NCBI RefSeq assembly: GCF_900313025.1
Contig: NZ_OMPQ01000011.1
Location: 186,001-250,000 of the forward strand
Source of the DNA: Pseudophaeobacter sp. EL27
GTDB lineage: Bacteria; Pseudomonadota; Alphaproteobacteria; Rhodobacterales; Rhodobacteraceae
DNA length: 64,000 bases
Direction of reading: 5' to 3'
Numbering within the stretch: position 1 is the stretch's first letter; each line of letters starts with the position of its first letter. Position numbers and translations under genes: made by a program. Positions 1 to 64,000 of this stretch are shown piece after piece. Below the pieces are notes generated by a model that was not told where the DNA came from, made no database searches, and worked only from the letters and a program-made list of their open reading frames with translations.

Positions 1-2
1 TC

Positions 3-341
3 CGGGCCTTCATGGCCAATCGTCTGGATCCGGATACCTTCTACGCGATTTCCAATCTGCGGCCCGAAATGGAAGCCATGGATCCCACCCCCGAAGCACC
101 GCTTTCGGTTTTGATCCCCAGCTTCCTGCTGTCTGAAATCTCCCGCGCCTTTCAGATCGGCTTTCTGGTCTTCCTGCCCTTCCTGGTCATCGATCTCGTG
201 GTAGCAGCTGTCCTGATGTCGATGGGTATGATGATGGTACCACCAGCGGTGGTTTCTTTGCCGTTCAAACTGGCTTTCTTTGTGGTTGCCGACGGCTGGA
301 GCCTGATCGCCACCGCCCTGGTGCGCAGCTATTATCCCTAG
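3..341 (+). CDS. fliP: Flagellar export protein FliP, C-terminal part (gene runs off the left edge)
   Basis: The frame is open from the window edge, so only about the last 112 residues are present. FliP is a core membrane subunit of the flagellar type III export gate, with FliQ and FliR. The visible part carries the characteristic FliP C-terminus: a conserved segment around [18 protein letters not shown], two hydrophobic helices (the second rich in Met, near [10 protein letters not shown]), and the closing [14 protein letters not shown] stretch. A strong hairpin with a short T tract follows about 50 bases downstream, so this is probably the last gene of its operon. Flagellar genes resume on the opposite strand at 2.5 kb. 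Identification is firm; the start lies outside the window. Confidence 0.95.
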
Positions 342-392
342 CCGCTAAAATAAGAGATAAATCCCGCGCTTCACTGCGCTGTTTTCTTCCGA

Positions 393-417
393 GCCCCGGC
401 CCTGTGCCGGGGCTTTT
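393..417 (+). terminator. Rho-independent terminator after fliP
   Basis: A perfect 8-bp stem (GCCCCGGC / GCCGGGGC) with a 5-base loop is followed by TTTT. It lies about 50 bases after the fliP stop. Confidence 0.75.
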
Positions 418-484
418 GCATGCCTGGGGGCAAGAGGCGGACAGCGCACAGTCTTTTCCAATAGAAAGTAGAAACTACTCTTGC

Positions 485-504
485 ATGTTGTTACACAATA
501 ACAT
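485..504. promoter_or_regulatory. Candidate Zur operator ahead of zigA
   Basis: ATGTTGTTACACAATAACAT is an imperfect 20-bp dyad: 14 of 20 positions agree with its own reverse complement, including the ATGTT/AACAT ends. Zinc-uptake-regulator boxes of alphaproteobacteria are AT-rich dyads of this type (ATGTTATAACAT-like core). It sits 55 bases before a COG0523 GTPase of the zinc-responsive type. Assigning it to Zur is inference from the dyad plus the gene. Confidence 0.5.
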
Positions 505-559
505 TACAAAATCAGCTTGAGAAATTCATCTTTTCCCAGATATCCAAGGACCCAAAGAC

Positions 560-1771
560 ATGCGTGACTCCGCCCCTGATGACGCCCGCCTTCCCGTAAC
601 TGTGCTTTCTGGTTTTCTGGGCGCCGGCAAGACCACACTGTTGAACCGCGTGTTGAACAACCGCGATGGGCGCCGCGTAGCGGTCATCGTCAACGATATG
701 TCCGAAGTGAACATCGACGCCGATCTGGTGCGCGAAGGCACCGAGCTGTCGCGCTCCGAGGAAACCCTGGTAGAGATGTCCAACGGCTGCATCTGCTGCA
801 CCCTGCGTGATGACCTGTTGAAGGAAGTGCGGCAGCTTTCCGAGGAAGGTCGCTTTGACTACTTGCTCATCGAATCCACCGGGATTTCGGAACCCCTTCC
901 GGTGGCCGCCACCTTTGATTTTCGCGACGAAGACGGTCACAGCCTGTCAGATGTGGCCCGGCTGGATACCATGGTCACGGTTGTGGATGCGGTGAACCTG
1001 CTGCAGGATTTCTCCAGCCATGACTTTTTGACCGATCGCGGCGAATCCCTGGGCGAGGGCGACGACCGCAGTCTGGTCAGCCTGCTCACGGAACAGATCG
1101 AATTTGCCGATGTGGTTATCCTGAACAAGGTCGCAGACGCCGGCCCCCAGCGCACCGAGAATGCCCGCAAGATCATCCGCGCCCTGAATGGCGACGCCAA
1201 GATCATTGAAACCAATCATTCAGAGGTTGACGCCGAAACCATCCTCGACACCGGTCTTTTTGACTTTGACACCGCGCATGAACACCCAATGTGGGCCAAA
1301 GAACTTTATGGCTTTGCCAACCACACCCCCGAGGACGAGGAATACGGCATTGAATCCTTCGTCTATCACGCCCGCGCGCCCTTTGATCCCAAGAAGCTGC
1401 ACGCCGTTCTGAATGGCTCCCTCCCCGGTGTGATCCGCGCCAAAGGTCATTTCTGGATTGCCACCCGTCCCGAATGGGCTGCCGAGTTCAGTCTGGCCGG
1501 TGCCCTATCCTCTATCGCCCCCCTGGGACGCTGGTGGGCCTCGGTCCCCGAAGACCGCCTGCCGACCCATCCGCAGGCGCAGGCTGAAATTGCCCGCAAC
1601 TGGGTGGAGCCCTGGGGTGACCGCCGACAAGAGCTGGTCTTTATCGGCTCCGGGTTGGAGCGCGAGGTGATCTGCGAACGCCTGAACGCCGCGCTGGTCG
1701 ATGCGGATGAGTTCCTGCCCTGGGCCTGGGCCGATATGGCAGACCCCTTCCCCCAATGGGGCCAGCGCTGA
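560..1771 (+). CDS. zigA: COG0523 GTPase, zinc metallochaperone (ZigA type)
   Basis: This is a G3E-family GTPase of 403 residues. The P-loop GFLGAGKT is at residues 18-25, the family metal-binding CxCC motif (C77, C79, C80) is in SNGCICC, an NKVAD-type G4 motif follows near residue 190, and the C-terminal CobW domain is complete. Relatives use GTP hydrolysis to deliver zinc to client enzymes during zinc shortage. The next gene, a DUF1826 protein, overlaps by one base (TGATG), so they are co-transcribed. A Zur-like dyad lies upstream. Finding this pair between flagellar genes is unusual. Family certain; zinc as the metal is inferred from the subfamily and the upstream dyad. Confidence 0.85.
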
Positions 1772-2412
1772 TGCCGGACACCCTTCTTCGTAACACGCTG
1801 CAGCAGGTGCCAGTAGGTGTCAGCGTTGTAGAGCAGGCCGTGGATCTGTCGGTGATCCATCTCCCCGACTGCGCCGCTGCGATCTGGAACAAGGCACCCC
1901 TGCCCGGCTGCGAGGCCTGGCTTGATGCCTTGAACCCAGAGCAGCTGCCGCGGGCCCGCCTGATCCTGCGGCCAGATGCAGTCGCGCGCAGCATAATTCA
2001 TCTGTTTGAAGGCGCCGAGATTACCCCCTGCCCCGAACAGGATCTGCTGACAGCAGATATCGCTGAATTGGCAGAGCAGTTTTCGCAAATGATGAAGGTA
2101 GACTACATCCGGCTGCGGCTGGATGTGGTGCAAACCAATGCCTGCAGAAAGTTCCATGTGGATGCTGTCCGCGCCCGTCTCGTCTGCACCTATCGTGGCA
2201 CCGGAACCCAATTGGGCATGCAGGACCAAAACGATGAACCGCAGTGTTTGCTAACGGTCCCCACCGGCGCGCCTATTGTGCTGCGCGGCACAAAATGGCC
2301 GGAATACCCGCGCTCAGGCCTGTTACACCGTTCTCCGCCAATAGAGGGCACCGGCGAGACCCGGCTGGTTGTTGTCATTGACCCGGTAATAGATCCAGAA
2401 ATGGAAATCTGA
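1771..2412 (+). CDS. DUF1826 protein, partner of ZigA
   Basis: The ATG overlaps the zigA stop by one base, which fixes the start; an in-frame upstream ATG at 1756 would lie inside zigA. The 213-residue protein has the DUF1826 pattern: an FHVD segment followed by RLVCTYRG near the middle, and a C-terminal LLHRSPP...RLVVVID block. The conserved His/Asp/His arrangement suggests metal binding. DUF1826 genes commonly accompany COG0523 GTPases, so this may be a client or accessory of the zinc chaperone, but its reaction is not known. A strong bidirectional terminator follows. Confidence 0.8.
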   Translation: MPDTLLRNTLQQVPVGVSVVEQAVDLSVIHLPDCAAAIWNKAPLPGCEAWLDALNPEQLPRARLILRPDAVARSIIHLFEGAEITPCPEQDLLTADIAELAEQFSQMMKVDYIRLRLDVVQTNACRKFHVDAVRARLVCTYRGTGTQLGMQDQNDEPQCLLTVPTGAPIVLRGTKWPEYPRSGLLHRSPPIEGTGETRLVVVIDPVIDPEMEI

Positions 2413-2420
2413 CAGCAAAT

Positions 2421-2461
2421 GAAAAACCCCGGACCATAACTCTGGTCCGGGGTTCTTTTTT
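2421..2461. terminator. Bidirectional terminator between the zigA operon and flgI
   Basis: A 12-bp perfect stem (AACCCCGGACCA / TGGTCCGGGGTT) has A residues before it and a T-rich run after it. It can therefore stop transcripts from both sides, which suits its position between two convergent operons. Confidence 0.9.
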
Positions 2462-2490
2462 AGTCTGCCGCTTGTGCATCGACAGCCGGG

Positions 2491-3594
2491 TCAGCGCACC
2501 ACAAATTCGGCGTGCAGCGCCCCTGCGGCCTTCAAGCTTTTGAGGATATCGATCATATCGCGCGGCGACACGCCCAGCGCGTTCAGACCTGCAACCACCT
2601 CAGACAGCGATGTGGTTTCGCGCACCTCTGCCAGCTGGATGCCCTCCTCTTCGTCGATGGCAGCAGTGGTGCGCGGCACCACAACGGTTTCGCCATCGGT
2701 AAAGGGGCTTGGCTGGGACACCAACGGGGCTTCTTCGATACGCAGGGTCAAGTTGCCCTGGGCCACGGCAACCCGCGAGATCCGCACGTCACTGCCCATC
2801 ACAATGGTGCCAGAGCGCTGGTCCACCACCACACGCGCTTTGCGCTGGGGCTCCACCAGCAGGTTTTCCATGCGTCCCACAGCATGGGCCGTTGATCGGG
2901 CATTGGTGCGCTGAATGTCGATCTCCACCGTGCCGGAATCGCGCATCAGGGCAACACCACGGCCAAATTCATCGTTTACAACACGTTCGATCCGCTCAGC
3001 GGTGGTGAAATCCGGCTCGCGCAGGGCCAGCCGCATAGTGGTCAGCGACGACAGATCAAAATCGATCTCGCGCTCAACCCGCGCGCCCGCAGGAATGCCC
3101 CCCGAGGTCGGCACCCCCTGGGTGACGCTGGCGCCATCGCCTTCGGCCACGGCCCCACCCGCAAGAATGGTGCCCTGGGCAACCGCGTAGATCTGACCAT
3201 CCGCCGCATTCAGCGGTGTCATCACCAGGGTGCCGCCCAACAGGCTTTTGGAATCACCAATAGCGGAGACCGTGACATCCACGGTTCCGCCAACCCGCGC
3301 AAAAGGCGGCAGGGTCGCTGTCACAATAACCGCCGCCACGTTTTTGGGTCGGAACTGTTCGCCAGTCACATTGACCCCGAGACGTTCCAGAATATTGGAC
3401 ATGATTTCTTCGGTGAAGGGTGAGTTGCGCAACCCGTCCCCGGTCCCGTTGAGACCAACCACCAGGCCGTATCCCACCAGATCATTGCCGCGCACCCCGT
3501 CAAATTCGACAAGATCCTTGAGGCGGATTGCATTGGCCTGTGCCAGGGTCGGCAGCAGCAGGCAGGCGATCAGAAGGCGAAAGAATTTCATCAT
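2491..3594 (-). CDS. flgI: Flagellar P-ring protein FlgI
   Basis: FlgI builds the periplasmic P ring around the flagellar rod. The protein (367 residues, usual for the family) starts with a signal peptide (MMKFFRLLIACLLLPTLAQA), followed by the typical IRLKDLVEFDGVRGNDLVGYGLVVGLNGTGD N-terminus, split here between two strand segments. The C-terminal LSEVVAGLNALGVSPRD region is also characteristic. It is the last gene of the flgE-flgK-flgL-flgI operon. Three candidate starts (GTG, ATG, ATG) lie in a row at the flgL stop. I chose the first ATG, which overlaps that stop by one base. Confidence 0.96.
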   Translation of the reverse strand: MMKFFRLLIACLLLPTLAQANAIRLKDLVEFDGVRGNDLVGYGLVVGLNGTGDGLRNSPFTEEIMSNILERLGVNVTGEQFRPKNVAAVIVTATLPPFARVGGTVDVTVSAIGDSKSLLGGTLVMTPLNAADGQIYAVAQGTILAGGAVAEGDGASVTQGVPTSGGIPAGARVEREIDFDLSSLTTMRLALREPDFTTAERIERVVNDEFGRGVALMRDSGTVEIDIQRTNARSTAHAVGRMENLLVEPQRKARVVVDQRSGTIVMGSDVRISRVAVAQGNLTLRIEEAPLVSQPSPFTDGETVVVPRTTAAIDEEEGIQLAEVRETTSLSEVVAGLNALGVSPRDMIDILKSLKAAGALHAEFVVR

Positions 3595-4598
3595 CACATA
3601 TGCTTCACAAGGCTGAGTTGGGCGCTGCGCGCAGTCACCGTATAAAGGATCTCCAGCTGGGTCTCGGTGGTTTTCATCTTGGCGGAAACCTCGTACTGAT
3701 CGGCCAAAACGATGTCATTAAAGGCCAGGCTGAGAGCTGTTTTCGTGGCCAGGTTTCGGGCGCTTACCCGTTCCAGCTGGGCCTCCATAAACCCAATATC
3801 GGCCTGGGCCGTGATCAGCCGTTCCGTGCTATCCGCAAGCTCCCCACCTCCCTTGAAGGTCAGTTCGGTTTTGGTATCCGCAGACAGTCCAAGGGCCGGT
3901 TCATCAAGCAAGGCAATGATGGCATAGCTTTGCAAAGAGCTCTTCAGATTGTCATCGTCAGCCCGCAAACTCAGCGACACTTTCTCCCCCGCGCCCACTT
4001 CGACCGGCGCGATATTCGTGGTGGATCCGTTGTACATAGCGGTGTCAAACCCTGTCGGATCTGCAAACCAATCCTTTACCGCCTGGATAATGTCATCGGC
4101 ATCCGTCAGGCCGGAAACCTCCCCGATGAGTTCCGTCATCAGTGTGTCAGCACTGTTCAACGGGGTGGTCCCCGTGGCGGTGCCGGCAAAAAGGCTGCGC
4201 CCACCGGCCCAACCGTTAAAGGAACCGATCGCGGCTTCCAGCTTGCGCTCCGCCTCTTTGGCAAACTGCGTTGCATCGTTTTCAGTCAGGGCGGGTGAGA
4301 CGGAATAGATGTCATCCCGCAACTGCTGTGTTCCTTCCTGCACACGCGCCAGGCTGTCCTGGATGCTAAGCGCGAACAGTTTGGTCTCACCAGTAGCAAC
4401 CGTCTGGCTTTCGATCCGCTTCAGGTTGTTTTCAATATCCGCCAGATAAGAGAAGTCACCACCCAGCTCCTCGGTCAGATTGGATTTTTTGCCTGTCGAG
4501 ACCTCTTCCGACAGAGTGGCAAGATCCAGCTTCAGCTCCGCATTGCGATTGCGCAGGAAGCTATGCGTGGTTAGGTCGCCGTAGGAATTATAGATCAT
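3594..4598 (-). CDS. flgL: Flagellar hook-filament junction protein FlgL
   Basis: FlgL (hook-associated protein 3) joins the hook to the filament. The 334-residue product has the flagellin-like N-terminal helix (LKLDLATLSEEVSTGKK) and C-terminal helix (QYEVSAKMKTTETQLEILYTV) that pack against each other in the polymer, with a variable centre. It lies between flgK (3-base gap) and flgI (overlapping stop and start), so the three are translated from one message. Sequence identity to classical FlgL is likely low, as in other Rhodobacteraceae, but position and terminal helices make the call safe. Confidence 0.92.
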   Translation of the reverse strand: MIYNSYGDLTTHSFLRNRNAELKLDLATLSEEVSTGKKSNLTEELGGDFSYLADIENNLKRIESQTVATGETKLFALSIQDSLARVQEGTQQLRDDIYSVSPALTENDATQFAKEAERKLEAAIGSFNGWAGGRSLFAGTATGTTPLNSADTLMTELIGEVSGLTDADDIIQAVKDWFADPTGFDTAMYNGSTTNIAPVEVGAGEKVSLSLRADDDNLKSSLQSYAIIALLDEPALGLSADTKTELTFKGGGELADSTERLITAQADIGFMEAQLERVSARNLATKTALSLAFNDIVLADQYEVSAKMKTTETQLEILYTVTARSAQLSLVKHM

Positions 4599-4601
4599 TC
4601 A

Positions 4602-6047
4602 TCACATCCTCAAAAGAGTTTGCATCATCTCATCAATAGCCGAGAGCATTTTTGCGTTTGCTGCATAGGCGTTCTCGATGAGCATCATATTTTGGAGCTC
4701 GGCGTCCGAATCCACACCAAGGGCAAGCTCTGCCTTGGCCAGCTCGGTGTAGCTGGTTGCGGCATAGCTCAGTGAATTGTTGGCGCTATCGCTGTCGCGG
4801 GCAAACCGCGACATCAGAGAGGCGCTGAGCGTGTTGAGATCAGATGAAATGGTGCCCAGCTTGGTTGTCGATACGGTCCGGTTTGCGCTGATGGCTTCGG
4901 AATAGGCGATCAACTGGCTGGCGTCACCGGGATCGCCCTCAGCCGCAGCATAGAGCCCATCGCGCAGACGCCAGGTTTCGGCCTGCCCGTCCAATGAAAC
5001 CAGATCATTCAACTGCAGCCGCGCAGACAGACCAACTGTGTCGGCTGGATCAAACGCGCCGCCACCGTCGGTAAAGATCCCGGCATCCGTGACCCCGATA
5101 GTGGTATCCAGTGCCGGATCCTGAAACCGCTCGACCAGATCACGGGCCATGGTATCCAGATCAGTCTGCGCTTCGACAGCGACATTGTCGCGAATATCAA
5201 AGGCCGCGACCAGCGTGCCGCCCCGCAAAGGTCCGCCATTAGAGGTATCCATTGCCAAGCCATTGATTTCCAAACCGGACAACAGTCCGTTGGCCTGGGT
5301 CATCTGTGGCTCAATCGTGCGCTTTGCATCAAAGGTCAGCTCAGCAGCCTTCCCATCCAGCAAGGCAACACCGCCAACCGTATAAAGGGCAACGCGCCCC
5401 TGATCACGTTGAACAACATTTACCGGAATTGACTGATTCACTGAATCAATCAGCTTATCCCGCTGGTCTTCCATAGCCGTGGTGCTGCTGCCCGCTGCCT
5501 TGGAGACAACAATACGAGCATTGATTTTTTCCAGTTCTTTCAACTGATCGTTCAGTTGATTGACCTGTACATCGATGGAAGATTCAGCAGCTTCGCGCTG
5601 CTTGTTCAATCCTTCAGCCGCGTCGGTGATGGATTGAACAATCAAACCCGCCTTCACCGAGAGATCATGCAATCGCTCCGTTGAATCCGGACGCGAGGTT
5701 GCCTCAACCAGGGCTGCATCAAAGTTCGAGATCTGAGCCGAGATCGAAGTACTGTCGTCAACTGTGCCAACATAGCCGGACATTCGGGCGTAGAAATCCG
5801 AATAGACGCCGACCTTGGCATATTCTGCTTCAGCCTTGCGGGTGGTGGATTGCAATGCCGGATCGACATTGCGTTCCACGTCCCCGATCCTGACACCAGC
5901 CGCGTATTGGCTGGTGGACAGGTTCAGCTTTTGAGAGGAGTAGCCAGGCGTCAACGCATTGGCGAGGTTCTCCGAGGTCACTTGGGACAGCCGCGCATTC
6001 GCGGTCAGTCCGGTCATCGCGGAGTTAAGTGCACTTGTGATAGACAT
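4602..6047 (-). CDS. flgK: Flagellar hook-associated protein FlgK
   Basis: FlgK (HAP1) is the first junction layer on the hook. The N-terminal rod-type motif (ALNSAMTGLTANARLSQVTSENLANALTPGYS) and the C-terminal helix (LMLIENAYAANAKMLSAIDEMMQTLL-like) are the two ends of the flagellar axial-protein fold. At 481 residues it is a compact FlgK, with a reduced middle domain. It is followed by flgL after 3 bases and preceded by flgE after a 43-base gap. Confidence 0.95.
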   Translation of the reverse strand: MSITSALNSAMTGLTANARLSQVTSENLANALTPGYSSQKLNLSTSQYAAGVRIGDVERNVDPALQSTTRKAEAEYAKVGVYSDFYARMSGYVGTVDDSTSISAQISNFDAALVEATSRPDSTERLHDLSVKAGLIVQSITDAAEGLNKQREAAESSIDVQVNQLNDQLKELEKINARIVVSKAAGSSTTAMEDQRDKLIDSVNQSIPVNVVQRDQGRVALYTVGGVALLDGKAAELTFDAKRTIEPQMTQANGLLSGLEINGLAMDTSNGGPLRGGTLVAAFDIRDNVAVEAQTDLDTMARDLVERFQDPALDTTIGVTDAGIFTDGGGAFDPADTVGLSARLQLNDLVSLDGQAETWRLRDGLYAAAEGDPGDASQLIAYSEAISANRTVSTTKLGTISSDLNTLSASLMSRFARDSDSANNSLSYAATSYTELAKAELALGVDSDAELQNMMLIENAYAANAKMLSAIDEMMQTLLRM

Positions 6048-6090
6048 GTCAGGCGCTCTTTCTAAGCCGGTGTCAAAGTATCAGCGGTGC

Positions 6091-7392
6091 TTACCGCTTG
6101 ATGTTGGTGGTTTCCTGAAGCATCTCATCGACGGTCTGGATCACTTTGGCATTGGAAGAATAGGCCCGCTGTGTCTTGATCATATCCGTGAGTTCGGTCG
6201 CAACATCGGTGGCGGATTCTTCCTGCGCATAAGACGCGACTTCGCCTGTTGGTCCATCACCCGCATCCCAGAGGAAGTAGGATCCACTGTCTGATGAAGG
6301 CAGATAGGTCTGGTTATCCTGAGATTTCAAACCGTTCAGATTGGGAACATCCACCAGTGGCACCTTAAAGATGACGCGGCTGGCACCGGAATCGTAATTG
6401 GCGCGGACGTAGCCTTGTGGATCGACCTCAACACCAACCATGGTGCCAACTTCAGAACCGTCTTTGGTCACCGAAGCCGGGGCAAAAGTATCCGAAAGCT
6501 GGGTAAACCCATCGCTTTCACCAATCATGCCAAGGTTGATTTCCATCGGACCACCATCAACGTTGACCACAACGCTGCCAGTTGTCCCATCATAGGCACC
6601 ACCTGTCACGGCGGTAACAGAGGCCAAGGAGCCACCCGCCGTCCGAGAATCATTGAAGGTCATGGTATATTCGCCAATCACCGCGCCACCAGAGGCACTA
6701 TCGGTAATCTGCATGGTCCATTCGTTCGAGGTGCCGGTTGCGGGTACAGTTGGGGTATAGGTAATCCCCAGCGTCTGCGAGCTGCCCAGGTTGTCATAAT
6801 ACTCAACCGTCATGTTGCGCACAGTACCGGCGCTGCCTGCTTCGGTATCAGTCGCAGGGAGGTTCACCCCTAAACCCACATTTGTTGTCGGCTCACCAGT
6901 CAGCTGGTTCATGTTGTACTGAATAGGTTCCAACCCTTCGGCTGTGTCGCGCGGACCGTCAGAAACCGTGCCATCCGGGTTGGCAGGCCAACCCAGCAGA
7001 ACCAGACCTGAATTTGTCGTCAGATAGCCATCAGCATTGGTACGAAAGGACCCGGTTGTGGTCATCATCATGGTTGGAGAGCCGTTGCCGCCTTCGATCT
7101 CGGTCAGCGAGGCCACGGGCAGCATGCCACGGCCACTAACAGCCAGGTCAGTCGAGTTATTGGTTCCAACTAGGGGGCCGCGCTGGTCAATCAGACGCAT
7201 ATTGCTGGCGGACACACCACCAGCAGAATACCTGCCACCAGAGGAGCCAACCACCATGGATTGGAAATCCGTCTCAACTCTCTTGTATCCGCTGGTAGAG
7301 GAGTTCGCGATATTGTCCGAAATTGCGGCCAAAGAACTCGCGTTTGCGCTCAATCCGGAAACACCGGCATTCAGGGCGGAAGAAATTGTCAT
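6091..7392 (-). CDS. flgE: Flagellar hook protein FlgE
   Basis: FlgE polymerises into the hook. The product (433 residues) has the axial-protein N-terminus (SSALNAGVSGLSANASSLAAISDNIAN), a hook-specific middle, and the C-terminal heptad region ending MLQETTNIKR. I start at 7392 because an AAAGG ribosome site sits 7-8 bases ahead; 13 more residues in frame upstream do not look like hook protein. It is the first gene of the flgE-K-L-I operon. A CtrA-like box with one mismatch lies about 58 bases upstream. Confidence 0.95.
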   Translation of the reverse strand: MTISSALNAGVSGLSANASSLAAISDNIANSSTSGYKRVETDFQSMVVGSSGGRYSAGGVSASNMRLIDQRGPLVGTNNSTDLAVSGRGMLPVASLTEIEGGNGSPTMMMTTTGSFRTNADGYLTTNSGLVLLGWPANPDGTVSDGPRDTAEGLEPIQYNMNQLTGEPTTNVGLGVNLPATDTEAGSAGTVRNMTVEYYDNLGSSQTLGITYTPTVPATGTSNEWTMQITDSASGGAVIGEYTMTFNDSRTAGGSLASVTAVTGGAYDGTTGSVVVNVDGGPMEINLGMIGESDGFTQLSDTFAPASVTKDGSEVGTMVGVEVDPQGYVRANYDSGASRVIFKVPLVDVPNLNGLKSQDNQTYLPSSDSGSYFLWDAGDGPTGEVASYAQEESATDVATELTDMIKTQRAYSSNAKVIQTVDEMLQETTNIKR

Positions 7393-7449
7393 GTTGCGCC
7401 TTTCTGCTGCAATAAGTCGTTCTTGGAGCAACAGCTAGCGCATCAGCAC

Positions 7450-7464
7450 TTAACGGGCGGCTAA
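7450..7464. promoter_or_regulatory. CtrA-like box ahead of flgE (one mismatch)
   Basis: TTAACGGGCGGCTAA fits TTAA-N7-TTAA with one mismatch; read on the flgE strand it is TTAG-N7-TTAA, a common CtrA variant. It lies 58 bases before the flgE start. It overlaps a hairpin-forming sequence (CGGGCGGC at 7454-7461 with GCCGCCCG at 7489-7496) that may serve as the motB terminator. Confidence 0.55.
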
Positions 7465-7496
7465 CAGATAAAATGCAATTTATTCTGCGCCGCCCG
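7454..7496 (-). terminator. Large hairpin between motB and flgE
   Basis: A perfect 8-bp GC stem (CGGGCGGC / GCCGCCCG) continues inward through a bulged CAGATAAA / TTTATTCTG stem. It lies 20 bases beyond the motB stop on the minus strand. There is no T tract, so a Rho-independent role is uncertain. Confidence 0.4.
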
Positions 7497-7515
7497 AGGG
7501 TGAATTATATGAGGA

Positions 7516-8349
7516 TCATTCGCGAAGCAGGATGATTTCCACGCGGTTATTCCGGACCGCCATCGGGTTGGTCACTGCCAGTTTACGGTCCGCATGGCCG
7601 GTAACTCGATGGATTCGGCTGGATTTCATGCCACCCGATTCGAGCAGGGTGCGGGTGACATTTGCCCGGGCATGAGACATCTCCCACACCGGGTTCTGGG
7701 CCAGAACCACCGGATGCGATTGAATGTGCCCTGCAATTGCAATGTCATTGGTCACATTGCCACTGACCCGTGCAACCATACGCACCAGATCCCGGAACAA
7801 CGGCGTTGGTTCCGCTTCGCCCGCCGCAAAGAGATGAACCCCGTCGGTCTCAAACAGCTCAATGATCAAACCTTCGTCGGTAACGCGGGTAACGATGTGG
7901 CGTGACATCTCAACCGAGACCATGCTTTCACCGCCACGGCCCTGAAGCTGCTCTTCGATGGCGCGAAACTTGGTGTCTTCCTCGGCTTTTTCGGCATCAC
8001 TGACGCCAGTCTCGCCCTGGGCTTTCTGCGCATCCATCGGATTGATGTCAGAGGCACCGGTGCCGGACTGTGGCTGGATATCTTCGGTGAACATACTGTC
8101 GCCCTGAAAGGCGCCATTGCCACCACCAGAAATCCGGCTCAGCGGGATCGATGGCGAGAAGTAATCCGCCAGACCCTTACGTTGTTTTTCAGTTGTTGCG
8201 TTCAACAGCCACATCAACAAGAAGAACGCCATCATGGCCGTCACAAAGTCCGCATAGGCCACCTTCCAGGCGCCCCCATGGTGGCCACCGCCACTAACGA
8301 CTTTTTTCTTCTTGATGATAATGGGCGCCATTCCATTTTGTGCGCTCAT
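7516..8349 (-). CDS. motB: Flagellar motor stator protein MotB
   Basis: MotB anchors the proton-driven stator to the cell wall. After a basic N-terminus (IIIKKKK), one membrane helix at about residues 28-50 contains the proton-site Asp (YADFVTAMMAFFLLMWLL). The C-terminal half is an OmpA-like peptidoglycan-binding domain ending GHADRKLA...RNNRVEIILL. The chosen ATG gives 277 residues; GTG codons four to two codons upstream are possible. A perfect CtrA box lies 49 bases before the start. motA is not in the window. Confidence 0.94.
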   Translation of the reverse strand: MSAQNGMAPIIIKKKKVVSGGGHHGGAWKVAYADFVTAMMAFFLLMWLLNATTEKQRKGLADYFSPSIPLSRISGGGNGAFQGDSMFTEDIQPQSGTGASDINPMDAQKAQGETGVSDAEKAEEDTKFRAIEEQLQGRGGESMVSVEMSRHIVTRVTDEGLIIELFETDGVHLFAAGEAEPTPLFRDLVRMVARVSGNVTNDIAIAGHIQSHPVVLAQNPVWEMSHARANVTRTLLESGGMKSSRIHRVTGHADRKLAVTNPMAVRNNRVEIILLRE

Positions 8350-8397
8350 ATCCACCACCACTAATTTTCACCCACTATTGGGATATCAGCTGGGGTG

Positions 8398-8412
8398 TTA
8401 AATGGTCCTTAA
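8398..8412. promoter_or_regulatory. CtrA box ahead of motB
   Basis: TTAAATGGTCCTTAA is a perfect TTAA-N7-TTAA. Further TTAA half-sites follow at 8416 and 8432. It is 49 bases upstream of motB and inside the only intergenic stretch of the region. CtrA control of motility is well established in alphaproteobacteria. Confidence 0.7.
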
Positions 8413-8571
8413 CAGTTAAATTTGCCGGCAGTTAAGACATATAAATAGGGGGTTTCCCCTGATCTGGGCCCAGAGGCTGCCTGAATTCATCCGCACCATT
8501 GCAAATTCTGGCAAAAATAGAATGAACGATCTGCACCCCGATACAGAAAATCCGGGGCGCAGATCACTTGC

Positions 8572-10191
8572 TTAATCCGCAAGCAGAATCGAGCCAAACG
8601 ATTCGCGCAGTTTGTTTTTCAGGACTTTACCAGTCCCACCCAGCGGCAGTTCAGTGACAAAGACCACCTTGTCAGGGATCTGCCAGCTGGCCACTTTGCC
8701 CTCATAATGCGACAGCAAATCCTCTTCGGTCAGTGCGCTGTCGGATTTGATCGCGATCACCACCGGACGTTCATCCCATTTGGGGTGCTGTGCCGCGATG
8801 GCCGCCGCCTGCGCCACCAGTGGGTGCGACATGGCGATATCTTCCAGCTCAACGGTCGAGATCCACTCGCCACCGGATTTGATGATATCCTTGGAGCGAT
8901 CGCGAATGATCATATAGCCATCGCCATCTATGGTGGCGACATCACCGGTATCAAACCAGCCATCCATGGTCAGCGCACTCTCCTCCTGGCCAAAGTAGGT
9001 GTCGATGATCCAGTGACCTCGAATTTGCAGCTCACCCTGGGTTTCCCCATCATGAGGCAACACATGGCCACTTTCGTCGACAATGCGCAGCTCGACGCCA
9101 TAGGGCGGACGGCCCTGGCCCTCACGGATGGCGCCTTTTTCGGTGTCGGACAGATCCTGGTGCTTTTGCAGCAGATGGTTCAGCGTCCCCAGCGGGCTGG
9201 TTTCGGTCATGCCCCAGGCATGGATCAGCTCAACCCCGTATTTATCGCGGAAGGCCGGGATCATCACGGTTGGCAACGCCGAGCCACCAACGACAGTGCG
9301 GGTCAGGCTCTCGGCCTTGCTGCCGGTCTTCTCCAAGGCCTGCAACAGGCCCATCCAGATGGTGGGTACGCCCAGTGCCAGTGTCACCTGCTCGCCGTCG
9401 ATCAGGCGCACCAGGCTTTCTCCATCCAGGTTTGGCCCCGGCAGCACCAGCTTGGCGCCGACACCGGCGGCAATATAGGGCACACCCCAGGCGTTGACGT
9501 GGAACATCGGCACCACGGCCATGACAGTATCGCGCGCCGAAATCGCCAGACCATCCGGCTGATTTCCCCCCAGCGAGTGCAACACCGTCGTACGGTGGGT
9601 ATATTGCACACCCTTGGGGTTGCCGGTGGTACCGGAGGTATAACACAGGCTGGAGGGCATGTTCTCGTCCAACTCCGGCCAGCTGTAGTCATCCGCTTCG
9701 GCCGCGATCAGCTCGTCATAAAACAGGATACCGGGCACCGCCTCAGCCGCACCCTCATCCCGAGGCCCCATCAGAACGATGTGTTTGATGGTCTTGAAGT
9801 GTTCTTTCAGCTGGCCCACGGCAGCGACAAAAGTGGCATCAATGAACAGCACCTGATCGGCAGCATGATTGATGATGTAGATCAGCTGCTCTGGTTTTAG
9901 GCGCGGATTGATCGTGTGGCAGATCATCCCGGCACCGGCGACGCCGAAATAGATCTCCAGGTGGCGGCGGTTGTTCCAGGCGATGGTCCCGCAGCGCTCC
10001 CCCTGCGCCACACCCAGACGCTCCAATGCAGCCGCCAGTTTACGGGCATTGGCCTCAATCTCACTCCAGCTGGAATGCACCACCTCCCCAGAGGTCTCGA
10101 CCGAAGTCACCGTGGTTTCGCCGTGGTAACGGCCCGCATGTTCGATCAACGAGCTGATCGTCAGCGGTTTGTGCATCATTTTGCCAAGCAT
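8572..10191 (-). CDS. Fatty-acyl/medium-chain acyl-CoA ligase (AMP-forming; DmdB-like)
   Basis: This is an acyl-adenylate-forming enzyme that activates a carboxylic acid with ATP and joins it to CoA. The 539-residue protein has the P-loop-like YTSGTTGNPKG motif, the aromatic/HAWGMTE substrate motif, the hinge YMIIRDRSKDIIKSGGEWIS and a C-terminal catalytic Lys in GGTGKVLK. The start at 10191 has a GAGGAG site 8-9 bases before it. Length and N-terminus (MLGKMMHKPLTISSLIEHA) resemble roseobacter methylmercaptopropionate-CoA ligases (DmdB), but the substrate cannot be read from sequence; medium or long-chain acids are equally possible. It follows the GMC oxidoreductase gene by 19 bases. Confidence 0.85.
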   Translation of the reverse strand: MLGKMMHKPLTISSLIEHAGRYHGETTVTSVETSGEVVHSSWSEIEANARKLAAALERLGVAQGERCGTIAWNNRRHLEIYFGVAGAGMICHTINPRLKPEQLIYIINHAADQVLFIDATFVAAVGQLKEHFKTIKHIVLMGPRDEGAAEAVPGILFYDELIAAEADDYSWPELDENMPSSLCYTSGTTGNPKGVQYTHRTTVLHSLGGNQPDGLAISARDTVMAVVPMFHVNAWGVPYIAAGVGAKLVLPGPNLDGESLVRLIDGEQVTLALGVPTIWMGLLQALEKTGSKAESLTRTVVGGSALPTVMIPAFRDKYGVELIHAWGMTETSPLGTLNHLLQKHQDLSDTEKGAIREGQGRPPYGVELRIVDESGHVLPHDGETQGELQIRGHWIIDTYFGQEESALTMDGWFDTGDVATIDGDGYMIIRDRSKDIIKSGGEWISTVELEDIAMSHPLVAQAAAIAAQHPKWDERPVVIAIKSDSALTEEDLLSHYEGKVASWQIPDKVVFVTELPLGGTGKVLKNKLRESFGSILLAD

Positions 10192-10210
10192 TTCGCCTGT
10201 CTCCTCAAAG

Positions 10211-11833
10211 TTATTCTGCAGCCAGCGCTGCATGGCCGCGGATCAGATCCGCAGCCTTTTCGGCAATCATAATGGTGGGCGCGTTGGTATTACCCCCGAC
10301 CAGCCGAGGCATGACAGAGGCATCAACAACGCGCAGCCCCGCCAGGCCCCGCACCTTCAATTCCGGATCGACAACAGCCAAGTCATCCTGCCCCATCTTA
10401 CAGGTTCCCACCGGATGATAAATCGTATCCGAGCGGGAGCGGATGTGCTGCTCCAACGCTGCGTCATCCGGCTCTTCTTTGATAAAGAGTTCTTTGTGGA
10501 TATAGCCCGCCAACGGCGCGGTCTGCATCAGCTGCCGTGTCTTGCGCGCGCCCTTCATCAGCACCGCCAGATCTTGCGGGTCTGACAGGAACTGTGGGTC
10601 AATGCGTGGCGGCGCCATTGGGTCAGCTGAAGTCAGCCCAACCGAGCCTCGGGATTTTGGCCTGAGCACGCAGACATGGCAGCTAAAGCCATGACCCATA
10701 TGCAGTTTGCGCGCATGATCATCCACGATGGAAATGACAAAATGCAGCTGAATATCCGCCCGTTCCAGATTGCTCTTGGTTTTGAGGAAAGCCGCGCCTT
10801 CGGCAAAGGGGGTGGCAATCATACCCTGCCCCGATTTGCGCCAGTTGTTGATATGTTTCAGCAGCGACAGACTGCCGGGCAGCGAGATGCCAAAGTTGTC
10901 GCGATCCTTGCTTTTGTAGGCCAGAGTGAAATCCAGATGGTCCTGAAGGTTCTGCCCGACGCCGGGCAGCTCATGCACCATATCGATGCCATGAGGCTCG
11001 ATATCCTCAGCCCGACCAACACCGGAGAGCTGCAACAATTGCGGTGAGTTAAACGCCCCGCCGCATAGAATCACCTCGCGCTTTGCCGTGACCTCCTTGT
11101 CCTGACCGCCCTGACGATAGGCAACGCCTGTGGCGCGCTTGCCCTCAAACAGGACGCGGCTGGCATGAGCCTTGGTCAGAACCGTCAGATTGGGGCGGTC
11201 CATCACCGGGTGCAGATAGGCTGCCGCCGCCGAGCAACGCTCGCCGTTCTTATCCTTGGCGTGAAACTGGGTGACCTGGTATTCACCGATACCTTCGTTG
11301 TCGCCGGTGTTGAAATCGGCAACCTCACGGATTTGCAGCGCCTGACCGGCCTCGACAAAGGCGCGGGTAATGGGGCGTGGGGATTTCTGGTTGCTGACCT
11401 GTAGCGGACCACTGTCGCCATGGGCGGAATCGCCGCCGCGCTCGTTGTTTTCCGACCGTTTGAAATAGGGCAGCACCGCCTCCCAGTTCCAGCCGTCACA
11501 GCCCAGATCGGCCCATTCGTCATAGTCCTTGGCATGGCCGCGCACATAGAGCATGGCATTGATGGCGCTGGAGCCACCCAGCGCTTTGCCGCGCGGCTGA
11601 TAGCCTTTGCGCCCGTTCAACCCTGGCTGCGGTACGGTTTCAAAGGCCCAGTTGTTGATTTTGGGGCGGCCCGGCAGCATGGCAACAACCGCAGCAGGGG
11701 CACGGACCAGAATACCGTCACCTTTGCCGCCTGCCTCAATCAGGCAAACCGTGGTTGAAGAATCTTCGCTCAGACGCGCGGCCAATGTGGACCCCGCAGA
11801 GCCCCCGCCAACGATCACATAGTCAAACTGCAT
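10211..11833 (-). CDS. GMC-family FAD oxidoreductase (choline/alcohol dehydrogenase type)
   Basis: The enzyme oxidises an alcohol to an aldehyde with FAD. The N-terminal dinucleotide fold GGGSAGSTLAARL, the GMC signature RGKALGGSSAINAMLYVRG, and the C-terminal HPVGTCKMG with the catalytic His and GGNTNAPTIMIAEKAADL are all present in 540 residues. The start at 11833 is supported by GGGAGG about 8 bases upstream; 15 more in-frame residues are less likely. It heads a two-gene operon with the acyl-CoA ligase, which suggests an alcohol to acid to acyl-CoA route (the aldehyde dehydrogenase would be elsewhere). Choline is not implied: no betB, betI or transporter is adjacent. Confidence 0.88.
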   Translation of the reverse strand: MQFDYVIVGGGSAGSTLAARLSEDSSTTVCLIEAGGKGDGILVRAPAAVVAMLPGRPKINNWAFETVPQPGLNGRKGYQPRGKALGGSSAINAMLYVRGHAKDYDEWADLGCDGWNWEAVLPYFKRSENNERGGDSAHGDSGPLQVSNQKSPRPITRAFVEAGQALQIREVADFNTGDNEGIGEYQVTQFHAKDKNGERCSAAAAYLHPVMDRPNLTVLTKAHASRVLFEGKRATGVAYRQGGQDKEVTAKREVILCGGAFNSPQLLQLSGVGRAEDIEPHGIDMVHELPGVGQNLQDHLDFTLAYKSKDRDNFGISLPGSLSLLKHINNWRKSGQGMIATPFAEGAAFLKTKSNLERADIQLHFVISIVDDHARKLHMGHGFSCHVCVLRPKSRGSVGLTSADPMAPPRIDPQFLSDPQDLAVLMKGARKTRQLMQTAPLAGYIHKELFIKEEPDDAALEQHIRSRSDTIYHPVGTCKMGQDDLAVVDPELKVRGLAGLRVVDASVMPRLVGGNTNAPTIMIAEKAADLIRGHAALAAE

Positions 11834-11939
11834 TGCTATTCCCTCCCCATACAACCCTTTGGGGATAAGCAGAGCCAAGCCGGCAGGCTCTGTCCAGACT
11901 TACTCAGCGTAATTTGGGAGGGTGGCACATTGGACTGCT

Positions 11940-11984
11940 CCAAAGAAAAGGGCCGCAGCGGCTAAGATCTGCCCGCTGCGGCCC
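11940..11984 (-). terminator. Rho-independent terminator after hemY
   Basis: A perfect 12-bp stem (GGGCCGCAGCGG / CCGCTGCGGCCC, 11950-11961 with 11973-11984) lies just beyond the hemY stop. On the minus strand it is followed by CTTTTCTTT. Confidence 0.9.
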
Positions 11985-11999
11985 TCTCGCTGTGCTCAG

Positions 12000-13499
12000 T
12001 TAAGCCTTCGCTTCGCTGCTGTCTTCTGATCGCGAGCCTTCAGAGGTTTCATCGCTCTCGCTTACATCATCGAGCTCTTCGGCGTCGATGACATCTTGCA
12101 CGACCACAGCATCAGAAGCTGTCGCCGCACCGGTGATCAGGGGCAGCATATGCACGCCTGTGGCGCTGGCCACCTCTGGGGTTTCTGGCCGCTGCCAGCT
12201 CAGGGTATCAAAGCTGGTGCAATGCTCACAAACCGGCGCCCATTCCGCGTGGATGTGATTGCAGTTGGTGCAGAGCCACTGTGGCCCGCGAGGGGCCGTC
12301 AGGGCCCGTGCCAGCCAGGCCTGGGTCACTGCATTGTCTGCGCCCTCGCCCTTCTCGATGGCCGCCATCAGCGTCAGCACCCGCGCATCCGGCGCCCGTT
12401 CGACCATATCGGCCAAGGCACGGCGCGCTTCGGGGAAGTCTTCGGCAACGATATGCAGCTCTGCCATGACCAGCCGGGTTTCATCGTCTTGCGGTCTGAG
12501 CCGCGCCAGCTGCTCAAAGCGTTTGACCCGCTGTTCGGCCGTTTCCTCGGGCTCCACCTCGGCAAAGACATGGGCAAGATCCGGATGTGGCTGCGCCTCC
12601 CAGGCCTTTTTCAGCACCTTGATGGCATTGCGCTTCTTGCCCTGCTCCAGATAGGCGCGCGCCGCCATGGCCGCCGCCGGCACCAGATCAGGGGACAGCC
12701 GGTTGGCCTCGATCGCCTGCTCGCGCTGCTCGATACTGGCTGCCTCGTCCGCTACCCCGCGTGAGGCCGAGAGCGCCAATACCGCATCGCGACGCTTGAA
12801 AACATCACGCGGCAAGGAGCCGGATTTCAGCTTGGCGGTCAGGGTCTTGCGCGCCCCAGCCCAATCCTCGGCCTGAGCCTGCAACTGCAACAGGGTATCC
12901 TGCACTTCTTCGTGTTTGGGACGCAGCGCCAGCGCCTTTTCGGCCAGCTGCAGCGCGGTCTCCTTGTCGCCCTCAGACAGTTTCTGCTTCATGATGCCAC
13001 GCACCCCGACAAAGCGGGTGCTCTGGTTGCTCAGCAAGCGCTTATAGGCCTCGGCCGCCTTATGGGTATCCCCGGCCATCTCTGCCGCTTGGGCGGTCAA
13101 CAGATCGGTGAGTTCGGGGTTGTTGAGATAGCGTGCCGCCTTTGACGCCTTGATCAGCGCCAGACGTCCCTCGCCAGAGGCCAGCGCCATCATGCCATCA
13201 GACAGCGCCTGATAGCCCTTGCGCTCGCGCCCTTTGTCAAAATAGCGCGACATTGCGGTCTCATCGCCATTTAGGAACTTGAGCGTCGCCACCAGCAGCG
13301 TCAGCAGTTTCAGAAAGATCCAGACTGACAGCACCAGAACGCCCAGCGCCAGGACGGATTGCAGCGCCCCAAGGGTATATTCGGTTCCAGCAACGGTGAC
13401 CTGCACCCCGCCTGCGGTTTCCATCAGGATCCCCGCACCAAAGGCGATCAGCGCCACCAGGGCAACAAAGACCAGAATTTTCAACAATGACCAGAGCAT
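12000..13499 (-). CDS. hemY: HemY-type TPR membrane protein of the heme operon
   Basis: Alphaproteobacterial HemY is an inner-membrane protein with a cytoplasmic tetratricopeptide region, encoded with late heme genes; its exact role is unsettled. Two N-terminal membrane helices (about residues 4-28 and 45-70) are followed by the HemY N-terminal domain and TPR repeats to about residue 395. Odd feature: near residues 408-430 there is a CxxC-x13-CxxC cluster (CTNC and CEHC) that looks like a small zinc ribbon, like the rubredoxin-type tail of LapB. The last 60 residues are acidic and Ser-rich. It follows the mitofilin-like gene by 10 bases and ends at a strong terminator. Confidence 0.88.
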   Translation of the reverse strand: MLWSLLKILVFVALVALIAFGAGILMETAGGVQVTVAGTEYTLGALQSVLALGVLVLSVWIFLKLLTLLVATLKFLNGDETAMSRYFDKGRERKGYQALSDGMMALASGEGRLALIKASKAARYLNNPELTDLLTAQAAEMAGDTHKAAEAYKRLLSNQSTRFVGVRGIMKQKLSEGDKETALQLAEKALALRPKHEEVQDTLLQLQAQAEDWAGARKTLTAKLKSGSLPRDVFKRRDAVLALSASRGVADEAASIEQREQAIEANRLSPDLVPAAAMAARAYLEQGKKRNAIKVLKKAWEAQPHPDLAHVFAEVEPEETAEQRVKRFEQLARLRPQDDETRLVMAELHIVAEDFPEARRALADMVERAPDARVLTLMAAIEKGEGADNAVTQAWLARALTAPRGPQWLCTNCNHIHAEWAPVCEHCTSFDTLSWQRPETPEVASATGVHMLPLITGAATASDAVVVQDVIDAEELDDVSESDETSEGSRSEDSSEAKA

Positions 13500-13509
13500 G
13501 TCGGCTTCC

Positions 13510-14745
13510 TTATTTTGCGTTCAGGCTTTGGGCCAGTTGATCGGTGGCAGCAATGGCTGCCAGACGTGTTTGGGCTGAGGCCTGCCAAGCGGCAAAGGCG
13601 GCACGGGCTGCCTCGGGCAGGGCCTCGATCTCGGAAAGCGCATCGGCAACAGCACCGGACTGCAACGCTGCCTCGGCGCGAGACAGTACTGCATCAGCAC
13701 CCTCGCCCTCTTGCGGGGTGACCGAGCGGGCGCCGAGGTGACGATTGACATAGTCCATCAGACCACCGCTGCCCTTGGTTTCCTGCCGCGCCAATGCCAG
13801 CGCCTCGCGCGCCAGCGGCGCATAGCTGGCCTGCAGGTTCGACAGCGTGGCAACACCGGCCTCACCGCTTCCCGCCAGATCCGTCGGCACATCAACCTGT
13901 AGGCTTTGCAATTCGGCCAGGGGTTCAGCAAAGCTGCCCCCCGCATCCAGGGAGATACGGATTTTTGCCAGCGCCAATTGCGCGGATGCAATGCGCGCTG
14001 CCTCCAAGCTAGCCTGTTCTGTCAGGCGGGCCTCAGCCAGCATCTCTTCGACCTCAGAGCGCTGCTCTGCCAGGCTCGCTTGCAGCTTGGCCAATTCGCT
14101 TTCAAAGGCGGCAACCGCTTCGGGAGAGGCCGCATCGGTGAGCGGACGCGATTCGATCTGCTCCAACCGGCTCGCCAGGGCCGCAATCTCGGCCGCGCTC
14201 GCAGATCCGGCGGCAGGGGCTTCGTTCAAAGAGGTAACTGTGCCTTCCAACGTCTCAATCCGGGCTGTCAGCGGCGCAACATCCGGCAGATCCATCTCGC
14301 CAAGCTGTGCTTGCAGGGCGGCCAGCTGCTCTTTCAGAGCTGTTTGTACTTGTGCGTTGGCCGCCACATCAGCCTCATAGGCTGCTTGGTCTACGCCGCC
14401 ACTGCCCAAAAGGCTGGCAGGCAGAACTGAATTAAGAAATCCGCCCTGGCCAACAACAAAACCAAGCACAGCAGCCACGGCGCCGCCAAGTAGGGCCGAG
14501 CCAAATCCGCCGCGCTTTTCGATGATGCGTTCCACTTCGGGCTGGGGGGCGGGTGGCACTGGCGCTTCTTCAACAGTCTCAGTCTCAGAGGGAACCTCAA
14601 CCTCTTCCTGGTCAAGCACCTCGGCTTCGACCAGCTCCTCAGTGGCAGAGCTCTCGGTCTCAGAGGATGGCACATCCTTTGCCCCAGGGTCCTGCGTGTC
14701 AGCCTCTGGCTTGATCACATCATCCGCAGTTGTCTTGTCAGCCAC
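13510..14745 (-). CDS. Mitofilin/Mic60-like inner-membrane protein
   Basis: The 411-residue protein has an acidic, Pro/Glu-rich N-terminal 75 residues, one Gly/Ala membrane helix (about 80-105, SALLGGAVAAVLGFVVGQGGF), a long coiled-coil region (about 125-280), and a C-terminal mitofilin-like segment with helices ending in AATDQLAQSLNAK. Alphaproteobacterial homologues are the recognised relatives of mitochondrial cristae protein Mic60 and sit beside heme genes, as here between hemD and hemY. In purple bacteria they shape intracytoplasmic membranes. Its task in this organism is not shown by the sequence. The call rests on architecture and synteny. Confidence 0.85.
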   Translation of the reverse strand: MADKTTADDVIKPEADTQDPGAKDVPSSETESSATEELVEAEVLDQEEVEVPSETETVEEAPVPPAPQPEVERIIEKRGGFGSALLGGAVAAVLGFVVGQGGFLNSVLPASLLGSGGVDQAAYEADVAANAQVQTALKEQLAALQAQLGEMDLPDVAPLTARIETLEGTVTSLNEAPAAGSASAAEIAALASRLEQIESRPLTDAASPEAVAAFESELAKLQASLAEQRSEVEEMLAEARLTEQASLEAARIASAQLALAKIRISLDAGGSFAEPLAELQSLQVDVPTDLAGSGEAGVATLSNLQASYAPLAREALALARQETKGSGGLMDYVNRHLGARSVTPQEGEGADAVLSRAEAALQSGAVADALSEIEALPEAARAAFAAWQASAQTRLAAIAATDQLAQSLNAK

Positions 14746-14799
14746 CCTGGCCTCCCCTCGATTCTCAAATCACCTAAACTCACCACAATACCCCAGACC

Positions 14800-15564
14800 C
14801 TACTGCGCCGGATTGCCACCCTCAAGGTGCGCCAAACGAACTGCGGCATCACGGACCATCACAGCCATATTGCGAGCATCTGGCGTCTTACTTACCTGCA
14901 AGTCCTTGTAGTGCAAGCCCTTCACCTCAGCCGCCACGGCCTGACTTAGCGCAATCAAAGACAAATTCACTTGATCCAACCCCAGACTGGCAAAATGCCG
15001 CGCAGTACGCGGTGAAAAAAGCGGCACAATCACGGAGGTTTGCTCAATAATCTTCTGTTTCATCTCACCGCTGGGCGACAACAGCTGCTGTTCATAGACC
15101 ACCTGCCCCTCACAAGGCAGGCCCGCCGCAGTCAGGGTTTGGGCAATATCTCCACGGGTATGGCGCCCATGCAGATGTAACAGGGGCGCTGCAGGCTTCA
15201 CCTTACAAAGATGCGTGACCAGCTCTGTCGCCGAACCACCACAGAGCTGCGCCTGCCATCCCGCCTGTTCTGCAGCTGCGGTGGTGTGCTGCCCGACGCA
15301 AAAGGCCGGCAGGGGCACCGGAGCCTCGCCTGCTGCCGCAACCCCATTGGCCGAGGTAAAGATCAGCCCTGTGTAGCCCTGAGAATCAATCTCTGTGTTT
15401 AGAGGGGTGATCTGCATGAGCGGCGCATAGATCACCGTGATCTGCGCCTGCAGCTCGAGCGGCAACTGCGCCACAAATTGCTGCGAGGCCTGCCTTGGAC
15501 GGGTCATCAACAGGGCAACCATTGGCGCTTTGGCAGCGGTTCCGGAGACCGGGGCGTCACTCAT
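14800..15564 (-). CDS. hemD: Uroporphyrinogen-III synthase
   Basis: HemD closes and inverts ring D of hydroxymethylbilane to make uroporphyrinogen III. The sequence starts with the typical LLMTRPRQASQQF segment and has the GLIFTSANGV and VVPLFSPRTARHF motifs of the two-domain fold. I start at 15564, where an AGGAG site lies 7-8 bases ahead (254 residues); an upstream ATG at 15597 and a shorter start at 15522 are alternatives. It begins the hemD - mitofilin - hemY operon. hemC, often next to hemD, is absent here. tsaD diverges 74 bases away. Confidence 0.92.
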   Translation of the reverse strand: MSDAPVSGTAAKAPMVALLMTRPRQASQQFVAQLPLELQAQITVIYAPLMQITPLNTEIDSQGYTGLIFTSANGVAAAGEAPVPLPAFCVGQHTTAAAEQAGWQAQLCGGSATELVTHLCKVKPAAPLLHLHGRHTRGDIAQTLTAAGLPCEGQVVYEQQLLSPSGEMKQKIIEQTSVIVPLFSPRTARHFASLGLDQVNLSLIALSQAVAAEVKGLHYKDLQVSKTPDARNMAVMVRDAAVRLAHLEGGNPAQ

Positions 15565-15638
15565 GCTTTGGCTCCTGGGATTGTTTGCATCACCCATAGG
15601 TGCTAGCTCCACCAGCAATCTGATGCAACGGGTAGACC

Positions 15639-16736
15639 ATGACACAAAGCCTGACACTTTTGGGACTGGAAAGCAGCTGTGACGATACCGCCGCCGCCGT
15701 GGTGCGGCAAGAACCCGGCCAGCGCGCCGAGGTGCTGTCCTCCGTGGTCTTTGGCCAGACCGAGCTGCACAGCGCCTTTGGTGGCGTTGTCCCCGAAATT
15801 GCTGCCCGCGCCCATGCGGAGAAACTCGACCACTGCGTTGTGGATGCTCTGGCCGCTGCCGGGGTGACCCTACAGGATCTCGATGCCATTGCCGTCACCG
15901 CCGGGCCGGGATTGATTGGCGGGGTGATGTCCGGGGTGATGTGCGCCAAGGGCATTGCCGCAGCAACCGGATTGCCGCTGGTCGGGGTAAACCACCTGGC
16001 GGGCCATGCGCTGACGCCCCGACTGACCGATGATGTGGCCTATCCCTACCTGATGCTGCTGGTCTCGGGCGGGCATTGCCAATATCTGATCGCCCGCGGC
16101 CCCGAGGATTTCACCCGGCTGGGCGGCACTATTGATGACGCCCCGGGCGAGGCCTTTGACAAGACCGCGCGCCTGCTGGGGCTGCCACAGCCCGGTGGTC
16201 CCTCGGTCCAGAAAGAGGCCGAGAGCGGCGTTTCCAAACGATTCCGCTTTCCGCGTCCGCTGATTCAGCGCGCCGATTGCAACCTGTCTTTCTCTGGGTT
16301 GAAAACCGCCCTGATGCGGATGCGTGATCAGATCGTGGATGAAAAATCCGGCCTGACACGGCAGGACCGCGCCGATCTTTGCGCAGGGTTTCAGGCCGCT
16401 GTTGCGGATGTTCTGGCCTCCAAAACCCGCCGTGCCCTGGCGATCTATCTGGCTGAAAATCCCGCCACGCCGACCTTGGCTGTGGCAGGGGGAGTGGCCG
16501 CGAATACCGCAATTCGCTCCAAATTAGAGACTGTTTGTGCCGAGCTGAATACTCAATTTGTGGCCCCACCATTGGCGCTGTGTACAGATAATGCCGCGAT
16601 GATCGCCTATGCCGGCATGGAGCGGTTCAAAGCAGGCGCCCGCGACGGAATGGATCTGACCGCCCGCCCCCGCTGGCCCCTGGATCAAACCAGCCCCGCC
16701 ATGCTGGGCTCGGGACGCAAAGGAGCCAAGGCATGA
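15639..16736 (+). CDS. tsaD: tRNA threonylcarbamoyladenosine synthase subunit TsaD
   Basis: TsaD transfers the threonylcarbamoyl group to A37 of ANN-decoding tRNAs, together with TsaB and TsaE; tsaE is also in this window. The N-terminal [15 protein letters not shown] motif, the metal-binding NHLAGH pair (H119 and H123) and the C-terminal [10 protein letters not shown] with the metal-binding Asp are intact. The length of 365 residues is normal. The gene overlaps gpsA by four bases (ATGA). Confidence 0.97.
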
Positions 16737-17695
16737 GCATCTCCGTGCTCGGCGCCGGCGCTTTTGGCACCGCTCTGGCCATCTCTCTGGCCAAAGAGGC
16801 CCCTGTCACCCTATGGGCACGCGACGCCCAGCAGGCGGCAGAGATGCAGCAAACAGGCTGCAACGCAGCCCGGCTGCCTGATGTGCCGCTGTCAGAGAAA
16901 CTGACGCCGACCAGTGATTTCAGCCAGGCTGCTGAGGCAGAGGTGCTGTTGCTGGCGGTGCCAATGCAGAAATTGCGTTTGGTGCTGCAAGAGCGGCGCG
17001 CTGAACTGAACGGAAAGGTGCTGGTGGCCTGCTGCAAGGGGATCGAGCTGAAAACCGGGCTGGGCCCGATCGCGGTAATCTCTGAGGTGCTGCCAGATGC
17101 CAGATCAGCCCTGCTGACCGGCCCCAGTTTTGCCGCCGATATCGCCCGTGGCCTGCCCACAGCACTGACCCTGGCCTGCGCCGATGCGGATCTGTGCCGC
17201 CAGTTGCAAGAGCAGCTGACCACCACAAACCTGCGGCTCTACCGTACCACCGACACCAGCGGCGCCGAGCTGGGCGGGGCCTTGAAAAACATCATCGCCA
17301 TTGCCTGTGGCGCGGTGATCGGCGCCGGGCTGGGCGATAGCGCCCGTGCGGCGCTGATGACACGCGGATATGCCGAAATGCAGCGCATGGCGCTGGCCTG
17401 TGGCGCGAAACCGGAAACTCTGGCCGGGCTATCGGGCTTTGGCGATCTGACCCTCACCTGCAGCTCGACCCTGTCACGCAACTATCAATTGGGGCTGTCG
17501 ATTGGGCGCGGTGACGGGTTTGACCCAAACATCACCGTCGAAGGGGCCGCCACTGCACGCGCCACAGCCGCCAAAGCCAAAACCATGGGGCTGGACATGC
17601 CCCTGACCGAGACCGTCGTTGGATTACTGAATGGTGACTTGACGATTGCCACTGCCAGCGCTCAACTGCTGGCACGCCCGTTGAAAGAGGAATGA
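16733..17695 (+). CDS. gpsA: NAD(P)-dependent glycerol-3-phosphate dehydrogenase
   Basis: GpsA reduces dihydroxyacetone phosphate to sn-glycerol 3-phosphate for phospholipid synthesis. The Rossmann motif [10 protein letters not shown] is at residues 6-15, and the catalytic Lys lies in [23 protein letters not shown] and the [11 protein letters not shown] stretch are also typical. Length 320. It is translationally coupled to tsaD and followed by a YciI gene after one base. Confidence 0.97.
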
Positions 17696-17696
17696 A

Positions 17697-17969
17697 ATGC
17701 TGATTGCCCTGATCGCCCGCGACAAACCGGACCATTTGCAAACCCGAGTGGACAACCGCGCGGCGCACCTTGCCTATATCGAAGAAACCGGTGTTGTCGC
17801 CGAGGCTGGCCCGCTGCTGGACCAAAACGGCGAAATGGCCGGATCGCTTGTTGTTCTTGATGTGGAAGACATGGCCGCAGGCGAAGCCTGGGCCGCTGCG
17901 GACCCCTATAACAAGGCCGGTCTGTTTGAAGCGGTCGAGCTGATCACCTGGAAAAAGGTCATCGGCTGA
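17697..17969 (+). CDS. YciI-family protein
   Basis: A 90-residue single-domain protein of the YciI (ferredoxin-like) fold. It begins LIALIARDKPDHLQTR and has the family HLAYIEETG segment with a conserved His, then the GPLLDQNGEMAGSL motif. YciI proteins resemble a minimal dehalogenase/muconolactone isomerase domain; physiological substrates are generally unknown. It is one base after gpsA and overlaps the EVE-domain gene by one base, so it belongs to the tsaD-gpsA operon. Confidence 0.9.
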   Translation: MLIALIARDKPDHLQTRVDNRAAHLAYIEETGVVAEAGPLLDQNGEMAGSLVVLDVEDMAAGEAWAAADPYNKAGLFEAVELITWKKVIG

Positions 17970-18391
17970 TGCGCTACTGGCTGTTCAAATCCGAGCCTTC
18001 AACCTGGGGCTGGCAAGACCAGATCGACAAGGGCGAGAGCGGCGAGGAATGGGACGGCGTGCGCAATTATCAGGCGCGCAACTTCATGCGGGAGATGAAG
18101 CTGGGAGATCGCGGCTTTTTCTATCACTCTCAAAAAGAAAAATCGGTGGTGGGTATTGTCGAGGTCTGCGCCGAGGCCCATCCCGACAGCACCACCGAGG
18201 ACGACCGCTGGGACTGCGTCGATATCAAGGCGGTGCGCGGATTTACCCAGCCGGTGACGCTGGATCAGATCAAGACCGATCCGCAACTGGAAGAGATGAT
18301 TCTGGTCAAAAACTCCCGCCTCTCGGTGCAGCCTGTCACCCGAGAGGAATGGGTCACGATCTGCGCCTTGGGGCAGACAGAGGCGGATTGA
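17969..18391 (+). CDS. EVE-domain protein
   Basis: The 140-residue product is a single EVE domain, starting MRYWLFKSEPSTWGWQD and containing WDGVRNYQARNFMREMKLGDRGFFYHS. EVE domains are related to PUA and YTH modules and bind modified bases in DNA or RNA. Stand-alone bacterial copies of this type are widespread housekeeping genes. It is the last tightly linked gene of the tsaD operon. Confidence 0.93.
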   Translation: MRYWLFKSEPSTWGWQDQIDKGESGEEWDGVRNYQARNFMREMKLGDRGFFYHSQKEKSVVGIVEVCAEAHPDSTTEDDRWDCVDIKAVRGFTQPVTLDQIKTDPQLEEMILVKNSRLSVQPVTREEWVTICALGQTEAD

Positions 18392-18437
18392 TCTGCCAAT
18401 CTTTTCCCAAACGGATGTGTTCGGGAGGAGATGACCC

Positions 18438-18833
18438 TTGGAAATTCTGAATGTTCTTGTCGCCGCTGCGGCCGGTTTTGCCCTAGGCGCGGTCTATTAC
18501 GGGATTTTGGCAGAGCCCTGGATGGTCGCCGCCGGTATCAAGCGTGGCACCGATGGCAAACCCGAAAGCGACCAAACACCGGCGATATTTGCGCTCAGCT
18601 TTGTGCTGCAGCTAATCGTCGCCGGCATGATGCGCCATGTTTTTACCTTGTCAGGGATAGGCAGCGCAGGGGCTGGTATGGTTGCCGGTCTGGGTGTTGG
18701 GTTGTTTTTCATCACGCCCTGGATTGCGCTGAACAACCTCTATGCCGGGCGCCCGGTGAAACTGACTGTGATTGACGGCGGCTATGCCGCATTGGCCTGC
18801 GCCGCAATCGGCCTGGTGCTGTCCCTGTTCTAA
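18438..18833 (+). CDS. DUF1761 membrane protein (TTG start)
   Basis: The 131-residue protein has four hydrophobic segments and the DUF1761 pattern: ALGAVYYGILAEPWM near the N-terminus and FFITPWIALNNLYAGRP near the middle. The start is a TTG, because a strong GGGAGGAG site (18423-18430) sits 7 bases ahead and the nearby ATG at 18431 is in another frame that does not encode the family. Function unknown. It lies 46 bases after the EVE gene. Confidence 0.82.
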   Translation: MEILNVLVAAAAGFALGAVYYGILAEPWMVAAGIKRGTDGKPESDQTPAIFALSFVLQLIVAGMMRHVFTLSGIGSAGAGMVAGLGVGLFFITPWIALNNLYAGRPVKLTVIDGGYAALACAAIGLVLSLF

Positions 18834-18887
18834 GTCACAAGCAGATCTAGCAACCTAGAGCTGTTTTCAAAGCTCCGCCCTCAGGGC

Positions 18888-18935
18888 TAAAAATAGAAAA
18901 GGGAAGATCCAACCGAAATGTTAGGATCTTCCCTT
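18888..18935 (-). terminator. Strong terminator at the end of a minus-strand transcript
   Basis: A perfect 12-bp stem (AAGGGAAGATCC at 18899-18910, GGATCTTCCCTT at 18924-18935) gains three more pairs near the loop across an A bulge. On the minus strand it is followed by TTCTATTTTT. No minus-strand protein gene ends here, so it probably terminates a non-coding RNA. Confidence 0.8.
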
Positions 18936-19061
18936 CCACCCCGCGTGCTCCACAGTCCACCACACGCGTATGAAAATTCCGTCCTAGCCGTCCTGGCTGG
19001 TCTCTCTGTGGTAGCCTACTTGTGGTTGTTTTGGCAAACCCTATGCGCGGACAATACCATT
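18888..19061 (-). ncRNA. Candidate structured small RNA
   Basis: The gap at 18834-19167 holds no believable gene. On the minus strand this part lies between the DUF2853 terminator and a second strong terminator that otherwise has no gene to end. It can fold: CGCGTG (18942-18947) pairs with CACGCG (18963-18968), CCACAG (18950-18955) can instead pair with CTGTGG (19006-19011), and AGCC/GGCT form a small local stem near 18985. I could not match it to 6S RNA, SRP RNA, RNase P RNA or tmRNA by their conserved motifs. The 5' end is not defined and no clear promoter is visible. Confidence 0.4.
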
Positions 19062-19096
19062 CAAATGCAAAACACTCGGCAGTTCCGCCGAGTGTT
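19062..19096 (-). terminator. Rho-independent terminator after the DUF2853 gene
   Basis: A perfect 10-bp stem (AACACTCGGC / GCCGAGTGTT, 19071-19080 with 19087-19096) with a 6-base loop is followed on the minus strand by TTTTGCATTT. Confidence 0.85.
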
Positions 19097-19167
19097 CCTT
19101 GCTCGAAAAAATTAGTTTTAACCATATAAATCAGACAATTAAGCCTGAACACATTTTTGTTTTTGGC

Positions 19168-19509
19168 TTAACCGTAGACGGATTCTTTGCCAAAATGTTT
19201 GGTCAGCATGTAGTAGACCACGGCGCGATATTTGTTGCGCTCGGATTTGCCGTAGGTTTCCACAACTTTGCCAATCGCTTCCATCAGTTCAGGACCGTCA
19301 GCCAGGCCAAGTTTCTTGATCAGGAAGTTGTCTTTAACAGTTTCCAGCTCGCTCTCCTGGCTGGAGGCCACGGTAGAGGCATCAGCGTTATAGATCGCGG
19401 GACCACAACCAATAGTAACCTTGGTCAGCAGGTCCATATCTGCGTCCATGCCGCATTTGTTTTTCAGATCGTCAGCATATTGCGCGATCAGATCGTCTCT
19501 CTTACCCAT
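19168..19509 (-). CDS. DUF2853 family protein
   Basis: A small soluble protein of 113 residues starting MGKRDDLIAQYADDLKNKCG and containing the conserved TIGCGPAIYNADASTVA segment and a C-terminal RNKYRAVVYYMLTKHFGK block. DUF2853 has no assigned function; it is mostly helical. A GGAGAA ribosome site supports the start. A CtrA-like box with one mismatch lies 56 bases upstream and a clear terminator follows, so it is a single-gene unit. Confidence 0.88.
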   Translation of the reverse strand: MGKRDDLIAQYADDLKNKCGMDADMDLLTKVTIGCGPAIYNADASTVASSQESELETVKDNFLIKKLGLADGPELMEAIGKVVETYGKSERNKYRAVVYYMLTKHFGKESVYG

Positions 19510-19564
19510 AAACGTTCTCCAGCTACAGTGTTGTCGTCGGCCAAAATTAAGAAATTGCAGAGGC

Positions 19565-19579
19565 TTAACGAAAGACTAA
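19565..19579. promoter_or_regulatory. CtrA-like box ahead of the DUF2853 gene (one mismatch)
   Basis: TTAACGAAAGACTAA reads TTAG-N7-TTAA on the gene's strand, the same variant and nearly the same distance (56 bases) as ahead of flgE. Confidence 0.45.
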
Positions 19580-19683
19580 CGCCAGATCGAGAAGAGACAA
19601 AGGAAAAGTTTTGCCTGCTTTTCCCCGCTGAAGATATTCTGAAGCTCTTATGATGGGCAACAAGGATCGGACAGAGATCAACC

Positions 19684-19953
19684 ATGACAGCAAGCAACAG
19701 AGACATTGCAATCTCATATTTGGACATGGAAGCTGCCGAGAGTGTCGCTTGGGTAAAACAGCGCGTTCAAAAAACGTTGAAAACGAAGAACAACGCTGAG
19801 CTGCCGTTTAACACTTTTACTTTGGAAGTAGACCCCCAAAAGCAGACAGTCACCCTCCACCAAGACTTGTTCGACTGTCAGTCAGAAACCTTTTCGGCCG
19901 AAGAGTTTTTCGACCTGGTTAGCACCAGTCGATCTAGAGGAAGGACTGAGTAG
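19684..19953 (+). CDS. Hypothetical protein, 89 residues
   Basis: I do not recognise this gene. The product is soluble and mildly acidic at its C-terminus, with a helix-rich first half (VAWVKQRVQKTLKTKNN) and a strand pair (FTLEVDPQKQTVTLHQDL) followed by an acidic FSAEEFFDLV segment. Codon use is less GC-rich than in neighbouring core genes. It diverges from the DUF2853 gene. The ribosome site is weak (CAGAGATC). It could be a small regulator or adaptor, but nothing shows this. Confidence 0.55.
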   Translation: MTASNRDIAISYLDMEAAESVAWVKQRVQKTLKTKNNAELPFNTFTLEVDPQKQTVTLHQDLFDCQSETFSAEEFFDLVSTSRSRGRTE

Positions 19954-19998
19954 AGAGAAGTGAGTGAAAACAACACTCAAGCGTTGAAAATGCAAAGA

Positions 19999-20011
19999 AC
20001 GCCACCCAAGG
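19999..20011 (+). repeat. Copy of the ahcY-terminator arm, left of the 20094 gene
   Basis: ACGCCACCCAAGG is identical to 20453-20465; the match extends into AAAGA on the left with a one-base gap. The second arm of the hairpin is missing here. Confidence 0.6.
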
Positions 20012-20093
20012 CATTCCGTGATCTTTACGCAGTGGGGTCAGTCTGACAGTTTTCTAGTTCGTTCATTTTGTCAGCAAACAAAGGTCGGATGCT

Positions 20094-20399
20094 ATGAAGC
20101 GGGTATTCTTGGTCGCTGCGATTTTAGGCTTGCTGGGAGCAGCTTTTCTGCAATGGCAAAAGCATCGGTACAAACTCATGGTTCAAGATGCAGCGCAGCA
20201 ATGCAATATCTTGGCTGTTTCACACAGCGACATTGACCTGCTTCCTCATGAAATTGACTGTGCGCTTGTTCATCACGACGTCCTGATGACCTTCAGGCTG
20301 GGCCCGAACTCCAATTTTTATTGGGACTGTTTGCCCCCAGACCAGCTGATGCTTCAGCGTCTCACAGCCGACAACTGCAAGTTCTATCGAAGACAATAA
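20094..20399 (+). CDS. Hypothetical membrane-anchored or exported protein, 101 residues
   Basis: Not recognised. A basic start and a hydrophobic segment (residues 4-20, VFLVAAILGLLGAAFLQW) look like a signal anchor. The rest contains four Cys (about positions 37, 56, 79 and 95), which could form two disulfides in the periplasm. GC content is lower than in neighbouring genes. Near-identical 13-base repeats flank the gene (19999-20011 and 20453-20465), the second being half of the ahcY terminator. This would fit insertion of a small cassette. Confidence 0.55.
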   Translation: MKRVFLVAAILGLLGAAFLQWQKHRYKLMVQDAAQQCNILAVSHSDIDLLPHEIDCALVHHDVLMTFRLGPNSNFYWDCLPPDQLMLQRLTADNCKFYRRQ

Positions 20400-20452
20400 G
20401 ACAGTGCCGAGCACCCAATTCTGTCAAACTGGAAGCCTGTCTTCCAATAAAG

Positions 20453-20482
20453 ACGCCACCCAAGGTCTCCCTTGGATGGCGT
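20453..20482. terminator. Bidirectional terminator between the 20094 gene and ahcY
   Basis: A 13-bp stem (ACGCCACCCAAGG / CCTTGGATGGCGT) with one mismatch and a TCTC loop. It is followed by AGTTTTC on the plus strand and CTTTATT on the minus strand, and lies 24 bases beyond the ahcY stop. Confidence 0.8.
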
Positions 20483-20505
20483 AGTTTTCAGATCTGGATC
20501 AGATC

Positions 20506-21897
20506 TTAGTAGCGATAGTGCTCGGGCTTGAACGGACCTTCTGGGGTCACACCGATATAGGCGGCCTGCTCAGGGGTCAGGCTCGACAGTTTCACGCCGA
20601 TGCGCTCCAGGTGCAGTCGGGCCACTTTCTCATCCAGGTGCTTGGGCAGGATGTAGACTTCGTTCTTGTACTCTTCACCGCGGATCCACAGCTCGATCTG
20701 AGCCAGAACCTGGTTGGTGAAAGAGGCCGACATCACGAAGGATGGGTGACCGGTGGCGTTGCCGAGGTTCAGCAGACGACCTTCAGAGAGCAGGATCAGA
20801 CGGCTGCCCGAGGGCATCTCGATCATGTCGACCTGTTCTTTGATGTTGGTCCACTTGTGGTTCTTCAGGCTTGCCACCTGAATTTCATTGTCGAAGTGGC
20901 CGATGTTGCCAACGATGGCCATGTCCTTCATCTCGCGCATGTGCTCGATGCGGATCACGTCCTTGTTGCCGGTGGTGGTGATGAAGACATCAGCGCTGGA
21001 CACAACATCTTCCAGACGCACAACTTCAAAACCGTCCATGGCGGCCTGCAGGGCGCAGATCGGGTCAACTTCGGTGACTTTGACACGGGCGCCAGCACCG
21101 GCCAGCGAGGCAGCCGAGCCTTTGCCAACATCGCCGTAACCACAAACAACAGCAACTTTGCCGGCCATCATGGTGTCAGTGGCGCGGCGGATGCCGTCAA
21201 CCAGCGATTCCTTGCAGCCGTATTTGTTGTCGAACTTCGACTTGGTGACCGAATCGTTCACGTTGATCGCAGGGAAGGGCAGCTGGCCGTTTTTCTGCAG
21301 CTCATACAGACGGTGAACACCGGTGGTGGTTTCCTCGGAAACACCCTGAATTGCTTCACGTGTTTTGGTGAACCAGCCGGGGCTTGCCGCCATGCGCTTT
21401 TTGATCTGGGCAAAGATGGCTTCTTCTTCTTCCGAAGTTGGCACTTCGATCAGATCGGTCTCGCCGGCCTCAACACGGGCACCCAGCAGAACGTAGAGGG
21501 TCGCGTCGCCACCATCGTCGAGGATCAGGTTGGCGCCTTCGGGGAACATGAAGGATTTATCCAGGTAGTCCCAATGCTCGGTCAGGGTCTGGCCCTTGAT
21601 CGCAAAAACCGGGGTGCCGCCGGCTGCGATTGCGGCAGCAGCGTGGTCTTGGGTTGAGAAGATATTGCAGGAGGCCCAGCGCACATCGGCGCCCAGCTCC
21701 ACCAGTGTTTCGATCAACACAGCTGTCTGGATGGTCATGTGCAGCGAACCGACGATACGCGAGCCTTTGAGAGGCTTGCTGTCACCATACTCAGCGCGCA
21801 GCGACATCAGGCCAGGCATTTCGGTTTCTGCGATATCTAATTCTTTGCGACCAAATTCAGCCAGCGCAATGTCTTTTACAATATAGTCCTCGGCCAT
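20506..21897 (-). CDS. ahcY: S-adenosylhomocysteine hydrolase
   Basis: AhcY splits S-adenosylhomocysteine into adenosine and homocysteine, clearing the inhibitor made by methyltransferases. The 463-residue protein has the N-terminal [23 protein letters not shown], the NAD-binding [23 protein letters not shown], and the C-terminal [30 protein letters not shown]...KPEHYRY tail carrying the cofactor-closing Lys/Tyr. A GGAG site 7 bases upstream supports the start. In Rhodobacter, ahcY lies near regA, as it does here (3 kb away). I see no SAH riboswitch core in the leader. Confidence 0.98.
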
Positions 21898-22032
21898 AGT
21901 CCGCTCCGTTCTGGTTACGAGTTATCTTGGTTGCCGCAGGTACCACTGCAATGGTTTATAAGCAACGAAGATGGGCGCAATGAAGAGGCAGAAGTTTACG
22001 ATGGCCAAGGATGACACGGTTTTGGTGGCCTA

Positions 22033-22347
22033 TCAGCCTGGTAGTCCCGGCAAAACTGCCGGAGTGGCCACTTCAAAGTAGTGCTGACCCGAGGCGACAA
22101 TGCAGCTGATTCCCGATGGGTGCGTGACCAGGACCGTAAAGCTGCCCGTTTCCGTCGAAGACCAAACTTCGACCACTGTATCGACCGGCTGAGATTTCTG
22201 TAGCCCGCCTGCACTCAGGCTCTCGGAATAGGCCTGTTGCAGCCGTTCAACCACCCCATCGCGGGGGGCACAACTGGCGGCAACGGCGGGCGGGGCAATC
22301 GCCGCCATACCAAAGATCAAGGCGGAAGAGAGAAGACGTTTAAACAT
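22033..22347 (-). CDS. Small secreted protein of unknown function
   Basis: The start at 22347 has a strong AAGGAG site; 15 extra residues upstream are not convincing. The 104-residue product has a signal peptide (MFKRLLSSALIFGMAAIAPPAVA, cut near residue 23), then SCAPRDGVVERLQQAYSESLSAGGLQ and a strand region ending SGISCIVASGQHY, with two Cys that may pair. Similar small periplasmic proteins are common in Rhodobacteraceae; no function is assigned. Confidence 0.8.
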   Translation of the reverse strand: MFKRLLSSALIFGMAAIAPPAVAASCAPRDGVVERLQQAYSESLSAGGLQKSQPVDTVVEVWSSTETGSFTVLVTHPSGISCIVASGQHYFEVATPAVLPGLPG

Positions 22348-22593
22348 GACAGACTCCTTTTTTGTTGAGCGTCGTCTCATAAAAAGGGCCATGCCAATTG
22401 GGCGTCCTGGGCCCCTGCGGTATAGTAAACATTGGGTCTAAAGGCTGCATTTTCAATCTCACGGCCGTTCAACTTCCCTTGGGCGCCCCCAAGGTAAGGC
22501 AGCTCTGATCAGTCACGAGCACCGCAAAATGGCTTTTGTCCAAGCCCCTTACCAGCTAGGCAGAAGCAAGTTGAATTCACTGGATCGCCCGAA

Positions 22594-23190
22594 ATGCCCG
22601 CTAAACCCGCCCGCGCCTGGCAACGTATGCTCTCTGGCCGCCGCCTTGATCTGCTGGACCCCACTCCCATGGATATCGAGATCAGCGACATCGCCCACGG
22701 GCTGGCCTTTGTGGCGCGCTGGAACGGTCAGACGCGGGGGGATTTTGCCTATTCGGTAGCTGAACATTCGTTGTTGGTAGAAGAGCTGTTTTCGCGCATG
22801 TATCCCAAGGCACCGATCAAATGGCAGTTGGCCGCCCTGCTGCATGATGCCCCGGAATATGTCATTGGTGATATGATTTCCCCGGTGAAAGCCGCCGTAG
22901 GGCCCGGCTATAGTGAGTTGGATCAGCGTCTGACATCGGCCATTCACATCAAATTTGGTCTGCCCGCGCAGCTGCCAAAAACCATCAAGGCACAGATCAA
23001 ACGGGCAGATAAGGTCAGCGCCTGGATGGAGGCCGTGCAGATCGCCGGCTTTTCCGAAGCCGAAGCCAACAAACTGTTTGGTCGCCCCAAAACCGAAGTC
23101 ATAGCGGGGCTGACCATTGCGCTGAGGCCACCGCTACAGGTGCGTCAGGCCTTTGTGGCCCGCCATGCGGATTTGCTGAACCATCTCTGA
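22594..23190 (+). CDS. HD-domain phosphohydrolase (YfbR-like)
   Basis: A 198-residue metal-dependent HD hydrolase. HSLLVEE gives the first His, LLHDAPEYVIGD gives the HD pair with further ligands, and a downstream RADKVSAWME provides the last Asp. The layout resembles 5'-deoxynucleotidase YfbR, so nucleotide dephosphorylation is the best guess; the substrate is not proven. It is a single gene with an unremarkable 5' region. Confidence 0.85.
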   Translation: MPAKPARAWQRMLSGRRLDLLDPTPMDIEISDIAHGLAFVARWNGQTRGDFAYSVAEHSLLVEELFSRMYPKAPIKWQLAALLHDAPEYVIGDMISPVKAAVGPGYSELDQRLTSAIHIKFGLPAQLPKTIKAQIKRADKVSAWMEAVQIAGFSEAEANKLFGRPKTEVIAGLTIALRPPLQVRQAFVARHADLLNHL

Positions 23191-23216
23191 AATCTTGGGG
23201 GTACTTGCCGGTCCGC

Positions 23217-24368
23217 TCAGGAGGCTTTGTCGCGTTTGCGCTTTGGCTTGGCTTCGACAAAACCGCTCTGCCCGCCCAGGCCTTTGTCTTGCAGAATCTG
23301 ATTACGCTCATCTTCTGACAGCACCTGCCACGCGGCGGTTTCAGAGATGAAACCATGCTGCGACAGCGTTTCACCAATCACCTGATGATTCAATTCACCA
23401 AAGCTCAACCGGTTGGATTTCCCGGCCTTTTCAGGCACCCACTCAGCGCGCAGACCGCCAATCACCACTGGATTGCATTTGCAAAAACTCTCAACATGTT
23501 TGGCCAACAGATTGTTGGCCCCGGAACTACGCCGCAGGATCATCGCTACCTTCTGCTCTGCTCCGCCCACCATGGCAAAAAGATGCAGCGCTGAGCCATC
23601 TGCGGCAATCACCTTTTTAGCAGCCTTATAGCGGGCAACCTGCACCGTAAGACTGTGTTCCTGGGGGTGGAAGATCTCATAGCCCTCGGCTTCTAGCAGA
23701 GTTTCCAGCTGCTCTTCGCCCAGCAGCCCGCCCTTGCCCAGGCCCAGTTTTGAGCGAGATATATAGATTTTTTCTGGCCCTTCGGCCTCCACATGGGTGG
23801 CAAAACGATCATGCACCGTGCGGCGGAATTTGCGGGTTCCCACGGTGATTTTGCCCAGGCCAAAACCCTGACCCGGCACCACCAGTTCTTCGACGCGCGT
23901 GGGGGTATCGACCACCTGAATGGGCAAATCCGTGCCAAAAAGCGAGAGATACTCCCGATGATAGCCGCGAACATCTTTGCCAACTTTGGGTCGTTTGGGA
24001 ATAAAAATAATGCCGCGGATATCCTCTTCGACATTCGGCAAAGCCCAAAGACGAGACGAGCTTTCGACCAGGAAATGCCCAAAATGCGCCCAGAGCACCC
24101 CGCCCCAGAGCCAACGCCCCTGCAGGGTTTCCCGGACTTTTTTTGGATGTTCCGGTTCGATGGAGATGGGGCGAAATTTGCGCCAGAGCGCCGCTTCGGG
24201 GCAATAGCTGCCATCGGCGTATAATACCCCCGCAGGCTGCACCAAGGCGCTTACCTTGGGGGGCACCACACAGGCATCCGCCAGCGTAAGTATCTCTTCG
24301 GACCATCCTCCGGTTGGCAGGGGCTGGCTGTCCGGATCAATATTCGACCCACTGGTATTCTGTGACAT
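23217..24368 (-). CDS. GT61-family glycosyltransferase (DUF563)
   Basis: The protein (383 residues) has the GT61/DUF563 pattern: GVLWAHFGHFLVESSSRLWAL, then RGYHREYLSLFG, KIYISRSKLG and a C-terminal ADGSALHLFAMV segment with a His. Such enzymes add sugars to surface polysaccharides. The last 20 residues are Lys/Arg-rich. It starts 8 bases after regA stops, so it is likely read from the senC-regA message. This is an odd partner for a redox regulator and sits where hvrA lies in Rhodobacter. Confidence 0.85.
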   Translation of the reverse strand: MSQNTSGSNIDPDSQPLPTGGWSEEILTLADACVVPPKVSALVQPAGVLYADGSYCPEAALWRKFRPISIEPEHPKKVRETLQGRWLWGGVLWAHFGHFLVESSSRLWALPNVEEDIRGIIFIPKRPKVGKDVRGYHREYLSLFGTDLPIQVVDTPTRVEELVVPGQGFGLGKITVGTRKFRRTVHDRFATHVEAEGPEKIYISRSKLGLGKGGLLGEEQLETLLEAEGYEIFHPQEHSLTVQVARYKAAKKVIAADGSALHLFAMVGGAEQKVAMILRRSSGANNLLAKHVESFCKCNPVVIGGLRAEWVPEKAGKSNRLSFGELNHQVIGETLSQHGFISETAAWQVLSEDERNQILQDKGLGGQSGFVEAKPKRKRDKAS

Positions 24369-24376
24369 TCCGATCC

Positions 24377-24931
24377 CTACCGAGGGCTGCGTTTCGCCAG
24401 AATACGCTGCAGCGTCCGGCGGTGCATATTGAGCCGCCTCGCGGTCTCGGAAACATTGCGATCACAGAGCTCATAGATACGCTGGATGTGCTCCCATCTG
24501 ACCCGATCAGCACTCATCGGGTTTTCGGGGGGGGGCGGCAATTCGTCATCGCCGCTCAGCAGTGCGCTCATGATGTCCGCCGCATCCGCTGGTTTCGACA
24601 GATAATCAGTTGCACCAATCTTGACCGCTGCCACGGCGGTGGCAATAGCGCCGTATCCAGTCAGAACCACAACCCGGCTGTCGGGGCGTTTTTCACGCAG
24701 CACCTCGACCACATCCAGCCCATTGCCATCTTCTAGGCGCAGATCCACCACAGCAAAGGCCGGGGGGCGGGCAGTTGCAATGGCGCTGCCGCCCGCAACC
24801 GAACCGGCGGTTTCCACTTCAAACCCGCGTTTTTCCATTGCCTTGGCCAGTCGCCGCAGAAAGGGTTCATCATCATCGACAAGCAAGAGTGACTTATCTG
24901 GTCCAATTTCCTGCAATGCATTATCGGCCAT
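24377..24931 (-). CDS. regA: Redox response regulator RegA (PrrA/ActR)
   Basis: RegA is the DNA-binding response regulator of the global redox system with RegB. The receiver domain has the acidic pair D20/D21, phospho-acceptor D63 in VVDLRLEDGNG, T91 and K113. A Pro linker (PPPPEN) leads to a FIS-type helix-turn-helix (NVSETARRLNMHRRTLQRIL) that is nearly invariant in this family. At 184 residues the length is exact. Order senC-regA with divergent regB matches Rhodobacter. The usual targets include respiration, photosynthesis, nitrogen and carbon fixation genes. Confidence 0.97.
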   Translation of the reverse strand: MADNALQEIGPDKSLLLVDDDEPFLRRLAKAMEKRGFEVETAGSVAGGSAIATARPPAFAVVDLRLEDGNGLDVVEVLREKRPDSRVVVLTGYGAIATAVAAVKIGATDYLSKPADAADIMSALLSGDDELPPPPENPMSADRVRWEHIQRIYELCDRNVSETARRLNMHRRTLQRILAKRSPR

Positions 24932-25041
24932 GCCCGGTTCTCCGCCTAGTTCCGCGTATAGTTATACGCACATTCTTGAATTTGATACTAGCGACACGGC
25001 TGGGAAGGTCAAACAGCTCATCTTTGCTGCATGTTTTCCAG

Positions 25042-25659
25042 TCACATGTTTTCGACAAAGCAGCTGACCTTGTCCGCAACCTGTTCAGGGGTTTCATCCC
25101 GGCGGAAAAAGTCAACAAAACCAATCTCGGGCAGCACCAGATAGGCAAAGGTGGAATGATCCACCAAATAATAATCTTCGTCACCGGGCTGGCGCTTGAA
25201 ATAGGTCTTATAGGCACGGCTCGCCGCCTTGACCTGTTCAAGCGATCCGGTCAGGCCGATCATCTTTTCATGCATGTTAAAAGCAAAATCGCCAACCACC
25301 TCTGGAGTGTCGCGCTCTGGGTCGATGGAGACAAAGACCGGTGTGGCGCTCATCCCACGCTCAGCCAGCACATCAACGGCTTCGGCATTACGTGAAACAT
25401 CCAGCGGGCAGACATCGGGGCAGAATGTATAGCCAAAATACAGAATCGACGGCTCGGTAAAGACATCCTTGTCGGTCACCGTCTCGCCCTTGCTGTTGAC
25501 CAGCTCAAAAGGGCCGCCAATTGTATCGCCACCGCTGGCAATCGAGCTACCACGACACTGGGCGAACTGATCTGCCTCACCACCGCGGGTTAGGAACCAG
25601 GTGCCACCAGCCAGGGCGGCGACAAATGCAACAGCGAGAATTGAATAGAGGCGAGCCAT
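25042..25659 (-). CDS. senC: SCO/SenC (PrrC) copper chaperone
   Basis: A membrane-anchored thioredoxin-fold protein of the SCO family, which helps load copper into cytochrome c oxidase. An N-terminal helix (residues 5-23) anchors it; the copper site is C80, C84 (FCPDVCP) and H168 (VDHST). I start at 25659 rather than 25731, because the extra 24 residues have no membrane character. It precedes regA by 110 bases and diverges from regB, as in Rhodobacter, where it also influences signalling through RegB. Confidence 0.95.
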   Translation of the reverse strand: MARLYSILAVAFVAALAGGTWFLTRGGEADQFAQCRGSSIASGGDTIGGPFELVNSKGETVTDKDVFTEPSILYFGYTFCPDVCPLDVSRNAEAVDVLAERGMSATPVFVSIDPERDTPEVVGDFAFNMHEKMIGLTGSLEQVKAASRAYKTYFKRQPGDEDYYLVDHSTFAYLVLPEIGFVDFFRRDETPEQVADKVSCFVENM

Positions 25660-25801
25660 GTGATCACACTTTATGTTGGAGGAGGAGAGTTGATCGTTTC
25701 CGCCGCCAGACCTATCAAGAAACGCGGGCAATGCAAGCCGACCAGATGGTCACAGGCCTGTGAACCGGCGACAAATCACCCCAAGCTCCAGGAGCTTTAG
25801 C

Positions 25802-27193
25802 ATGAGCGACACACAATTTGGTCTGATGCAGGGAGAAGACCGCAGTCATTGGATCCGTCTGCGCACCCTCATTATGTTACGCTGGATCGCCATCTTAGGT
25901 CAGCTCATCGCAATCTCCGTGGCGCAGGTGCTCTATAACCTGCAACTTGAGCTCGGCCTGTGCCTGTTGGCCATAGGTGTTTCGGTGATCGGCAATTTGC
26001 TGGCGATCTTTTTCTTTCCGGAAAACAAACGTCTGTCGGAGTTTGAAAACTTTCTGATGGTGCTATTCGACCTGCTGCAACTGGGTTTTCTACTGTACCT
26101 CACCGGGGGTCTTCATAATCCCTTTGCCTTGCTGGTACTTGCCCCGGTGACCATTTCTGCGGCTATGATGGGATTGCGCTCGACCCTGATCATTGGTGGC
26201 ACGGCCATCATTTTGGTGACCTTGATGGCTGAATTTCACATGCCGCTGCGCACGGCTCAGGGCTTCATCCTGCGCATCCCCGATGTGTTCATCTTTGGCA
26301 ACTGGACCGCCATCGTCATCGCCATCCTGTTCATGGGCGCCAATTCCTTTCGCATCAGCACCGAGATGCGGCGCATGTCCGACGCGGTAGCTGCGACCCA
26401 GCTGGCCCTGTCGCGAGAACAAAAGCTCACCGATCTGGGCGGCGTGGTGGCTGCCGCCGCACATGAGCTGGGCACCCCGCTTGCCACCATCAAACTGGCC
26501 AGTGCCGAATTGATTGACGAATTGGAAGAGCAGCCGGATCTGCGCGAAGACGCCGAACTTATCCGCGAACAGGCCGAACGCTGCCGCCATATCCTGCGCG
26601 ACATGGGCCGGGCTGGCAAAGATGACCTGCATCTGCGCCAGGCACCGCTCTCGACTGTGATTCATGAGGCAGCTGAGCCGCACCTCAATCGTGGCAAGGA
26701 GATCCTGTTTGAGGAGGGGCCGCTGGAAGATGGCAGTTTTCAGCACCCAACTATCCTGCGCAAACCCGAAATCATTCACGGGCTGCGCAACCTGGTGCAA
26801 AACGCCGTCGATTTCTCCCGCTCCACCGTGTGGATTGATGCGGTCTGGAACGACGACCGCATTTGTCTGACAATCTGTGATGACGGGCGCGGTTTTCCTT
26901 CGCATCTGATTGGCCGCATTGGTGATCCCTTTATGCGGAAAAGACGCAGCGAAAGTGACCGAAAACAACGACCAGAGTATCAGGGAATGGGTTTGGGATT
27001 GTTCATCGCCAAAACCTTGTTAGAGCGTACCGGAGCCGAGTTAACCTTTGCCAATGGTTCCAGCAAACCACTGCCGCATCCGCAGGATCGGCGTGGGGCC
27101 ATCGTCAAGGTAAGCTGGCCACGAGACAAGATTGACGCATTGGTCGGCGAGAACGCCGTGCCGAAGGGTGAAAATAAATGGATAGAAGTTTAA
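25802..27193 (+). CDS. regB: Redox sensor histidine kinase RegB (PrrB)
   Basis: RegB senses the redox state of the quinone pool and phosphorylates RegA. Six membrane helices span about residues 24-180, and the quinone-binding heptapeptide GGLHNPF is at 102-108. The H box (AAAHELGTPLATI) places the phosphorylated His at 221. The redox-active Cys is C261 in AERCRHIL. N, G1 and G2 boxes of the ATPase domain follow (LVQNAVDFS, DDGRGFP, GMGLGLFIAKTLLERTGA). The start at 25802 has AGGAG about 8 bases ahead (463 residues). It diverges from senC. Confidence 0.97.
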   Translation: MSDTQFGLMQGEDRSHWIRLRTLIMLRWIAILGQLIAISVAQVLYNLQLELGLCLLAIGVSVIGNLLAIFFFPENKRLSEFENFLMVLFDLLQLGFLLYLTGGLHNPFALLVLAPVTISAAMMGLRSTLIIGGTAIILVTLMAEFHMPLRTAQGFILRIPDVFIFGNWTAIVIAILFMGANSFRISTEMRRMSDAVAATQLALSREQKLTDLGGVVAAAAHELGTPLATIKLASAELIDELEEQPDLREDAELIREQAERCRHILRDMGRAGKDDLHLRQAPLSTVIHEAAEPHLNRGKEILFEEGPLEDGSFQHPTILRKPEIIHGLRNLVQNAVDFSRSTVWIDAVWNDDRICLTICDDGRGFPSHLIGRIGDPFMRKRRSESDRKQRPEYQGMGLGLFIAKTLLERTGAELTFANGSSKPLPHPQDRRGAIVKVSWPRDKIDALVGENAVPKGENKWIEV

Positions 27194-27215
27194 CTATTCA
27201 TTTTTAGGTAATTAA

Positions 27216-27230
27216 TTAAACTACAGTTAA
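27216..27230. promoter_or_regulatory. CtrA box ahead of the DivL-like gene
   Basis: TTAAACTACAGTTAA is a perfect TTAA-N7-TTAA, 53 bases before the start of the PAS-protein gene and after the regB stop. The right half reads GTTAACC, the preferred extended half-site. Confidence 0.7.
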
Positions 27231-27282
27231 CCATTTACGCGCCATCATAGGGAAAACAAGGACTGACTAGAGGCAGGACAAT

Positions 27283-28839
27283 ATGCAGAATATCATCTCG
27301 ATCGAGTGGTTGATGCTGGCCACACTTTGCTGCGCCACGGCGGCTGTCGCCGTTTGGTGGCTTTCGCCAGAGCAGCGCTCCAAAGGGATGGAACAGGATC
27401 TCTTGGTTGGTGATGGCCGCACCGATGCGGTGTTTCTCTTTGATGACACCAATCTGATCGGCTGGTCCACGGGTGCGCGCAAATTCATCGGCGAACATGC
27501 CGAGCATTTCAGCTGGAACATGCTGCGGGACCAATTGGCCCGCAACTACCCCGGCCTGCCGCAAAGCCCCGGTTTCCTCAAAGACGTTGGTCCACTGGTT
27601 CTGTCCGGCACCGCCTCTGCCGAAAGCCGCGAAGCCCATTGCGAGTGGATTGACGGTATCACCCGCGTTCAGCTGCGCCGCAGCACTCTGGAAGAGCAGA
27701 ACAAGAGCCTGGATCAAGAGCTCACCACCCTGCGCGCAGCAGTTCATCAGGCCCCCTACCCGGTTTGGCTGCAATCGGATGAGGGCGCCGTGACCTGGTC
27801 CAACCTCGCCTATGATGACCTCAGCCATAAGATCCGTGGCCGTGACGCTGAATTCTCCGAGCCCCTGTTCGACAATCTGGATGAGCCGAAAAACACTGGC
27901 AAGGCTGAGCGTATCTCGATCCCAATGCCGGACACGACCAAACGCCTGTGGTATAATATCTCGACCACCGAAACCGAGGCCGGCTGGCTGTGCCACGCGG
28001 TTGATGTCAACGCCGTGGTCGATGCCGAGGTCGCCCAGCGTAACTTTGTACAGACATTGGCAAAAACCTTTGCCCAGCTTTCAATCGGTCTGGCGATCTT
28101 TGACCGCAACCGTCAGCTGGTGCTGTTCAATCCCGTGCTGATTGACCTCACCGCCCTGCCCGCCGGCTTTCTCAGCTCGCGGCCCACGATAATGACCTTT
28201 TTTGACCGCCTGCGCGATCAACGCATGATGCCCGAGCCAAAAAACTACTCCAGCTGGCGCCACCAGATCGAAGACCTGCTCGAGGCCGCCGCTGAAGGTC
28301 GCTATCAGGAAACTTGGTCGCTGCCCTCGGGCTCTGTTTACTCAGTCTCGGGTCGCCCGCACCCCGATGGTGCCATTGCCTTCCTGTTTGAAGATATCAC
28401 CGCCGAGGTCACCCTGACCCGTCAGTTCCGCTCTGAACTGGAAATGGGCCAGTCGATCATGGATCAGATGGGCGAAGCCATTGCCGTCTTTGCCAATGAC
28501 GGCACCATGACCTTCTCGAACGAGACCTATCATGAGCTGTGGAAAATGGACCCCGATGCCAGCTTTGCCAAAGTATCCATCATGGATGCCGCCCGCGTCT
28601 GGCAGGATACCTGTAGCGCCACACCAGCCTGGGGTGAGATCCGCGACTTTGTTGCCGGCAGTGAGGGGCGCACGCCCTGGTGGGCTCAGGTGCAACTGCG
28701 CGATGGCACACCGCTGCTTTGCAAGGTGACCGCAATCCAGAATGGCGCAACTATGGTCAGCTTCCAGACACCAGAACCGGGTCTGCCGCCGATGGATCAA
28801 CAGAAATTTGCCATCACGGATCAAAGCGGCTCTGCCTGA
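27283..28839 (+). CDS. DivL-like membrane-anchored PAS protein without a kinase domain
   Basis: The 518-residue protein has one N-terminal membrane helix (residues 7-27), a short coiled coil near 130-150 and three PAS-like modules (about 40-125, 150-250 and 260-375), with a fourth near 395-500. It has no H box or ATPase motifs, so it cannot be a kinase itself. In Rhodobacter capsulatus, DivL is a PAS protein acting on the CckA-ChpT-CtrA relay, and I recall its gene as lying close to regA. A CtrA box upstream fits that pathway. The DivL label is inference from architecture, location and promoter; another PAS adaptor is possible. Confidence 0.65.
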   Translation: MQNIISIEWLMLATLCCATAAVAVWWLSPEQRSKGMEQDLLVGDGRTDAVFLFDDTNLIGWSTGARKFIGEHAEHFSWNMLRDQLARNYPGLPQSPGFLKDVGPLVLSGTASAESREAHCEWIDGITRVQLRRSTLEEQNKSLDQELTTLRAAVHQAPYPVWLQSDEGAVTWSNLAYDDLSHKIRGRDAEFSEPLFDNLDEPKNTGKAERISIPMPDTTKRLWYNISTTETEAGWLCHAVDVNAVVDAEVAQRNFVQTLAKTFAQLSIGLAIFDRNRQLVLFNPVLIDLTALPAGFLSSRPTIMTFFDRLRDQRMMPEPKNYSSWRHQIEDLLEAAAEGRYQETWSLPSGSVYSVSGRPHPDGAIAFLFEDITAEVTLTRQFRSELEMGQSIMDQMGEAIAVFANDGTMTFSNETYHELWKMDPDASFAKVSIMDAARVWQDTCSATPAWGEIRDFVAGSEGRTPWWAQVQLRDGTPLLCKVTAIQNGATMVSFQTPEPGLPPMDQQKFAITDQSGSA

Positions 28840-28870
28840 TTATTAGGGCCTTTTGCCAAATCCCAGGACC

Positions 28871-28911
28871 CGAAGGGGCGCGATCACCCACCAGGTGACT
28901 GCGCCCCTTCG
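28871..28911. other. Stable hairpin between the DivL-like gene and tsaE
   Basis: An 11-bp stem (CGAAGGGGCGC / GCGCCCCTTCG) encloses a second TCACC/GGTGA stem. There is no T tract on either strand. It may be a transcript-end structure or attenuator. Confidence 0.4.
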
Positions 28912-28949
28912 CGCTTGCAGGCGGCGCAGCCCGAAGGCATTGTGCGGCC

Positions 28950-29483
28950 ATGACACAATCCACTGATCCAGCCCCCTCTGCCGCTTCTGCCTTACCCGGG
29001 CCACCTGCCCCGATTTGCCTCAGGCTAACCTCTCCTGAGGCAACGGCAGAACTGGCGCAACAGCTCGCCCACCAGCTGCATCCCGGCGACTGCCTGTTGC
29101 TGGAGGGCCCCATTGGGGCCGGCAAAACCCATTTTGCCCGCAGTCTGATCCAATCACTGATGGTGCAACCCGAAGACGTGCCCTCGCCGACCTTTACCCT
29201 GGTGCAGACCTATGATGTCCCCTCGGGGGAGCTGTGGCATGCGGATCTCTATCGGCTTTCCGCCCTTGAAGAGATTGAAGAGCTGGGCCTCATGGAGGCC
29301 TTTGACGAGGCCATCTGCCTGATTGAATGGCCCGACCGGCTGGCAGAGCTGACTCCGGCACATGCCCTGTATCTTACGCTCTCGCTGGATCCCGCAGAGG
29401 AAGACTGCCGTCACCTACGCTTCAGCTGGAGCGACGCCAAATGGCAAACCCGCATGGATGAGATTGAAAATGACAGATCGTGA
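28950..29483 (+). CDS. tsaE: tRNA threonylcarbamoyladenosine ATPase TsaE
   Basis: TsaE is the small ATPase that recycles the TsaB-TsaD complex for t6A synthesis. The Walker A motif GPIGAGKTHFAR, the SPTFTLVQTY switch and the WHADLYRL motif are all present, with a longer than usual Ala/Pro-rich N-terminus (177 residues in all). The stop overlaps the amgK start by 14 bases, the first link of a chain of overlapping genes running to addA. Confidence 0.95.
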   Translation: MTQSTDPAPSAASALPGPPAPICLRLTSPEATAELAQQLAHQLHPGDCLLLEGPIGAGKTHFARSLIQSLMVQPEDVPSPTFTLVQTYDVPSGELWHADLYRLSALEEIEELGLMEAFDEAICLIEWPDRLAELTPAHALYLTLSLDPAEEDCRHLRFSWSDAKWQTRMDEIENDRS

Positions 29484-30477
29484 CGACCAGATTTCAGCAT
29501 TCTTGCAACGTATCGGCCGCGGCGAGTGGTCTCGTGCCCCTCTGGCCGGGGATGCCTCGGCGCGCAGCTACCAGCGGCTGACCAGCCCGGACGGACGCTG
29601 CCTGGTGCTGATGGATTCCCCCCCCGCCAGCGGCGAAACCATCCGCTCCTTTGTGCGTATCGCCAATTACCTGCGTTCTCTGGATCTCAGCGCACCCGCC
29701 ATCATCGCCGAGGACGAAGATAACGGCTTTCTGCTGACCGAAGACCTGGGCGATCAGCGGTTTTATGAACAGCTCAACCAGGATCCCAGCCAAGAGAAAA
29801 TGCTCTACTCTTTGGCCACCGATTTTCTGGTCCAACTGCATAAAACCTCTGGATCACAGGTCATGCCCAGTCTTGATCCGCTTGGGCCTCGCGTCATGGC
29901 GGAAATGTCCTCGCTGGTGATCGAACGCTATTGCAACGGCATCAAAGGCACGGTGAACTCCGACCTGCAAAGCCGGTTTGAAAACCAGTTTGAGGATATC
30001 CTGCGCCAGAATGTCAAAGGCGATATGGTTTTTGTGCACCGTGATTTTCATGTGCAGAACCTGATGTATTTGCCCGATCGCGAAGGGTTGGCCCAGGTTG
30101 GGGTGATCGATTTCCAAGACGCCCGTCTTGGTCATCGCGCCTATGATCTGGTGTCGCTGCTGCAGGACGCACGCCGAGATGTGCCTGCCGCCATCGAGGC
30201 GCGGATGATCAACCGCTACCTCGCCGCCACCGGGTTGGATGCCTCAAGGTTTCGCAGTGCCTATGCGGTGATCGGCGTGCAGCGCAATCTGCGCATATTG
30301 GGCGTCTTTGCCCGGCTGTCGCAGGATTTTGGCAAGCCCTATTACATCGATCTGATCCCACGGGTCTGGGCCCATGTCATCAACGGCTTGGAGCACCCCG
30401 CCCTCGCCCCCCTGGCTGATTGGCTGTTGAAAGAACTGCCCGCGCCGACGCCGGAAAATCTGGCAAAGCTGCGCTGA
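29470..30477 (+). CDS. amgK: Anomeric N-acetylmuramate/N-acetylglucosamine kinase AmgK
   Basis: A phosphotransferase-fold sugar kinase (335 residues). Catalytic motifs are VHRDFHVQNLMYL (Brenner-type loop with Asp) and VGVIDFQDARLGHRAYDLVSLLQDAR (magnesium-binding DFQD). With MurU, encoded next, it converts recycled N-acetylmuramate to UDP-N-acetylmuramate, bypassing de novo synthesis and the fosfomycin target. I start at the ATG inside the end of tsaE, matching the usual N-terminus (MTDRDDQISAFL); a longer reading would run through tsaE. The kinase family is certain; the substrate is inferred from the conserved amgK-murU pairing. Confidence 0.88.
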   Translation: MTDRDDQISAFLQRIGRGEWSRAPLAGDASARSYQRLTSPDGRCLVLMDSPPASGETIRSFVRIANYLRSLDLSAPAIIAEDEDNGFLLTEDLGDQRFYEQLNQDPSQEKMLYSLATDFLVQLHKTSGSQVMPSLDPLGPRVMAEMSSLVIERYCNGIKGTVNSDLQSRFENQFEDILRQNVKGDMVFVHRDFHVQNLMYLPDREGLAQVGVIDFQDARLGHRAYDLVSLLQDARRDVPAAIEARMINRYLAATGLDASRFRSAYAVIGVQRNLRILGVFARLSQDFGKPYYIDLIPRVWAHVINGLEHPALAPLADWLLKELPAPTPENLAKLR

Positions 30478-31172
30478 TGGAACCTCCTATGGCTCATAAT
30501 GTAATGCTGTTTGCCGCAGGTTTTGGCACCCGTATGAAGGCGCTGACACAGACCTGTCCAAAACCGATGATCCCGGTTGCCGGCCGCCCCCTGATCGACC
30601 ACACGCTAGAGCTGGCGCAGGCACTCCGGCCGGACCGGATCGTTGCCAACCTGCATTACCTGCCACAGGTGCTCGAGGCACATCTCACCCCCAGGGACGT
30701 GCTGCTCAGTCCTGAACTCCCGCAGGTTCTGGATACCGGCGGCGGGCTGCGCCATGCCCTGCCCCTGTTGGGGACGGCGCCCGTTTTCACCGCCAATACG
30801 GATGTGATCTGGAAAGGGGCAAACCCGTTTCAGGTGGCGCTAGACGCCTGGGATCCGGCACAGATGGACGCGCTGCTGGTCTGTATTCCCATCAGCCGTT
30901 GCCGGGGCCGCAAAGGCGCTGGAGATTTCAGCCGCGACCATGCGGGGCGCCTTAGACGCGGCGGAGATCTGGTCTATGGCGGCGTACAGATTCTCAAAAC
31001 CGAGGGGCTGCAAGATATTGAAGAAGAAGTGTTTTCCCTCAATATCCTATGGAACGATATGGCCCAGAAGGACCGGTTGTTTGCGGTGGAATACCCCGGC
31101 CATTGGTGCGATGTGGGGCACCCCGAAGGGATCGCCATTGCCGAGGAACTGATTGCCGATGATGTTGTTTGA
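30477..31172 (+). CDS. murU: N-acetylmuramate-1-phosphate uridylyltransferase MurU
   Basis: A sugar nucleotidyltransferase of 231 residues with the signature MLFAAGFGTRMKALT at the N-terminus, KPMIPVAGRPLIDHTLEL, and NTDVIW for metal and nucleotide binding. It makes UDP-MurNAc from the AmgK product. The ATG at 30477 overlaps the amgK stop by one base; a second ATG at 30489 is possible. It overlaps addB at its 3' end. Confidence 0.88.
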   Translation: MEPPMAHNVMLFAAGFGTRMKALTQTCPKPMIPVAGRPLIDHTLELAQALRPDRIVANLHYLPQVLEAHLTPRDVLLSPELPQVLDTGGGLRHALPLLGTAPVFTANTDVIWKGANPFQVALDAWDPAQMDALLVCIPISRCRGRKGAGDFSRDHAGRLRRGGDLVYGGVQILKTEGLQDIEEEVFSLNILWNDMAQKDRLFAVEYPGHWCDVGHPEGIAIAEELIADDVV

Positions 31173-34116
31173 ACCTCAGGACAGCCCCCGCGTCTTTGCC
31201 GTGCCAATGGGCGTTGATTTCCCCCGTGCCCTTGCACAGGGCTTGGTCCAGCGTGGCAAATCACTGCCGCCTGAAGATCTGGCGCGGGTCGAAGTGATCC
31301 TCAACACCTCGCGGATGATGCGCCGTTGCCGCAGCCTGTTCGAGGAAGGCCCGGCCCTGCTGCTGCCGCGCATGCGTCTGCTCACCGATCTGGCCCGCGA
31401 GGCCAGCCTGCAGGGGCTGCCCCCGGCCCTGCCGCCGCTGCGCCGCCGGTTGGAACTGTCGCAGCTCATCGCCAAGCTGCTGGATGCCCAGCCCGATCTT
31501 GCGGCACGCTCTTCGCTTTATGATCTCTCCGACAGTCTCGCCAATCTGGTCGATGAAATGCAAAGCGAAGGGGTCAGCACCGAGTTGATCCGCAACCTGG
31601 ATATTTCGGATATGTCCGGCCATTGGGCGCGGGCACAGCAGTTCATTGGCATTGTGGATCAATTTGTTGATCTGCATAGCGACACCGTTGATGTGCAGGC
31701 CCGGCAACGCCAGATGGTCGAGAACCTGATCGCCAAGTGGGAGATGGATCCGCCCCAGCACCCGGTTATCCTGGCCGGCTCCACCGGATCGCGCGGCACC
31801 ACCCATATGCTGATGGAAGCCATCGCCCGCCTGCCGCAGGGCGCGGTGGTGCTGCCGGGCTATGACTATGAACAGCCAGCCGAGGTCTGGACCCATCTGC
31901 GCGATGCGCTGACCTCCGAGGATCACCCGCAATACCGCTTTGCCAAGCTGGTATCGGATCTCGACATGACCCCCAGTGATGTGCAGCGCTGGAGCCCGGA
32001 TCAACCTGCCTCGCTGCCGCGCAATCGACTGGTCTCGCTGGCGCTGCGCCCGGCGCCTGTTACCCATGCCTGGATGAGTGAAGGGCCAAAGCTCACGGAG
32101 CTGGACCAGGCCTGCGCCGATGTCACCCTGGTCGAGGCCCCAAACCCGCGCGGCGAGGCCCTGGCCATTGCTCTGCGTCTGCGCCAGGCCGCCGAGGAGG
32201 GCAAGACGGCTGCGCTGATCTCACCTGACCGGATGCTGACCCGCCTGGTATCTGCAGCGCTGGATCGCTGGGGCATCCTGCCGGATGATTCCGCCGGCCT
32301 GCCGCTACAACTGACACCTCCGGGGCGTTTCCTGCGCCATGTGGCGGAGCTGTTCTGCCGCCCGCTGACGGCGGATGCGCTGCTTACCCTGCTGAAACAC
32401 CCGCTGACCCATGATGGCAGCAGTGCCGAGGCCGCACGCGGTGAGCATCTGCGCCATACCCGCGATTATGAGTTGGATCTGCGCCGCAATGGACCGCCCT
32501 TTCCCGATGCTGCCAGCTTTGAAGCCTTTGGCACTGAACGCGATCTAACCCCCGGTTGGATCGACTGGCTGGCGCAGAACTTTGCAGACCAACAGGTGGT
32601 CGCACCGCTGCCCCTCACCGATTGGGTGGCGCTACTGCGCGCCCGAGCCGAAGCCATTGCCGCCGGCAGTCAGGTACAGGGCGCCGGCGAAAGCGGCACG
32701 CTTTGGGACAAAAAAGCCGGCATTGAGGCGCTCAAGATTTTTGCCAACCTCGAGGCCGAAGCTGCCTATGGTGGCGAAATGTCAGCGCGCGATTTTGCCG
32801 ATCTTCTGTCAGCCATCCTGTCCCAGGGCGAGGTGCGCGACCGCGACACCCCCTATGGCTCCATCATGATCTGGGGCACGCTGGAGGCCCGGGTGCAGGG
32901 CGCCGATCTGGTGATCCTCGGCGGGCTGAACGAGGGCAGCTGGCCCGAAGCCGCCAAGCCAGACCCCTGGCTCAATCGGCAATTGCGCCATCAGGCCGGG
33001 CTCTTGCTGCCCGAACGCCGTATTGGCCTCTCGGCGCATGATTTTCAGCAGGCGGTGGCCGCACCCGAGGTCTGGCTCACCCGTGCCGCGCGCTCGGATG
33101 AGGCTGACACGGTGGCCTCGCGCTGGCTCAACCGTCTGACCAACCTTTTGTCTGGCCTGCCCGATCAGGGCGGTAAATCCGCATTGGATGCCATGCGGGC
33201 ACGGGGGCAGGAATGGTTGGGCTGGGCCGAAGCTCTGGAACACCCCAATGAAATTCCCAGCGCCCTGCGCCCCTCTCCGCGTCCACCCGTTGCCAGCCGT
33301 CCGCGTCGGCTGACCATCACCGAAATTCCACGGCTGATCCGCGATCCCTATGCGATCTATGCCAAACATGTGCTGCGGCTGCGACCGCTGAACCCATTGG
33401 TGCAGGAACCGGACGCATTGCTGCGCGGGACTGTGGTGCATGAAATCTTTGAAGTCTTTATCCGCGACAGTCTGGAAGATCCCAGCCGCCTAACGGCAGA
33501 ATACCTGATTGAAACCGCACGTGCCTTATTGGAACGCGATGTCCCCTGGCCCGTAGCGCGTCTGTTGTGGCTCAGCCGCATTCAGCGTCTGGCCAGCGAA
33601 TTCATCCTGGCAGAACAATCCCGCCAGACCCGTGGCATGCCGCTGAAACTCGAGGTCATGGGCGAGGCCCGGCTGGAGCCATTGGATTTCACCATTGCCT
33701 GCCGCGCTGATCGCATTGATCAGGACGATCGCGGTTTTCTGCATCTGTATGACTACAAGACTGGCGCCCCCCCCTCGGAGGCACAGCAAAAGAAGTTCGA
33801 AAAACAATTGCTGATCGAGGCCGCGATGGCCGAAGAGGGGGCGTTCAAGGAGATTGGCCCCGCCGAGGTCGCCCGCGCTGCCTTTATTGGGTTGGGCAGC
33901 AATCTGAAGGAAGTGCCCGCGCCGCTGCAGGATCAGCCCCCGGCCAAGATCTGGGAGGAGCTGAAGCAGCTGATCGGCGCCTATTTTGAGCAGGATCAGG
34001 GCTATTCCAGCCGCCGCATGGTGCACCGCGACGATATTGCCGGCGATTTTGATCACCTCGCCCGCTTTGGTGAATGGGACCGTAGCGCCACGCCCGAGCC
34101 AGAGGATCTGACATGA
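31159..34116 (+). CDS. addB: Double-strand break repair protein AddB
   Basis: AddB is the nuclease/scaffold subunit of the AddAB end-resection complex, the alphaproteobacterial counterpart of RecBCD. The 985-residue protein has a degenerate helicase body (for example ILGGLNEGSWPEAAKPDPWLNR) and a C-terminal RecB-type nuclease (VVHEIFE, then LYDYKTGAPPSEAQ with catalytic Asp/Lys). Two ATGs (31159 and 31162) lie inside the end of murU; either may be used. It overlaps addA by four bases. Confidence 0.95.
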   Translation: MMLFEPQDSPRVFAVPMGVDFPRALAQGLVQRGKSLPPEDLARVEVILNTSRMMRRCRSLFEEGPALLLPRMRLLTDLAREASLQGLPPALPPLRRRLELSQLIAKLLDAQPDLAARSSLYDLSDSLANLVDEMQSEGVSTELIRNLDISDMSGHWARAQQFIGIVDQFVDLHSDTVDVQARQRQMVENLIAKWEMDPPQHPVILAGSTGSRGTTHMLMEAIARLPQGAVVLPGYDYEQPAEVWTHLRDALTSEDHPQYRFAKLVSDLDMTPSDVQRWSPDQPASLPRNRLVSLALRPAPVTHAWMSEGPKLTELDQACADVTLVEAPNPRGEALAIALRLRQAAEEGKTAALISPDRMLTRLVSAALDRWGILPDDSAGLPLQLTPPGRFLRHVAELFCRPLTADALLTLLKHPLTHDGSSAEAARGEHLRHTRDYELDLRRNGPPFPDAASFEAFGTERDLTPGWIDWLAQNFADQQVVAPLPLTDWVALLRARAEAIAAGSQVQGAGESGTLWDKKAGIEALKIFANLEAEAAYGGEMSARDFADLLSAILSQGEVRDRDTPYGSIMIWGTLEARVQGADLVILGGLNEGSWPEAAKPDPWLNRQLRHQAGLLLPERRIGLSAHDFQQAVAAPEVWLTRAARSDEADTVASRWLNRLTNLLSGLPDQGGKSALDAMRARGQEWLGWAEALEHPNEIPSALRPSPRPPVASRPRRLTITEIPRLIRDPYAIYAKHVLRLRPLNPLVQEPDALLRGTVVHEIFEVFIRDSLEDPSRLTAEYLIETARALLERDVPWPVARLLWLSRIQRLASEFILAEQSRQTRGMPLKLEVMGEARLEPLDFTIACRADRIDQDDRGFLHLYDYKTGAPPSEAQQKKFEKQLLIEAAMAEEGAFKEIGPAEVARAAFIGLGSNLKEVPAPLQDQPPAKIWEELKQLIGAYFEQDQGYSSRRMVHRDDIAGDFDHLARFGEWDRSATPEPEDLT

Positions 34117-37100
34117 GCGACATCTCTCCAAAGCACCGCGATGCCGCCTCGGAAGCGCAGTTTCGCGCCGCACGACCCGATGCCTCGACCTGGCTGGCCG
34201 CCAATGCCGGGTCAGGCAAGACCAAGGTTTTGACCGACCGTGTGGCACGCCTGCTGCTGAAGGGCGTGCAGCCGCAGCACATCCTCTGCCTCACCTATAC
34301 CAAGGCCGCCGCTAGCGAGATGCAGAACCGCCTGTTTCAGCGCCTCGGCGAATGGGCCATGCTGCGCGACGATCAACTCACCGCTGCGCTCAGCGAATTG
34401 GGCGAGGTCAATACCGCGCCTGAAGACCTGGCCCAGGCGCGCACGCTCTTTGCCCGCGCAATTGAAACGCCGGGTGGGCTGAAAATCCAGACAATCCACT
34501 CATTTTGTTCGTCGCTGCTGCGGCGCTTTCCGCTGGAGGCCGGGGTCAGCCCGCAGTTTTCCGAGATGGAAGATCGCGCCGCCTCCCTGTTGCGCGCCGA
34601 GATTGTTGAGGACATGGCCAAGGGTGAGATGGCCCATCTGGTAGAGCCGCTGGCACGCCATGTTGGTGGCAGCGATTTTGAAGATCTCACTGCGGCCCTG
34701 TGTCAGCGCCGGGCCGAGTTTGAGGTCCCGCTGGACTGGTCCGGGCTGCTATCGCGGTTTGAACTGCCTGACGGGTTTGACTCGGCGGGTTTGGAAGCTT
34801 TGGTATTCATCGGCGGCGAGGCGGAGCTGCTGTCGCGCACCCGTGCCATGCTGGAAACCGGCGGCACCACTGACCAACGCGCTGCTGCCAAACTTGCAGG
34901 TATCACCACGCCAACCCTGAGCGATCTGGCCACGCTGGAAGGCATCTTCCTGACCGGGGCCGGGGCTGCGGATCCCTTCACTGCCAAGGTCGGCAAGTTC
35001 CCGACCAAAAAACTGCGCGAAGCCAACCATAGCCTGATGGATCAGTTGGAGCCCCTGATGCTGCGGGTGGAAGACGCCCGCGCCAAACGGCTGGCGCTGG
35101 TGGCGGCACGGAAATCCCACGATCTGCATCAATTTGCCCAGACCTTCCTGCCAGAATATGAGGCGCGCAAACAGCAACGTGGCTGGCTCGACTTTGATGA
35201 TCTGATCCTCAACGCGCGCCATCTTCTGAATGACCCGGCGGTGGCGGCCTGGGTGCTCTATCGTCTGGATGGCGGCATCGATCATATTCTGGTGGATGAG
35301 GCCCAGGACACCAGCCCGGTGCAATGGGACGTGATTGAGAAACTAGCGCAGGAATTCACTGCCGGCGAGGGTGCCCGGTCCGATGTGGAACGCACCATCT
35401 TTGTGGTGGGCGACAAAAAGCAGTCGATCTATTCCTTTCAGGGTGCGGATCCTGATGCCTTTGACCGGATGCAGGTGGAGTTTGCCAATCGGCTTTCTGA
35501 ATCCGGCTCTGGCCTACAGAATGCGGCGCTGGAATTCTCCTTTCGCTCCTCCGCCGCCATCCTCCGGCTGGTGGATCTGGTGTTCAAAGATAGCCCCCGC
35601 GCCGGCTTTCACGCCGATGCCCTGCACCGCGCTTTTAAGTCCGACTTGCCTGGACGGGTGGATCTCTGGCCTGCCGTGGATAAGACCGATGATGACGATG
35701 ACAGCGACTGGACCGATCCGGTGGACCGCCCCGGCAGCCGCCATCATACGGTCATTCTGGCCGAGCGCATCGCCCGCCAAATCAAGGAGATGATCGACAC
35801 ACGAGTCACCATCCCCGAAGACGGCCCCAAACGCGGCACATTTCAACGTCGCCCCGTGCATGCGGGGGATTTTCTTATTCTGGTACAGCGCCGCTCCGAG
35901 TTGTTTTCGGAAATCATCCGCGCCTGTAAAAATGCCAATCTGCCCATTGCCGGTGCCGACCGGTTGAAGGTTGGGGCAGAACTGGCGGTGAAAGATATCG
36001 CCGCGCTCTTGTCCTTTCTGGCCACACCTGAGGATTCACTGGCCCTGGCCGAGGTTTTGAAATCGCCGCTGTTTGGCTGGTCCGAACAGATGCTGTTTGA
36101 TCTCGCCCATCGCCGTAGCAGCAAACACCTGTGGCCTGCCCTGCGCGACCGCCGGGAGGATTTCCCCGAGACCATGGCTGTGCTGGATGATCTGCGCGAT
36201 CTGACCGACTTTCTACGGCCCTTTGATCTCATTGAGCGCATTCTGACCCGCCATAAAGGACGGCAGATGCTGCTGGGCCGACTCGGGCCTGAAGCCGAGG
36301 ATGGCATCAATGCGCTGCTCAGCCAGGCGTTGGCCTATGAACGTTCGGATATCCCCAGCCTCACCGGGTTTCTGGTCTGGATGCAGACCGATGATCTGGA
36401 AATCAAACGGCAGATGGGGGCCTCGGGGGATATGATCCGGGTCATGTCGGTGCATGGCTCGAAAGGGCTGGAAGCGCCAATTGTGATCCTGCCCGATACC
36501 GCCAAACGCAATGCGCCCAGTGATGCCGAGATCATGGTGGCGGATGGCACGCCGCTGTGGAAGCTGCCCAAGGATCAGATGCCGGACCTGTTGTTTTCCG
36601 CCCGCGAGGCAGCACAGGAAAAGCAACAGAATGAGCGATTGAGGCTCTTGTATGTGGCGCTGACCCGAGCGGAAAAGTGGCTGATTGTGGCCACTGCCGG
36701 GACGCTCTCAAAAGAGGGCGACAGCTGGTATCAGCGGGTCGAGGCGGCCCTGATTGAAGGGGGTGCCACAGCCTGCGATCTGCCCGGAGGCGAGGGCCTG
36801 CGTCTGAGCCATGGAGATTGGGAGGCGCTGGATCTGGTGGCGCATGAGGTGAAGGAAAAAATCCGCCCCGTTCTGCCAGAGGTCTTTACCCAGCCAGCGC
36901 CTGCCTATGTGGCGCCGGAGCCCGCGATTAAGCCCTCTGATCTGGGCGGGGCCAAGGCGCTGCCTGGTGATCAGGGACTGGACGAAGAAGAAGCAAAGGC
37001 GCGCGGTAGCCGGTTGCATCTGTTGCTGGAACATCTGCCCCCTCAGCCAAGCGCCGATTGGCCACTGTTAACTGAGCGCCTGTTGCCGGAGGCCACAGAT

Positions 37101-37481
37101 GGTGCTGAACTCTTGGCCGAAGCCAGTGCTGTTTTGAGCAATCCGCAGCTTTCCCATATCTTTGCGCCTGAAGCCCTGGCCGAGGTGCCGGTCACTGCCC
37201 AGCTAGGCAGCCAGCGTATCTATGGCATCATCGACCGGTTGATCGTGACCCCGGACAGGGTTCTGGTGGTGGATTTCAAATCTAATGCCGCGGTGCCGGA
37301 AAAGGCGCAGAGCTGCCCCAAGGGGTTGTTGCGCCAGATGGGTGCCTATGCTGCTGCGCTGGCGCAGATCTACCCGGATCGCAAGATCGAGACCGCACTT
37401 TTGTGGACCCGTAACGCCAGCCTGATGATGTTGCCGCACGATCTTGTGACAGAAGCACTCAAGCCGGTGCTGAAACCTTGA
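34113..37481 (+). CDS. addA: Double-strand break repair helicase-nuclease AddA
   Basis: AddA is the UvrD-type motor and second nuclease of AddAB. The Walker A motif is ANAGSGKTKVL near residue 30, with LTYTKAAASEM, DEAQDTSPVQWDVIEKL (motif II), GDKKQSIYSFQGADP (III), the SVHGSKGLEAPIVILP motif V and LLYVALTRAEKWL (VI). The C-terminal nuclease carries RLIVTPDRVLVVDFKSN. At 1122 residues it is full length. It is the last gene of the tsaE-amgK-murU-addB-addA chain. Confidence 0.97.
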   Translation: MSDISPKHRDAASEAQFRAARPDASTWLAANAGSGKTKVLTDRVARLLLKGVQPQHILCLTYTKAAASEMQNRLFQRLGEWAMLRDDQLTAALSELGEVNTAPEDLAQARTLFARAIETPGGLKIQTIHSFCSSLLRRFPLEAGVSPQFSEMEDRAASLLRAEIVEDMAKGEMAHLVEPLARHVGGSDFEDLTAALCQRRAEFEVPLDWSGLLSRFELPDGFDSAGLEALVFIGGEAELLSRTRAMLETGGTTDQRAAAKLAGITTPTLSDLATLEGIFLTGAGAADPFTAKVGKFPTKKLREANHSLMDQLEPLMLRVEDARAKRLALVAARKSHDLHQFAQTFLPEYEARKQQRGWLDFDDLILNARHLLNDPAVAAWVLYRLDGGIDHILVDEAQDTSPVQWDVIEKLAQEFTAGEGARSDVERTIFVVGDKKQSIYSFQGADPDAFDRMQVEFANRLSESGSGLQNAALEFSFRSSAAILRLVDLVFKDSPRAGFHADALHRAFKSDLPGRVDLWPAVDKTDDDDDSDWTDPVDRPGSRHHTVILAERIARQIKEMIDTRVTIPEDGPKRGTFQRRPVHAGDFLILVQRRSELFSEIIRACKNANLPIAGADRLKVGAELAVKDIAALLSFLATPEDSLALAEVLKSPLFGWSEQMLFDLAHRRSSKHLWPALRDRREDFPETMAVLDDLRDLTDFLRPFDLIERILTRHKGRQMLLGRLGPEAEDGINALLSQALAYERSDIPSLTGFLVWMQTDDLEIKRQMGASGDMIRVMSVHGSKGLEAPIVILPDTAKRNAPSDAEIMVADGTPLWKLPKDQMPDLLFSAREAAQEKQQNERLRLLYVALTRAEKWLIVATAGTLSKEGDSWYQRVEAALIEGGATACDLPGGEGLRLSHGDWEALDLVAHEVKEKIRPVLPEVFTQPAPAYVAPEPAIKPSDLGGAKALPGDQGLDEEEAKARGSRLHLLLEHLPPQPSADWPLLTERLLPEATDGAELLAEASAVLSNPQLSHIFAPEALAEVPVTAQLGSQRIYGIIDRLIVTPDRVLVVDFKSNAAVPEKAQSCPKGLLRQMGAYAAALAQIYPDRKIETALLWTRNASLMMLPHDLVTEALKPVLKP

Positions 37482-37506
37482 CGATTGGTTACGCGCTACC
37501 TAGGTT
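37478..37506 (+). promoter_or_regulatory. Candidate promoter for trxA
   Basis: TTGACG (5 of 6 to the -35 consensus) and TAGGTT (3 of 6 to the -10) are 17 bases apart at the addA stop, 38 bases before the trxA start. Plausible but weak in the -10. Confidence 0.4.
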
Positions 37507-37543
37507 CCAACTCCAGTTGCCATAGAATTCAGGAGACATTCCC

Positions 37544-37864
37544 ATGTCCACCGTAGCCGTCACCGACGAAACATTTGACGCCGAAGTCAAGAACTCCGCA
37601 GTCCCCGTTGTGGTGGATTTCTGGGCCGAATGGTGTGGTCCATGCAAACAGATCGGCCCCGCTCTGGAAGAGCTGGCGGCGGAATATGGCGACAAGATCA
37701 AGATCGCCAAAGTGGATGTCGACAGCAACCCCAACGCCGCTGCGGCCATGGGCGTACGCGGCATTCCGGCGCTGTTCATCTTCAAGGACGGTCAGGTTGT
37801 CTCCAACCGTGCCGGTGCTGCCCCCAAGGCCGCGCTGCAGAGCTGGATCAACGATTCCATCTGA
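37544..37864 (+). CDS. trxA: Thioredoxin
   Basis: A 106-residue cytosolic thioredoxin, which reduces protein disulfides using electrons from thioredoxin reductase. The active site WCGPC has C31 and C34; D25 (VVDFWAEW) and the cis-Pro in [12 protein letters not shown] are conserved. A CAGGAG site supports the start. A terminator follows at once, so it is a single-gene unit. Confidence 0.98.
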
Positions 37865-37888
37865 TCCATTCGATCACTGCGTTTCAAA

Positions 37889-37917
37889 AGGCGTCCTCAA
37901 ATGGGGGCGTCTTTTTT
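37889..37917 (+). terminator. Rho-independent terminator after trxA
   Basis: An 11-bp stem with three G-U pairs (AGGCGTCCTCA / TGGGGGCGTCT) is followed by TTTTTT. Confidence 0.8.
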
Positions 37918-37935
37918 GGTTTGAAAGGCCGGTTT

Positions 37936-38154
37936 ATGACCCCTGAATTTCGTCAAAAAGCGATTGCAGTCTGCGACGATAAGATCGCCAAGAAAGGCCC
38001 TGGTGTCGGCCTGTCTTTCTATGCGTTTTTCAAAAATCGCAACGATGAACCGCTGTTGCTGATGCAAGTGGCGCGCTGGTGGATTGAGACCCATCAGCTG
38101 GATCATTTTGAGAAGGCGGTAAGAATTCGCAACATGATCCGATCTGGTGAATGA
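37936..38154 (+). CDS. Small DUF6500-type protein
   Basis: A 72-residue protein starting MTPEFRQKAIAVCDDKIAKKG and containing GVGLSFYAFFKNRNDEPLLLMQ and WWIETHQLDHFEKA. Residues and length match what I remember of DUF6500, a family without a known role. The start is the ATG just after the trxA terminator; longer in-frame readings run back through trxA and are shadows. Confidence 0.7.
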   Translation: MTPEFRQKAIAVCDDKIAKKGPGVGLSFYAFFKNRNDEPLLLMQVARWWIETHQLDHFEKAVRIRNMIRSGE

Positions 38155-38161
38155 TTGCTTA

Positions 38162-38220
38162 GGGGCAGATGCCATTGGCTCAAAAGGAGGCGCTGCCCCC
38201 ATAGGCCCTAGTGGGCCTAT
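38162..38220 (+). other. Two consecutive hairpins ahead of the Lin0512 pair
   Basis: GGGGCAG (38162-38168) can pair with CTGCCCC (38193-38199), immediately followed by ATAGGCCC (38201-38208) with GGGCCTAT (38213-38220). No T tract follows. It lies in the 157-base leader of the Lin0512 genes and could terminate upstream transcripts or affect their translation. Confidence 0.4.
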
Positions 38221-38311
38221 CCCCCGGGATATTTGTGGCCAAATGAAGAATGGGGGTTTTCTTTTTAGCTGCGCTGCGGAGAGTGACAGGCCAGAGAGAC
38301 TGGAGGTCGGC

Positions 38312-38662
38312 ATGAGTAAAACACGGGTCTTGGTGGAGTTTGGCATGGGGACGTCGTTGCGGCGGGAAGATTACACCGAGGCGGCAAAACGCGCGCTCAA
38401 GGATGCGCTTTGGCACAACTCGGTGAGCATTGCGGAGCTGTTTGATTTTCCCAAAGAGGCCATGATCATTGATGCGGAGATTGGCGTGGCAAAACCAGAT
38501 CAGGTGGATATCGACACGCTGAAGGCGATATTTCCCTATGGTCAGCCCAGCATTACGGTGACGCAAGGTGGGTTGGACGTGGCAAAACCCAACGCTGAGA
38601 GCGTGACGGTGATCGCCAATGCCGCGGTGATTGTCTCGTTTGATATGGAGGCGATGTCATGA
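38312..38662 (+). CDS. Lin0512-family protein, first copy
   Basis: A 116-residue protein of the Lin0512 family, starting MSKTRVLVEFGMGTSLRREDYTEAAKRALKDALWHNSVSI, split here as domain core and helix. The family forms small ring-like oligomers of unknown function. I start at 38312, where GGAGG lies 6-7 bases ahead; a longer in-frame reading starts back at 38147 but lacks family sequence. It overlaps the second copy by four bases. The two copies share the FGMGT/EMGTG motif, the DYTxAAxRA motif and the Gly-Gly-Leu segment near the C-terminus. Confidence 0.85.
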   Translation: MSKTRVLVEFGMGTSLRREDYTEAAKRALKDALWHNSVSIAELFDFPKEAMIIDAEIGVAKPDQVDIDTLKAIFPYGQPSITVTQGGLDVAKPNAESVTVIANAAVIVSFDMEAMS

Positions 38663-39024
38663 GCAACAAGCGTATTATTCTGGAAATGGGTACTGGCAAC
38701 GATCTTTATGGTCAGGACTACACCAAGGCCGCGCGGCGGGCAGTGCAGGACTCGCTGCATCATTCCTCGATCACCCTATTTGCCAAACTGGGTATTGATC
38801 ACAGCGAAATGCAGGTGGATGTCACCATTGCGGTGCAGGATCCGGCGCAGGTGGATTGTGATCTTGTAGCGCAGGACCTGCCCCGTGGGCGCGCCACCGT
38901 GCGGGCCGTCAAGGGCGGGTTGAATGTAACGGACCCTGAATCTGATGCGGTGCACATCGTTGCCACTGCCGCGATTGAGGCCTGGCTGCCGGATCAGGCA
39001 ACTGCTTACCGGCTAAGTTCCTAA
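38659..39024 (+). CDS. Lin0512-family protein, second copy
   Basis: A 121-residue paralogue of the gene before it, beginning MSNKRIILEMGTGNDLYGQDYTKAARRAVQDSLHHSS, with the shared VKGGLNVTDP segment. The ATGA overlap means coupled translation and suggests the two form a hetero-oligomer in fixed ratio. Divergence between the copies is large, so the duplication is old. Confidence 0.85.
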   Translation: MSNKRIILEMGTGNDLYGQDYTKAARRAVQDSLHHSSITLFAKLGIDHSEMQVDVTIAVQDPAQVDCDLVAQDLPRGRATVRAVKGGLNVTDPESDAVHIVATAAIEAWLPDQATAYRLSS

Positions 39025-39056
39025 AAAGACAAAGCCGCCCCAGATTGGAGCGGCTT
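39020..39056 (-). terminator. Terminator after the DUF1127 gene
   Basis: A 10-bp stem with one mismatch (AAGCCGCCCC / GGAGCGGCTT) is followed on the minus strand by TTTGTCTTTTT. It also lies just past the Lin0512 stop and may serve both sides. Confidence 0.7.
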
Positions 39057-39093
39057 ATCTCGTCTGGTGCATCCTGCACCCGGTCTGTAGATC

Positions 39094-39285
39094 TTACAGT
39101 TTGGTGATATCTGCCCGGGACAGGCCGATGTCTTCCAGCTGTGCCGCAGTGAGCTGAGACAGCGCTTTGCGGGTCTGGCGAGATTCATTCCATTCAACCA
39201 TATTGGTTTTGAAGTTCATGAGTCCGTCTACCAAACGAAGAACGGAGACTGCGCCCAGCGGCGCATGGAGGTTTGCGGTCGTCAT
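39094..39285 (-). CDS. DUF1127 small Arg-rich protein
   Basis: A 63-residue protein whose C-terminal 35 residues are a DUF1127 domain (RQTRKALSQLTAAQLEDIGLSRADI). DUF1127 proteins of alphaproteobacteria can bind RNA and affect growth-phase or phosphate responses. It is a single-gene unit with its own terminator. Confidence 0.9.
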   Translation of the reverse strand: MTTANLHAPLGAVSVLRLVDGLMNFKTNMVEWNESRQTRKALSQLTAAQLEDIGLSRADITKL

Positions 39286-39486
39286 TGCACTAGTCCTTTA
39301 AGTTCGTGTGTATTCATGTTGTCTGCTTGTAAGCTCCATGTAGGAGAGCTTGCTGAGTCTCACAATTGCCCATTTATCAGTCCCGATTTGCGCTCTGTGC
39401 ATAGCGCGTAAGCAATTTATTAACGGCGTTGAAACAAGCCGGGGCAAAAACAGATGGACGGTCAAAGCCCGCTGATCCGGCCGAGT

Positions 39487-39515
39487 CTTGTACAGCATCG
39501 GAGATAGATCCATAT
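39487..39515 (+). promoter_or_regulatory. Candidate heat-shock (RpoH) promoter for hslV
   Basis: CTTG at 39487 and TCCATAT at 39509-39515 lie 15 bases apart after the 7-base -35 unit, close to the RpoH consensus CTTGAAA...CCCATNT. The hslV ATG is 26 bases further on. The assignment rests on these two boxes and the known heat-shock control of hslVU. Confidence 0.5.
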
Positions 39516-39541
39516 AGAAGGCAACAAAACTGGAGGCTTAA

Positions 39542-40132
39542 ATGGCAGATGATCAATTCCCCGGCTGGCACGGAACCACCATCATTGGTGTCAAAAAGGG
39601 TGGCGAAGTGGTCATTGCCGGCGATGGGCAGGTCTCCTTGGGGCAGACCGTGATCAAAGGCACCGCCCGCAAGGTGCGCCGTCTGTCACCTGGCGGCTTT
39701 GATGTTATTGTCGGTTTTGCTGGCTCTACCGCCGATGCCTTTACCCTGTTGGAACGGCTGGAGGCCAAGCTTGAGGCCACGCCGGGCCAGTTGGCACGGG
39801 CCAGTGTTGAGCTCGCCAAAGACTGGCGCACCGACAAATACCTGCAAAAACTCGAAGCCATGTTGATCGTCACCGACGGGGTCGAGCTTTTGGTGATCAC
39901 TGGCGCCGGGGATGTACTGGAGCCGGAACATAACGTAGCGGCGATTGGCTCGGGCGGGAATTTTGCGCTGGCAGCGGCCCGTGGCATGATGGACAGTGAG
40001 CGCAACGCCGAGGCCGTGGCCCGTGATGCCATGGCGATTGCTGCTGATATCTGCGTCTATACAAATGGACGACTGACGGTCGAAAGCATCGCTGCGGATA
40101 CCGATACGGCAGAAGCCACCCCGGAGAGCTGA
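39542..40132 (+). CDS. hslV: ATP-dependent protease peptidase subunit HslV
   Basis: HslV forms the double-hexamer peptidase of the HslVU protease. The catalytic N-terminal Thr after processing is T12 in [12 protein letters not shown], so an 11-residue propeptide is removed, longer than the single Met of E. coli Hsl[23 protein letters not shown] and [13 protein letters not shown] are family motifs. Length 196. A GGAG site 7-8 bases ahead supports the start. hslU is separated by a membrane-protein gene. Confidence 0.97.
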
Positions 40133-40133
40133 T

Positions 40134-41204
40134 GTGAGCCAGATCGACCAGAATGATATTCGCGCGGCCGTTGGCTCTGGCCTGATCAGCGAGGCCCAGG
40201 CGGCCTCTTTGCTGGCCCTGTCCCACAGTCGGCGTGGGGCGCGCGAAGATCTCTCGCCTGGAGATGAACCCTTTGAGCTGTTCAAAGGCTTCAACGAGAT
40301 TTTCATTGTCATCGGCATGCTCATTCTGGCCTCGGGTTGGGCAGCTGTTACCGCCGCCTTTATCGCCGGCTCCTTAGGCGGCTATGTGGAAAAGACCATT
40401 TCCTCCTCGGCGCTGGGGGCTGTGGTGCTGTGGGTCTTTGCCGAGTATTTCATTCGCCGCCGCCGGATGATCGCCCCGGCCATCGCGCTCTCGCTGCTTT
40501 GGGCTGCCAATGCCGGGACCGGGATGACGGCCTTTTTCTCGGAACCTTTCATGGTGGCGCAAAACGACCTGTCGAGCCTGCCGCTGCCGATGGCGCTGAC
40601 CACAGCTGCAGTGGCGCTGTTTTGGCTGCGCTTTCGCGTTCCCTTTGCCATGGCGCTGATTGCGCTGGGGGTCTTTGCCCTCACCCTGATGATGGCCGCT
40701 GAGCAAGCTGGTCGGCCCGAAGGCATCAGCGATTTCTTCCTGTTTTCTGCCTCTGGTCCCTTTGCCTGGGTGACATTGGTTGTAGGGATTGCCGTCTTTG
40801 CCGTGGCGATGATGTTTGATCTCAGCGATCCGCATCGCGTCACCCGGCGCGCAGCGCAGGGGTTCTGGCTGCATGTTGTTGCCGCCCCGGCGCTGGTCAA
40901 TACCATCGCGCTGAGCCTGCTGGACAGTGGCACCTCTGGCGCGCAGCTGACCCTTGTTGTGGTCCTGCTGGGATTTGCCCTGGTGGCCATTATCATTGAC
41001 CGCCGATCTTTCCTGATAGCCGCTATCGGCTATAGCGTGACCCTGGCCAGCACCGTCTTTGATGGCGAGGGCGCGGCCATGACCATTCTTTTGCTGGGTT
41101 TCTTCCTGGTGATCCTTGGCGCCTTCTGGGCGCGGATCCGGGCGGCCCTGCTCTCTCCTTTGGGCGCTGTGCTGCCGCTGCACCGCCTTCCTCCTTCCCA
41201 CTGA
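40134..41204 (+). CDS. Polytopic membrane protein between hslV and hslU
   Basis: A 356-residue inner-membrane protein with about ten hydrophobic helices after a soluble N-terminus (residues 1-60) that includes [14 protein letters not shown], a short helical motif seen in DUF2157-type proteins. Function not recognised. It starts at a GTG one base after the hslV stop and ends 13 bases before hslU, so it is certainly in the operon. Why a membrane protein sits inside a protease operon is unclear; a membrane-stress link is only a guess. Confidence 0.8.
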
Positions 41205-41217
41205 AACGAGACCTGCC

Positions 41218-42531
41218 ATGACTGACCTGACCCCCCGCGAAATCGTTTCTGAACTGGACCGTTTTATCATCGGACAGAACGACGCAAAACGCGCCGTTGC
41301 CGTGGCACTGCGCAACCGCTGGCGCCGCAAGCAGCTGTCGGATGATCTGCGCGACGAAGTCTATCCCAAGAACATCTTGATGATCGGGCCAACCGGCGTT
41401 GGTAAAACCGAAATCTCGCGCCGCCTGGCGAAACTCGCCCGCGCGCCTTTCATCAAGGTAGAGGCCACCAAGTTCACCGAAGTGGGCTATGTTGGGCGGG
41501 ACGTGGAACAGATCATCCGCGATCTGGTGGACAGCGCTATTGTCCAGACCCGCGAATTCATGCGTGAAGACGTCACCGCCAAGGCGCAAAAAGCCGCCGA
41601 AGAGCGGGTGATCGACGCGCTCGCCGGGGAGGACGCCCGCGAAATCACCCGCGAAGTTTTTCGCAAAAAACTGAAATCGGGGCAGTTGGATGATGCTATG
41701 ATCGAATTGGATGTCGCCGATAGCAGCAACCCGATGGGCAATATGTTTGAAATTCCCGGTCAGCCTGGCGCTGGCAATATGGGGATGCTCAACATCGGGG
41801 ATATGCTGGGCAAGGCCATGGGCGGGCGCACCCAGCGCAAAAAGATGACCGTGGCCGAAAGCTATGATGTGCTGATCAGCGATGAGGCCGATAAGCTGCT
41901 GGATGATGAGGTTGTCACACGTGCTGCCGTTGAATCGGTTGAGCAAAGCGGCATCGTTTTTCTGGATGAGATCGACAAGGTCTGCGCCCGTTCGGATGCG
42001 CGCGGGGGCGATGTCAGCCGCGAAGGCGTGCAGAGGGATCTGCTGCCCCTGATCGAAGGCACCACGGTCAGCACCAAACATGGGCCAATCAAAACAGACC
42101 ATATCCTGTTCATTGCCTCCGGCGCCTTTCATGTGGCCAAGCCTTCTGACCTGCTGCCGGAATTGCAGGGCCGCCTGCCGATCCGGGTCAACCTGCGCTC
42201 GCTAAACGAGGCTGACTTTATTCGCATTCTGACTGAAACCGACAATGCGCTCACCCTGCAATACACTGCCCTGATGCAGACCGAAGAAGTCGAAGTGACC
42301 TTCACCCAAGATGGGATTGCGGCGCTTGCCAAGATTGCAGCTGAGGTGAATCACTCCGTAGAAAACATCGGCGCGCGCCGCCTTTACACGGTGATAGAGC
42401 GGGTGTTTGAGGAGCTTTCTTTCACCGCCCCGGACAAAGGCGGGGAAAAGGTCACCGTCAATGCCAGCTTTGTCAGCAAACACCTGGGCGAGCTGGCCGG
42501 CAAAAGTGACCTCAGCCGCTACGTTCTGTAG
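41218..42531 (+). CDS. hslU: ATP-dependent protease ATPase subunit HslU
   Basis: HslU unfolds substrates and feeds them to HslV. It starts [20 protein letters not shown], has Walker [10 protein letters not shown], Walker B VFLDEIDK, the pore loop VGYVGRDVE, an inserted I domain (about residues 110-230), sensor-2 [10 protein letters not shown] and the conserved C-terminal SRYVL that docks into HslV. Length 437. The in-frame extension to 41116 lies inside the membrane-protein gene and is not used. Confidence 0.98.
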
Positions 42532-42574
42532 CAGTTGGACCCCTCGGTGTGACCTGGTAGAGAGCTGTTTTCAT

Positions 42575-42604
42575 TTGGCTATAGGCTTGCTAGCCTATGG
42601 CCAA
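42575..42604 (+). terminator. Hairpin after hslU
   Basis: A 13-bp stem with one G-U pair (TTGGCTATAGGCT / AGCCTATGGCCAA) and a TGCT loop. Only TT follows, so termination strength is uncertain. Confidence 0.5.
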
Positions 42605-42636
42605 TTCACCCTGGTCAAATTCACCATAGGTTACTT

Positions 42637-43761
42637 ATGATTTTCTTCCGTATTGCTGCTGGTCTCAGCCTTTGTCTGACCCTGGGCTGTACGGATCGTA
42701 GCCTGTCTCCGGTCACGCCCGAGGCCCTGACTGTTGGTACTCCAAAAACCATCTTTGTTGCCACCAACCGGGCCGAACTGCCGGATGGATCCTTTGGGCC
42801 GGAACGGAGCGAAGACTACAGCCTGTTGGAACTGACGGTCTCTATCCCGCCAAACCATACGCCGGGGATGCTGGAGTTTGGCTATGCAAACCCAGATCCC
42901 GAAACCGAATTCACCCTGGCTGCGCGTCATCAGTTCCAAGAGTTATCAGATTTTGATCGCCGCCTCAAAACCGAGTTAAACCAATACCCTCCTAATGAGC
43001 GGGACGTGCTGGTTTTTGTGCATGGCTTTAATAGCACCCAGACCGAGACCGCCTTTCGCGCGGCGCAGTTAGCCCATGATCTGAATACGCCGGGGGCTAC
43101 AATTGTCTATTCCTGGCCAAGCCTGGGTAGCCCGCTAGGCTATGCCTATGACGGCGACAGCGTCCTGTTTGCCCGCGATGGGTTGGAGCGGCTTTTGCGT
43201 CACCTGAAAAAGGCCGGAGCAAGGCGGATCGTTCTGGCAGCGCATTCCATGGGGTCTGTACTGGCAATGGAGGCCCTGCGTCAAATCGAAATCAGATCAC
43301 CCAATTGGTCGGAGCAAAGCCTTGCTGGGGTAATTCTGCTGTCACCAGATCTGGATCTCGATGTGTTCCGCAGCCAGCTGCAGCAATTCCAAAAGGTGCC
43401 GGAACCCTTTGTGGTCTTTGTATCGAGGAAGGACACGATTCTGAACATTTCCAGACGTATCCGCGGCACCCACAGCCGCGAGCGTCTGGGAAGTCTGAGC
43501 TCAATCGATGCAGTCTCTGACTTGCCGATAGAAATCATTGACACCACAGCCTTTGCGGAAAATGCAGGGTCCGGCCATTTTGTAACCGCAACCTCACCCA
43601 CGTTTCTCGCCCTGTTGAACGAAGCACAGGCAACCGAAGATGCCTTTGATACAAGGCCTCAGGTGGTGGCAGAGTTCACCGAAATCCTGCCAACAACCGT
43701 TATCGACAAAGATATGGTCGGCGCGGCCCAATTGGTCACCTTTACTGGCGGCGAGCGCTGA
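42637..43761 (+). CDS. Lipoprotein alpha/beta hydrolase (DUF900)
   Basis: A 374-residue hydrolase with a lipoprotein signal (L-T-L-G-C, lipidated Cys at residue 18). The nucleophile elbow is AHSMGS (GxSxG-like with Ala first), the oxyanion segment is VFVHGFNSTQTETAFRAAQL, and a catalytic His is likely in SGHFVTA. DUF900 proteins are usually about this size and exported; substrates are unknown. Single gene on its strand, convergent with the Smr gene. Confidence 0.85.
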   Translation: MIFFRIAAGLSLCLTLGCTDRSLSPVTPEALTVGTPKTIFVATNRAELPDGSFGPERSEDYSLLELTVSIPPNHTPGMLEFGYANPDPETEFTLAARHQFQELSDFDRRLKTELNQYPPNERDVLVFVHGFNSTQTETAFRAAQLAHDLNTPGATIVYSWPSLGSPLGYAYDGDSVLFARDGLERLLRHLKKAGARRIVLAAHSMGSVLAMEALRQIEIRSPNWSEQSLAGVILLSPDLDLDVFRSQLQQFQKVPEPFVVFVSRKDTILNISRRIRGTHSRERLGSLSSIDAVSDLPIEIIDTTAFAENAGSGHFVTATSPTFLALLNEAQATEDAFDTRPQVVAEFTEILPTTVIDKDMVGAAQLVTFTGGER

Positions 43762-43779
43762 ACCAGCCAGGATTCAGGC

Positions 43780-44379
43780 CTAGCGGGTGCGCCGCAGGTA
43801 GACGTAATAGGCGCCCTCTCCGCCATGGGTGACATGGGATTGAGTAACCTGCAAAACCGCCTGGGCCAGCGGCGGTAGCGCCAGCCATTGGGGCACGTGG
43901 TGGCGCAAAACGCCGCGCGGCACCGGTATCGGGCCGGGCGTGTCGCGGTCCTTGCCTTTGCCTGTGACCACCAGAACCAAGCGCTTCCCCGAGGCCTGAG
44001 CCGACAGGATGAACCGGGTGAGCGCCGGATGAGCGCTATCCACCCGCATGCCATGCAGATCAAGCTTGCCTTCGGGTTTCAACTTGCCGCGTTTCATCCG
44101 ACGAAAGGCCTTTTCATCCATCTGCAATGGGCTTGCCGCCAAGGCCTTGCCAGGTGTGGGCTTCAGACTGTGACGCTGCGGTTTTGGCTTGGCCCGACTG
44201 CCCAGTTCAAAGGCCTCCAGAAAACTCTCGGGACGTACCTGAGGCGCCTTTGCCGGTTTGGGTTTTGGCAGCGGCAGGCTGGGCGGAGTGGAATGGCTGC
44301 CCGGATGCAGCCGCTCGGCGTGTTCCACCACCTGATGCCACAGATCCACCTCTTCAGAAGTCAGTTTGCGCCTGCTCAT
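43780..44379 (-). CDS. Smr-domain protein
   Basis: A 199-residue protein with a basic, Pro/Lys-rich first half and a C-terminal Smr (small MutS-related) domain from about residue 100: KLDLHGMRVDSAHPAL, LVVTGKGKDRDTPGPI and the GEGAYYVYLRR end. Smr domains can nick DNA or cleave RNA. It overlaps mltA by one base and ends the Tim44-like - mltA - smr operon. Confidence 0.92.
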   Translation of the reverse strand: MSRRKLTSEEVDLWHQVVEHAERLHPGSHSTPPSLPLPKPKPAKAPQVRPESFLEAFELGSRAKPKPQRHSLKPTPGKALAASPLQMDEKAFRRMKRGKLKPEGKLDLHGMRVDSAHPALTRFILSAQASGKRLVLVVTGKGKDRDTPGPIPVPRGVLRHHVPQWLALPPLAQAVLQVTQSHVTHGGEGAYYVYLRRTR

Positions 44380-45455
44380 CAGTAGTCTTCCGGAACCAGC
44401 GCAAAGGCGCGTTGAATTGGCAGCAACACAACCATCCGGCCCGGATCGCGCAGCCGACCTGCGGCCTGACCTGCGCTATCGCCAGTGCCGTAAAAAACAT
44501 CTGCGCGCTGTGCGCCCTTGATAGCCGATCCGGTATCCTGCGCAATCATCAAGCGCCGCATCTGGGTTTCGCCGTCCTTTTCCATCCAGACAGGCGCGCC
44601 AAGCGGCGTAAATTTGGGATCCACCGCCAGGGTGCGCAGGGCTGTCACCGAGCGGTTCATGGCGCCAAACGGGCCTTTGGAAGGGCGGATTTTGCGAATT
44701 TCACGGAAGAAGACATATGAGGGGTTGTGCAACAGCAGCTCGCGCCCGGCAGCCGGATTGCGTCGGACCCAGGCCTTGATCACCTGGGCGCTGACCTGAT
44801 GCGCCTTGTAGATGCCACGGCGCACCAGTTCTGTACCGATGGAGCGATAGGGATGGCCATTGGCGCCACCATAACCCACCCGCAGCATGCCGCCACCGTT
44901 CAGGCGAATGCGGCCAGATCCTTGAATTTGCAGAAAGAACAGCTCAACCGGGTCATCAACCCAGGCGATCTCCAACCCGCGCCCCTGCATCACTGGCCCG
45001 TTCAGAATATCGCGGCGCGGCAACCAGGGATTGCTGTGTTTTGCCTCAGGCGGCATCCGGTAAACCGGGTAGCGAAAGCGCGAGGTGCGATAGCGGGACC
45101 CATCCAGCTCCGGTTCAAAATAACCTGTGAACAGGCCGGGGGTGCCATCTTCGATCAGCACCGGCCGAAAGAACAGCTCGAAAAAACTGCGCGCCCCCAC
45201 TGCGCCTTCCGTCTGGGAAGCGGACTGCGACTGGGATTGCGCCAAAGCACAAAGGTTCTGCCAGTCCTGATCCTTGAGATCAGGGCAGGTTTCCAGAAAG
45301 ACCTTGAGAGCCGCGGCGTGATTGTCTTTCTCCCAGCCCTTCAGCTGAGAGAAATCCAACATCTCATAGGTGGTTTCGGCGCCTGCGCCTGTGGCCATCA
45401 TCGCAGCCCCTGCAAGAACCGCAGCCCGGAAAAGATCCCGGAGCATTGCACTCAC
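44379..45455 (-). CDS. mltA: Membrane-bound lytic murein transglycosylase A
   Basis: MltA cleaves peptidoglycan glycan strands to 1,6-anhydro products. A signal sequence (residues 1-27, AAVLAGAAMMATGAGA) is followed by the MltA barrel (GLFTGYFEPELDGS, RYPVYRMPP) and the 3D domain with the catalytic Asp (MIAQDTGSAIKGAQRADVFYG). Unlike E. coli MltA there is no clear lipobox, so it may be soluble in the periplasm. It overlaps the Tim44-like gene by four bases. Confidence 0.95.
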   Translation of the reverse strand: MSAMLRDLFRAAVLAGAAMMATGAGAETTYEMLDFSQLKGWEKDNHAAALKVFLETCPDLKDQDWQNLCALAQSQSQSASQTEGAVGARSFFELFFRPVLIEDGTPGLFTGYFEPELDGSRYRTSRFRYPVYRMPPEAKHSNPWLPRRDILNGPVMQGRGLEIAWVDDPVELFFLQIQGSGRIRLNGGGMLRVGYGGANGHPYRSIGTELVRRGIYKAHQVSAQVIKAWVRRNPAAGRELLLHNPSYVFFREIRKIRPSKGPFGAMNRSVTALRTLAVDPKFTPLGAPVWMEKDGETQMRRLMIAQDTGSAIKGAQRADVFYGTGDSAGQAAGRLRDPGRMVVLLPIQRAFALVPEDY

Positions 45456-46108
45456 CCGTCCGTGGCGACCAACTGCCAGTTTGGATCATCACCACCCATG
45501 CTGCGGGCAAAGACCCAGATATCTTTCTGGCGTTTGATCGCTTTGGCATCGCCTTCGACGATTTCACCTTCGCGGTTGCGCACAACCGAGGTCAGCTCTC
45601 CGACAAAACGCATGGTCAGTTCGGCAACGCCGGTGGTTTCATCAAAGATCGCATCCACCACAGCGGTTTCACGCACCCCGATGAACTCCGCCTCGATGGT
45701 CAAACCCTGATCTTCGCGCTGTGCAACGGCCTCGACAAAGCTGTCAAAAACATCCTCGGCAAGAAAGTTCTGAATATCGTCCAAGGCACCCTGCTCAAAT
45801 CCCATCAGGATCATTTCATAGGCGCTGCGGGCTCCCTGAACAAATTCACCCACCTGGAACGAAGGCTCGACCCGCTTCATTGCTGCCAGCGCCTTTGCCT
45901 GTTCCGACCCTTCTTCGACATAGTCGGTAATGTCGCGGTCCGGTCCGCCCTCGATCACTTCGAGGTCCGGTCCATTGCTGCGCTTTTGTGAAGGGGCAAC
46001 CTGTGGTTTCTCAAACCCTTCGCGTGTGCCCAGAACGCTTCTGAGACGCAGGATCAAAAACACCGCAATGCCGGCCAAAACCAAAAGACTAATCAAAGGC
46101 GACTCCAT
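45452..46108 (-). CDS. Tim44-like (TimA) inner-membrane adaptor
   Basis: A 218-residue protein with one N-terminal membrane helix (ISLLVLAGIAVFLILRL), a charged linker, and a C-terminal Tim44 domain from about residue 75 (FQVGEFVQGARSAYEMILMGFEQGALDDIQNFLAEDVFDSF, then WVFARSMGGDDPNWQLVATDG). Alphaproteobacterial TimA proteins are relatives of mitochondrial Tim44; their partners are poorly known. It leads an operon with mltA and smr, and fxsA and secB diverge from it. Confidence 0.9.
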   Translation of the reverse strand: MESPLISLLVLAGIAVFLILRLRSVLGTREGFEKPQVAPSQKRSNGPDLEVIEGGPDRDITDYVEEGSEQAKALAAMKRVEPSFQVGEFVQGARSAYEMILMGFEQGALDDIQNFLAEDVFDSFVEAVAQREDQGLTIEAEFIGVRETAVVDAIFDETTGVAELTMRFVGELTSVVRNREGEIVEGDAKAIKRQKDIWVFARSMGGDDPNWQLVATDG

Positions 46109-46224
46109 AAGAACCTCTCGCTGGATATTCCAAGCCCGATTTGAAACCCGGGCGTTCTCTCCTTATGTAGGGGGTCAAGGGTGGCAAGTCTACCGTCCAG
46201 CGTATGTTCAGAGGAAACCGCTAA

Positions 46225-46755
46225 ATGTATCTTTTTCTCGCCTTTCTGATGGTGCCTCTCATTGAAATTGGCCTGTTCATCCAGGTCGGCGGCGCGATTG
46301 GTCTGTGGCCGACTTTGGCCATCGTGGTGCTGACTGCGGTGCTGGGCACCACCCTCGTGCGCTCGCAGGGGCGACTGGCGATGGGACAGATGCGAAACTC
46401 CTTTCAGACCCTGTCTGATCCGGCCGAACCGTTGGCCCATGGGGCGATGATCCTATTTGCCGGCGCGCTCTTGTTGACGCCTGGCTTTTTCACCGATGCC
46501 TTTGGATTTGCGCTGCTGATGCCGCCGGTGCGGATCGCGGTCTATCGCTACATCAGCAAGCGGGTCACGGTGGCGCAGTTCCAGATGGGATCGGGCACCA
46601 TGCATGGATCCGGTATGCCAGGGCAGGGGCAACCGCGCAGCGGGCACCACGCGCAGCATCCGGGACAGGGTGATGTCATTGACGGTGATTTTGAGGAGGT
46701 GACGCCAAGGAAGCCCAATCAAAAGCCATCAGGCTGGGTCGAAGGGCCAAAATAA
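46225..46755 (+). CDS. fxsA: FxsA-family membrane protein
   Basis: A 176-residue inner-membrane protein with the FxsA domain over residues 1-125: LFLAFLMVPLIEIGLFIQVGGAIGLWPTL, then LVRSQG, and the second hydrophobic region ILFAGALLLTPGFFTDAFGFALLMPPVR. In E. coli, FxsA relieves phage T7 exclusion when overproduced. The tail is Gly/Gln-rich and hydrophilic. It precedes secB by 91 bases. Confidence 0.93.
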   Translation: MYLFLAFLMVPLIEIGLFIQVGGAIGLWPTLAIVVLTAVLGTTLVRSQGRLAMGQMRNSFQTLSDPAEPLAHGAMILFAGALLLTPGFFTDAFGFALLMPPVRIAVYRYISKRVTVAQFQMGSGTMHGSGMPGQGQPRSGHHAQHPGQGDVIDGDFEEVTPRKPNQKPSGWVEGPK

Positions 46756-46846
46756 ACCGTCACATCCCTGTGGTTGTTCCTAGCCGTTGAGATACCGGAA
46801 CCAAGCTGTTAAGCACGGTCCAAACTGATTTTTTAGGAGTATCTCA

Positions 46847-47332
46847 ATGGCCGAGAATGGCGCAAACGGGGGCGCACAGCAGCCCCAGGTCCAGATGAAT
46901 ATCCTGGGTCAATACATCCGTGACATGTCCTTTGAAAACGTCATGGCCCAAAAAGGCGCCGGTGGCGAAGTTCAGCCCGACGTCAATGTTTCGGTCAACC
47001 TGGATGCCAAGAAACGTTCGGTTGAGAACCAGTATGAGGTCATGACCAAGCTGAACATCGAGTCCAAGAACAAAGAGGGCGGCGACGTTCTGTTTGTGCT
47101 GGAGATCGAATATATCGGCGTCTTCAACATCGAAGGTGTGCCAGAAGACCAGCTGCACCCCTTCCTGCTGATCGAATGCCCCCGCATGACCTTCCCCTTC
47201 CTGCGTCGCATCGTGTCGGACATCACCCGTGACGGTGGCTTCCCGCCGCTGAACCTGGACAACATCGACTTTGTCGCGATCTACCGGAACGAACTGTCCC
47301 GCCGTCAGGCCGAGGCCGCTCCGCAGCAGTAA
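46847..47332 (+). CDS. secB: Protein-export chaperone SecB
   Basis: SecB keeps preproteins unfolded and delivers them to SecA. The sequence contains NILGQYIRDMSFENVMAQ, VFNIEGVPEDQLHPFLLIECPRMTFPFLRRIVSDITRDGGFPP and DFVAIYR, all classical. Length 161. A TTAGGAG site supports the start. It ends at a strong bidirectional terminator facing dnaQ. Confidence 0.97.
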   Translation: MAENGANGGAQQPQVQMNILGQYIRDMSFENVMAQKGAGGEVQPDVNVSVNLDAKKRSVENQYEVMTKLNIESKNKEGGDVLFVLEIEYIGVFNIEGVPEDQLHPFLLIECPRMTFPFLRRIVSDITRDGGFPPLNLDNIDFVAIYRNELSRRQAEAAPQQ

Positions 47333-47351
47333 TCTGCGCAGAGATGAAAAC

Positions 47352-47390
47352 AAAAACGCCGTTGACCCATGTCAGCGGCGTTTTTTATTT
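47352..47390. terminator. Bidirectional terminator between secB and dnaQ
   Basis: A 15-bp stem with one G-U pair (AAAAACGCCGTTGAC / GTCAGCGGCGTTTTT) ends in TTTTTTATTT on the plus strand and an A-rich mirror on the other. Confidence 0.92.
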
Positions 47391-47408
47391 ATCGAAAGCA
47401 GGGTCTCT

Positions 47409-48137
47409 CTAGCCCTGTTTTTGGTTCCAAAGGGCATCTTCACCCATTTTGGCAACAAAGGCCTCATGCGCCTCGGCCTCTTGTGCGGTCAAACGGGACG
47501 ACAGCGGGGTCGGGCGTGGGGCAGGGCGCCAATCCTCGACAACCTGGCCACCAGAGCTGGCGGTTGTGGAGAGGCCAAAGTCCGGCTGGCGTCCACCAAT
47601 GAGCTCCAGATAGACATCCGCAAGAATTTCGGAATCGAGCAGAGCGCCGTGCAGGGTTCGGTTGCTGTTGTCGATATGAAACCGGCGGCACAGGGCATCC
47701 AGCGTGGCCGGTGAGCCGGGGAAGCGTTTGCGGGCAATCGCCAATGTGTCCAGCGCCTGCTCCATTGGCAGTGTGCGCAGGCCCATCCGGTCCAGCTCGA
47801 AGTTGAGGAACTTCATATCAAAGCTGGCGTTGTGGATCACCATCTGTGAATCCCGCACAAAATCCAGGAAGGCCTGGCCAAATTTGGCAAAGACTGGCTT
47901 GTCGCGCAGGGTGATCTGACCTTTTTCCGGTTTTTGCGGCGGTTCCAGCAGGTCTGGCCCGATACCATGCACACCAAAGGCCTCCTGCGGCATGCCGCGT
48001 TCGGGGTTGATATAGACGTGAAAGGTCTCGCCCGTTGGCATGTGGTTGAGCAGCTCTACGGCGCCGATTTCGACGATGCGATCGCCGGAAAAAGGATCAA
48101 AACCTGTGGTCTCAGTATCGAGAACGATTTCACGCAT
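47409..48137 (-). CDS. dnaQ: DNA polymerase III epsilon (proofreading exonuclease) subunit
   Basis: The 3'-5' exonuclease that proofreads replication. DEDDh motifs are DTETTGFDP (Exo I), HNASFDMKFLN (Exo II) and HGALLDSEILADVYLELIGG (Exo III). I start at 48137, which gives the standard MREIVLDTETTG N-terminus and 242 residues; the longer in-frame reading is coaE sequence. It is the last gene of the maf-aroE-coaE-dnaQ operon and overlaps coaE by 8 bases. Confidence 0.96.
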   Translation of the reverse strand: MREIVLDTETTGFDPFSGDRIVEIGAVELLNHMPTGETFHVYINPERGMPQEAFGVHGIGPDLLEPPQKPEKGQITLRDKPVFAKFGQAFLDFVRDSQMVIHNASFDMKFLNFELDRMGLRTLPMEQALDTLAIARKRFPGSPATLDALCRRFHIDNSNRTLHGALLDSEILADVYLELIGGRQPDFGLSTTASSGGQVVEDWRPAPRPTPLSSRLTAQEAEAHEAFVAKMGEDALWNQKQG

Positions 48138-48723
48138 CTTTTGCTGTCTTTCTGATCTGGTCCAGGATTGCCCGCACCTGAGTTTCGGCATGGTCCAGGG
48201 TATCAGTTTCGATAATGAAATCCGACCGGGCACATTTTTCGTCGATGGGCATCTGTTTTGCCAGGATCTGTTCGAACTGAGCTTCCGTCATGGTGCCGCG
48301 CTCCAATACCCGCGCCCGCTGGGTGGCTGCGTCGACCCGCACACAGGCCACAGCATCCATGGCAGCGTCACCGCCGGTTTCAAACAGCAGCGGAATATCA
48401 AAAACCAGAACATCGCTGGTTGCCTGATCCCGAAAGGCCTGCCTGTCCGCCGCCAGTAGCGGATGAACAATTGCCTCTAGCTGGGCAAAGGCTGCGGGAT
48501 CTTTAGCGAGGATCTGTTTCAAAGCCGCACGGCTGACGGCTTCCTCAACAATGGCGGAGGGAAATGCCGCCCGCATCGGGGCAACAGCTGCGCCACCAGC
48601 AGCATAAAGCCGATGCACCGCTGCATCCGCGTCCCAGATGGCACAGCCCATCTGTTCAAACAGACCGGCAGTGGTGCTCTTGCCCATACCGATGGAACCC
48701 GTCAGCCCAAGATGAAATGTCAT
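48130..48723 (-). CDS. coaE: Dephospho-CoA kinase
   Basis: CoaE performs the last step of coenzyme A synthesis. The P-loop is LTGSIGMGKSTT at residues 6-17, with DADAAVHRLYAAGG and VFDIPLLFETGGD downstream. Length 197. It overlaps aroE by four bases and dnaQ by eight. Confidence 0.96.
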   Translation of the reverse strand: MTFHLGLTGSIGMGKSTTAGLFEQMGCAIWDADAAVHRLYAAGGAAVAPMRAAFPSAIVEEAVSRAALKQILAKDPAAFAQLEAIVHPLLAADRQAFRDQATSDVLVFDIPLLFETGGDAAMDAVACVRVDAATQRARVLERGTMTEAQFEQILAKQMPIDEKCARSDFIIETDTLDHAETQVRAILDQIRKTAKDA

Positions 48724-49553
48724 CGCAGAGCCGCCGCGCGCGTGGCGGTATCCACATCAGGACGCTGACCAAACCAACGTTCAAAACCGGGAACCGCCTG
48801 ATGCAGCAGCATGCCCAAGCCATCAACCACAGTGCAGCCGACGTCTTCGGCGGCCTGCAACAGATCGGTTTTAAGAGGGGAGTAGATCAGATCGGTGACA
48901 ACCATATTTGGCTTTAACCCATCCAGTGGCACCCGCAGGCGCGGTTTGCCAACCATGCCAAGCGAGGTGGTGTTCACCACCAGGGCTGCATCTTCGATAA
49001 TATTGCCAGCCAATACCCAGTCCACAACCTGAATACGCTTGCCAAATTCTTTCTGAAGCTGCTCAGCCCGTTCACGGGTACGATTGGTCAGCAGGATTTC
49101 CGGCACGCCAGCCTCGATCAGAGAGGCAACAACCGCACGACAGGCCCCGCCGGCGCCCAACACCGCCGCCGGTCCGCTCGCCGGAACCCAATCCGGGGCA
49201 CCCTGGTGCAGGTTGGTGATAAACCCATAACCATCTGTGTTATCAGCCAGAATGCTGCCATCACTGCGAAAAATGATAGTATTGGCCGCACCCATCAGTT
49301 TGGCCCGGTCGGTGACCTTATCCGCGATCTTCATCACCGCTTCTTTGTGCGGGATGGTGACATTGACACCGACAAACCCCGCCTTGGGCAGGGTCCGGAT
49401 CACCGTCTCCAGATCTTCCGGTTCCACATGCATCGGGACATAGTGTCCGGCTATGCCATGCGCCTTGAGCCAATGTGTTTGCAACTGTGGCGATTTGGAA
49501 TGTGCCACAGGGCAGCCGATCACGCCGGCCAGAGGGATCTTTTTATCGCTCAT
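48720..49553 (-). CDS. aroE: Shikimate dehydrogenase
   Basis: AroE reduces 3-dehydroshikimate with NADPH in aromatic amino acid synthesis. Substrate residues lie in HSKSPQLQTHWL and VNVTIPHKEAVM (catalytic Lys), the NADP fold in AVLGAGGACRAVVASL, and the specificity loop in NRTRERAEQL. Length 277. Tightly overlapped on both sides in the operon. Confidence 0.97.
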   Translation of the reverse strand: MSDKKIPLAGVIGCPVAHSKSPQLQTHWLKAHGIAGHYVPMHVEPEDLETVIRTLPKAGFVGVNVTIPHKEAVMKIADKVTDRAKLMGAANTIIFRSDGSILADNTDGYGFITNLHQGAPDWVPASGPAAVLGAGGACRAVVASLIEAGVPEILLTNRTRERAEQLQKEFGKRIQVVDWVLAGNIIEDAALVVNTTSLGMVGKPRLRVPLDGLKPNMVVTDLIYSPLKTDLLQAAEDVGCTVVDGLGMLLHQAVPGFERWFGQRPDVDTATRAAALR

Positions 49554-50149
49554 TGATCAATTACACCCTGTAGTCCCAGATAGTTGAGCAGTTCCACCAG
49601 AGGTAGTCCCAGAACATTAAAGTAACTCCCTTCAATGTTGGAAAACAAGCGCACGCCTTCCTCTTCCAGTTTATAGGCCCCAACGGCATGTTGAATGCTC
49701 TGCCAATTGCGCGCCACATAAGAGGAAAGATAGCCATCCGAACAGTCGTGCATCCGCAGCCGCACCTGTCCCACATGACGCCAGATCGGTTCTCCGTCAC
49801 GATAGATCACCGCGGCAGACAAGAGCATGTGTCGTTTTCCACGCATGGCACTAAGCTGCGCCAGCGCTTCCTCTTCGGTTTTGGGCTTTGACAGCAGCGC
49901 CCCTTCAAAATCGAGCACCTGATCACAGCCCAAAACCAGCGGTCCTGGGTTCTTCATGCTCACCTTGCGCGCCTTTGCCTCGGCCAGGGCATCGGCAATA
50001 TCACGCGGGCCGGCCCCTTCCGCCAAAAGTGCGGCTTTGATCGCTTCTTCATCGACGCGGGCCACCTGGACCTCAAAGGGCACGGCGGCCTGACGCAGAA
50101 GCTGGGCACGGATCTCGGAACCGGAAGCCAACAGGATGTGGGCAGACAT
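49550..50149 (-). CDS. maf: Maf-family nucleoside triphosphate pyrophosphatase
   Basis: Maf proteins hydrolyse modified or canonical NTPs and dTTP/UTP to monophosphates. The N-terminus (ILLASGSEIRAQLL), VARVDEEAIKAAL and LVLGCDQVLDFEGALLSKP are family motifs; this version has DFEG where many have a Gly-rich loop. Length 199. It is the first gene of the left arm from the predicted origin, and a DnaA-like box overlaps its start codon. Confidence 0.93.
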   Translation of the reverse strand: MSAHILLASGSEIRAQLLRQAAVPFEVQVARVDEEAIKAALLAEGAGPRDIADALAEAKARKVSMKNPGPLVLGCDQVLDFEGALLSKPKTEEEALAQLSAMRGKRHMLLSAAVIYRDGEPIWRHVGQVRLRMHDCSDGYLSSYVARNWQSIQHAVGAYKLEEEGVRLFSNIEGSYFNVLGLPLVELLNYLGLQGVIDQ

Positions 50150-50561
50150 GTGGAAAACCCCATGGAAAAGATGCGCAAGTTTGTAGGATGGTTTGTATGG
50201 TTTTCCGAGGTTTTAGCAAGTGCACAGGAAAACCCAAAATTCCACGAAAGGATCCGCTGATTCCTCCGCCGTGGATTGGGATAACTCGTGAAACCGGGAT
50301 ATCTGTGATCTCCCCGATTCCTCCAAGGGTTATCCCCATAGTAATCTTAGTTAACAGAAGGTTAATTTCCCTTATTTCTAAGTGCGTTAACCAAAGTGTC
50401 ACCAATGTGGCGACATTGGGGCAGTATATCTATCCACCTTGGGGATAAGGCGGTGAAGGACTGAATAATCCACTGAAATCCATGCCCCTACAAAAACATC
50501 ATCCTTTAAATCTTTCTTTATTATTATAAGGGTGGCCTAACAAAGCCCGAGAGAGAGACCG
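50150..50561. other. Predicted chromosomal replication origin (oriC)
   Basis: This 412-base gap has no gene. It holds DnaA-like 9-mers: TTATCCCCA at 50330-50338 and, reversed, at 50440-50448 (each one mismatch from TTATCCACA), TTTTCCACA reversed at 50149-50157 (one mismatch), and two-mismatch boxes at 50276-50284, 50430-50438 and 50466-50474. A perfect CtrA box lies at 50351-50365. An AT-rich tract at about 50489-50530 could be the unwinding element. Genes on both sides are transcribed away from it, maf-aroE-coaE-dnaQ to the left and hemJ-rho-mnmE-mnmG-rsmG-parAB to the right, as around other alphaproteobacterial origins. Confidence 0.8.
50351..50365. promoter_or_regulatory. CtrA box inside the predicted oriC
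   Basis: TTAACAGAAGGTTAA is a perfect TTAA-N7-TTAA, between the two best DnaA-like boxes. In Caulobacter, CtrA bound at the origin blocks initiation. Confidence 0.7.
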
Positions 50562-51017
50562 ATGGACCTGACAGACTGGATGTTCACCCTCTACCCATAT
50601 GCCAAATCGCTGCACATCATGGCGGTGCTCAGCTGGATGGCGGGTTTGTTCTATCTCCCACGCCTGTTCGTGTATCACGTGGAGCAGGCTGAGAAGGTTC
50701 CTGAAAGCCTGTCGATCTTTGTCACCATGGAACAGAAACTGCATCGTTTCATCATGCGCCCGGCAATGATGGCGACCTGGGGGGCAGGCTTGTTCATGGC
50801 GGCAACCCCAGGATTGGTCGATTGGGGCTCTGTGTGGCCCTGGAGCAAGGCTCTGGCGGTAATTGGCATGACCTGGTTCCACTATTGGCTTTTGATGCGC
50901 CAGCGGGACTTTGCTGCGGGTCAGAACAAACTCAGTGGGCGGCGCTATCGCATGATGAATGAAGTCCCGACGCTGTTGATGGTGGTGATCGTGGTCTCGG
51001 TGATCTTCAAGTTCTGA
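50562..51017 (+). CDS. hemJ: Protoporphyrinogen oxidase HemJ
   Basis: HemJ is the membrane protoporphyrinogen IX oxidase of most alphaproteobacteria. The 151-residue protein has four membrane helices; conserved His lies in SLHIMAVLSWMAGLFYLPRLFVYH, and KxxWFHYWL and SGRRYRMMNEVPTLLM are family segments. It is the first gene to the right of the predicted origin and precedes rho by 188 bases. Confidence 0.95.
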   Translation: MDLTDWMFTLYPYAKSLHIMAVLSWMAGLFYLPRLFVYHVEQAEKVPESLSIFVTMEQKLHRFIMRPAMMATWGAGLFMAATPGLVDWGSVWPWSKALAVIGMTWFHYWLLMRQRDFAAGQNKLSGRRYRMMNEVPTLLMVVIVVSVIFKF

Positions 51018-51205
51018 TGGGTGCAGGTCACTGGCAGGCTCAAGACGCTCACAGAGCGGCTGTAGCGCCTCTGGAGAGGCTGTTTGACTTATCAGCCCTC
51101 AGCCCCTATGTATGGCCCCCAACAGGCCCGTCCGGGCACTTGTGTTCTCCGAACTTGATAATAGCAGCACTCCCCAAATAGCCGGGGCAAAAAGGCCATA
51201 TATTG

Positions 51206-52477
51206 ATGACCGTCGAATCCCTCAATCTTTCTGATCTCAAGGCGCAAAGCCCCAAGAACCTTCTGTCTATGGCCGAAGAGCTGGAGATCGAAAACGCCTC
51301 GACCATGCGCAAGGGCGAGATGATGTTCCAGATCCTGCGTGAACGCGCGGATGAGGGCTGGGAAATCGGCGGCGATGGCGTTTTGGAAGTTTTGCAGGAT
51401 GGATTCGGTTTCCTGCGCTCGCCCGAGGCCAACTATCTGCCGGGTCCGGATGATATCTATGTTTCGCCGGATATGATCCGCAAACATTCGCTGCGCACTG
51501 GTGACACCATCGAGGGCCAGATCAAGGCGCCACTGGAGGCAGAGCGTTACTTTGCCATGACCAGCGTGACCAAGATCAACTTTGAAGATCCTGAAAAGGC
51601 GCGTCACAAGATTGCCTTTGACAACCTCACACCGCTCTACCCGGATGAGCGTCTGAAGATGGAAGTCGAAGATCCAACGCTGAAAGACCGTTCTGCCCGT
51701 GTGATCGATCTGGTAGCGCCCATCGGCAAGGGTCAGCGTTCGCTGATCGTGGCGCCGCCACGCACCGGTAAGACGATGATTTTGCAGAACATCGCAAACT
51801 CGATCGAGAAGAATCACCCAGAATGCTATCTCATCGTTCTGCTAATCGACGAACGCCCCGAAGAAGTCACCGACATGCAGCGCTCGGTAAAGGGGGAGGT
51901 TGTCTCCTCCACCTTTGATGAGCCGGCAACGCGCCACGTTGCGGTGTCTGAAATGGTCATTGAAAAAGCCAAGCGTCTGGTCGAACATAAGCGAGATGTT
52001 GTTATCCTTCTCGATTCGATCACAAGACTTGGTAGGGCGTTCAACACGGTTGTGCCGTCTTCTGGTAAGGTTCTGACCGGTGGTGTAGATGCCAATGCCC
52101 TGCAACGTCCCAAACGTTTCTTTGGCGCCGCCCGGAACATCGAAGAGGGTGGCTCGCTGACCATTATCGCCACCGCACTGATCGATACGGGCAGCCGTAT
52201 GGATGAGGTTATCTTTGAAGAATTCAAAGGTACTGGTAACTCTGAACTGGTTCTGGACCGCAAGATTGCCGACAAACGGGTCTATCCTGCCATCGACATC
52301 CTCAAATCCGGCACCCGGAAAGAGGAGCTTTTGGTGGACAAGGGCGATCTGGCAAAGACCTTTGTATTGCGGCGTATCCTCAACCCGATGGGCACCACCG
52401 ATGCAGTCGAGTTCTTGCTGGGTAAGCTGAAACAAACCAAATCCAATTCGGATTTCTTTGATTCAATGAACACCTAA
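51206..52477 (+). CDS. rho: Transcription termination factor Rho
   Basis: Rho is the hexameric RNA helicase that ends transcription. The N-terminal RNA-binding domain ([43 protein letters not shown]) is followed by Walker A APPRTGKT, Walker [17 protein letters not shown] and the R and Q loops ([28 protein letters not shown]). I use the ATG at 51206; a TTG one codon earlier is also open. Length 423. Confidence 0.98.
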
Positions 52478-52509
52478 CAGCTCAAGGCCAGTTAAAGAGG
52501 AAGGCCAAG

Positions 52510-53799
52510 ATGGATACGATCTTTGCACTGGCCTCCGCACAGGGGAAGGCTGGGGTCTCAGTCATTCGGATTTCCGGTCCTCTGGCTCTAGACGCTGCCA
52601 ATCAGATTTGTGACCGCCCTTTGCCTGCGAAAGGGCGGGGGCTGCGCTGTCTGCTGGATCTGGATGGCGATCATCTGGATGAAGCTTTGGTGTTGAGTTT
52701 TGCCGCGCCGGCCAGCTTTACCGGTGAAAATATTGTTGAATTTCAGGTACATGGAAGCACATCAGTTGTTTCCGCTGTATTGGATCGACTGACCAAAACC
52801 CCTGATCTTCGCCTGGCTGAACCCGGTGAATTCACCCGTCGCGCGATGGAAAATGGCAAGCTGGACCTGGCCCAGGTCGAAGCATTGGCCGATCTGATTG
52901 ATGCGGAAACCGAAGCGCAGCGTAAACAGGCCCAGGTGGTACTGTCTGGCGGCCTGGGTGAGCTTGCCGAAAGATGGCGGGTCGATCTAATCCGCGCGGC
53001 TTCCCTTATCGAGGTCACCATTGATTTTGCCGATGAGGATGTCCCCGTTGATGTCACACCTGAGGTAACAGCCCTGTTGAATGCGGTTGCACAGGATTTG
53101 CAGGCAGAGACAGAGGGCGTCAAAATTGCCGAGCGTATCCGGGACGGGTTTGAAGTGGCCATCATAGGCGCACCAAATGTTGGGAAGTCTACGCTTCTGA
53201 ATATGTTGGCCGGACGCGAGGCGGCGATTACCTCTGAATATGCCGGCACGACACGGGATGTGATTGAGGTCCGAATGGACCTTAGTGGTCTGCCTGTCAC
53301 ACTATTGGATACCGCCGGCATCAGAGAGACCGATGATCATGTCGAGGGCATCGGAATAGAACTGGCCCGTAAGCGGGCGGAACAGGCGGACCTGCGTGTG
53401 TTCCTGGTCGAACCCGATGAAGCCATTGATTTGGAAATGAAGCCCGGAGATATTCGCCTTCGACCCAAGGCCGACAGGCGTGGGGAGGATACCACTGGCT
53501 CGATCTCTGGGAAAACGGGGCAGGGGGTCGATCACCTTGTTATGCATATCTCAGAAACGCTGAAGGATCGCTCTACTCAGGTTGGCGTTGCAACACGCAC
53601 CCGACACCGTGAGATGATGTTGGCAGCCCTGCATAGTTTGAACCAAGCGCAGCTTGTTTTGGAACGTGGATCAGAGTTTTATGAAATTGCAGCTGAAGAT
53701 ATACGGTCAGCTGTTCGATCCCTGGAAATGCTGGTGGGTCGTGTTGGCGTCGAGAATCTCCTTGATGAGATCTTCTCCAGTTTCTGTCTTGGAAAATAG
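52510..53799 (+). CDS. mnmE: tRNA modification GTPase MnmE (TrmE)
   Basis: MnmE with MnmG adds the carboxymethylaminomethyl group to U34 of certain tRNAs. The N-terminal folate-binding domain starts [22 protein letters not shown]; the G domain has [12 protein letters not shown], the TTRDVIE switch and [12 protein letters not shown]; the C-terminus ends with the catalytic Cys motif FCLGK. Length 429, slightly shorter than E. coli MnmE. It precedes mnmG by three bases. Confidence 0.97.
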
Positions 53800-53802
53800 G
53801 GA

Positions 53803-55686
53803 GTGTTTCACGTGAAACATTCGGATTTTGATGTTGTGGTTATTGGTGGCGGTCACGCGGGAACCGAGGCGGCCCATGCTGCCGCGCGAATGGGTGCACA
53901 AACCGCTCTGATCACTTTGATCCGCAAGGGTATCGGCGTGATGTCCTGTAACCCCGCCATTGGCGGCCTGGGAAAGGGACATTTGGTCCGAGAGATTGAT
54001 GCCATGGATGGCGTCATGGGGCAGGTGGCTGACCTCGCCGGCATTCAATTCAGGCTTCTAAATCGGCGCAAAGGCCCTGCAGTTCAGGGGCCACGCGCTC
54101 AATCTGATCGCGGTATCTATCAACGCGAGATGCTGAAACGTACAGAAGCACAGGAAAACCTTCAGATCATTGAAGGGGAAGCCACAGACCTCCTGATGCA
54201 GGGACAGCGGGTAACGGGCGTAGTCCTCGCTGATGGGAGTGAAATTCACAGCAAATCTGTAATTCTGACCACTGGAACCTTCCTGCGCGGTGTGATCCAT
54301 ATCGGGGATGTGTCCAAGCCTGGCGGACGCATGGGGGATCGTCCCTCTGTCAAATTGGCTGAGCGGCTGGACAGCTTTGAGCTGCCAATGGGGCGTTTAA
54401 AGACCGGTACTCCTCCGCGACTGGACGGACGCACAATCAAATGGGACATTTTGGAAGGGCAGCCGGGGGACGAGGATCCAACGTTTTTCTCCTTCATGAC
54501 CAAGGAATTGTCGGCCAAGCAAGTTGTCTGTGGAATCACCCATACCAACGAAACGACCCACGAGATCATTCGCAAAAACCTTTCTCGTTCTGCGATGTAC
54601 GGGGGGCATATCGATGGTGTTGGTCCAAGATATTGCCCTTCTATCGAAGACAAGATTGTCAGATTTGCGGATAAGACCTCCCACCAGATTTTTTTGGAGC
54701 CTGAAGGCGCCACGGACCATACGGTCTACCCAAATGGTATTTCGACCAGCCTGCCAGTGGAGGTGCAGCTAGACTATGTTCGCTCCATCGTAGGCCTTGA
54801 AAACGCAGAAATTCTGCAACCCGGATATGCGATCGAGTATGACTATATCGATCCACGAGCGCTCTCCTTGGATCTTTCGTTGAAAGATATCCCAGGTCTT
54901 TACCTTGCAGGGCAGATCAACGGAACGACAGGTTACGAAGAAGCAGCAGCTCAGGGGTTGGTTGCTGGGCTAAGTGCAGCAGCAAAGTGTCGCGACCTGG
55001 AGCCCGTAAAGTTTGGACGTTCAAACAGCTATATTGGCGTCATGGTTGATGACCTGACCACGCATGGTGTTACCGAACCCTACCGGATGTTTACTTCACG
55101 GGCAGAATTCCGACTATCCTTGCGGGCAGATAACGCTGATCAACGGCTTACGCCCTTGGCTATTGCAGTAGGGTGCATTTCTGATGACAGGAAAGCTGCA
55201 TTTGAAGCAAAGGTAGAGCGTTTGGAAGCAACCAGAGCTGTTCTGGAGCGATCTGTCTTTACGCCAAAACAGATCGCTGAGTCTGGGATTTACGTTAACC
55301 AGGATGGAAATAAGAGAACTGGTTTTGAAGTCTTGGCCTTTCCTGATGTCAAATTCGAAAATCTGATTTCTTTGTTGCCTGAGTGTGATGAGACGGATGC
55401 TGTTACGAGGCGACAGCTGGAGCGAGATGCGCTCTATGTGCATTACATTGCTCGGCAAGAAAAGGAGATTGCAGCTGTCAAACGGGATGAGGGCCATGTA
55501 ATTCCTGATGGGTTTGACTATAGCACGATCGAAGGCCTGTCGGCGGAGCTACAGCAAAAGCTGTCTTTGGCACGTCCTGAAACCTTGGCAAAGGCCAGCC
55601 GAATCAATGGTATGACTCCCGCAGGGCTGGCTTTGGTGTTGGCACGGTTGCGAAAGAATATGCGGTCACAGGAGAAAGTTGGATGA
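53803..55686 (+). CDS. mnmG: tRNA uridine-5-carboxymethylaminomethyl synthase MnmG (GidA)
   Basis: MnmG is the FAD enzyme partner of MnmE. It has [21 protein letters not shown], the [28 protein letters not shown] signature split over two segments, and the [20 protein letters not shown] motif. The start is a GTG three bases after mnmE, and an exact parS site forms codons 1-6 (start then FHVKH). Codons are less GC-rich than in genes further from the origin. It overlaps rsmG by four bases. Length 627. Confidence 0.97.
53804..53819. other. parS centromere site 1 (in the mnmG start)
   Basis: TGTTTCACGTGAAACA is an exact, perfectly palindromic 16-bp parS. It overlaps the GTG start of mnmG and lies 3.2 kb from the predicted oriC and 3.3 kb from parB. 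Confidence 0.95.
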
Positions 55687-56303
55687 GCGATAGGGAGCTT
55701 TTGGAAGGGCTGAATGTTTCACGTGAAACAATTGAACGTTTGGAAAAGTTCGAAGAGGTATTGCTCAAATGGAATCCGCGAATCAATCTTGTCTCCAAGA
55801 ATAGCCTCGCAGACCTCTGGCAGCGGCATATCGTTGATTCAGTTCAGGTCTTTACCTGTGTGAAAGATTCAGGCAAGTCCTGGGTGGATATAGGCAGTGG
55901 CGGTGGTTTTCCTGGGATTGTTGTGGGCATTATGGCTGCAGAGTATTCGCCAAAGACCAAGGTCACTTTGATCGAAAGTGATCAGCGCAAATCTGCATTC
56001 CTTCGAACTGCTGCGCGAGAGTGCGGGGTACCCGTCACTGTGCTAAATCAACGGATTGAACAGGCAGAGCCGCAAGGGGCACAGATCCTTTCCGCCCGCG
56101 CGGTTGCAGACCTGGATGCACTTCTTGAGTTTTCAGAGCGACATCTTGCCGAAGATGGCATGGCGGTGTTCCCAAAAGGGGCAAGTTGGAAAAAAGAAGT
56201 GGATAAGGCTGCAGAGCGATGGAGATTTGATGTTGAACAGATTACAAGTTTAACTGAGACTGAAGCAGTTATTCTAAAGATCAAGGGGGTCACTCGTGCC
56301 TGA
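55683..56303 (+). CDS. rsmG: 16S rRNA 7-methylguanosine methyltransferase RsmG (GidB)
   Basis: RsmG methylates G527 of 16S rRNA. The SAM-binding motif is [15 protein letters not shown], with [15 protein letters not shown] and the [14 protein letters not shown] segment. A second parS site encodes the N-terminal NVSRET at residues 11-16. Length 206. It overlaps mnmG by four bases and parA by eight. Confidence 0.96.
55715..55730. other. parS centromere site 2 (inside rsmG)
   Basis: An exact TGTTTCACGTGAAACA, read in the frame that gives VSRET. It is 1.9 kb from site 1 and 1.4 kb from the parB start. Confidence 0.95.
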
Positions 56304-57105
56304 TTTATCCCGCCCAGATGGGCCACGAATTATCGCGGTTGCTAATCAAAAGGGCGGGGTGGGTAAGACAACGACAGCAATCAACCTTGCTGCGGCCCTG
56401 GTTGAGACAGGTCTGCGGGTTCTGGTGGTAGATCTGGACCCGCAGGGGAATGCGTCAACCGGCCTAGGGATCGACAGTGCGGATCGCGATGCCACTACAT
56501 ATGATCTGCTTGTTGATGATGCTCCGCTAGATGAAGTGATTCGAACTACAGAAATCGAAGATCTCTGCGTTATTCCCGCGACTGTAGACCTGAGCTCAGC
56601 TGATATTGAGCTTTTCGCCAATGAGAAGCGGAGCTTTCTGTTGCATGACGCGCTGCGGCAGACGGCGATGGATGAATATGATTGGGACTATGTGCTAATC
56701 GACTGCCCGCCGTCGCTTAACCTTTTGACCGTGAATGCCATGGTTGCATCGCATTCTGTGCTGATCCCATTACAAAGTGAGTTCTTTGCCCTGGAGGGGG
56801 TCTCGCAACTGTTGTTGACCATCCGAGAGGTCCGACAATCTGCCAACCCCGGTCTGCGGATTGAAGGGGTTGTGCTCACCATGTTTGACCGACGTAATAA
56901 CCTGTCGCAGCAGGTTGAACAGGATGCACGCGATAATCTGGGCGAGCTGGTGTTTGAAACAAAAATCCCGCGCAATGTTCGGGTCAGCGAAGCGCCATCC
57001 TATGCTTTGCCTGTGCTTAACTATGATAGCAACTCTTTGGGCGCGCGGGCCTACCGGGCCCTGGCGGAAGAGTTGTTGTCGAATAACCAATCAGTCGCGG
57101 CGTGA
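56296..57105 (+). CDS. parA: Chromosome partition ATPase ParA (Soj)
   Basis: ParA drives origin segregation with ParB. The deviant Walker A motif is NQKGGVGKTTTAINLAAAL, Walker A' is VVDLDPQGNASTGLG, and the LIDCPPSLNLLTVNAM motif follows. The start is a GTG preceded by AAGGGGG, overlapping the end of rsmG by eight bases. Length 269. Confidence 0.97.
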   Translation: MPDLSRPDGPRIIAVANQKGGVGKTTTAINLAAALVETGLRVLVVDLDPQGNASTGLGIDSADRDATTYDLLVDDAPLDEVIRTTEIEDLCVIPATVDLSSADIELFANEKRSFLLHDALRQTAMDEYDWDYVLIDCPPSLNLLTVNAMVASHSVLIPLQSEFFALEGVSQLLLTIREVRQSANPGLRIEGVVLTMFDRRNNLSQQVEQDARDNLGELVFETKIPRNVRVSEAPSYALPVLNYDSNSLGARAYRALAEELLSNNQSVAA

Positions 57106-57119
57106 GAGCGGAGTAGAGA

Positions 57120-58013
57120 ATGTCAGAGAAAAGAAACAAGCCTCGTGGATTGGGTCGTGGCCTGTCAGCATTGATGGCGGATGTGAACCCCGAGCCCGTC
57201 AGCACCGAGGGTAAGGCCCCGCGCAATGCAGAGATCCTGGTGCCGATTGAAAAGGTAATTGCCAACCCGGATCAGCCGCGTCGACAATTCCTGCAGGAAG
57301 ATCTTGATGATCTGACGGCTTCGATCAAGGAAAAGGGTGTTCTGCAGCCTCTGATCGTTCGGCCCCGCGATGGCGATATGTATGAAATCGTTGCGGGCGA
57401 ACGCCGCTGGCGTGCCGCCCAGGCCGCGCAACTGCATGAGGTTCCTGTGCTTATCCGGGACTATTCGGATGTTGAGATGATGGAAGTGGCCATCATTGAA
57501 AACATCCAGCGATCGGATCTGAACGCGATGGAAGAGGCCCATAGCTATAAACAGTTGATGGAGCGCTTTGGCCATACCCAGGAACGTATGGCAGAAGCCC
57601 TGGGAAAAAGCCGCAGCCATATCGCCAATCTGGTGCGCCTATTGCATCTGCCAGAGGATGTACGGGCGCTGGTGCATGAGCGCAAACTGTCAGCGGGTCA
57701 TGCCCGTGCGCTGATCACTTCCGACAATGCCTCTGAATTGGCGGGTAAAATCGTCAAAGGTGGTTTGTCAGTCAGGGCCACAGAAGCATTGGTGAAAAAG
57801 GATGCCGCAGGGCTCCAAGCTGGCGCCCCACGCAAACCACGCACGGCGGCCGAAAAGGATGCCGATACCAAGGCGCTTGAGGGGGATCTGTCCGCCATCC
57901 TGCGGATGAAAGTGTCGATCGATCATAAGGCTGGCGGTGAAAGTGGATCCGTTACAATCAGCTATGAGACGCTGGATCAGCTGGATGATATTTGCAATAT
58001 CCTCAGCAAATAA
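57120..58013 (+). CDS. parB: Chromosome partition protein ParB (Spo0J)
   Basis: ParB is a CTP-dependent clamp that loads at parS and spreads. The N-terminus [11 protein letters not shown] contacts ParA. The CTP motif is [10 protein letters not shown] near residue 95, with ENIQRSDLN downstream. The helix-turn-helix that reads parS is [19 protein letters not shown], and the C-terminal 60 residues dimerise. Length 297. Its stop abuts the stop of the convergent DUF454 gene with no gap. Confidence 0.97.
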
Positions 58014-58367
58014 TCATGTGCTGGGGCGGGTCCAGATGAAGGTCAGAACCGCTGCCAGAACAACGATCTGAATGAGCACAACATGGGAGGGCGCTCCCAG
58101 TACAAGTGACAGTAACAGAACGGCGGCAATCGATATGGTTGCCGCCTTTTTTGCGGCTGGACGGATGGCGCCGCGTTCATTCCAATCCAGGATCATCGGG
58201 CCAAATACCCGATGGCCGATCAACCAGGAATGCAGCCGTTCGGATGAGTTGGCAAAGAAGAAGGCCGCGAGCAGAAGAAAGGGAACGGTGGGCAGGAGGG
58301 GAAGAACAATTCCGATGACGCCAAAAGCCAGAGAGAGTAATCCTAGCCCGGCATAGAGAAATCTCAT
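58014..58367 (-). CDS. DUF454 (YbaN-family) membrane protein
   Basis: A 117-residue inner-membrane protein with three or four helices and the DUF454 signature GVIGIVLPLLPTVPFLLLAAFFFANSSERLHSWL. Function unknown. The stop codon lies directly against the parB stop, leaving no room for a terminator between them. hemW follows 24 bases to the right on the same strand, so this gene may be last in the rph-rdgB-hemW unit. Confidence 0.9.
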   Translation of the reverse strand: MRFLYAGLGLLSLAFGVIGIVLPLLPTVPFLLLAAFFFANSSERLHSWLIGHRVFGPMILDWNERGAIRPAAKKAATISIAAVLLLSLVLGAPSHVVLIQIVVLAAVLTFIWTRPST

Positions 58368-58391
58368 CTGTTCAATCCAACTCTAAATGGG

Positions 58392-59546
58392 TCAATCAAC
58401 CAATAGCTCACGCAGCACCGCGTTCAGGACTGCACGCCCTTGATCTGTCGCGCGAATTACCTGATCCGATGTAGTCACCATGCCAAGATTAACAAGGTCC
58501 TCAACTCGCTCTTGCGGCAGTTCTTGACCAGATAGGGCAGTATAGCGGGGGATGTTCATTCCCTCGGTCAGGCGCATCGACATCATCATGTATTCAATCG
58601 CTGTGTCTTCTTGCGGCAGGGCCTGACACAGGCTTTCACCAGAGCCCTCTGACACCGCCTTGAGCCAAGCGCCGGGGGCACGATGGGTCTCAGTGGCGTA
58701 GCGTTGACCCTTGTGTGTCACACGTCCATGGGCACCCGGACCAATGCCGAGGTAATCGCCATAGCGCCAGTAGATCTGGTTATGACGGGATTCTTCGCCG
58801 GGGCGGGCATGGTTAGAGATTTCATAGGCGGGCATGCCATGGGCAGCGCAGATCTCTTGCGTCGCTTGGTACATATCGGCGGCGGTATCATCCGTGGGTA
58901 GGTTGCGCAGCTTGCCACGGGCATAGCGGTCGCCAAAGGCGGTGCCTTCCTCGATGGTCAGCTGGTAGAGCGACAGATGATCAATCGCCATATTGAGGGC
59001 CTCGGAGAGTTCAGCCTGCCAGTGTTTCAGGTCCTGACCCTGCCGGGCATAGATCAGATCAAAGCTAACCCGGTCAAAACAATTGCGGGCAATGTCGAAT
59101 GCAGCGCGGGCCTCGGTGACGGAGTGGATACGTCCCAGGCGGCGCAGATCTTCGTCGTTCAGGGCCTGAATGCCCATTGAGATCCGGTTGACGCCGCCAT
59201 CTCGGTAGCCGGCAAAACGTCCTGCCTCGACCGAGCCGGGATTTGCTTCAAGTGTGATCTCTATGTCATTGGCAAAAGGCCAGATTTCACGTGCGCCCTC
59301 GATCACTGCTGCGACGGTTTCGGGCATCATCAGTGACGGCGTACCACCACCAAAGAAAATCGAGTTCAGAACCCGGTCTTCCAGCCCCTGAGAGACTCTT
59401 TTGAGTTCGCTCAGATAGGCTCTAACCCAGGCCTTTTGGTCTATTTTCGCGGTGACATGACTGTTGAAGTCGCAATAGGGGCATTTGGCCTGACAGAAGG
59501 GCCAGTGTACATATAGGCCAAAGCCCCCATGACGCCAATCATCCAC
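58392..59546 (-). CDS. hemW: Radical SAM heme chaperone HemW
   Basis: HemW resembles coproporphyrinogen dehydrogenase but carries heme to enzymes. The radical SAM cluster motif is CQAKCPYCDF, with the FFGGGTPSLM and LSLYQLTIEEGTAFG segments; the HemN-specific Cys after CxC is absent. I start at a GTG (59546) because AAAGGA lies 7 bases ahead and this gives the usual short N-terminus (384 residues). An ATG at 59585 would add 13 residues inside rdgB. Confidence 0.92.
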   Translation of the reverse strand: MDDWRHGGFGLYVHWPFCQAKCPYCDFNSHVTAKIDQKAWVRAYLSELKRVSQGLEDRVLNSIFFGGGTPSLMMPETVAAVIEGAREIWPFANDIEITLEANPGSVEAGRFAGYRDGGVNRISMGIQALNDEDLRRLGRIHSVTEARAAFDIARNCFDRVSFDLIYARQGQDLKHWQAELSEALNMAIDHLSLYQLTIEEGTAFGDRYARGKLRNLPTDDTAADMYQATQEICAAHGMPAYEISNHARPGEESRHNQIYWRYGDYLGIGPGAHGRVTHKGQRYATETHRAPGAWLKAVSEGSGESLCQALPQEDTAIEYMMMSMRLTEGMNIPRYTALSGQELPQERVEDLVNLGMVTTSDQVIRATDQGRAVLNAVLRELLVD

Positions 59547-60153
59547 TGAAGCATCCTTTGACAAAGGCGCTGACCGCGCGGCCACGGTGGCTGATGCGGT
59601 TCTTCTCGGCCTTGTCCATCTGGGCGCAGGTCACGTCATAACCTTCGGGCATGAACATGGGATCATAGCCAAAACCGCCTTCGCCACGAATGGGCCAGAC
59701 CAGATCGCCAGCCATCACGCCTTCAAAAACCTCGTCATGCCCATCCGGCCAGGCCAGCACCAGGGTGCAGCGGAACTGGGCAGAGCGCGGGGCATCGGGG
59801 CCTTTTGCGGTGATTTCATCATTGGCACGGGTCATCGCCATCATGAAGTCGCGGCCATTTCCGGTCTCGGCCCAATCGGCGGTATAGACACCGGGGGCAC
59901 CATCCAGGGCATCAATGGTGATACCGCTGTCGTCAGACAGGGCAGGGAGGCCGGTGGCCTTTGCCGCAGCATGGGCCTTGATGCGGGCATTGCCGACAAA
60001 TGTATCTTCGGTCTCTTCCGGCTCCGGAAGATTCATTTCTGCCGCGCCGATAACTTTGACACCAAAGGGCGCAAGGATCTCGGTGATCTCCTGCAGCTTT
60101 CCTGCGTTGTGAGTGGCGACCAGAATCTGGTCGCCTTCAAACTTGCGGGTCAT
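59539..60153 (-). CDS. rdgB: XTP/dITP pyrophosphatase RdgB
   Basis: RdgB removes deaminated purine nucleotides from the pool. The motifs [38 protein letters not shown] and [10 protein letters not shown]...SHRGRA are intact. Length 204. It overlaps rph by four bases and hemW by eight. Confidence 0.97.
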
Positions 60154-60863
60154 GCGCAGGCCGCCTTTTGCAGCGCGGTCAGCTCAGCGGTGCCTTTTTC
60201 GGCCAGATCCATCAGCTGGTTCATCTGATCGCGCGAGAACATCGAGCCTTCAGCGGACATCTGAACTTCGATCAGCTTGCCAGAGCCGGTCATAATGAAG
60301 TTGCCGTCAACGCCAGCCTCGGAATCCTCGGGGTAGTCCAGATCAAGCACGGGCTGGCCGGCATAGATGCCGCAGGAAATCGCGGAGACCGGATCGATCA
60401 GCGGATCAATTTTGACGTCACCAGCTTTCATCAGCTTGTTCACCGCCAGACGCAGCGCAACCCAGCCGCCGGTGATTGCCGCACAGCGGGTGCCGCCATC
60501 GGCCTGCAACACATCGCAGTCGATGGTGATCTGGCGTTCACCCAGGGCAACGCGATCAACACCGGCCCGCAGGGCACGGCCAATCAGGCGCTGAATTTCA
60601 ACGGTGCGGCCACCCTGTTTGCCGGCAGCTGCTTCGCGGCGCATCCGGGTATTGGTAGCGCGGGGCAACATGCCGTATTCAGCAGTGACCCAGCCGAGGC
60701 CGGACCCCTTGATGAAAGAGGGCACCCGGGGTTCCAGGCTGGCAGTACACAGCACATGGGTTTCGCCCACTTTGATCAGGCAGGAGCCCTCGGCATGTTT
60801 GGTGAAACCTGTCTCGATCGAAACGGGGCGCATTTCGTTTAGTTCTCTATTGGAGGGGCGCAT
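60150..60863 (-). CDS. rph: Ribonuclease PH
   Basis: A phosphorolytic 3' exonuclease that trims tRNA precursors. It begins [28 protein letters not shown], split here by the family hinge, and has [34 protein letters not shown] with the catalytic Asp. Length 237. First gene of the rph-rdgB-hemW operon, divergent from hrcA. Confidence 0.97.
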
Positions 60864-60924
60864 GGGTTATCCTTTTTTTGCTGCTCTTCCGATAGCCGCC
60901 GGGAGTGCGGGGATGCAAGCATGA

Positions 60925-60954
60925 TTGACCTTTTCCCTTATCGCTCTTTAATAC
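60925..60954 (+). promoter_or_regulatory. Candidate promoter for hrcA-grpE
   Basis: TTGACC (5 of 6) is followed after 17-18 bases by TTAATAC. It lies about 53 bases before hrcA. No CIRCE element is present between rph and hrcA. Confidence 0.35.
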
Positions 60955-61006
60955 AAATTGGAGCACGGGCTTCCTCAAATTACAAAGCTGAACCGTAAAA
61001 TCGCAG

Positions 61007-62074
61007 ATGACTGACGCCAAAGAAATTCTCAGTGATATGAACGACCGCTCCCGCGAGGTGTTCCGGACGGTTGTCGAAAGCTATCTGGAAAGCGGTGAAC
61101 CGGTTGGCAGCCGGACCCTGACGCGATCGCTGAATGAGAAGGTCAGCGCCGCGACGGTGCGCAATGTGATGCAGGATCTGGAGTTTCTGGGCCTGCTGGA
61201 CAGCCCCCATGTCAGCGCTGGTCGTATTCCGACCCAGCGGGGATTGCGGATGTTTGTTGATGGGTTGCTGGAAGTCGAAGACCTGAAATCCCAGGACCGG
61301 GAGAAGATTGACGCCACTCTGGGTAAGAACGCCGGCGATGTTGGTGGCATGTTGGACCGGGTTGGCTCGGCGCTGTCCGGGGTCACTCAGGGTGCGTCGT
61401 TGGTTTTGACGCCCAAACAGGAAAGCGAAATCCGCCATATCGAGTTTGTCTCATTGGCGCAGGACCGTGCATTGGTGGTTTTGGTGTTCTCTGACGGCCA
61501 TGTGGAAAACCGCCTGTTCACACCGCCCCCGGGACAAACCCCAAGTTCGATGCGTGAGGCGGCGAATTTTCTCAATGCGCTGATTGAGGGCCGCACGCTG
61601 AGCGGTGTGCGCCGTGACATGCAGAAAGAGATTGATGCGCGCCGCCAGGAGATCGACGTGCTGGCGCAGGACATGATAGAGAGCGGGCTGGCGGCCTGGG
61701 AAGAAGACGACAGCGAAAAGGCGCGTCTGATTGTGCGGGGCCGGGCGAATCTTTTGGGCGAAGGTGGTGGCGAGCCAGCCGAGCTCGACCTCATCCGCAG
61801 CCTGTTTGATGACCTGGAACGCAAGCAGGATATCGCTGAATTCCTTGAACTGACCGAAGACGGCGAGGGTGTGCGCATTTTTATCGGTTCAGAGAACAAA
61901 CTTTTCTCACTTTCGGGTTCCTCTTTGGTGGTCTCTCCCTATATGAACTCGGATCGAAAGATCATTGGTGCGGTTGGGGTGATTGGCCCGACTCGCCTGA
62001 ATTACGGACGGATTGTGCCGATTGTGGATTACACGGCGCAACTGGTTGGGAAATTGCTTTCTGACCGGAGCTAG
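61007..62074 (+). CDS. hrcA: Heat-shock repressor HrcA
   Basis: HrcA represses groESL-type genes by binding CIRCE. The N-terminal winged helix has SREVFRTVVESYLESGEPVGSRTLTR and SAATVRNVMQDLEFLGLLDSPHVSAGRIPTQRGLRMFVDGLL. The GAF-like domain and the GVIGPTRLNYGRIVPIVDYTA C-terminus follow. Length 355. It precedes grpE by 11 bases. Confidence 0.97.
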   Translation: MTDAKEILSDMNDRSREVFRTVVESYLESGEPVGSRTLTRSLNEKVSAATVRNVMQDLEFLGLLDSPHVSAGRIPTQRGLRMFVDGLLEVEDLKSQDREKIDATLGKNAGDVGGMLDRVGSALSGVTQGASLVLTPKQESEIRHIEFVSLAQDRALVVLVFSDGHVENRLFTPPPGQTPSSMREAANFLNALIEGRTLSGVRRDMQKEIDARRQEIDVLAQDMIESGLAAWEEDDSEKARLIVRGRANLLGEGGGEPAELDLIRSLFDDLERKQDIAEFLELTEDGEGVRIFIGSENKLFSLSGSSLVVSPYMNSDRKIIGAVGVIGPTRLNYGRIVPIVDYTAQLVGKLLSDRS

Positions 62075-62085
62075 AGGTTGAAAAT

Positions 62086-62646
62086 ATGGCAGAGCCCAGA
62101 AACGACGATTTTTTGGACGATATCGCAAATGTCGAGGCGGAAGAGCTGGCGGCGGAAATGGCTGAAATGGACGATGCTGCGATTGAGCTGGATGAGCTGC
62201 GGGCAGAGCGGGATGAGTACAAGGACCGCTTTATGCGCGCCCTGGCGGATGCAGAGAATTCCCGCAAACGCGGCGACAAGGCCCGTCGCGAAGCGGAGCA
62301 GTATGGCGGATCCAAACTGTCGCGCGATATTCTTCCGGTGTTTGACAACCTAAAGCGTGCGGTTGAATCGGCCTCTGAGGAGCAGAAGGAAGTTTCTGCG
62401 GCTCTGATCGAGGGTGTCGAGCTGACCCTGCGTTCCCTGTTGGGTGTCTTTGAAAAACACGGCGTGCGGATTGTGTCACCGCAGGTGGGGGATCGCTTTG
62501 ACCCTCAGGTACATGAGGCGATGTTTGAGGCGCCGGTTCCAGGTACCAAGGCCGGTGAGATCATTCAGGTCTCGGCTGAGGGCTTTATGCTGCATGACCG
62601 TCTGCTGCGTCCGGCGCAGGTTGGGGTTTCTTCGACCCCTGCGTGA
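62086..62646 (+). CDS. grpE: DnaK nucleotide-exchange factor GrpE
   Basis: GrpE releases ADP from DnaK. A long N-terminal coiled coil (about residues 15-75) includes DRFMRALADAENSRKRGDKARREAEQYG; the C-terminal beta domain has GVRIVSPQVGDRFDPQVHEAMFEAPVPGTKAGEIIQVSAEGFMLHDRLLRPAQVGVS. Length 186. Two hairpins with T tracts follow; dnaK is not adjacent. Confidence 0.97.
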   Translation: MAEPRNDDFLDDIANVEAEELAAEMAEMDDAAIELDELRAERDEYKDRFMRALADAENSRKRGDKARREAEQYGGSKLSRDILPVFDNLKRAVESASEEQKEVSAALIEGVELTLRSLLGVFEKHGVRIVSPQVGDRFDPQVHEAMFEAPVPGTKAGEIIQVSAEGFMLHDRLLRPAQVGVSSTPA

Positions 62647-62653
62647 AGTTGAT

Positions 62654-62704
62654 CGCAGGTTGAACGGGCCCAATGGGCCCGTTGCCTGCGGCGCGAATAT
62701 TTTT
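62654..62704 (+). terminator. First hairpin after grpE
   Basis: AACGGGCCC-AAT-GGGCCCGTT, extended by CGCAGG/CCTGCG, with TTTTT about ten bases later (62700-62704). The gap before the T tract weakens it. Confidence 0.55.
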
Positions 62705-62715
62705 GGAAAGATGAT

Positions 62716-62744
62716 AGAGCGGCGCCTTTTGGAGCCGCTCTTTT
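62716..62744 (+). terminator. Terminator between grpE and mutS
   Basis: An 8-bp stem (AGAGCGGC / GCCGCTCT) is followed by TTT, ending at the mutS stop. On the minus strand it is followed by ATCATCTTTCC and may also serve mutS. Confidence 0.7.
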
Positions 62745-64000
62745 CTATCTGCCGGCGTCTTTCAGGCGGTAGAGCGCCTCGAGGGCTTCACGTGGGGTGA
62801 GGTCGTCAGGGTGAATACTCTCTAACAACTGTTCCACGGCAGAGGGGCCAGAGGCGGGTTTTGGCTGTGGTGGCGGGGCGGCCGCAAAAAGGGGCAGATC
62901 GTCGATCTGGATTTTTGCCCCGGCGCCTTCGCGGCTGCCTTGCTCCAGCAGGTCCAGTACATCGCGGGCGCGGGCAACAACAGAGGCAGGCAGGCCAGCC
63001 AGCTGGGCCACCTGCACCCCGTAAGAGCGATCCGCTGCGCCCTTTTTGACCTCATGCAGAAAGATTACCTCGCCCTCCCATTCCTTGACCGAGACGGTTG
63101 CGTTTTCCACGCCGGAGAGCTTGTTCGAGAGCTGGGTCAATTCATGGTAATGGGTGGCAAAGAGGGCGCGGGACTGGTTGATCTCGTGCAGGTGTTCCAG
63201 CGTCGCCCAGGCGATGGAAAGACCATCATAGGTGGCGGTGCCGCGACCAATTTCATCCAGGATTACCAGCGCGCGATCATCGGCCTGATTGAGGATCGCG
63301 GCGGTTTCGACCATTTCGACCATGAAGGTCGAACGCCCGCGTGCCAAATCATCCGAGGCACCAACCCGGCTGAACAACTGACTGACCAGCCCGATATGCG
63401 CGGTTTCAGCGGGCACGTAACTGCCCATCTGCGCCAGCAGGGCAATCAGGGCATTCTGCCGCAGGAAGGTTGATTTACCGGCCATGTTGGGACCGGTCAA
63501 AAGCCAGACGGCAGCGCCAGCGCTGGCAGTGAGATCACAATCATTGGCGACAAATCTATCGCCACCCTGTTGTCGCAGCGCGCGTTCCACAACCGGATGC
63601 CGCCCGCCGGTGATGGCAAAGGCGCGCGAGGCATCAACGCGGGGGCGCGCCCAGCCTTCACCCCGTGCCAGATCCGCCAGAGCGGTGAGGAGATCCAGCT
63701 CTGCCAGGCCACGCGCAGCTCCGTTCAGCCGGGCAGCCTGGTCCATTATAGCTCCAGAAAGCGTGGAATAGAGCCGTTTTTCGATCTCAAGTGCGCGATT
63801 TCCGGAGTTTAGAATCCGGGTCTCGATCTCGCTGAGTTCGACGGTGGTGAAACGCACCTGATTTGCGGTGGTTTGACGATGGATGTATTTTTCCGACAGC
63901 GGTGGTGACAGCATTTTATCCGCATGGGTTGCTGTGGTCTCGATGAAATAGCCCAGCACATTGTTGTGTTTGACCTTCAGCGAAGTGATGCCGGTATGGG
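62745..64000 (-). CDS. mutS: DNA mismatch repair protein MutS, C-terminal part (gene runs off the right edge)
   Basis: About 418 codons, roughly the last half of MutS, are visible. The reading frame stays open to the window edge through sequence reading [16 protein letters not shown], typical of the MutS lever/clamp start, so the true start is outside. The ATPase has Walker [15 protein letters not shown], Walker [20 protein letters not shown] and the signature [10 protein letters not shown]. The tail ends [18 protein letters not shown], the dimerisation helix-turn-helix. Confidence 0.97.

Follow-up and report, generated by a model that had tools for sequence, protein, structure and literature searches.

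A predicted chromosomal replication origin between maf and hemJ in a marine roseobacter, with a candidate CtrA-type box

The maf-hemJ intergenic region and its neighbours

The window, as we call the whole stretch of 64,000 nt that was analysed, spans positions 186001-250000 of contig C4 (475,550 bp), which belongs to a 4.55-Mb draft genome of 16 contigs (G000). The closest named relatives by HemJ similarity carry the labels Pseudophaeobacter, Roseobacter and Phaeobacter. An intergenic region of 412 bp (50150-50561), found exactly where the initial annotation had placed it, separates maf (Maf-like protein; 49550-50149, minus strand) from hemJ (UPF0093/HemJ; 50562-51017, plus strand), so that the two genes are divergent, as had also been claimed. 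Both proteins passed the Pfam cut-offs (PF02545 and PF03653) and missed those of NCBIfam (TIGR00172, 115 of 117.15 bits; TIGR00701, 126 of 138.05 bits). The NCBIfam cut-offs were passed by Rho (51206-52477, plus strand; TIGR00767), MnmE, MnmG, RsmG, AroE, CoaE and ParB (57120-58013, plus strand; TIGR00180). The best NCBIfam model for the ParA-superfamily ATPase encoded by parA (56296-57105, plus strand), a ParA-type one, remained below its cut-off, and the dnaQ-like gene matched an exonuclease family of Pfam.

Two perfect parS sites (TGTTTCACGTGAAACA), called with a consensus that we take to be that of parS, are present at 53804-53819 and 55715-55730, at distances of 3.2 and 5.2 kb from the start of hemJ. 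Hence, the closeness to a parABS system expected of a bacterial oriC was found, with two parS sites, parA and parB within 7.5 kb, and the mnmE-mnmG-rsmG-parA-parB order with two parS sites reported earlier was recovered by profile matches, ParA being below cut-off. All 78 of the 16-kb loci compared contain two parS cores (14-mer), and 76 of them contain two exact 16-mers. Within the pair, one site lies inside the first codons of mnmG and the other close to the rsmG start. The gene hemE, which according to the initial annotation has no place in this neighbourhood, was indeed located on another contig (C6). No match was obtained in an Rfam search of the 64-kb window, and a search against plasmids yielded a single short hit, located within the hemJ gene of a Sinorhizobium record.

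DnaA-like boxes were scanned with TTATCCACA, allowing up to two mismatches, in the gap plus 20-bp margins, and a weighted score was calculated per 412-bp window. The gap scored 10, whereas the runner-up scored 5 within the 64 kb and 6 on the whole of C4. All three one-mismatch sites claimed earlier were found by the scan, at 50149-50157 (minus strand; TTTTCCACA, sharing one base with the maf start), 50330-50338 (plus strand; TTATCCCCA) and 50440-50448 (minus strand; TTATCCCCA). The two-mismatch sites were confirmed as present, although four of them were counted with these margins instead of the three announced. They begin at 50276 (minus strand), 50387, 50430 and 50466 (plus strand). The box at 50276-50284 (TTATCCCAA) is the left arm of an inverted pair, of which the 50330 box is the other arm. 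The box at 50430-50438 (CTATCCACC) is weak, and the weak box at 50466-50474 (TAATCCACT) contains a core, TAATCCAC, that appears in the consensus of all four aligned groups. The match at 50387 (TTAACCAAA) looks more like a TTAA half-site than a DnaA box. The hexamer TTAACC at 50387-50392 (plus strand) is a possible second TTAA half-site, and GTTAA occurs at about this place in 12 of 12 gaps of the genus and in 16 of 71 other near gaps.

Three TTATCC hexamers (both strands) lie in the gap, where 0.107 per 412 bp are expected, and no more than two occur in any other such window of C4. No perfect TTATCCACA was detected in the gap with its 20-bp margins, which counts against reading it as an origin. 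The end of the DnaA protein contains GGRDHTTVMHG, which we take to be the usual DnaA signature; hence, low affinity is a more likely reading of the TTATCCCCA boxes than an altered DnaA. DnaA-trio-type repeats were sought by eye with no clear result.

The gap is also rich in AT, with only 3 of the 23,297 windows of C4 (412 bp, 20-bp steps) being richer, some of which may overlap the gap itself. Duplex stability was estimated for 50-mers taken every 5 bp on C4 (n = 94,870), using nearest-neighbour energies. The right-hand tract (50481-50530), which includes ACAAAAACATCATCC and a T-rich run, ranked as the 9th least stable and a central AT-rich tract (50331-50380) as the 11th; unstable tracts such as are expected of a bacterial oriC are therefore present. 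The AT-rich tract previously indicated at 50489-50530 was thus found at about 50481-50530, and the second, equally unstable one was absent from the initial annotation. The right-hand tract is most likely the unwinding element.

Conservation of the gap and the place of replication start

The near set comprised 83 loci, namely the window, 80 loci found through hemJ, and those of G001 and G009 (the latter turned from the other strand). The 80 loci had the highest HemJ similarity among 472, and the set consequently favours close relatives. It divides into 12 gaps of the genus, window included, whose genus membership was matched by place, and 71 of other near relatives. An order group of 29 gaps adds 19, since ten are identical to near gaps. 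From 20 distant stretches of the family, L258 and L263 were dropped because no maf match was obtained, and 18 were counted. Finally, 33 of 148 genomes of the order, all from the same family, lacked a good HemJ match, and 30 loci were returned from these hemJ-less genomes (L276-L305).

The maf-gap-hemJ arrangement was kept in 83 of 83 near loci, with gaps of 387-446 bp that are conserved in blocks rather than evenly. TTATCC reached 3.39 per gap versus 0.23 in shuffled sequences; with the gap as the top window of C4, this amounts to the cluster of DnaA boxes that a bacterial oriC should have. The box overlapping the maf start was found as GTGGAAAAC, with up to one mismatch, in 82 of the 83. Perfect TTATCCACA was commoner in the 18 distant gaps (0.44 per gap) than in near gaps (0.19), and TTATCCCC was rarer (0.44 versus 1.01).

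Two long elements were also conserved. The first (GGATGGTTTGTATGGTTTTCC, 50186-50206) occurs with up to four mismatches in 66 of 83 near gaps, 0 of 415 shuffles, 10 of 29 order-group gaps, 0 of 18 distant gaps and 0 of 30 hemJ-less gaps. The second, which reads CCCTACAAAAACATCATCC here and forms the left part of the right-hand tract (50486-50504), matched the group consensus with up to three mismatches in 78 of 83, 0 of 415, 18 of 29, 1 of 18 and 2 of 30, respectively. Judged by these matches, both elements are limited to the nearer relatives, which counts against the origin reading. By eye, the 50186 element resembles the reverse complement of the 50486 element, and the two lie at opposite ends of the box array.

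One important question is whether the gap does no more than supply divergent promoters to maf and hemJ, so that its conservation reflects transcription control. It does lie between two divergent genes with conserved elements close to both starts, and the presence of the 50186 and 50486 elements in only 0 and 2 of the 30 hemJ-less genomes means that part of the conservation could be transcriptional. The hemJ-less genomes nevertheless make this explanation very improbable. In all 30 loci, of the genes tested, rho is the first to follow maf, hemJ being absent from the interval, and the enrichment of TTATCC stays (2.37 versus 0.32 shuffled, n = 30), indicating that the boxes go with maf rather than with hemJ and that the gap is not merely a hemJ promoter. 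At about 320-390 nt from maf, the consensus of these gaps retains an TAATCCACA box together with CATCATCATCC and a T-rich run, and the likely rho start follows some 150 nt beyond; the right-hand tract is thus found, in a diverged form, at an equal distance from maf, and the long elements as such, on sequence comparison, are diverged. Moreover, a search of the gap for sigma-70-like promoters found none, and transcription control would leave the skew minima described below unexplained.

The cumulative G-C curve of C4 has two wells, one of -6025 at 222 kb (about 36 kb in the window) and one of -5995 at 236 kb (about 50 kb in the window), after which it rises. The raw minimum is the well 14 kb to the left of the gap, which is the deeper of the two by 30 units in about 6,000, and counts against an origin in the gap if the contig is taken alone. 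In three genomes of the same genus (G001, G009 and G004), analysed over 120 kb in 2-kb steps, the minima were located at 3732, 180 and 2286 kb and the hemJ starts at 3732.5, 179.6 and 2286.0 kb, that is, a local minimum no more than one 2-kb step from the gap in three of three. In addition, twenty 20-kb samples taken along each of contigs G001:C6 and G004:C1 showed that the sign of the skew flips at the gap and again at roughly half a chromosome's distance from it. The skew check named in the initial annotation therefore came out in favour of the gap in the three same-genus genomes, though C4 itself, with its two near-equal wells, slightly favours 36 kb.

A true origin some 14 kb further left, near 36 kb in the window, as the raw minimum of C4 at 222 kb would have it, or else at dnaA, is hardly credible, because the matching second well is shallower in the three same-genus genomes, where the minimum is at the gap (-1183 versus -1253 in G001, -2250 versus -2336 in G009 and -1327 versus -1415 in G004), neither place ranks with the top eight box windows of C4, and dnaA (C4:105322-106755) is 130 kb away on a stretch of steadily falling skew. 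A run of plus-strand genes at about 29000-42500 of the window is oriented against the left replichore. This run may be what produces the second well near 36 kb.

The maf-hemJ gap is thus almost certainly the chromosomal replication origin (oriC), as the initial annotation had predicted, on account of its box density, duplex instability, conserved length, boxes kept in the absence of hemJ, parS sites and same-genus skew minima. What can be read from the sequence is the position, the box enrichment, the low duplex stability, the conservation and the skew; from these we infer the binding of DnaA, the tract that opens and the departure of the forks. In the proposed course of events, DnaA would occupy the array of weak TTATCC-type boxes, two of which form the inverted pair, and would open one of the unstable AT-rich tracts, with that on the right (50481-50530) as the likeliest. 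This opening would lead to helicase loading and to two forks leaving in opposite directions. The new origins would afterwards be separated by ParAB through the two parS sites, which lie 3.2 and 5.2 kb to the right.

Comparison with Caulobacter and other alphaproteobacterial origins

The Caulobacter origin (Cori) is placed between hemE and COG1806 in the available text of PMC1914354. As Cori is described there and in the accessible parts of PMC4468827, it and the gap are alike in a length of about 400 bp, in an AT-rich tract, in DnaA boxes that are weak rather than perfect (low-affinity boxes are described in Cori in the latter source) and in sites for CtrA, of which the gap has a candidate box. 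They differ in that Cori has five CtrA sites and one full CtrA-type box was found here, and in their flanks. The initial annotation was right that hemE flanks the Caulobacter origin, but the recorded pair is hemE and COG1806, and both are missing from the flanks of the gap. COG1806 (PF03618) was not found in this genome, whereas the Caulobacter control was positive.

The arrangement in other families was examined in 20 loci, fetched from 93 genomes outside the family with a match in a search of the class. A 365-aa frame was used as the query to locate hemE in these 20 loci and in loci L256-L305. In the 20 other-family loci hemE was always on the hemJ strand and before hemJ, and maf was on the other side in 17; this Cori-type synteny resembles that of the gap, with maf and aroE on one side and hemJ on the other. 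TTATCC was enriched in the 600 nt before hemE (2.6 versus 0.245 shuffled, 20 loci). As this control stretch is where the recorded Caulobacter arrangement puts the origin, the comparable enrichment supports the gap as an origin. The 700 nt upstream of maf in these families (2,394 nt in one locus) were weakly enriched (0.65 versus 0.25, 17 loci), since the origin there is expected before hemE. Two of the 20 distant members of the family, L258 and L263, keep hemE directly before hemJ, an arrangement that is perhaps intermediate between the Caulobacter and roseobacter types.

Within the Rhodobacteraceae, oriCs of 101 strains were predicted by Ori-Finder, according to the available portion of PMC6699656. 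As presented in that portion, these predictions come from the same family and share with the present one the GC-disparity minimum, a local GC minimum, the nearness of parAB and mismatched DnaA boxes; unlike the present one, they come without a base-level anatomy or a CtrA box.

Taken with its relatives, the gap is well supported as an ordinary oriC of known type that is not flanked by hemE and COG1806. This would pin the origin of a genus of marine roseobacters to a 412-bp element. The comparison suggests that conservation attaches to the box array and not to the neighbours: the boxes remained beside maf, whereas hemE and COG1806 are gone from the flank, as is hemJ in some lineages.

The central TTAA-N7-TTAA site

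An exact TTAA-N7-TTAA (TTAACAGAAGGTTAA), which we take to be the CtrA motif, is present at 50351-50365, in agreement with the CtrA box claimed for the gap. Five exact copies occur in the 475,550 bp of C4, where 0.004 per 412 bp are expected. The box stands at gap offset 201 in 12 of 12 genomes of the genus, window included. Elsewhere, an exact box was found anywhere in the gap in 4 of 71 non-genus near gaps (one at offset 200), 0 of 29 order-group, 0 of 18 distant and 1 of 30 hemJ-less gaps, and none was detected before hemE in the 20 loci of other families. Two of the things expected of a CtrA-regulated origin were thus found, a conserved CtrA-type box in the predicted origin and an encoded CtrA protein (C13:241847-242518; NF045991, 433.7 bits with a cut-off of 350). 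Among the genomes compared, the candidate box is a new, genus-specific detail.

According to the accessible part of a 2015 review, CtrA sites had not been seen in origins outside Caulobacter and possibly Rickettsia. In the Rhodobacterales studied, growth was unaffected by the loss of ctrA, and an influence on replication was shown in some of them, as stated in the available text of PMC8116508; that of PMC2877005 describes a simpler CtrA circuit in this order. The origins of D. shibae and R. capsulatus were located by a website in PMC6473078, the available sections of which place CtrA sites at other genes, and those of PMC7901474 concern the terminus. The literature covered, mostly open papers at the level of search results and passages, made no mention of a CtrA box in the origin of any member of the Rhodobacterales.

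The main alternative is that the site is not one for CtrA and arose as a by-product of a sequence that is IHF-like or just rich in AT, and the chance of this being right, somewhat short of even, is substantial. It draws on the other gaps, which were scanned with a consensus presumed to be that of IHF. With up to one mismatch, an IHF-like match was found in this stretch in 32 of 71 non-genus near gaps, 17 of 29 order-group gaps (10 of which repeat near gaps), 7 of 18 distant and 9 of 30 hemJ-less gaps, compared with about 3 percent in local shuffles. TTAA is also present at about the place of the right half-site in 36 of the 71 non-genus near gaps, and the ctrA promoter itself only nearly matches TTAA-N7-TTAA. 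The enrichment appears only in this tolerant positional test, and the strict IHF consensus was rare (0 of 12 in the genus, 7 of 71 other near, 2 of 29 order-group, 4 of 18 distant and 4 of 30 hemJ-less gaps). An IHF site in the gaps of the genus was considered and set aside as weak, because the best tolerant match is largely the CtrA-type box itself.

Against a by-product stands the pattern of conservation in the genus, where the gaps have pairwise identities of 0.65-0.99 (median 0.81). In the alignment (n = 12), the half-sites are invariant in 8 of 8 columns, compared with 1 of 7 in the spacer and 20 of 53 others nearby. Invariance of 8 of 8 columns with no more than 2 of 7 spacer columns was obtained in 2 of 398 placements in the gap, namely the CtrA-type box and one running into a DnaA-like box. 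Furthermore, one of the four other exact boxes of C4 precedes a MotB-domain gene by about 40 nt, and CtrA controls flagellar genes in every order studied, according to the available text of PMC8116508.

If the box is bound by CtrA, its place in the middle of the box array, on the central AT-rich tract, would allow CtrA to gate or delay firing. Tentatively, the genus may have wired its origin to CtrA on its own, through one box built where relatives have an IHF-like match, letting the motility and quorum-sensing phosphorelay delay replication; the case is possible but doubtful. If true, the Caulobacter origin with its dual IHF/CtrA site would have an independent parallel here, and a regulator that the studied members of the order can do without would nevertheless delay replication in this genus. 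Binding of CtrA to the box would offer a compact natural case of such an order-dispensable regulator coming to touch an origin.

The exact box near the MotB-domain gene (7516-8361, minus strand) is located at 8398-8412 in the window, and it is likely a CtrA target.
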